Of a DNA stretch of 22,576 bases, positions 1-22,576 are shown one piece after another; position 1 is the stretch's first letter, and each line of letters begins with the position of its first letter. The DNA is from a virus, in the IMG/VR virus record IMGVR_UViG_3300022860_000006, positions 1-22,576 of that record; one strand, written 5' to 3'. Under the pieces are notes generated by a model, which worked only from the letters and a program-made list of their open reading frames with translations, was not told the origin of the DNA and ran no database searches. Both the position numbers and the translations under genes were made by a program.

Positions 1-687
1 GATCTTGTTTACCTTTTCTTTTTCTTCCTGTTCTGCTACACCCAAAGATAATTTATTATCTTTATACGTCTGATAGTTTGGATTTTTCATTGTACTTATA
101 TCAGAGTTATTTAATAATGTGTCTGATTGTAATCTTGATCTATCATATGCCTGTTGATATGGATTATTAGCTATTTTACCTTCATTTGATAATGCACCTG
201 ATTGTAATCTTGATTTATCATATGCCTGTTGATATGGATTATTAGCTATTTTGCCTTCATTTACTAATGCATCTGATCTCAATTTAGAATTATCTGATAT
301 AAACTGTGCAGGAGCATTCTTAATACTATTATCCAGTTTCAACATTTTATCAGTATTATCCATTGGGGCTCTATCAATTTCATATCTATTGGTAGTATCC
401 TTTAATTGGTTACCAGATATTACAGCTGCTTCATCTGATGGCATTCTTCTAATACTAGATTCACCTTTTAATCTATTCAATTCTTCCAATGTTGGTAAGT
501 TTCTAGTGTTTGCCTTTGCAAGTTGACTTTTATATATAGAACTATTCCTATCTTCTTCTTCCAATACTGAAACATTTCTAGTGTTTGCTTTAGCTAATTG
601 GTTTTTATATATGGCTTCATTTATAGCCTGTGGTGATAGTCTTATCCCAGCATCTCTGAGCGCATCAAAATAATTATTCCAACCCAT
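1..687 (-). CDS. Probable internal virion/ejection protein built of 25-residue repeats (3' end off the window)
   Basis: The reading frame starts at ATG 687 behind a GGAGG site and stays open to the left edge, giving 229 visible residues without a stop. The protein is hydrophilic, rich in Asn, Lys, Gln and Ser, and repetitive. Residues near the N-terminus repeat QLAKANTRN twice, and a later stretch repeats NEGKIANNPYQQAYD twice, both with a 25-residue period. No signal peptide or membrane segment is visible. It begins 14 bp after the end of the ejection-like gene at 702-1934 and has the same Asn/Gln-rich character. In P22-like phages the genes after the gp10-type hub encode proteins ejected with the DNA, so that role is inferred from position and composition. 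No catalytic domain is visible in this part; one could lie beyond the edge. Confidence 0.6.
   Translation of the reverse strand, partial: MGWNNYFDALRDAGIRLSPQAINEAIYKNQLAKANTRNVSVLEEEDRNSSIYKSQLAKANTRNLPTLEELNRLKGESSIRRMPSDEAAVISGNQLKDTTNRYEIDRAPMDNTDKMLKLDNSIKNAPAQFISDNSKLRSDALVNEGKIANNPYQQAYDKSRLQSGALSNEGKIANNPYQQAYDRSRLQSDTLLNNSDISTMKNPNYQTYKDNKLSLGVAEQEEKEKVNKI
123..272. repeat. 75-bp tandem repeat inside the left-edge gene
   Basis: Two nearly identical 75-bp units start at 123 and 198, each opening with ctgattgtaatcttgat on the plus strand, and a diverged third begins at 273. They encode the 25-residue NEGKIANNPYQQAYD repeat. A separate pair in the same gene (starting at 501 and 576) also has a 75-bp period, so the gene seems to have grown by duplication of a 25-codon unit. 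Confidence 0.85.
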
Positions 688-701
688 GTTTAAATCCTCC
701 C

Positions 702-1934
702 TTATGCACCCAGATATTGATTTTGATTTTTATTCCATTCATTATTAGCAGCACCAAATATAGTACCAAGATTACTGAACATATTGGTATTGTTATATGA
801 ATTAGCACCTGCAGTATTTCCAGCATTATCATATATGGTATTACCCATCTTCTGACCGGCACCTGTTACAGGTTGACTTATTGCAGTTGTTAATAATTGA
901 TTAGACCAATCATTTTGAACATCCTGATTATTAGTAAGTTGATTACCATAAATATTTGATATATTTTTATAATAATTTTGATCATTATTAATTAGGCTAT
1001 TTAAATTATTAGTGTTTAAATTAGTAATATCTTGACCCATAGATTGTGTAGATCCGGCAGTTTTATCACCTAAACCAGTATAAATACCAGATACATTTCT
1101 ACCTTGATTCATATATAAGTCTGCTTCTTGAGTTCCTAATCTATTATAATTATCCAATGTATTCTGATTTAAATTGTTACCAACTTGTTCGGTGTTTAAT
1201 CCAGAACCAACTAAACCGCTTAATTCGCCACTCCTAGCCCTTTCTAATTCAGCAAGTTGTAAAGCTCTATTATAATCATCTTGTTCATTCTGAAGTGCTA
1301 ATGCGGTTGATATCTCTCTATTCTGATTCAATCCTTCACTGGAATTAAACTCACCCCTTGCAAGTAACTGTCTATTCATCTGTTCTTGTGCTTGTCTTTC
1401 TCTTTCGGCATATGCTGCATCATTATCATAATTCAATACTGGATTTGATAAATTACCTATTCTATTCTGTATGGCATCTCTATATGGATTAACTGCATTA
1501 CCAGTATTATCATTTATACCCGTATCAAAATTATTCCTTAATGATGATAAAGCATTTTGTAAAGAACTATCTTGTGTATTTAAAGCATTTCCATATTGAT
1601 CAGTTAATTGACCTTGAGCATCTTTATAATAACCTTCAAATTGATCTGTTATTTGATTTGCTGGATCAGCATATGCATCATTATATGCTTGATTCCTTTG
1701 TGATTCTAAATTTCTTTGGTAATTAAAAATATCACTGGAATTATTTAATCTATAATCTCTTGCAATATTTACAGCATTAACTCCCTGATTCATGTATGCC
1801 TTCGCATCATTATATGCTTGCTGTTGAGCTGCTGCATTAGCTGCTGCTGCATTTTCGGCTGCTCTATCTGCCTTTTTACTACCAAATATAGAACCTATTG
1901 CACTTATTGCTGTTGGTACCCATGCTAAACTCAT
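702..1934 (-). CDS. Probable DNA ejection / internal virion protein (P22 gp7/gp20-like by position)
   Basis: This 410-residue protein starts at ATG 1934 behind AAGGAGG. Residues about 4-18 form a short hydrophobic, Gly/Ala-containing helix (AWVPTAISAIGSIFG). An Ala/Gln-rich helix follows (ENAAAANAAAQQQAY), then a long Asn/Gln/Tyr-rich body with little hydrophobic core. Such a short N-terminal amphipathic segment before a polar helical body is common in podovirus ejection proteins and tail-needle-associated proteins. The gene lies downstream of the gp10-like hub gene, where P22-like phages keep gp26, gp14, gp7, gp20 and gp16. The role is inferred from position and composition; no catalytic motif is visible. 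It would be transcribed from the 23-bp element at 2262-2284. Confidence 0.55.
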   Translation of the reverse strand: MSLAWVPTAISAIGSIFGSKKADRAAENAAAANAAAQQQAYNDAKAYMNQGVNAVNIARDYRLNNSSDIFNYQRNLESQRNQAYNDAYADPANQITDQFEGYYKDAQGQLTDQYGNALNTQDSSLQNALSSLRNNFDTGINDNTGNAVNPYRDAIQNRIGNLSNPVLNYDNDAAYAERERQAQEQMNRQLLARGEFNSSEGLNQNREISTALALQNEQDDYNRALQLAELERARSGELSGLVGSGLNTEQVGNNLNQNTLDNYNRLGTQEADLYMNQGRNVSGIYTGLGDKTAGSTQSMGQDITNLNTNNLNSLINNDQNYYKNISNIYGNQLTNNQDVQNDWSNQLLTTAISQPVTGAGQKMGNTIYDNAGNTAGANSYNNTNMFSNLGTIFGAANNEWNKNQNQYLGA

Positions 1935-1948
1935 ATTAATCCTCCTTA

Positions 1949-2158
1949 TTATCCGGAAATAGTATCTTTTAAAACCCAGACCCCAGACTCTTTTCTATAA
2001 GTCTTTAAATCTGCACCATCTACATTTACTTTATACGACCCATCTTCTGAAGGATTACCATAATACTTTGTATCTGAATAAAATAAATTAATTAGATTAT
2101 TCATAAAGATATTTACCTGATTATTCTTCTTAAACTCATCTGGTATATTTAATATCAT
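1949..2158 (-). CDS. Small hypothetical protein, first gene after a 23-bp promoter-like element
   Basis: The gene encodes 69 residues and starts at ATG 2158 with AGAGGT about eight bases upstream. The protein has an N-terminal helix-like part (PDEFKKNNQVNIFMNNLINLF) and a C-terminal part that could form a small beta structure ending in WVLKDTISG. There is no signal peptide, Cys cluster or known motif. It begins 104 bp downstream of the 23-bp element at 2262-2284 and ends 14 bp before the ejection-like gene, so it is probably co-transcribed with the virion genes. I do not recognise a family. Confidence 0.7.
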   Translation of the reverse strand: MILNIPDEFKKNNQVNIFMNNLINLFYSDTKYYGNPSEDGSYKVNVDGADLKTYRKESGVWVLKDTISG

Positions 2159-2261
2159 ATTTTTACCTCTTTTAAATAGACGTGAAATACCATATTACCT
2201 ATTTGGATGTAGTATCCTATTACTTAATTGTAACATATATTTATATATATGGCATCCACGT

Positions 2262-2284
2262 CATATTTTGTTCCAAGTTATTTT
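2262..2284 (-). promoter_or_regulatory. 23-bp conserved element, copy C (putative late promoter)
   Basis: Read on the minus strand, the element begins AAAATA, has ACTTGGAAC in the middle and ends AAAATATG. It matches the copies at 14238-14260 and 19244-19266 at all 23 positions. Its first two bases on the minus strand (2284, 2283) are the last two bases of the stop codon of the gp10-like gene. About 12-20 bases downstream comes a TATATATAAAT tract that could be a -10 region. The next gene starts 104 bp downstream. No gene-coding reason explains the identity, so I read it as a phage-specific promoter or activator site. Confidence 0.65.
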
Positions 2285-4334
2285 ATAATTGTCTGTTAGT
2301 TATATCTATTGTTTCATATATTTTATCAATGGAAAACTTAATTGGATATAAACATCTGATCTCATATTGTCTGGAACTATATCTACCCAAGTTTCTTAAA
2401 TATGAATAGAATCCATCTGAATCCTGTTGTATCTCCATTGATATCCAGTTAGACCAATCGGAACCATTATTACGGAATCTTAATTCAAAATCAGCTCCTG
2501 GGTTTATATAATTTACATAATCTCTATCCAGTTTAATTTTTAATAACCTTGATACTTTATAATTTGGCGTTCCATGATCTAACCAAGATGTTACCTTATT
2601 AAATACTATTGGATATGAACTCAATCTATTAATTCTAAAAGCATTCTTTTGTGATTCAGCAGTTACTGTTATGAGTATAGTATCAACACCTGCAACATCA
2701 AACTCATGTGATTTAATATTTGCCGTTATGAACCCACCTGCTGATGATACGATTCCACCAGCTCTAGTTAATGTACATGTAGAACCGATTGGACCAGTAT
2801 ATGGGTTATATAATTCTAATTTAAAATTATATGCAGATGGTGTACCATAATAATAATATGGAAAATAATTCTCGGCAGGCGGGCTAGTCTTTTCATACCA
2901 TACTTCAAATAGTTTATTAATAGCACCACCATTAATATTAAACTTAATCTCACCAACATCTGTACCAGTACCGCCACTAACGCATTCAACTTCATATCTT
3001 TTATTGAAATTGGAACTAGCATCTGTTGAAGTTCTTTCTGTTACTAAATTATCAGAACCAAAATCATTATAACTTACATCAAATGTAGTCTCTGATTGAT
3101 CTGCCCTGAATATTGCATTACCTTGATATGTATGATTCTTTCCATTAACCATAGATAAATCAATACCATCCCATGGTTCAATACCAGCTTCCATATCATC
3201 TTCATCATAATATTGTACAGTTGGTGTTTCTATTTCAATATTGTCATCTACTTCACCATCTGGATTTAGTTTATATAAAGCAATGGATGAATTACTTACG
3301 CCCAAGATATCAGGTTCCGAAATGAAATATCTACCACCAAACTCAGTTCTTACACCATTAGAATAATTGGACCATTTTAACCATCCATTATCATTTATAG
3401 CATATACATATGTGGTATCTTCATTTGGAATGGTGAGTATATAAAACTTTAATCCATTAATATTAATTATATCTGCATATGAATCTGTAAAATCCAATGA
3501 TGATAATTCATTATCTATTAATAGTGATAATGATTTGAAATTAGTGTTAGCAATGGCATATACATGTTTATCAGAACCAAGATAATAAATAATCCCATCT
3601 AATTCCTGGATAGTATCTGTATAAGTACATCCAGTATTTAAAACTCCCCCAGATATTCTTGAAAATGGTGTGGCATCATTATACCAAAGTTCTACACTGG
3701 AAGTACAGAATCCATATATCATAGAGTTTGAAACTATTATAGATGTTACATTATCGGGTTTACCTTCAAATGAATAATAATCTCCAGACCATGTGATCGG
3801 TGAATTTATACCGGCAGTAGCATCTGAAAAGTACCATTTGTTATTTGTTTTATCCAGTGCCAATATATAATTATCTATATATGCAAGTACATCCACTGTA
3901 GTTGGAGCATCAGCATCGGTTACATATGCACTAGGAACACCAGTTGAACCGGCCCAGTTTAACATCCTTCCACCATTTGCCATGTTTACATATGTAGAAT
4001 TACTTGCAAAATAAACTTTATTAGTAACATTTAATGTTATACCACCTGATATATCTGTTATTTCATATTCCTCATCATTAATTTTATCAAATTGATATGC
4101 AACTCCATTTATAACACCAATTACTATATCTTTAGCTTCCCAATAATATAATCCATTGATAATTCCAGAGGAGGTATCATAATATTTACATTGCAAAGCT
4201 GGTCTATTTGTATTTACCTTTAATATATCTATAATAATATCAAATGCAGATGATACATAAGCACCTTTATTTGCTTTATCATCGGTATTTTCTAGTAAAT
4301 AACCATTGATAGGTATTTGAACTGTTTTTCTCAT
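2283..4334 (-). CDS. P22 gp10-like packaged-DNA stabilisation / tail hub protein
   Basis: This 683-residue protein starts at ATG 4334 after AGAGGAG. It is largely beta structure with repeating aromatic and Gly-containing strands, as in the propeller-like tail hub proteins. The stretch SSVELWYNDATPFSRISGG at about residues 213-231, followed by VLNTGC, resembles the conserved core of the P22 gp10 (packaged DNA stabilisation) family, where a 'S-x-E-x-[WY]-Y-N ... PF-x-R' pattern is typical. In that family the protein sits below the portal and the gp4 adaptor and closes the channel. The gene lies downstream of the gp4-like gene, as in P22, although small and fibre genes intervene. At 683 residues it is longer than P22 gp10 (about 470), and residues about 400-683 may be an added receptor or tail module. 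Its stop codon overlaps the 23-bp element. Confidence 0.75.
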   Translation of the reverse strand: MRKTVQIPINGYLLENTDDKANKGAYVSSAFDIIIDILKVNTNRPALQCKYYDTSSGIINGLYYWEAKDIVIGVINGVAYQFDKINDEEYEITDISGGITLNVTNKVYFASNSTYVNMANGGRMLNWAGSTGVPSAYVTDADAPTTVDVLAYIDNYILALDKTNNKWYFSDATAGINSPITWSGDYYSFEGKPDNVTSIIVSNSMIYGFCTSSVELWYNDATPFSRISGGVLNTGCTYTDTIQELDGIIYYLGSDKHVYAIANTNFKSLSLLIDNELSSLDFTDSYADIININGLKFYILTIPNEDTTYVYAINDNGWLKWSNYSNGVRTEFGGRYFISEPDILGVSNSSIALYKLNPDGEVDDNIEIETPTVQYYDEDDMEAGIEPWDGIDLSMVNGKNHTYQGNAIFRADQSETTFDVSYNDFGSDNLVTERTSTDASSNFNKRYEVECVSGGTGTDVGEIKFNINGGAINKLFEVWYEKTSPPAENYFPYYYYGTPSAYNFKLELYNPYTGPIGSTCTLTRAGGIVSSAGGFITANIKSHEFDVAGVDTILITVTAESQKNAFRINRLSSYPIVFNKVTSWLDHGTPNYKVSRLLKIKLDRDYVNYINPGADFELRFRNNGSDWSNWISMEIQQDSDGFYSYLRNLGRYSSRQYEIRCLYPIKFSIDKIYETIDITNRQL

Positions 4335-4351
4335 GATAACTCCTCTGTTAT

Positions 4352-4732
4352 TTACTCTACATCAGGATATAATTCTTGTATTGCTACTCTTTTAGCTAAC
4401 CATGATGCCTTTAATGCTTCTAGTTTTGGATCATTGGAAAACTCATAAGAAGATAATACAGTAAGCATTGGGTCGCATTCTTCCATATAAGCATCTGCTC
4501 TCTTCTCTGCTGGGGTCCTTACATCCATTTCTTCTATCTCTTCAGCTGTCTTCAATACTATCTCTGAATCAACTATCTTTCTATGATTAGCTGGTGCATT
4601 GTTAACTTCATCTGAGATTACCGGGTTAATTAATACTCCTGGAATATTTGTATATTTTGGAGTATCTGCTGAATGAATGATTACTACACTGGAAACTACA
4701 CCATTTACTTCGGGATATGCTATGTTACTCAA
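4352..4732 (-). CDS. Hypothetical protein between the second lectin-like gene and the hub gene
   Basis: The frame encodes 126 residues. The most credible start is TTG at 4732, seven bases after GGAGGTG; no ATG in this frame has a comparable site upstream. The N-terminal half has short beta-like stretches (VVSSVVIIHS, GVLINPVISDE). The C-terminal half is charged and helical, with EEIEEMDVRTPAEKRADAY and a final helix KLEALKASWLAKR. It has no signal peptide, unlike the fibre and lectin-like genes just upstream, and ends 18 bp before the hub gene. In this position it could be a fibre chaperone or a tail assembly factor, but nothing in the sequence shows that. Confidence 0.7.
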   Translation of the reverse strand: MSNIAYPEVNGVVSSVVIIHSADTPKYTNIPGVLINPVISDEVNNAPANHRKIVDSEIVLKTAEEIEEMDVRTPAEKRADAYMEECDPMLTVLSSYEFSNDPKLEALKASWLAKRVAIQELYPDVE

Positions 4733-4772
4733 TTTACACCTCCAAGGCTTTTTATTAATATTATTTTATACA

Positions 4773-5780
4773 TTATCGTCTCCTCTTTTGACCATTATTA
4801 AAATATGTGTCATGAGCATTATATGTTATTGTTTTTCCTTCATAAGCTCTAATAAGATCAGGTTTATATGGGTTAGTTCTTTGAGTTGTTGGTGATGTGA
4901 AGTTATTAAAAGTTAAAGGTGTAGTTGATGAATATGGTGGAATTATATTTGTCCATGATGAATTAGATGTTACCTTTCTTCTTTTATATTGTGTTTCTGC
5001 ACTTAATCCACCAACAGAAAACTCAGGAGTACTACCACCCCATACATTTTGGTCAGCAATTGGAGTTGCTAATGTTAAAAATGGAACTTGACTACCATGA
5101 CCAGCCCTTAACATTCTATATAATGAATCATGGTTTTTAATTCCATCTTCATTTGATGAGCCAAGTATAACCCATTCTTTCATTGCGCCTGAAAAATTAC
5201 AAGATTGAACTCCCTGAAATAAATTTAAAAATGTAATATTATCTCTACATAAAACATTATAAGTTGAAGATGTAAGTGTATGATAGAATACTTCTGGGGT
5301 ATAATTATCCATATACATGGTACATTTAACGTTAGAAGATGCTTGATGTAATTCAAATGCAATTGCGAAATCATGGGATTTACCATCACCAAGAGTAATT
5401 TTATTATCTGATTCATAACTTTGTAATGCAGAATCTTGCGTATCTATTGTTGTCATAAAATGACCTTCAGCACCGTGAGTACCAGCAACTGATGATATTG
5501 CTAATCTTTGGTATGTGTAACTTTGATAACCATAAGTATTTAATAATATATGACCATAAATACTGGAACCACTATATACACTATCCAATCTAAACTTACA
5601 ATACATAAATAATGTTTTACTCCTACCTAACCCTAATGCACCATATTGATAATATTGTGCTGCACCTTGTGTATCAGTTAGAGTTATTTTATCAGTAACA
5701 GCAGTAGTTGCAGTGTATTCATATTCTGCAATACATGGACTTAAACTAAATAATAATATAAAAATTATTATATATTTCAT
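4773..5780 (-). CDS. Secreted or virion lectin-like protein (LamG/ConA-like), second cassette
   Basis: I place the start at ATG 5780 behind GGGAGG, one base after the stop of the fibre gene, giving 335 residues. A five-residue longer start upstream has no better site. Residues 1-18 (MKYIIIFILLFSLSPCIA) are a clear Sec-type signal peptide. The body is rich in alternating hydrophobic and aromatic strands (LFMYCKFRLDS, HDFAIAFEL, VKCTMYMDNY), as in LamG/concanavalin-like beta-sandwich domains. A Ser/Thr-rich tail follows and the protein ends in KRRR. It resembles the protein of 9161-10012 in layout: signal peptide, beta-sandwich, Arg-rich C-terminus, and position directly after a fibre. Carbohydrate binding is inferred from fold appearance only. 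Confidence 0.6.
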   Translation of the reverse strand: MKYIIIFILLFSLSPCIAEYEYTATTAVTDKITLTDTQGAAQYYQYGALGLGRSKTLFMYCKFRLDSVYSGSSIYGHILLNTYGYQSYTYQRLAISSVAGTHGAEGHFMTTIDTQDSALQSYESDNKITLGDGKSHDFAIAFELHQASSNVKCTMYMDNYTPEVFYHTLTSSTYNVLCRDNITFLNLFQGVQSCNFSGAMKEWVILGSSNEDGIKNHDSLYRMLRAGHGSQVPFLTLATPIADQNVWGGSTPEFSVGGLSAETQYKRRKVTSNSSWTNIIPPYSSTTPLTFNNFTSPTTQRTNPYKPDLIRAYEGKTITYNAHDTYFNNGQKRRR

Positions 5781-5781
5781 A

Positions 5782-7206
5782 TTAATTCCTCCCAAGTCTT
5801 ACTCTCATTGAAGTTAATTTAAAATCACCAGGCATTGTATCTGTAGCTGGGTCTCTTCTCAATCTAAACTGGATATCATCACCATCTGCCCATGATGGAG
5901 TAAATGTTATTGTTATTTTAGTTGTTTTATAATTAGTTGAATTAATAGTAGTTGCACTGGAAGAGTTTACAGTTGCTGAATAATTAGTTGTTAATGCAGT
6001 TGTGCTATTATATGGACTATGATATAAATCAAACTTTACATTTCCAGATGTAGAATATGTTGAATACCCTATAACCTCAACTATAACTGAACCATTATTC
6101 CAATCTGTTGGTACTGCAAATGTTCCTTGTAAATATTCTGGATATGTATCATCAAACCTATGGAAATATATTCTATTATATGTGCCACTATCATAATCTA
6201 GTGGAGCCAACTCATAAGTTACACCATCTGGATAATCAAAACTCCCAGCTACCAAGTTTATCATCTTTTCTGGTTTAGAAGCTGTTACCCATGAAGGATT
6301 AGAACCTGCACCATTAGTTTTTAGTAATTGACCAGAAGTTCCATATCCTAATACAACCCATGCCGAACCATTGTAATATAAAATATCACCTTGAGTTCCA
6401 GATGGTAAACCAGAAGGAGCAGTTACCCATGATGGGGCAGCAGCACCATTAGCTTGAAGTACATAATTTGCAGTTCCTGCTGGTAATCTATCCCAGTCTG
6501 TACCATCAAAATATATAATATCTCCTGTTGCAGCACTTGAATCAATACTATTTTTAACACCCCATAAACTTGATAATGTCGTTTTCTTAATATAATAATT
6601 ATTTGATACATATTTTAAACTATAAAAATCATCTGTTGAAGCTGTTAATGGGTCATTAGATGGGTCTACATATACATCTTGAATATCTGTTAATTCTGCC
6701 AATGATTTAACTGCCCATGTTGGGTTAGAACTTACACCATTAGTTTGTAATACATATCCAGAAGTTGCAGGCGCAAGGCCAACTAAATCACCAGCTGAAT
6801 CTCTATAAGAAATGGTTCCTTGATCTGTTGATATATTTACATCACCAACATCATTAATTTCAGTTATGGTTGTTCCACCACTTGATGAAGCTGTAACTGG
6901 ATCAGTATCCATGATAGTAACTAAATCTCTATCTTTTATAATAATCCTATAAGTTCCATCTATATAAATTATCCTTCTTCCAGTACCATCTAATGAAACC
7001 GGCTGTGATATTACAGTTGAACCATTATCTGAATATACATCTTTCTCAGTTGTTGTACCTGATTCATAAAAATATAATTTACCAAAGGAATTAACCTTTC
7101 CATATTGATTATTGATCCCTGTATATGACGGCATGAATAAGGATGCACTGTAACCTATTGTAGTGAATAATATTAATATAATTGTTGCTATTGTCTTTCT
7201 AAACAT
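5782..7206 (-). CDS. Tail fibre protein with Sec-type signal peptide, second cassette
   Basis: The start is ATG 7206, eight bases after GGAGGATG, one base past the stop of the gp4-like gene, giving 474 residues. Residues 1-20 are a signal-peptide-like segment (MFRKTIATIILILFTTIGYS). Next comes a domain well known from phage tail fibres, with GKLYFYESGTTTEKDVYSD and later GTYRIIIKDRD (about residues 35-95). The middle has repeats of the form 'YVLQTNG...PTWA' and 'YVLQANG...PSWV', typical of fibre shafts. The C-terminal ~150 residues, from SFDYPDG to the end, form a beta-rich domain also found at the end of the fibre at 10028-11620, likely the receptor-binding or trimerisation tip. A fibre role is well supported; the signal peptide is unusual for a virion protein. 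Confidence 0.8.
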   Translation of the reverse strand: MFRKTIATIILILFTTIGYSASLFMPSYTGINNQYGKVNSFGKLYFYESGTTTEKDVYSDNGSTVISQPVSLDGTGRRIIYIDGTYRIIIKDRDLVTIMDTDPVTASSSGGTTITEINDVGDVNISTDQGTISYRDSAGDLVGLAPATSGYVLQTNGVSSNPTWAVKSLAELTDIQDVYVDPSNDPLTASTDDFYSLKYVSNNYYIKKTTLSSLWGVKNSIDSSAATGDIIYFDGTDWDRLPAGTANYVLQANGAAAPSWVTAPSGLPSGTQGDILYYNGSAWVVLGYGTSGQLLKTNGAGSNPSWVTASKPEKMINLVAGSFDYPDGVTYELAPLDYDSGTYNRIYFHRFDDTYPEYLQGTFAVPTDWNNGSVIVEVIGYSTYSTSGNVKFDLYHSPYNSTTALTTNYSATVNSSSATTINSTNYKTTKITITFTPSWADGDDIQFRLRRDPATDTMPGDFKLTSMRVRLGRN

Positions 7207-7207
7207 A

Positions 7208-8416
7208 TTAGCATCCTCCAATGAAGTCAAAATCTGAATCTGTATATTTATATGTTTTATTAAAATCATTCTTTAGTGCACCTAATTTAGTAGATATCAA
7301 CTGGAATGTATTTGTATCAACACCATATAGTATTGCTAGTTCTTGTGCTAATTCATATGATATCAAATGAAACATATCACTAGGGATATTTAAAGTATCA
7401 TCTTCAGATCCTATATTATCAAATCTAATAGTTCTATCAATTTTCAAAGCACCATAAGTATCTATATCATTGATCAATGGATATAACATTATATACTTTT
7501 TATTATTAATGGATTTGATACAATAACTACTAGGTCTTGTACATGTGTTACTTGGATTAAACTTGCCAATATACTCATCAAATGATATTTCATTTATCTT
7601 TTGGATATTATTAGAATCCTTATTTATACTATATACATTATTAATTTTAAATGTATCTGATGGGCGTTCAACTAAATCATATGCATTATAATAAGTATCT
7701 GAATAGTATGGGCCTGCCAATGTTGAAATAGAACCTACTGCCATCCAAACCGATAGAGTTTTTGCTATTGTATAATTGAATCCAGTTGTAACATTTAATA
7801 ATGCATAATAATTCTTATCACTTGGTTTTACTACAATAGTTTCACCACTAGCATATGTTAGCCCAATTTTAGCTATTTCATATGATGTTTCTGATTTTTC
7901 AAAGTATAATTTGTTTAGATCACCTGAATATGGTCTTGCATTTGGTGCATAACTCCCAATATTTGATACTGGGCTAAAGAAATATGTCCCATCGGTATAA
8001 TATTCATTCTTATCTAAAGTCCAGTCAGAAGCCAATGTGCGAGTTCCTGGAGCTATTGTAGTTACTTCATATATTATCCCATTATCAGCTGTAGATGAAT
8101 AACATAAATCACCATCACTATAAATTGTATCATCTGGGTATGTAAGTATTCCCTTATGGGATTTAATACAGTTATAAACATATCCATCTTGACCAATTAC
8201 AGATGATCTAGTTTTAATTTTAGTTATACATTCATTACGATTTGAAATTAATGGGTAATTATTCTGATAACTATTTAATATTAGATTTAATTTATCAATG
8301 GCATCAGATGTCTCTTCACCAGACAATCCCACTCCAGTTGCATATAATCCAGCTGATTTAAACGCATCTTTGATAACCATACCTGCTGTTATGTTGTCCA
8401 ATGAAAAAACATTCAT
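7208..8416 (-). CDS. P22 gp4-like head-tail accessory factor (portal adaptor) with inserted domain
   Basis: This 402-residue protein starts at ATG 8416 after GGAGGT. Its N-terminal helical part (ITAGMVIKDAFKSAGLY, then EETSDAIDKLNLILNSY) matches the pattern of the P22 gp4 family: a first helix, a Gly-containing turn, then a 'D-A-x-x-x-L-N-x-x-L' helix. The C-terminal part (about residues 345-402) has the second helical piece, including YELAQELAILYGVD, also typical. gp4 proteins bind under the portal ring and recruit the hub. Family members are usually about 160-220 residues, so roughly residues 75-330 look like an extra beta-rich insertion. Part of the insertion (DGYVYNCIKSHKG, then TLASDWTL) resembles small carbohydrate-binding repeats of phage tail proteins. 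It precedes the second fibre cassette and lies upstream of the hub gene. Confidence 0.65.
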   Translation of the reverse strand: MNVFSLDNITAGMVIKDAFKSAGLYATGVGLSGEETSDAIDKLNLILNSYQNNYPLISNRNECITKIKTRSSVIGQDGYVYNCIKSHKGILTYPDDTIYSDGDLCYSSTADNGIIYEVTTIAPGTRTLASDWTLDKNEYYTDGTYFFSPVSNIGSYAPNARPYSGDLNKLYFEKSETSYEIAKIGLTYASGETIVVKPSDKNYYALLNVTTGFNYTIAKTLSVWMAVGSISTLAGPYYSDTYYNAYDLVERPSDTFKINNVYSINKDSNNIQKINEISFDEYIGKFNPSNTCTRPSSYCIKSINNKKYIMLYPLINDIDTYGALKIDRTIRFDNIGSEDDTLNIPSDMFHLISYELAQELAILYGVDTNTFQLISTKLGALKNDFNKTYKYTDSDFDFIGGC

Positions 8417-8418
8417 AT

Positions 8419-8670
8419 CTAACCTCCAATTAAATTAGAAATAGATGATAAACCTTTATGAACCAAGATCAATCCATCTTCTATTTTTTTTAGTTCTTGT
8501 TCGTCATCCAATAATGGAATATCTCTACCAATTTTACTTTCTATCTCATCACGTATTTTGATTGATAATGCTTTTCTTTCAGGTTCTGTATCTATCTTGG
8601 TATCTATTTTTGTTATAACGTGACCGGTAAGTGAAACCATAATTGAATATATTATTGATTTATAACTCAT
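8419..8670 (-). CDS. Small protein, paralogue of the 106-aa protein at 14254-14574
   Basis: I choose ATG 8670, which follows AAAGGGG and overlaps the upstream stop codon as ATGA, giving 83 residues. A longer in-frame start at 8730 lies inside the upstream gene and has no good site. The N-terminus has a weakly hydrophobic helix (YKSIIYSIMVSLTG). Residues about 27-65 share a pattern with the protein of 14254-14574: E-(x)-ER-x-A-x-x-I-x-IRDEIE-x-x-x-G-x-DIP-x-x-DD, then a hydrophobic helix. The function of this pair is unknown. One copy sits between portal and scaffold and the other beside the gp4-like gene, so an assembly role is possible but inferred. Confidence 0.75.
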   Translation of the reverse strand: MSYKSIIYSIMVSLTGHVITKIDTKIDTEPERKALSIKIRDEIESKIGRDIPLLDDEQELKKIEDGLILVHKGLSSISNLIGG

Positions 8671-8885
8671 ATAATCCCCTTTACCTTTGCTATGATGCCT
8701 AATATGCTTGCAGCACCAAAACATATCCAATATATTCGATGAACTGATAATATTACTTTATTCCTCTCTGCTATTATACTAACCCGATGTATTTCGCATT
8801 CAGGTTTTGTTATTACTGTTTTCAATTTTTCATCTGTTCTTGATATAAAATCTAATACCTTTTCTTGGAATTCTTGATTTTCCAT
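8667..8885 (-). CDS. Small single-pass membrane protein (possible holin-like)
   Basis: The gene encodes 72 residues and starts at ATG 8885 behind AAAGGAG. Residues 1-45 are charged and helical (FQEKVLDFISRTDEKLK). Residues about 48-66 form one membrane segment (VHRIYWICFGAASILGIIA), followed by the short basic tail KVKGII. A helical N-terminus with one C-terminal membrane helix is a layout seen in XhlA-like haemolysin/holin accessory proteins. I see no conserved motif that would prove it, and no endolysin lies in this window. Its stop overlaps the next start by four bases, so the two are translationally coupled. Confidence 0.6.
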   Translation of the reverse strand: MENQEFQEKVLDFISRTDEKLKTVITKPECEIHRVSIIAERNKVILSVHRIYWICFGAASILGIIAKVKGII

Positions 8886-8891
8886 TTATGA

Positions 8892-9161
8892 TCACTCCTT
8901 TATAATTAAAAGGTCTCCTATTTTCATCTTGAAATATTCTTCAACTGGAATTATATATATTTGATTATACCAAGATAATTTAATAAGAGAACCTTTAATC
9001 CATACAATATTTATCAATTTAATTCTTCTATTTAACTTAACAACCGAATACACTTGATATCCAGCTGATAAGTTTCTTAAAATTATCGATTCAGGTCTAT
9101 TACTGTATCCAAACGGGAGTATTAACCATAGAAATATAATAATTATAAATATATGTTTCAT
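8892..9161 (-). CDS. Small exported or membrane-anchored hypothetical protein
   Basis: The gene encodes 89 residues. Its ATG at 9161 overlaps the last base of the upstream stop codon (TAATG), behind a weak purine tract (AAGAAG), so translation probably depends on coupling. Residues 1-19 (MKHIFIIIIFLWLILPFGY) form a Sec-type signal peptide or N-terminal anchor. The rest is a short beta-rich domain of about 65 residues with several Ile/Val/Tyr strands and basic residues. No cysteines or lipobox are present. Its position directly after a lectin-like gene, whose product also has a signal peptide, suggests a related location in the cell envelope. Function is unknown. Confidence 0.65.
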   Translation of the reverse strand: MKHIFIIIIFLWLILPFGYSNRPESIILRNLSAGYQVYSVVKLNRRIKLINIVWIKGSLIKLSWYNQIYIIPVEEYFKMKIGDLLIIKE

Positions 9162-10012
9162 TATTTTCTTCTTATCTTCTTATATCTACCTCTTCTTCTA
9201 ATAAACTCGCAATCTTTACTTGCTGCATCATTACCTTCAATATATTCTGGTAATGTTGCTGGAGGTTTAGCATCAGTATATGTCACTGCTTCTATAGTTC
9301 CTTTAACATTATCAAATCCTAATTTCAACCATTTTCTATAACTATCAGATTCATTACCATGCCTATTTACAAGTGTACATCCACCATCTGACTTCATAAT
9401 TGTTTTTAGTTCATTAATATGTGTAACACCCCAGCAAGAATAAATCCAATCAAATATGATAGTTCCACCAGATGTATAAGAATAATGATCATCACCACCA
9501 AAGTTATAAGCAGTATGAATGTCAGGATAATATATGGCATCAATTTCTGAATTAACAGTTGTGTTTACAGTAACAACATCATCATCATTTACCCATATTT
9601 TACTTGTGAATACGCTTGTAGCATCTACATATGAAAATTGAAATATAATTTCTGTATCTGTATCATTAACAATTGTTATCCCAGTTGATTGCGTATATGT
9701 ATTCCAAGTTAAAATTGGTTTAATCCTAAAATATATTTTCAATTCACCATCTGCATTATTAACATATGGTACATAATGAAACCTATTTAATTGATAAATA
9801 TTGAATAACTGGGTTTTTGTTTTTGCAGATGAATATGCCGATAAATTAAATTTAAACATTACGGTCTTAGTTAATTTATCAGCAGCAGATATATCTAATA
9901 TATCCTCATCCATTGCTCTATATGCATATTCACTGACTGCTTGAGTACATAATACACCACCATGAGATGTAGATGATATAAATAATATTAAAATAAATAT
10001 AATGATTTTCAT
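9161..10012 (-). CDS. Secreted or virion lectin-like protein (LamG/ConA-like), first cassette
   Basis: The gene encodes 283 residues and starts at ATG 10012 after GGAGG. Residues 1-18 (MKIIIFILILFISSTSHG) are a Sec-type signal peptide. The body shows strand-rich, aromatic sequence (KTVMFKFNLSAY, EIIFQFSYVDA, TIIFDWIYSCWG) compatible with a LamG/ConA-like beta-sandwich. The protein ends with a strongly basic tail (RRRGRYKKIRRK). It directly follows the first fibre gene (16 bp gap), as the protein of 4773-5780 follows the second fibre. The shared order and layout suggest a duplicated two-gene cassette. Ligand and localisation are not shown by the sequence. Confidence 0.6.
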   Translation of the reverse strand: MKIIIFILILFISSTSHGGVLCTQAVSEYAYRAMDEDILDISAADKLTKTVMFKFNLSAYSSAKTKTQLFNIYQLNRFHYVPYVNNADGELKIYFRIKPILTWNTYTQSTGITIVNDTDTEIIFQFSYVDATSVFTSKIWVNDDDVVTVNTTVNSEIDAIYYPDIHTAYNFGGDDHYSYTSGGTIIFDWIYSCWGVTHINELKTIMKSDGGCTLVNRHGNESDSYRKWLKLGFDNVKGTIEAVTYTDAKPPATLPEYIEGNDAASKDCEFIRRRGRYKKIRRK

Positions 10013-10027
10013 TATTCAATCCTCCAC

Positions 10028-11620
10028 TTATTCAGACCTTGTATATTTCAATCTAAACATGACCAAGTTCCAATCTCCTGAAAGGTCATCACCAGCATTA
10101 CCAACATCTCTAGTTATTCTAGCAAATATTGTATCACCAGCTGAATAACCATATACTGAAATTGCTTTTGTGATTATATGTTTATATTTAGCAGTTGCTG
10201 GAACATCAGAAGATACCGCTGAATATGCAGTTCCTGTTGCATCAATCGATGTTGTACTACCCCATTTTCTATAATAAATACCAATACCAATAGCACCTGT
10301 TGTTTGTGTTTCAGAAAATCCTTCAAATTCAAAGATTAAATCATTGGCAGAATTAAACCCAGGTTTAAAAGTATGACTTATTATTAATGAATTATTTGTA
10401 CTATCATCAAATGCTTGGAAGTATGTTCTGGTATAAGGACTATCATAATAATCTAGAGCAGCTATTTCATGAGTTGCACCGTTTGGATAATCAAAACTCC
10501 CAGCTGGAAACTCAACTACTTCAGTTTGTGAAACACTACCGCCACCAGCCGCCGCCCATGATGCAGTTGTACCATTTGATGTTAATACATAAGTACTTGC
10601 ACCTATTGCTAATCTACCAGCAGCGCCACTTGAACCACCAAGTATAATATCACCAGCAGTTGTCATTGGATTATCAAATCCGCCACTTGCAGCAGCCCAT
10701 GATGCAGTTGTACCATCTGATGTTAATACTTGAGTTGCTGCACCTATTGCTAATCTACCAGCAGCACCACTTGTACCACCAAGTATAACATCACCAGCAG
10801 TTGTCATAGGATTTTCAAATCCACCACTTGCAGCAGCCCATTCTGGGGCAGTTGCACCTGCATTCATTGTTAATACTTGAGTTGCTGTACCTTTTGCTAA
10901 TCTAGTTTGGGCACCACTTGTACCACCATAAATTACATCACCTTGAGTTGTCATTGGATTATCAACTTTACCATTGAATGTATTCCAATTAGTAGAAGTT
11001 AAATATCCATCAGTAGAAGTTGAAGCAGCACCTAATTTAGTTTTAATTGTTGTTACTGTCTCATCGCCAGTATTTGTATTAGATGTATTATCAACTACTG
11101 CCATTTCAGCAGCTGTTAAATGACCATAATATCCAGCTTCACCACCATCAATAGAACCTAAGTCATTATGTAGAGCAGTGGATGAACCATCGGCTTTCCA
11201 TTCTGGCAATAACCCACCTGAGTTCATTGTTAATACTTGATCTGCAGTACCTTTATTCAATACTTCCCATGTAGTACCATATATCAATATATCTCCTGAA
11301 GTCCCAGAAGGTAAACTACCACTACTACCAGAAATTGTTACCATTAAATTACCAGTTGCATCGCACATTAATGGTACAAACATATCACTTGCAGAAACAT
11401 AACCAGCCATTGCCCCTACTGGAGCTGAAAGGTTAATAAATGGTGGAGCTGTTGCTATCGATACACTTGAAGATGCTACAATAAGACCTTCTGCGGTCAT
11501 ATTAATAACTCTCCATATATTATTAGTAGCATCAAAAGCTAATGCCTCTCCATTGATACCTGCATATACTGGAAGTGATAACATAAGCATAAATATAAAT
11601 ATAATTAATTTTTTATACAT
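10028..11620 (-). CDS. Tail fibre protein with Sec-type signal peptide and repeated shaft, first cassette
   Basis: I take ATG 11620 as the start (AGGAG five bases upstream), with ATG 11623 as the alternative; an ATG at 11662 has no site. This gives 530 residues. Residues 1-21 are signal-peptide-like (MYKKLIIFIFMLMLSLPVYAG). The shaft holds 'GDI..G..W.VL' and 'QVLTMNSG...PEW' fibre repeats, then three tandem 47-49-residue units beginning NPMTT and ending in SWAAASGGF (about residues 221-362). The C-terminal ~160 residues, from SFDYPNG on, are homologous to the tip of the fibre at 5782-7206, with shared SFDYP, LDY, TYF/IYF and FDD positions. This is probably a receptor-binding fibre or fibre-like adhesin. 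The signal peptide could instead mean that it is exported from the infected cell. Confidence 0.8.
   Translation of the reverse strand: MYKKLIIFIFMLMLSLPVYAGINGEALAFDATNNIWRVINMTAEGLIVASSSVSIATAPPFINLSAPVGAMAGYVSASDMFVPLMCDATGNLMVTISGSSGSLPSGTSGDILIYGTTWEVLNKGTADQVLTMNSGGLLPEWKADGSSTALHNDLGSIDGGEAGYYGHLTAAEMAVVDNTSNTNTGDETVTTIKTKLGAASTSTDGYLTSTNWNTFNGKVDNPMTTQGDVIYGGTSGAQTRLAKGTATQVLTMNAGATAPEWAAASGGFENPMTTAGDVILGGTSGAAGRLAIGAATQVLTSDGTTASWAAASGGFDNPMTTAGDIILGGSSGAAGRLAIGASTYVLTSNGTTASWAAAGGGSVSQTEVVEFPAGSFDYPNGATHEIAALDYYDSPYTRTYFQAFDDSTNNSLIISHTFKPGFNSANDLIFEFEGFSETQTTGAIGIGIYYRKWGSTTSIDATGTAYSAVSSDVPATAKYKHIITKAISVYGYSAGDTIFARITRDVGNAGDDLSGDWNLVMFRLKYTRSE
10535..10960. repeat. Tandem ~141-147-bp repeats in the fibre shaft
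   Basis: Three in-frame units read NPMTT...GD.I.GG.SGA...RLA.G..T.VLT on the minus strand, starting at 10960 (147 bp), 10813 (141 bp) and 10672 (slightly shortened at its end). The two downstream units are nearly identical at the DNA level, which suggests recent duplication or gene conversion. Confidence 0.85.
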
Positions 11621-11630
11621 CATTACTCCT

Positions 11631-11661
11631 AAAAATGGATGAACCCAAGTTAATGGATCCA
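11631..11661 (-). terminator. Imperfect hairpin plus T5 before the first fibre gene
   Basis: On the minus strand TGGAT pairs with ATCCA (outer stem) and CCA with TGG (inner stem) around an unpaired patch, followed by TTTTT at 11635-11631. It lies between the decoration-like gene and the fibre gene. It looks like a weak or leaky intrinsic terminator that could lower fibre expression relative to coat and decoration proteins. The stem is imperfect, so confidence is modest. Confidence 0.35.
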
Positions 11662-11685
11662 CCCATATAATTGCCTATTTATAAG

Positions 11686-12114
11686 TTATGCGTTCTGAGA
11701 CTGGGAATATACAACTGTAATAGTGAAAATAGCAGCATCTAGTGCATTATCAACACCCATTGTTATATAACCACCAGAAGCACCCATATCCAAACCAATT
11801 GCAGCGTCAGTACCAGCAACACCAAAAGATTTTACACCTGCCGTTGCAAGGTTAACAGCATCGTCAAGACCATTAGGATCATCAGTAATATCATCACCAA
11901 CAATACCAAAGTCACCAGTTGCTGTTGCACCTTCACCAGTATCAATAACGCACTGAAAACTATGTATAATTGCATAAGGTGGAAGTTTAATAAGTTTCTG
12001 GGTATCAGCAGTTGCCATTGGATTAGATACTGCACTAAATTGAGCTGTTACACTCTGTAAAATTCCTGCTAAACCTGCTCTTGCTATATCGTTACTAATA
12101 TTTACTGTAGCCAT
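11686..12114 (-). CDS. Probable capsid decoration / minor head protein
   Basis: This 142-residue protein starts at ATG 12114 after AGGAGG. It is small, Gly/Ala/Asp/Thr-rich and beta-like (FTITVVYSQSQNA at the end), with no signal peptide and no cysteine cluster; one Cys lies in SFQCVIDTG. Its N-terminus (MATVNISNDIARAGLAGIL) and strand pattern suit a structural, self-assembling protein. It follows the coat gene directly and shares that gene's unusual ribosome-binding leader, which implies high expression. Small proteins right after coat genes are often decoration proteins; here the role is inferred from position, size and expression signals. Confidence 0.55.
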   Translation of the reverse strand: MATVNISNDIARAGLAGILQSVTAQFSAVSNPMATADTQKLIKLPPYAIIHSFQCVIDTGEGATATGDFGIVGDDITDDPNGLDDAVNLATAGVKSFGVAGTDAAIGLDMGASGGYITMGVDNALDAAIFTITVVYSQSQNA

Positions 12115-12119
12115 TTTTT

Positions 12120-12136
12120 AATCCTCCTATTGGATT
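12120..12136 (-). promoter_or_regulatory. Ribosome-binding hairpin shared with the coat gene (decoration-like gene copy)
   Basis: On the minus strand AATCC pairs with GGATT, with AATAGGA in the loop, so the loop and 3' arm display the AGGAGG sequence. ATG follows five bases later. The coat gene has the same arrangement at 13221-13236, and the six bases between the arm and the coding ATG are shared. The pairing is short (5 bp), so it may be weak in vivo. Confidence 0.4.
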
Positions 12137-12147
12137 GTTATAATTTT

Positions 12148-12178
12148 AAAGAAATGGGTGATATATTTCAACCACCCA
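12148..12178 (-). terminator. Hairpin terminator/attenuator after the coat gene
   Basis: On the minus strand TGGGTGGT pairs with ATCACCCA (one G-U pair) around an 8-base loop, followed by TTTCTTT. It lies 12 bp after the coat stop codon and before the decoration-like gene. The interrupted U-tract suggests partial read-through. This would give a stepwise fall in expression from coat to downstream genes. Confidence 0.55.
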
Positions 12179-12189
12179 AAAAACAGTTA

Positions 12190-13215
12190 CTATGAATTAG
12201 ATATTGCTGTACGTGCTACAACAAGATCAATCAATGAATAATCCTTACTAGCGAATTGAGCTTTTTCAATACCAGTATAAAGCATAGCAGCAAGACCTTT
12301 TTGGAAATCATAATCAAAATCTTTTGATACCAAAGAAAACTTTTTACCATCAGCTCTACAAATAGCAGATTTACCCATGAATAAACATTCAGCAACAGGA
12401 ATAATACCACCGGCACCACCAAGTGTAGAATTACATCTTGAACTTGCAGTAATAAGTACACCATTATAAAGTAAATCACCAGCTCTAAATATAGGATTCT
12501 TTTTACCACGTTCTAATGCATCTCTTTGTGCCTGTTGCATTGCAGAGTTCTGACTAAGGTCATACATTACATCTTCTGGAACAACGAGTATATAAAGTTC
12601 CATACCATCTACGACGATAGGATCCATTCTATATGCGCTTCCACCGTTACCAGTTTTAGCGATTACTCTTGTTTTAGCAATAAGTGCTGGAGTAAGTTTA
12701 CCATTAGTTGCATCAACAGCAGCCAATGCAGTAGCAGCACTAGAACCAACTGTAAATGCAGTAGAGTTCATGTAACATACATTTGTAGGACTTGAATAAG
12801 CAGCTGAAAAATGAAGTCTATCTAATTTAGCAACTCCCCATTTTCTAAGCCATTCCTCTTCTTCAGCGGAAACATCAAAGCATGCACGTTTTCTTGTTAT
12901 AATATTATCTCTTACAGCCTGTCTGTATACTTCGAGTTCAACCTTAAAGTTACCTGTTTCTAATGCAACTTCATTATTCTCTAAAGTATCGGAACCACTA
13001 ACACCCTCTTCTGATTCAGGGTCAGTACTTGTAAGACCAAAAGTAATTTTATCACCTTGTTCTTTCATAAGATCTTCTTTAATCCAGACCAAAGAGTTCA
13101 TTTTGTCAGATGAGAATCTACTAAAAAAGGAATCTGCAATCATTCTGTCATATAATTTCTTTTCCCAGAGAGCCTTACGCAATTCATTTGATGTTGATAT
13201 AGTTGTTATAGCCAT
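12190..13215 (-). CDS. Major capsid protein, N4 gp56-like (DUF4043 type)
   Basis: The protein has 341 residues and starts at ATG 13215 behind AGGAGG. The N-terminal signature is typical of the N4 gp56 / DUF4043 coat family. ALWEKKLYDRMIADSFFSRF at about residues 14-33 is followed by IKEDLMKEQGDKITFGL, then LENNEVALETGNFKVELEVYRQAVR with the expected spacing. A conserved Trp/Arg-containing helix follows (EEWLRKWGVAKLDRLHF). The later IVVDGMELYILVVPEDVMYDL region matches the family's 'G...Y...v.p....dL' pattern. Members are HK97-fold coat proteins forming the icosahedral head; length is within the usual 340-400. It follows the scaffold gene and precedes a decoration-like gene and a leaky terminator. 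Recognition rests on motif memory, not on a search. Confidence 0.85.
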   Translation of the reverse strand: MAITTISTSNELRKALWEKKLYDRMIADSFFSRFSSDKMNSLVWIKEDLMKEQGDKITFGLTSTDPESEEGVSGSDTLENNEVALETGNFKVELEVYRQAVRDNIITRKRACFDVSAEEEEWLRKWGVAKLDRLHFSAAYSSPTNVCYMNSTAFTVGSSAATALAAVDATNGKLTPALIAKTRVIAKTGNGGSAYRMDPIVVDGMELYILVVPEDVMYDLSQNSAMQQAQRDALERGKKNPIFRAGDLLYNGVLITASSRCNSTLGGAGGIIPVAECLFMGKSAICRADGKKFSLVSKDFDYDFQKGLAAMLYTGIEKAQFASKDYSLIDLVVARTAISNS

Positions 13216-13220
13216 TTTTT

Positions 13221-13236
13221 AATCCTCCTATGGATT
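13221..13236 (-). promoter_or_regulatory. Ribosome-binding hairpin of the coat gene
   Basis: On the minus strand AATCC and GGATT flank ATAGGA, forming a 5-bp stem that presents the AGGAGG site, with the coat ATG five bases further. The copy at 12120-12136 differs by one extra A in the loop. The duplicate suggests a selected high-output initiation site used by the two most abundant head proteins. Confidence 0.4.
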
Positions 13237-13244
13237 TTATCTAA

Positions 13245-14126
13245 TTATTTTAAAGTTTTGAGTAATTTGTCTACCTGTGCTGGAGTTAGTGAGTCGATAT
13301 CTATATTTGAATAATCCTTACCAACTGTTGCAGGAATATCATTAATAGATTTCTTACCTGCTTTATTAAAATTATCCGTTATGGATTTCTTTGATTTTGT
13401 TAGGTCTTCAATTTTCTTTTCTAGTGAAGCTATTTTGAGTGACGCTTCAGCTCTTTTAAATAGATTGAATGTAACCGATGTATCAAAGGAACCTGGATTA
13501 TTTATAAAAGCATTAATAAACTTATCACCAGCTTCGTCCTGTTTGAGAATCTCAATAACGGCAGTCATATTGGTTTTGTAATCATAATCTTTACCAAGAG
13601 TTTCTTCTATAATCCTAATATTGTTTTGGCTTATATCTTGACTCCTGATATTACTAATCCTACTTTCTAATTCCTGACGTTTATTAACATTCTCCTGTAT
13701 TTTTTTCATGGATTCAATTGGATTTTCAATAGCATCATCATCAGATGGGTCTACTATTTCATTTTTAGATTTCTCTAATTCAGCCAATTGTTTCCGTAAG
13801 TCACCTATTTCACTACTTCTTTTACCAATAAATGTATCTTTATCTGCTATTCTTTTATCTTTCTTTTGTAAATGTGCTATTAATTCTTCTTTTGTATAAT
13901 CATCATATGTTTTATCTTTAGTATTTTCAACTGGTTTAGTATCAGGTTGAACATCATTTTCTTTGGTATCATCATTTTCTTTGGTATCATCATTTTCTTT
14001 AGATTCACCTTTTTCAATTTCAGCTATAATTTCATCAACTGATTTATCTTCAGTGTTCTCTATACCAAATTCCGTTAATATATCATCTACACTTGTTTCC
14101 TCTACAATGTTATTTTCTTCTGTCAT
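13245..14126 (-). CDS. Capsid scaffolding protein
   Basis: The protein has 293 residues and starts at ATG 14126 behind GGAAGGA. It is highly charged and almost wholly helical. There is an acidic N-terminus (MTEENNIVEETSVDDIL), three KENDDT-type repeats, a coiled-coil segment (EIGDLRKQLAELEKSKNEI), more charged helices, and a Lys-rich C-terminal part ending AQVDKLLKTLK. This composition and its place between portal and coat are those of scaffolding proteins, which guide procapsid assembly and bind coat through a basic C-terminal segment. The gene is first after the 23-bp element at 14238-14260, with a 112-bp leader holding a strong palindrome. No protease motif is visible. Confidence 0.8.
   Translation of the reverse strand: MTEENNIVEETSVDDILTEFGIENTEDKSVDEIIAEIEKGESKENDDTKENDDTKENDVQPDTKPVENTKDKTYDDYTKEELIAHLQKKDKRIADKDTFIGKRSSEIGDLRKQLAELEKSKNEIVDPSDDDAIENPIESMKKIQENVNKRQELESRISNIRSQDISQNNIRIIEETLGKDYDYKTNMTAVIEILKQDEAGDKFINAFINNPGSFDTSVTFNLFKRAEASLKIASLEKKIEDLTKSKKSITDNFNKAGKKSINDIPATVGKDYSNIDIDSLTPAQVDKLLKTLK
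13953..14006. repeat. Three 18-bp repeats in the scaffold gene
   Basis: The plus-strand unit atcattttctttggtatc occurs twice exactly (13953, 13971) and a third time with changes (13989). It encodes the KENDDT repeats in the acidic linker of the scaffold protein. Confidence 0.9.
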
Positions 14127-14197
14127 GTTATTAATCCTTCCGAATGATTGGGTTTTGATTATATTACTAATTAATTATACTACAATTTTGAAGAAAG

Positions 14198-14227
14198 TGT
14201 AACATTATGTTTAAATATAATGTTACA
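14198..14227. repeat. Perfect 11-bp palindrome in the scaffold leader
   Basis: The arms tgtaacattat and ataatgttaca surround an 8-base loop. The structure lies 11 bp downstream of the 23-bp element and about 70 bp before the scaffold ATG. The stem is AT-rich and followed by CTTTCTTC on the minus strand, which is a poor terminator tract. It could be a 5' stabilising hairpin of the late mRNA or an operator. An ATGTTACA word also occurs downstream of the element at 2262-2284. Confidence 0.7.
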
Positions 14228-14237
14228 TCTTCATCTA

Positions 14238-14260
14238 CATATTTTGTTCCAAGTTATTTT
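14238..14260 (-). promoter_or_regulatory. 23-bp conserved element, copy B (putative late promoter)
   Basis: This is an exact copy of the 23-bp element at 2262-2284 and 19244-19266, in the same minus-strand orientation. It overlaps the last codons and stop codon of the small gene at 14254-14574. Downstream is an AT-rich TTATATTTAAA tract and then the scaffold-coat gene block, so it is placed to drive the most highly expressed head genes. Confidence 0.65.
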
Positions 14261-14574
14261 TCTTTTCTTAATCTACCTTCATATCTCTGTAATATACCAT
14301 TTAATTTCTCAATAAAGTCAACTATCATTTTAACTTCTTCATCATCATCAAAAAATGGAATATCATTTCCAGTAACTTCTTCTATCTCATCTCTTATAAC
14401 TATAGCAATGGCTTCTCTTTCTGCTGGTTCATCAATGAAATCATTAGCACCATCTACTATTTCCCTTAGCAATGCACGTAATAGCTTCGGATCTTTCTTA
14501 TACTTTTCAATATAACTTTGTATAGTACCGTTGATAACTCTATTCTTGATCTTGTTAAAACTGAATAATGGCAT
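14254..14574 (-). CDS. Small acidic protein between portal and scaffold, paralogue of 8419-8670
   Basis: The protein has 106 residues and starts at ATG 14574 behind AAGGAGATC. It is helical and charged. Residues about 49-90 match the small protein of 8419-8670: E-P-A-ER-x-A-x-x-I-x-IRDEIE-x-x-x-G-x-DIP-x-x-DD followed by a hydrophobic helix. The N-terminal part has a basic helix (NKIKNRVINGTIQSYIEKY) instead of the hydrophobic one in its paralogue. I do not recognise the family. Its location between the portal and scaffold genes suggests an assembly factor, which is inference. Its stop codon lies within the 23-bp element. Confidence 0.75.
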   Translation of the reverse strand: MPLFSFNKIKNRVINGTIQSYIEKYKKDPKLLRALLREIVDGANDFIDEPAEREAIAIVIRDEIEEVTGNDIPFFDDDEEVKMIVDFIEKLNGILQRYEGRLRKEK

Positions 14575-14589
14575 GATTGATCTCCTTTA

Positions 14590-16722
14590 TTATCTTACTT
14601 GTTTCATATTATTAGGATTACCTGGAACATTTTGGCTTTGACCTTTTGGCTTGGGTTGGGGTTGTTGCATTTGTTGCTGTATCTGCATTTGTTGATTTCT
14701 TTGTATACCCATAATTATTTCATCTTTTTCTGGAATAGGTAAGTTCTTTATTAATAACTCCATCGGAACTGGGATACCTTTACCTGCTAATTCTGATAAT
14801 AACATATAGTTCTGCATCATTGCTGACTGACTATGCTGGGATAGATCTACAACAACATCATACTTTAATAGATCTATATCTTTTAATTTCTCTATTATAT
14901 AATCTATTGGTATTTCTTTGAAGTCTTGTTGTTGACCATCTACTGGTAACTGGAATTTATTCTTTGTATAATTATTTTGCAGTATCCTTACTATTCTCTC
15001 AGGATCATTGGCATATACCTCCTGCATTAGTTTAATAAGTTGATTACCAAGTTTAACTTTAGCCATATTGAAGTTACTAAATACAATTTCATTTCCAACC
15101 ATTGCAGATTGTTTCTTTTGCATGATCGCTACACCAGATTGGGAACTACTATCTCCACCAGTACCAAGCATTTCCGGGTTTACATTAGTTATCTGTCTGA
15201 ATAAACGGATATCTGTTTCTAACATTTGAGCAGCACCAGTAGGAGCAGGGGCCCCTATTTCTAATTGTGGTCTATTGGCTATATTATCAACTCTAAATAC
15301 ACCATTTGGTCTATGAGCATTACGTATAAACTTCTGTCTATCATTATCATTAATAAATGTATTGCTATCATAGAAGTATTTGTTACTACTTGATCCGGAT
15401 ACATTCTGGGATAATTGGCAATGTCTTAGATTTATTTCCTGTTGTGGGAGTTTTGACTGTTCAACCTTACCATAAAATATATTTTTATTATTCCTGATGA
15501 ACTTATGAACGTAATATGGCGTTACAAAGAAATCAGCGAATTGATCAGATACTAATTCTTTAGCTACTATTTTAGAACCAACAGAAACAACTATCTTAAT
15601 TCTTTCTATTTTCTTATTCACTATCTTTATATCTTCAATGGTTTTTATCTTTGATATATATTTCTTATAATTACCAAGTTCTAATACTTCATCATCTAAT
15701 ATACCAACTGGAATTGATTTGACTACTTTATCTCTTCTTTCTAATACTAGATATTTATTACCATCTTTCAATGATATATTTAATCCGGGCTCACCACCAT
15801 TATTATTACCAACTGATATTTCTGAATTAGGTTCCAGACTTCCACCATCTTGTACAACATGAGTACTATCTGATTTTAATATTGAAGAAGATACTGATAA
15901 TTCATCATCAGTTAAATCAAAATAATCTTTAGCTTCTTGTTTGGTTATCCATTTCTGTATGAATAAATATGGGCAATCTGATAAGTCTTCATTTTTATGT
16001 GGACCAAATCTAAATGTTTTCCAGTCAGCCCATTTAATCTTAATATCACCTTTAATATTATCACCATAATCTATATATGGCATGAAGCAACCTCTACCAG
16101 CTATAATACCATCTTTAAATACTTTCATTGATTGATACTGTAAATTATTAACACTTGTAACATGTTTTAATAATCTAGTTATAACTGATGCTATTAATTC
16201 ATCACCTTCTTCACTTGGATATGCTTTGAAATCAGTTTCAGCTTGTAAGAACATTCCCATTAACGTATCTATCATTGGTTGGGTTACATTAATTGATAAT
16301 ACAGGTTTACCCATATCAGTTCTAGCTTTAATAACTTTTTCATCCCATTGCATGTTACCACCGATAACAAATCCTTCTGATTCAACACCGGATTCAATAG
16401 AATCTTTCTCTAACTCATCTGCGTCTTGATATTTTTCAAATTGCTGTGACCACTCTTCACCATCATCTAATGTCCATTTTAATTTAGATTCTTTTAATGG
16501 CATTAATGTATGTGAGTGCTCTTCAATATCTGGATCAAACATTAATTCAGCAGGTTGATCATTTATAATAACCATAGATTCTTCAGTTGTTATTTCTGAT
16601 GGCGGTACCAGTTCTGGAAAATGGGAATGTCCATCATCTGTACTAACATATGCTTTACCATTATCTGATATTAATATAATGTGTTCATGGTTGTAATTAT
16701 CATCTGTAATAAAAAATTGCAT
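14590..16722 (-). CDS. Portal protein, P22-like, with His-motif N-terminal extension
   Basis: The protein has 710 residues and starts at ATG 16722 after AAGGGAG. The portal core is recognisable from about residue 135 by GKPVLSINVTQPMIDTLMG, then ITRLLKH and FKDGIIAGRGCFMPYIDY, the pattern of the P22 gp1 portal family. A 'W.....F.FGP' stretch, a long wing region and a C-terminal helical, Gln/Met-rich barrel-like tail (QMQIQQQMQQPQPKPKGQ) complete it. Length is close to P22 gp1 (725). Portals form the dodecameric ring through which TerL pumps DNA. An N-terminal extension of about 80 residues carries three H-x-H motifs (H12/H14, H32/H34, H69/H71) that could bind metal; I cannot assign them a role. 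It lies between terL and the small 106-aa gene. Confidence 0.85.
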   Translation of the reverse strand: MQFFITDDNYNHEHIILISDNGKAYVSTDDGHSHFPELVPPSEITTEESMVIINDQPAELMFDPDIEEHSHTLMPLKESKLKWTLDDGEEWSQQFEKYQDADELEKDSIESGVESEGFVIGGNMQWDEKVIKARTDMGKPVLSINVTQPMIDTLMGMFLQAETDFKAYPSEEGDELIASVITRLLKHVTSVNNLQYQSMKVFKDGIIAGRGCFMPYIDYGDNIKGDIKIKWADWKTFRFGPHKNEDLSDCPYLFIQKWITKQEAKDYFDLTDDELSVSSSILKSDSTHVVQDGGSLEPNSEISVGNNNGGEPGLNISLKDGNKYLVLERRDKVVKSIPVGILDDEVLELGNYKKYISKIKTIEDIKIVNKKIERIKIVVSVGSKIVAKELVSDQFADFFVTPYYVHKFIRNNKNIFYGKVEQSKLPQQEINLRHCQLSQNVSGSSSNKYFYDSNTFINDNDRQKFIRNAHRPNGVFRVDNIANRPQLEIGAPAPTGAAQMLETDIRLFRQITNVNPEMLGTGGDSSSQSGVAIMQKKQSAMVGNEIVFSNFNMAKVKLGNQLIKLMQEVYANDPERIVRILQNNYTKNKFQLPVDGQQQDFKEIPIDYIIEKLKDIDLLKYDVVVDLSQHSQSAMMQNYMLLSELAGKGIPVPMELLIKNLPIPEKDEIIMGIQRNQQMQIQQQMQQPQPKPKGQSQNVPGNPNNMKQVR

Positions 16723-16772
16723 TATTAACTCCCTTAGTTATCATACCAAGTATTCTAAACTTGATATCTTTA

Positions 16773-18306
16773 CTATACCATCCAGCTTGGTATGTCATCT
16801 TCATTTGAATATGCATCACTTACTGGTTTATACTTACCTATACTCAACCTTTGCGCCAATTGTTCCTTCGTGTAATAGAAACTCAAAATAGTAGCATCAC
16901 CATAATCTGGGGAACTTATTCCTCTTGAAGCCATATCTTTCTTTGATTCTATTTTAACCTTAAACTTTCCAGAGTTCTGAACACTTACTTTATCTTGTTT
17001 TATATCTGTTATTTGACTTATAAATATTTCAGTTTCATTTCTTTCAATTTCTGGATTGATACCAAGAAAACCACTTATTATAGCTTCTCTTAATCTAAAC
17101 CATAATTGGGCTCTCATATTTAAAAACTCTTCATCAACATTTTTATCTGCAACATTAACTGGTATTATTCTATCTTTATCATATTTTTTAATTATATCAT
17201 AGAAAACTCCCCCAAGTCCGTTTGTTTCAACAAAGCAATATGTAAAGTTTGGATACCTAGAAAATAATACATCTATTATTTCATCTGCCATTTTAACTGA
17301 ATCTACTTGATTCTCTGGTTTATAAAACTCATATATATAACTACCTTGCCTTACCGTACAAATTGTATCGCATCCATTAGCACCTGATCTTGATGGATCT
17401 ACCCCTATAACAATTGGTTCATCTTTATTTGGTACTATTGCAGTTTCTTCATCATATTGTCTATTAATACACCATCTAGCCATATGTATCGGTATAAGTG
17501 AATCAGTTGACTCTTTTGGCCATTTTGCTGCTATAGATGTTCTATAGTAATTAGAATTTATACCATATCTTTCTTCGGCTCTTTCTATACTCTCTTTTGA
17601 TACTATATTTGATTCAGTTGATGGCCAATGTAATTTTATGAACTGTTTACTTAATACTGGATGTTCCTGTGAATCATATGCGTATCCAGATAATACCACT
17701 GGGTTGAATATTAATAGTAATATGTTCATTTTACCTGTCATCGTCATTTCTAGAGGTTCAAATACTTCATCAGATATCCCAGTTGCCTCATCGGCTATCA
17801 GTGTCATGTAATCATTGTGATAACCTGATAATGCTGATGCATTTTTATTACCAGAAGCTCTAGCTATAACAAATGATTCATATCCATTACCTGAACATTT
17901 TACCTTATCATTAGTAACTACATATAATGATTTAATGCAATCATATTTTATCTTTGATATTAATTTTTTAACTTCAGACCAAAGAATGGTACTCAACTGC
18001 GTTCCTGTTGGCGCTGTACATACTGATGTACTTGGGAATACCAAAACAAACCATAATATATAAACTGCTATGATGAAATCTTTACCCGCAACCTCTGCCC
18101 GACTTGACAGACATGCCCAACTTTGATGCATATTCTTTTTCTATATCAGTTAATGGGACTTTTAGTATATTCTTCTTTATCTTAGATGATATTAACATGT
18201 CTATATGTTTTATAAATGTCATCTGTTGTTCTGATACGGTTATATCCATAACATTAGTTACGTATCCCTCAAATGTTGTTATATGTTTTAATATTGATTT
18301 ATCCAC
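16773..18306 (-). CDS. Terminase large subunit, reading frame broken by +1 shift in Walker A
   Basis: Two overlapping frames together encode a complete TerL. The first runs from a likely GTG at 18306 (GGGGGG upstream) to TAA at 18084-18082 and ends with SGRGCG. The second supplies KDFIIAVYILWF and the rest, ending at 16773. Removing one base joins them as SGRGCGKD, a P-loop with Lys75, giving about 510 residues. Further motifs are the Walker B-like MTLIADEA, the coupling-motif-like IFNP, and nuclease acidic residues in VIGVDPSRSG, CFVETNGLGG and SPDYGDATILS. TerL cleaves and pumps DNA into the head. The break is either a sequencing error in a G-run, a real mutation, or programmed +1 frameshifting. 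Neighbours TerS and portal support the assignment. Confidence 0.85.
18082..18096 (-). other. Candidate +1 frameshift site in terL
   Basis: On the minus strand AGAGG (18096-18092) is followed by TTGC and then GGG TAA A. Slipping GGG to GGT would move the ribosome into the frame that reads AAA (the Walker A Lys). A Shine-Dalgarno-like sequence 3-4 bases before a slippery codon and stop is the layout of the prfB +1 site. A one-base error in GGG would look the same. Confidence 0.35.
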
Positions 18307-18346
18307 CAAAACCCCCCAAAATATTAGATTCTTTTTTAATAATCAT

Positions 18347-18868
18347 TTATTTTTTACTCAAATCTCTTATCAAATCAACTAATGATTCATTTACATTTTT
18401 ATCTTTATCTTCTGGAGCTTTTTCAGACCAACCATATTCTTTACCCTGGGTCTTTAATGCAAATATTAAACATGCAGTATCACCTGATAATGCCTTCCTA
18501 TATAATGTTTCTGATAGATTTGTTAATCTTTCCATCTTGGCTAGTTCCATTACTAAAATTATATCACCATATCTTTTAATATCATTTGGTTTATCACTGG
18601 ACATTATGTTTTCAGATAAATGTAAACAGTTTAATATAACTCTTTCCTGTATACCGGCGCATGCCATCTTATATATTAATCTTAATTCATTATCAGATAT
18701 ATTTTTACTAACCTTCTTTGGACCGGGTTTTCCCTTGGCATTTAATATGGATCTTATCTTCTTTATATTTATTTCATTTGATATTTTCTTATTTATTACC
18801 TTTAATTTTGTTACCTTTAATTTTGTTACCTTTTTATTTTTTGGAGGTGTTATCTTTTTTGCTACCAT
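18347..18868 (-). CDS. Terminase small subunit
   Basis: The protein has 173 residues and starts at ATG 18868 behind GGAGGT, inside the end of the upstream gene (35-bp overlap). The N-terminus is very basic (MVAKKITPPKNKKVTKLKV) with a five-residue repeat. Next comes a helix-turn-helix-like part (LRLIYKMACAGIQERVILNCLHLS), then a helical region with ETLYRKALSGDTACLIFALKT and GKEYGWSEK. The 'A..GD....FwLKt..GW' pattern is typical of phage TerS proteins, which bind the pac/cos site and recruit TerL. TerL starts 40 bp downstream, as expected. Confidence 0.8.
   Translation of the reverse strand: MVAKKITPPKNKKVTKLKVTKLKVINKKISNEINIKKIRSILNAKGKPGPKKVSKNISDNELRLIYKMACAGIQERVILNCLHLSENIMSSDKPNDIKRYGDIILVMELAKMERLTNLSETLYRKALSGDTACLIFALKTQGKEYGWSEKAPEDKDKNVNESLVDLIRDLSKK
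18796..18833. repeat. 15-bp repeats at the start of terS
   Basis: The plus-strand unit ttacctttaattttg occurs at 18796 and 18811, with a partial copy at 18826. It encodes the KVTKL repeats in the basic N-terminus of the small terminase. Confidence 0.85.
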
Positions 18869-19190
18869 TAGATTTAACCTCCATCTTACGTGTACTCCTA
18901 AGTTTATCTTTATATTCTTTAACCATAAGATTAACTATTTCATATTTAACTTTCTCTTCAACTAATCTATCCAGGTATCTATCTAAACAACATGGACCTA
19001 TCATTGTATATTCGCTATATACTGGATGGATGAGGTACTTATAAGATGTAGGTACAAATAGTGTTGCCTTTAGTTTATTCAAACAGAAGTCACATATACC
19101 ACCGGATGATTTAGTTTTCAAATTACATCTTTGGCTATGGGTAAGGTTTTTATTGAACTCAGTTATTAATATGCGTATTTTTTCTTTCAT
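18834..19190 (-). CDS. Small Cys-containing (possibly zinc-binding) protein before terS
   Basis: The protein has 118 residues and starts at ATG 19190 behind AGGAAGGA. It contains C22, a knuckle-like C33-D-F-C36 and a C67-C68 pair, with a tyrosine-rich part between (TSYKYLIHPVYSEYTM). These could form a small zinc-binding fold. The C-terminus is Lys/Ser-rich and charged. It is the first gene after the 23-bp element at 19244-19266 and overlaps terS by 35 bp, so it is translated with the packaging genes. A regulator of late expression or a packaging accessory factor is possible; nothing here decides between these. Confidence 0.7.
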   Translation of the reverse strand: MKEKIRILITEFNKNLTHSQRCNLKTKSSGGICDFCLNKLKATLFVPTSYKYLIHPVYSEYTMIGPCCLDRYLDRLVEEKVKYEIVNLMVKEYKDKLRSTRKMEVKSNGSKKDNTSKK

Positions 19191-19243
19191 TTGTTATTCC
19201 TTCCTAAATGGGTTTTGAATTTATACATATATAACAAGTATAT

Positions 19244-19266
19244 CATATTTTGTTCCAAGTTATTTT
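19244..19266 (-). promoter_or_regulatory. 23-bp conserved element, copy A (putative late promoter)
   Basis: This is an exact copy of the elements at 2262-2284 and 14238-14260, in the same orientation. Here it overlaps no gene and lies 9 bp after the T-tract of an intrinsic terminator, 54 bp before the start of the first late gene. A TTATATATGTATAAAT tract 10-25 bases downstream could be a -10 region. Placement between a terminator and the packaging operon is strong context for a promoter. Confidence 0.7.
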
Positions 19267-19275
19267 GCTATTTAT

Positions 19276-19307
19276 AAAAAAGACCCAATGAAATTAATCA
19301 CTGGGCC
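19276..19307 (-). terminator. Intrinsic terminator after the HNH gene
   Basis: On the minus strand GGCCCAGTG pairs with CATTGGGTC (9 bp with two G-U pairs) around the loop ATTAATTT, followed by TTTTTT. It lies 39 bp beyond the stop codon of the HNH gene and separates the early-type region from the packaging operon. Confidence 0.85.
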
Positions 19308-19345
19308 AAATTAATTAAAATATAAATACTAATGTAGTCGGAGTA

Positions 19346-19807
19346 CTACAATGAAACACGATGAATAATTACAACCGAACCTTTATGCTTTCCACCCTTA
19401 ATATTTATTCTACCATTCTTGACTCTATAATTTGCAACAACACTATTTATATTCCATCCAATATTATCCATATAATAGTTTAAAGGTTCTTTAATACCAA
19501 CTAAATTATTATTTTTATCAAACATTGTATATAAATATTTGAAGTTTGGATTGTTATCACCAAGCATATGAAGCTTCCTATGTTCTGACTTTGATATCAA
19601 CTGAAGATTATCTATTATATTATTAGTCTTATTTCCATCTATATGATGTATAAGATATCCCTTTGGAATCTTTTCATTATGATAATGTTCCCATATCAGT
19701 CGATGAACCATTGTTGATTTATTATTATAACATATTGATTGATAACCATTTACATAATTAATATTCTTACCCATATAAGTCTTTGCGTCTTTGTTTATTT
19801 CGTTCAT
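19346..19807 (-). CDS. Free-standing HNH endonuclease (homing type)
   Basis: The protein has 153 residues and starts at ATG 19807 behind GGAG. It has the HNH_3 pattern: VHRLIWEHYHNEKIPKGY (residues 34-51), then IHHIDGNKTNN with His54/His55 and Asp57, IDNLQLISKSEHRKLH with Asn67 and His76. The C-terminal ~70 residues include GWNINSVVANY, which may be a DNA-binding (NUMOD-like) helix-turn-helix. Such enzymes nick or cut DNA and spread between phage genomes. The gene has its own consensus promoter (19849-19877) and terminator (19276-19307), so it looks like an inserted cassette between the polymerase-like gene and the packaging operon. Confidence 0.85.
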   Translation of the reverse strand: MNEINKDAKTYMGKNINYVNGYQSICYNNKSTMVHRLIWEHYHNEKIPKGYLIHHIDGNKTNNIIDNLQLISKSEHRKLHMLGDNNPNFKYLYTMFDKNNNLVGIKEPLNYYMDNIGWNINSVVANYRVKNGRINIKGGKHKGSVVIIHRVSL

Positions 19808-19848
19808 GTTGTAGTCTCCAATGTTTTATTTATTTGATTTATAAATTA

Positions 19849-19877
19849 ATTATAAATTATCAATACATTAATGTCAA
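19849..19877 (-). promoter_or_regulatory. Perfect sigma70-type promoter for the HNH gene
   Basis: TTGACA (19877-19872), a 17-base spacer and TATAAT (19854-19849) on the minus strand match the consensus completely. The -10 box lies 42 bp before the HNH ATG, and the -35 box begins 10 bp after the stop of the polymerase-like gene. Confidence 0.85.
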
Positions 19878-19886
19878 TGATATATT

Positions 19887-21233
19887 TTATTTATTTTCAA
19901 CTTTATCATAATGAAATGAAAAAAATACATCTATATATTTTGATATTATGTTTTTTATATCATTAATAGTATCTTCTGATACATTATCAATAAAATATAA
20001 CCCATCGTGTAGACTTAAAAATCTAATACCTGTTATTTTTAGATATACCCAAACATCCTGGAACATTAATGATTCATATCTTTGCATTATCTGGGGGAGT
20101 ACATACTTACCATTAACATCAACTGGGATAGAAATATCATTAATATCTATTTTTTTAATTGGATCATCTTTGACCTTTTTAATATCATACATGAAACTTT
20201 TAAACTTATGATCATATTTATATTCTAGTTTTTTAGCAAGAATACCATACATCTTCCCATATAATAATTGGAATACATATCCTTTATCTTCTTCACCATT
20301 ATCATCTAACCATTCACCATATATTCTAACCTGTTTATTAATTTTATCTGTAAATACATTATCACCTTTTTTACATTTCAATATATGGCCCAATAATGTA
20401 GGCTGGGATTGTTTTAAATCTAAACAATATGATAGGTCCTCTCCATTCAATTTAACCCTGTTACGCATCCATGAAGGAATACTGGATAATATAGAATGAT
20501 ATCTCCATCCAAATGAATCTTTAATAGTTGGGGATATTAACTTTAGATATGGTGTTTTAGAGTTCCAGTTGACCATCTTAGTATAGTTGGCAACATTTTT
20601 TATTATAAATTCACCGTATTGTTCATCATCAGATAAGTTTTTAATTGATTTATGATTTTTTAATTTAAATTTTTTAAAACATTTTGGGGTATCAACTCTT
20701 TTCCAATATTCTTCTTCAGTTACCGGATCAATTGTTACGTCCATTAAATCCATTGCCATTTGAAGTCTAACATCACTATCATAATTATTAATTATCTCAC
20801 TTTCAACAACAGCTTTTAATAATTTATAATCTAATATTTTTGTTTCTGGAATTGAATATGCTGTTTCATTCACACTGAATATATTATAATTATGTTTGGA
20901 GTTTTCACTAGATACTTTTTCGAAGTTAATATATCCGGCTTTTTTTAATTCCATTAATAATTTTGAATATAATGTATGATTTGATATGTTTGAAAATATA
21001 TCATACGATATATGAGTGTAACCTTCTTTATACCAATATGGATTCTCAGCCACACCTCTTTTAATTAAATACAAAATATGGGCAGCAATCTTTAATGATC
21101 TACCCTTTAAATTTATATTAATATGATTATGGTCGAGTGTTGTTGATATGCTAGATACTATTTCTTCATAGTGTATATTTGATTTTAATCTTTTATATAT
21201 ATTCATTTGATGGGATTTGAAAAATTGTTTCAT
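19887..21233 (-). CDS. Putative compact family-A/T7-type polymerase-like protein with N-terminal winged helix
   Basis: The protein has 448 residues and starts at ATG 21233, eight bases after GGAG. Residues about 40-120 look like a winged helix (KIAAHILYLIKRG, ISYDIFSNIS, LMELKKAGYINFE). Residues about 240-440 carry a palm-like series. Motif A is Y-C-L-D272-L-K-Q-S-Q-P, resembling Pol I D-Y-S-Q-I-E. Motif B is K317-G-Y-V-F321-Q-L-L-Y325-G326, with the same K-x3-F-x3-Y-G spacing as the Pol I O-helix. Motif C is L-H409-D410-G. The usual O-helix Arg and motif A Glu are missing and there is no exonuclease domain. Spacing between motifs is shorter than in Pol I or T7 RNA polymerase. It could be a replicative DNA polymerase, an RNA polymerase/primase-like enzyme or an inactive relative; the gene itself is certain. 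Confidence 0.5.
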   Translation of the reverse strand: MKQFFKSHQMNIYKRLKSNIHYEEIVSSISTTLDHNHININLKGRSLKIAAHILYLIKRGVAENPYWYKEGYTHISYDIFSNISNHTLYSKLLMELKKAGYINFEKVSSENSKHNYNIFSVNETAYSIPETKILDYKLLKAVVESEIINNYDSDVRLQMAMDLMDVTIDPVTEEEYWKRVDTPKCFKKFKLKNHKSIKNLSDDEQYGEFIIKNVANYTKMVNWNSKTPYLKLISPTIKDSFGWRYHSILSSIPSWMRNRVKLNGEDLSYCLDLKQSQPTLLGHILKCKKGDNVFTDKINKQVRIYGEWLDDNGEEDKGYVFQLLYGKMYGILAKKLEYKYDHKFKSFMYDIKKVKDDPIKKIDINDISIPVDVNGKYVLPQIMQRYESLMFQDVWVYLKITGIRFLSLHDGLYFIDNVSEDTINDIKNIISKYIDVFFSFHYDKVENK

Positions 21234-21280
21234 TGTTATGGCTCCATAATTGTTTTTCCTGATATTAGTTTAAAGGAAAC

Positions 21281-21304
21281 CCAGATGGGAGCAACCCCAC
21301 CTGG
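21281..21304 (-). promoter_or_regulatory. Stem-loop in the leader of the polymerase-like gene
   Basis: On the minus strand CCAGGTGGG pairs with CCCATCTGG (one G-U pair) around GTTGCT. It lies about 40 bases after the predicted transcript start and is followed by GTTTCCTTT, a poor U-tract. A second possible pairing (TTTCCT with AGGAAA) follows. It may attenuate or stabilise the transcript, or end read-through from the upstream pair of genes. Confidence 0.5.
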
Positions 21305-21350
21305 TTCAATTTTGGATAAAATGAAATATCTTCAAACAATATCTAATATA

Positions 21351-21379
21351 GTTATACCTTTATATTTGATGTTTGTCAA
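21351..21379 (-). promoter_or_regulatory. Sigma70-type promoter for the polymerase-like gene
   Basis: TTGACA (21379-21374), a 17-base spacer and TATAAC (21356-21351) on the minus strand. The -35 box begins one base after the ribbon-helix-helix gene's stop codon. The predicted leader is about 110 bases. The adjacent regulator gene makes autorepression or local control plausible. Confidence 0.8.
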
Positions 21380-21380
21380 T

Positions 21381-21527
21381 CTATTTATTATCTTTTTTCA
21401 TTTCTTCCTGTAAAAACAATCTCATGATCACTGATTTGCTTAGACCTCTATCCTTTGATAACTTATTTAGAAAATCCATTTCATCTTGTTTCATGTACAT
21501 CGTGAATGTTCTTTCATGTTTAACCAT
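21381..21527 (-). CDS. 48-aa ribbon-helix-helix DNA-binding protein
   Basis: This short gene starts at ATG 21527 behind AAGGAGG and overlaps the end of the zinc-ribbon gene by 8 bp. The protein reads MVKHERTFTMYMKQDEMDF at the start (a beta strand, then helix 1) and continues with LNKLSKDRGLSKSVIMRLFL, the second helix after the G-L-S-K-S turn. This is the Arc/CopG/MetJ ribbon-helix-helix pattern: R-x-F-x-M near the start, L-x-x-L, then G-x-S-x-S-x-x-I/V. Such proteins bind DNA as dimers in pairs and often repress their own operon. The gene lies directly before the promoter of the polymerase-like gene and is a good candidate repressor for it or for the upstream promoter. Confidence 0.85.
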   Translation of the reverse strand: MVKHERTFTMYMKQDEMDFLNKLSKDRGLSKSVIMRLFLQEEMKKDNK

Positions 21528-21918
21528 ATATATCCTCCTTTATATTTGCATAACCATTATTTTCCATTAAATTTGCATAACCACTATTATCTGGGGTATA
21601 ATCTTGGTTTTCATATTTTAACCATTTATATGACTTATCATCATTCCTAGTGAGAAAAAACGTATCTGGGGATTGCCTTTGTTGACCAAAATTCAAAGAT
21701 GCACCACATCCACGGCATATTATCTTTATATATTTATATCCTTCAGATTCTGTTATATATGCCTTTAGATATAAATCATCAGATTTACAACACCCACATT
21801 CTTTAACATCATAAAAACTAAGCTTCTGGGATTCCATCTGTACTTCCCATAAATCCTTACCTTCAACTTGGAATGTATGAGTTTCTCTACCAATACGTTT
21901 TATTATTAATTTTTTCAT
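21520..21918 (-). CDS. Zinc-ribbon protein, first gene of the early operon
   Basis: The protein has 132 residues and starts at ATG 21918 behind AGAGGT. Cys41-x-x-Cys44 (with Cys43) and Cys68-x-x-Cys71 are spaced as in a zinc ribbon, with strand-rich sequence between (LYLKAYITESEGYKYIKII) and a following G-A-S-L-N-F-G-Q. Similar small zinc-ribbon proteins sit among replication and recombination genes in many phages, so nucleic-acid binding is likely but not shown. The C-terminus has a nine-residue duplication (SGYANLMEN / NGYANIKED), also visible as a 27-bp DNA repeat near 21544-21590. A consensus promoter lies 37 bp upstream. Translation of the ribbon-helix-helix gene is coupled to it by overlap. 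Confidence 0.8.
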   Translation of the reverse strand: MKKLIIKRIGRETHTFQVEGKDLWEVQMESQKLSFYDVKECGCCKSDDLYLKAYITESEGYKYIKIICRGCGASLNFGQQRQSPDTFFLTRNDDKSYKWLKYENQDYTPDNSGYANLMENNGYANIKEDIYG

Positions 21919-21954
21919 ATAATACCTCTTTCAATTGGTTTTAATTATAAATTA

Positions 21955-21983
21955 ATTATACATTATATATGAGGTAAAGTCAA
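21955..21983 (-). promoter_or_regulatory. Sigma70-type promoter for the zinc-ribbon operon
   Basis: TTGACT (21983-21978), a 17-base spacer and TATAAT (21960-21955) on the minus strand, one base from the full consensus. It lies between the repeat region and the zinc-ribbon gene. Confidence 0.85.
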
Positions 21984-21993
21984 ATACTATTTT

Positions 21994-22002
21994 TTATACA
22001 CA
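21994..22002 (+). other. DnaA-box-like 9-mer
   Basis: TTATACACA matches the general DnaA box consensus TTATNCACA and lies 11 bp beyond the -35 box of the zinc-ribbon promoter and about 60 bp from AT-rich repeats. A single 9-mer can arise by chance in AT-rich DNA, so it supports an origin only with the repeats beside it. Confidence 0.35.
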
Positions 22003-22280
22003 AGTGATTCGCTATATCCATTGATGCGTATAGGGTTTTCAGCGTTTAGTGGAGTATATGATATAGGATATATATATTTACATGATTAATTAATTGGAAA
22101 TGGGAAATGATAGGATATATATATTTACATGATTAATTAATTGGAATGGGGAATGATAGGATTATATATTTATATGAATTACGGATGCGTTTAACAAAAT
22201 ATTGGGGACTTGTACTGAAGAATATCTGTAAATATACATTACCATTATTATTATTGGATGTATTCCCATCCATCTCACCT
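22003..22280. other. Non-coding repeat region, candidate replication origin
   Basis: No convincing gene lies here. The region is strongly AT-rich and its left half holds 46/47-bp tandem repeats (22063 to about 22180). A DnaA-box-like 9-mer and a promoter lie just to the left and an HNH gene to the right. The words atgcgta and atgcgtt recur around it at 22024, 22183 and 22306. The arrangement of iterated AT-rich units next to replication-type genes is what origins often look like, but no function is shown. Confidence 0.4.
22063..22180. repeat. 46/47-bp tandem repeats, two full copies plus a partial third
   Basis: Units start at 22063, 22110 and 22156, each opening ataggat and containing atatttacatgattaatta in the first two copies. 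The second copy is one base shorter in its G/A tail. The third copy diverges after about 20 bases. They are not in a credible reading frame. Confidence 0.85.
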
Positions 22281-22576
22281 TTACCATTTATTATTATTTA
22301 GGGTCATGCGTTGGATAATATATGTTTTCATATCCATTGGCATTTCATTTAATTTGGTAGTTAATATTTTCATATGACTTTCGGATAGTGTTCCTTTTAT
22401 CTTATTAACTGTTCCAGCTAGTACTTGTAAATTATTAATATCATTGGTCCCACCTTTTGAAATTGGGATTATATGATCTATATTAAAGTTCTTATCATCT
22501 ATTACATATTCATTCATATACACGTCAGGTTTAAATATATTATTATAGATTACTTGTCTTAGTTCATTGATGTCTA
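22281..22576 (-). CDS. HNH endonuclease, 5' end beyond the window
   Basis: The frame is open from the right edge to the stop at 22281, about 98 residues visible. It begins DINELRQVIYNNIFKP at the edge, so the internal GTG at 22523 need not be the start. The HNH core is IDHIIPISKGGTND, then NNLQVLAGTVNKIKG: the His of DH, the Asn of NLQ and the final N-x-x-K match the classical HNH pattern (DHI-P-S-GG-...-N-Q-L-...-N-K). The usual Cys pairs flanking such domains are absent in the visible part. It is likely a homing or mobile nuclease like the one at 19346-19807, or a nuclease of the replication module. The first residues cannot be seen. Confidence 0.75.
   Translation of the reverse strand, partial: DINELRQVIYNNIFKPDVYMNEYVIDDKNFNIDHIIPISKGGTNDINNLQVLAGTVNKIKGTLSESHMKILTTKLNEMPMDMKTYIIQRMTLNNNKW

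Follow-up and report, generated by a model that had tools for sequence, protein, structure and literature searches.

The phage protein P0001 (448 aa) is real and resembles a small, divergent A-family polymerase; proteins of this kind have been known since 2008, and P0001 is a variant of them. The explanation that we favor, with a probability of roughly 0.55, is that it belongs, as a strongly diverged member without an exonuclease, to the divPolA2 / TV-Pol type of superfamily-A polymerases, and that it most likely starts phage replication and leaves host enzymes to continue it. Computation supports the motif relationship, the layout and the genomic setting, in which no other replication gene was recognisable. 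The gene lies in the window, by which we mean the whole stretch of DNA analysed here (an IMG/VR virus record of 22576 bases), and inspection of the sequence revealed GGAG just before its ATG. The gene and the parts of its product are as follows.

19887–21233, minus strand: polymerase-like open reading frame P0001, ATG to stop, 448 aa, subjected to motif-chain tests
20529–21233, minus strand: N-terminal region, residues 1–235, with a helix/strand pattern at 47–120 in a low-confidence model
20442–20513, minus strand: putative hairpin with R244 and R257, residues 241–264 (GWRYHSILSSIPSWMRNRVKLNGE), from hhalign and MAFFT against divPolA2
20385–20426, minus strand: putative motif A, residues 270–283 (CLDLKQSQPTLLGH) with D272 and Q277, from BLASTP, hhalign and the divPolA2 chain
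20361–20363, minus strand: D291, candidate conserved fingers Asp, from its spacing to D272
20244–20297, minus strand: motif B / O-helix, residues 313–330 (G313 for Arg, K317, F321, Y325-G326), the best block against Pol I
19992–20090, minus strand: QRYES helix and motif C (H409-D410-G411), residues 382–414, from alignments and the TV-Pol-like chain

All residues of the three motifs named in the initial annotation (D272-L-K-Q-S-Q-P, K317-GYV-F321-QLL-Y325-G326, and H409-D410-G411) were present as claimed, the motif spacings of 45 and 93 residues were correct, and the two replacements were confirmed, Gly313 at the position of the O-helix Arg and Gln277 at that of the motif A Glu. The motif chains described below support the proposed kinship with the Pol I / T7 RNA polymerase superfamily, in which D272, K317, Y325, and D410 would play their expected roles, and P0001 is too short to accommodate a typical exonuclease domain. 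The exceptional compactness attributed to the protein did not hold, because divPolA2 proteins already have 421–508 aa and bacterial relatives about 385–598 aa. Compact exonuclease-free A-family enzymes are already known (TV-Pol in 2008, CcPol-MP in 2020, and divPolA2 in 2024), and the size is not novel. Less usual are Gly313 in place of the fingers Arg, Gln277 at the steric-gate position, and the standing of P0001 as the sole recognisable replication gene of a ~32.3-kb phage.

No significant family match to P0001 was obtained with Pfam or PHROGs, including PHROG 4756, and none with PDB sequences. PF00476 did not match P0001, and the same profile was positive in 10 of 14 control genomes. Searches of 50,697 phage records, 72,556 plasmids, and IMG/VR (several patterns) returned only near-identical copies or chance matches, as did a search of 698 genomes of two groups. 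Degenerate searches steered by alignments of synthetic variants (A1, A2, and A4, which are not evidence) and by a DNA pattern of motif A yielded no relative, nor did any of the phages related through the portal, terminase, or 1466-aa neighbour proteins carry one. A 117-aa open reading frame in the phage fragment L009 that resembles the N-terminus of P0001 was rejected. The whole protein gave no significant match, and its scores with full-length HMMs were at the level of shuffles. The gene is present in two near-identical phages, between which it differs by one synonymous and zero amino-acid changes.

The relationship was detected at the level of ordered motifs. Profiles were built from the conserved blocks of 16 Pol I-type polymerases, with P0001 left out. 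With the ordered five-block chain P0001 scored 28.5 bits, a value reached by none of 5000 shuffles (mean −11.8, maximum 19.3). Among 728 open reading frames of at least 200 aa, some of them from 400 kb of bacterial DNA, those that ranked above P0001 were all true Pol I's and the best non-polymerase reached 13.4, whereas the published divPolA2 proteins, at 23.8 or less, ranked below it. Motif B supplied 19.7 of the 28.5 bits. The chain placed its motif A block at residue 241, not at D272, and motif A is therefore without support from the Pol I profile. The putative motif A is supported by the comparison with divPolA2. In a single comparison, BLASTP aligned the stretch of hairpin and motif A to divPolA2 with an E value of 0.01, and hhalign of residues 238–285 with the hairpin and motif A of divPolA2 scored 27.7 versus 24.6 for the best of 150 shuffles; with the C-terminal part only, the score was 26.8 versus 25.9 for shuffles. 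A chain trained on divPolA2 gave P0001 25.6 bits and ranked it among the true Pol I's, with a non-polymerase maximum of 15.9 and one of 5000 shuffles higher, and its last two blocks landed away from the expected residues of P0001.

At E ≤ 0.01, a profile that combined divPolA2 with P0001 (A7) matched 24 of 398 genomes, for the most part in frames of 400–600 aa, and ten of the matched proteins matched a divPolA2 HMM built without P0001 at 7e-20 to 3e-46. A TV-Pol-like chain was trained on those ten bacterial proteins alone. In a two-block ungapped test with long blocks, 48 of 5000 shuffles were as good as P0001, since the stretch from R257 to D272 is one residue longer in P0001. When the block was then split as it already had been for divPolA2, which makes the outcome partly post hoc, all four blocks fell at the expected residues of P0001 (251, 268, 313, and 381) and the score was 22.3 bits; every one of the 5000 shuffles stayed below it (maximum 16.8), and divPolA2 proteins scored 23–33. 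Motif A of P0001 contributed −1.9 bits to this chain, and a spurious antisense open reading frame opposite the portal gene of L071 scored 21.5. Among TV-Pol/divPolA2-like proteins of bacterial genomes (L120–L129, about 385–598 aa), two were checked and had no Pfam match but matched PHROG 4756.

By eye, the similarity was clearest at motif C, where the consensus LQrtdS...GipvLPiHDsf corresponds to MQRYES...GIRFLSLHDGL in P0001. Unaided MAFFT alignments put R244, R257, D272, S388, and D410 on conserved columns; R244 was aligned to the conserved hairpin Arg of the divPolA2 / TV-Pol type, and in the alignment with nine divPolA2 proteins D272 and D410 stood on invariant columns. The distances between the key residues of P0001 are 28 (R-D), 45 (D-K), 93 (K-D), and 38 (D-end), compared with 28–31, 39–58, 98–101, and about 36–40 in divPolA2, whereas Pol I has 33–47 for R-D and 110–170 for K-D, with a D-K range of 44–76 that overlaps P0001. 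The predicted layout of R244, D272, D291, K317, and D410 is thus closer to divPolA2 than to the Pol I spacing. The distance from D272 to D291 is 19 residues versus 20–22 in divPolA2, and MAFFT put D291 one column block off; the spacing is suggestive of D291 as the conserved fingers Asp. The fingers Arg of RxxxK, which is Gly313 in P0001, is present in 15 of the 16 Pol I's, in all nine divPolA2 proteins, and in most TV-Pol-like proteins; the comparison Pol I that also lacks it is L043 from Vibrio phage K299. A B-family polymerase, suggested by the DxxSxxP-like motif A, was rejected by eye on the basis of the O-helix spacing and the H-D motif C.

Structure prediction was uninformative because homologues for an alignment were lacking. 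Single-sequence AlphaFold models of P0001 had pLDDT values of 31.9 and 37.5, which is very low confidence, and Foldseek searches with the low-confidence models returned nothing significant. A palm-only model, also of very low confidence, contained a helix at 389–401, strands at 405–408 and 411–414, and a helix at 420–445, which is consistent with a motif C hairpin and is no evidence by itself. The helix/strand pattern at residues 47–120 could be a winged helix, which the weak model makes plausible; the N-terminal region matched no family in the family libraries and did not match the N-terminus of divPolA2.

Among the known relatives, divPolA2 of Caudoviricetes (for example AUR84708, which matches PHROG 4756) is a palm protein that lacks an exonuclease and occurs in large phages; no role was assigned to it (PMC11348598). 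It resembles P0001 in length, in having its own N-terminal domain, and in the R-D-K-D spacing, and the stretches of hairpin plus motif A and of QxxxS..HD align. In contrast to P0001, it keeps RxxxK, its N-terminus is not alignable, and it belongs to phages of 80–150 kb; barbaviruses are reported to have a regular DNA polymerase too. TV-Pols are predicted primase-polymerases of small elements (PMC2579912). As judged from their description and from the TV-Pol-like bacterial proteins rather than from the published TV-Pol sequences, they share with P0001 a minimal A-family core in 400–600 aa, the hairpin Arg, the two catalytic Asp, and a setting in mobile elements or small viruses, whereas P0001 lacks the Arg of RxxxK (K317 is kept) and has no D5-type helicase or recombinase nearby, none being found among the genes of the two phage records described below. 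Linkage to a D5-type helicase or recombinase is frequent but not universal in TV-Pols. CcPol with its small partner MP carries out de novo DNA priming, and such pairs recur in mobile elements (PMC7581432, PMC10061031). Like P0001, the polymerases of the CcPol-MP and PolA-SSB primases are A-family enzymes, either truncated or exonuclease-free, that adjoin a gene for a small protein; the partner in PolA-SSB primases has an OB fold that binds ssDNA, and the 132-aa neighbour of P0001 differs in being Cys-rich, upstream, and without an evident OB fold, and a helicase gene is absent. With E. coli DNA polymerase I and T7-like phage polymerases P0001 shares the catalytic Asp pair, the H-D motif C, and a K...F...YG O-helix exactly as in Pol I, but it has no significant family match, no exonuclease, shorter motif spacing, and a replaced Arg and Glu.

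A second record, IMGVR_UViG_3300023295_000009 (L027, 27189 nt), encodes an identical P0001 protein. It overlaps the window at 1–6207 and 20983–22576 with 99.6–99.9% identity, and the overlap at both window ends indicates a circularly permuted genome of ~32.3 kb (22576 + 9698). The leftward gene block runs from an HNH endonuclease through a 132-aa Cys-rich protein, a small ribbon-helix-helix-like open reading frame, P0001, an HNH_3 endonuclease, and a 118-aa open reading frame to small terminase-like, large terminase, P22-like portal, scaffold-like, and major capsid proteins, where the small terminase and scaffold calls are made mainly from position. The elements around P0001 are as follows.

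22281–22523, minus strand: HNH endonuclease gene bounding the module, by family match; it runs past the window end and has 152 aa in L027
22063–22177, no strand: 47-bp AT-rich tandem repeats, 2.5 copies, flanked by the HNH and 132-aa genes
21955–21983, minus strand: sigma70-like promoter TTGACT-N17-TATAAT of the module, upstream of the 132-aa gene
21520–21918, minus strand: 132-aa protein with two Cys pairs, weak Lar-like matches only
21381–21527, minus strand: small ribbon-helix-helix-like open reading frame, about 48 aa, fold assigned by eye; 21381–21500 from an inner ATG
21351–21379, minus strand: sigma70-like promoter TTGACA-N17-TATAAC, one mismatch, upstream of the P0001 gene
21281–21304, no strand: strong 10-bp GC-rich hairpin in the P0001 leader, between promoter and start codon, fold z −2.3
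19346–19807, minus strand: HNH_3 endonuclease gene bounding the module, by family match

The 132-aa protein, which had no match in Pfam or PHROGs beyond the weak Lar-like ones, is a possible Zn-binding partner, the 47-bp repeats are candidate origin repeats, and the leader hairpin is possibly an attenuator. The fragment L009 (9.9 kb), about 75% identical at the DNA level, has the same two HNH genes, but only about 150 nt separate them, and this interval contains neither the 132-aa gene nor the small open reading frame nor the polymerase gene. This fits cassette exchange, and the genes may lie elsewhere, the fragment being 9.9 kb. The genes recognised in the phage are structural and packaging genes, an M15 peptidase/endolysin, a metallophosphoesterase, antirepressors, an Arc-like repressor, HNH nucleases, and an NrdD-like fragment. 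Family scans of both records (~32.3 kb) matched no helicase, primase, other polymerase, or initiator, a result that concerns recognisable genes, as several long proteins had no match and some tail genes were unscanned; a second replication gene could be hidden among the unannotated long proteins. In L027, a 73-aa protein (13168–13389) resembles the C-terminal end of anaerobic ribonucleotide reductase (NRDD), which hints at an anaerobic host, and two tandem paralogous antirepressor-like genes (13481–15249) lie on the strand opposite to the rest. The near-identical phages differ in the terminase small subunit-like gene (window 18347–18868) by a single in-frame repeat unit of 15 nt. Tandem repeats of 141 bp (window 10539–10965) and 75 bp (109–277) lie within a tail-fibre-like gene and a left-end gene, respectively.

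The initial annotation had offered P0001 as a possible RNA polymerase for 23-bp elements that it left unspelled and that we take to be the TATAATTAATYTATAA elements. This shared element was located at three sites that look like promoters, in every case with TTGAC or TTGAT at the −35 distance, and overlaps near-consensus sigma70-like promoters (window 19849–19877 and 21955–21983; L027 15683–15711). The assignment is not supported, since the elements coincide with sigma70-like promoters of the form TTGAC/T-N17-TATAAT, and the near-palindrome may be a repressor operator shared by host-type promoters. With at most one mismatch the window has three sigma70-like sites, all on the gene strand and just upstream of the HNH_3, polymerase, and 132-aa genes, although their number is not above chance (3 versus 2.2 expected). 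A dedicated phage promoter distinct from the host type was not seen in the module, late promoters being outside the analysis. A single-subunit RNA polymerase transcribing phage genes is thus improbable, also because P0001 is half the size of T7 RNA polymerase, even though the superfamily takes in T7-like RNA polymerases, divPolA2 was proposed as a possible one (PMC11348598), and the steric-gate position is Gln, not Glu. We consider equally improbable an ordinary processive or repair DNA polymerase that extends host-supplied primers. Phages commonly carry DNA polymerases, and CcPol alone only extends primers (PMC7581432 as reported in PMC10061031), but family scans found no proofreading domain and no clamp-like or helicase partner in the phage.

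The replacement of the fingers Arg by G313, the divergent motif A, and the Gln at the Glu position would also suit a catalytically dead or weak palm relic that keeps the fold and serves as a DNA-binding replication initiator or regulator, and mobile elements harbor Pol relatives that consist of the RRM only and may be inactive (PMC10061031). This is possible but unlikely, given that P0001 retains the two catalytic Asp, the Lys and Tyr of the O-helix, and the hairpin Arg and that the Pol I of Vibrio phage K299 is likewise without the Arg. The lack of whole-protein homology, with full-length HMMs at shuffle level, and the score of the spurious antisense frame leave some room for a chance resemblance in an orphan phage protein that is not a polymerase. 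We regard this as very improbable, since three chains from separate training sets agree and the spacing and length of P0001 match divPolA2.

If P0001 is the divergent divPolA2 / TV-Pol-type polymerase that we favor, a presumed DNA-binding N-terminal domain would stand in front of a minimal palm-fingers core, in which D272 and D410 would be the metal ligands and K317 and Y325 would lie on the O-helix. It would be recruited close to the 47-bp repeats within its module, start replication of the ~32-kb phage as a primer-making or primer-extending polymerase, and then hand over to the host helicase and polymerase. Catalysis, priming, origin binding, and the hand-over are steps that we infer, and the role in replication start appears most likely because of the analogy with known relatives and because the phage has no further recognisable replication gene. 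Without the fingers Arg, catalysis may be reduced or unusual. We consider it unlikely that one A-family primase-polymerase of 448 aa suffices to start replication of the 32-kb tailed phage, binding the phage repeats with its N-terminal domain and using a changed nucleotide site (Gln gate, fingers Arg missing) that allows synthesis without a primer, perhaps from ribonucleotides or mixed nucleotides.

Small tailed phages often rely on the replication machinery of the host and contribute no more than an initiator of their own. P0001 is a compact candidate for primer-independent synthesis. PHROG 4756, to which no function is assigned, and bacterial proteins of 400–600 aa are now linked to mini A-family polymerases. 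A minimal Pol I-like protein that is the sole recognisable replication gene of its phage and partly lacks a near-universal nucleotide-binding motif would help to define the smallest working core of the superfamily.
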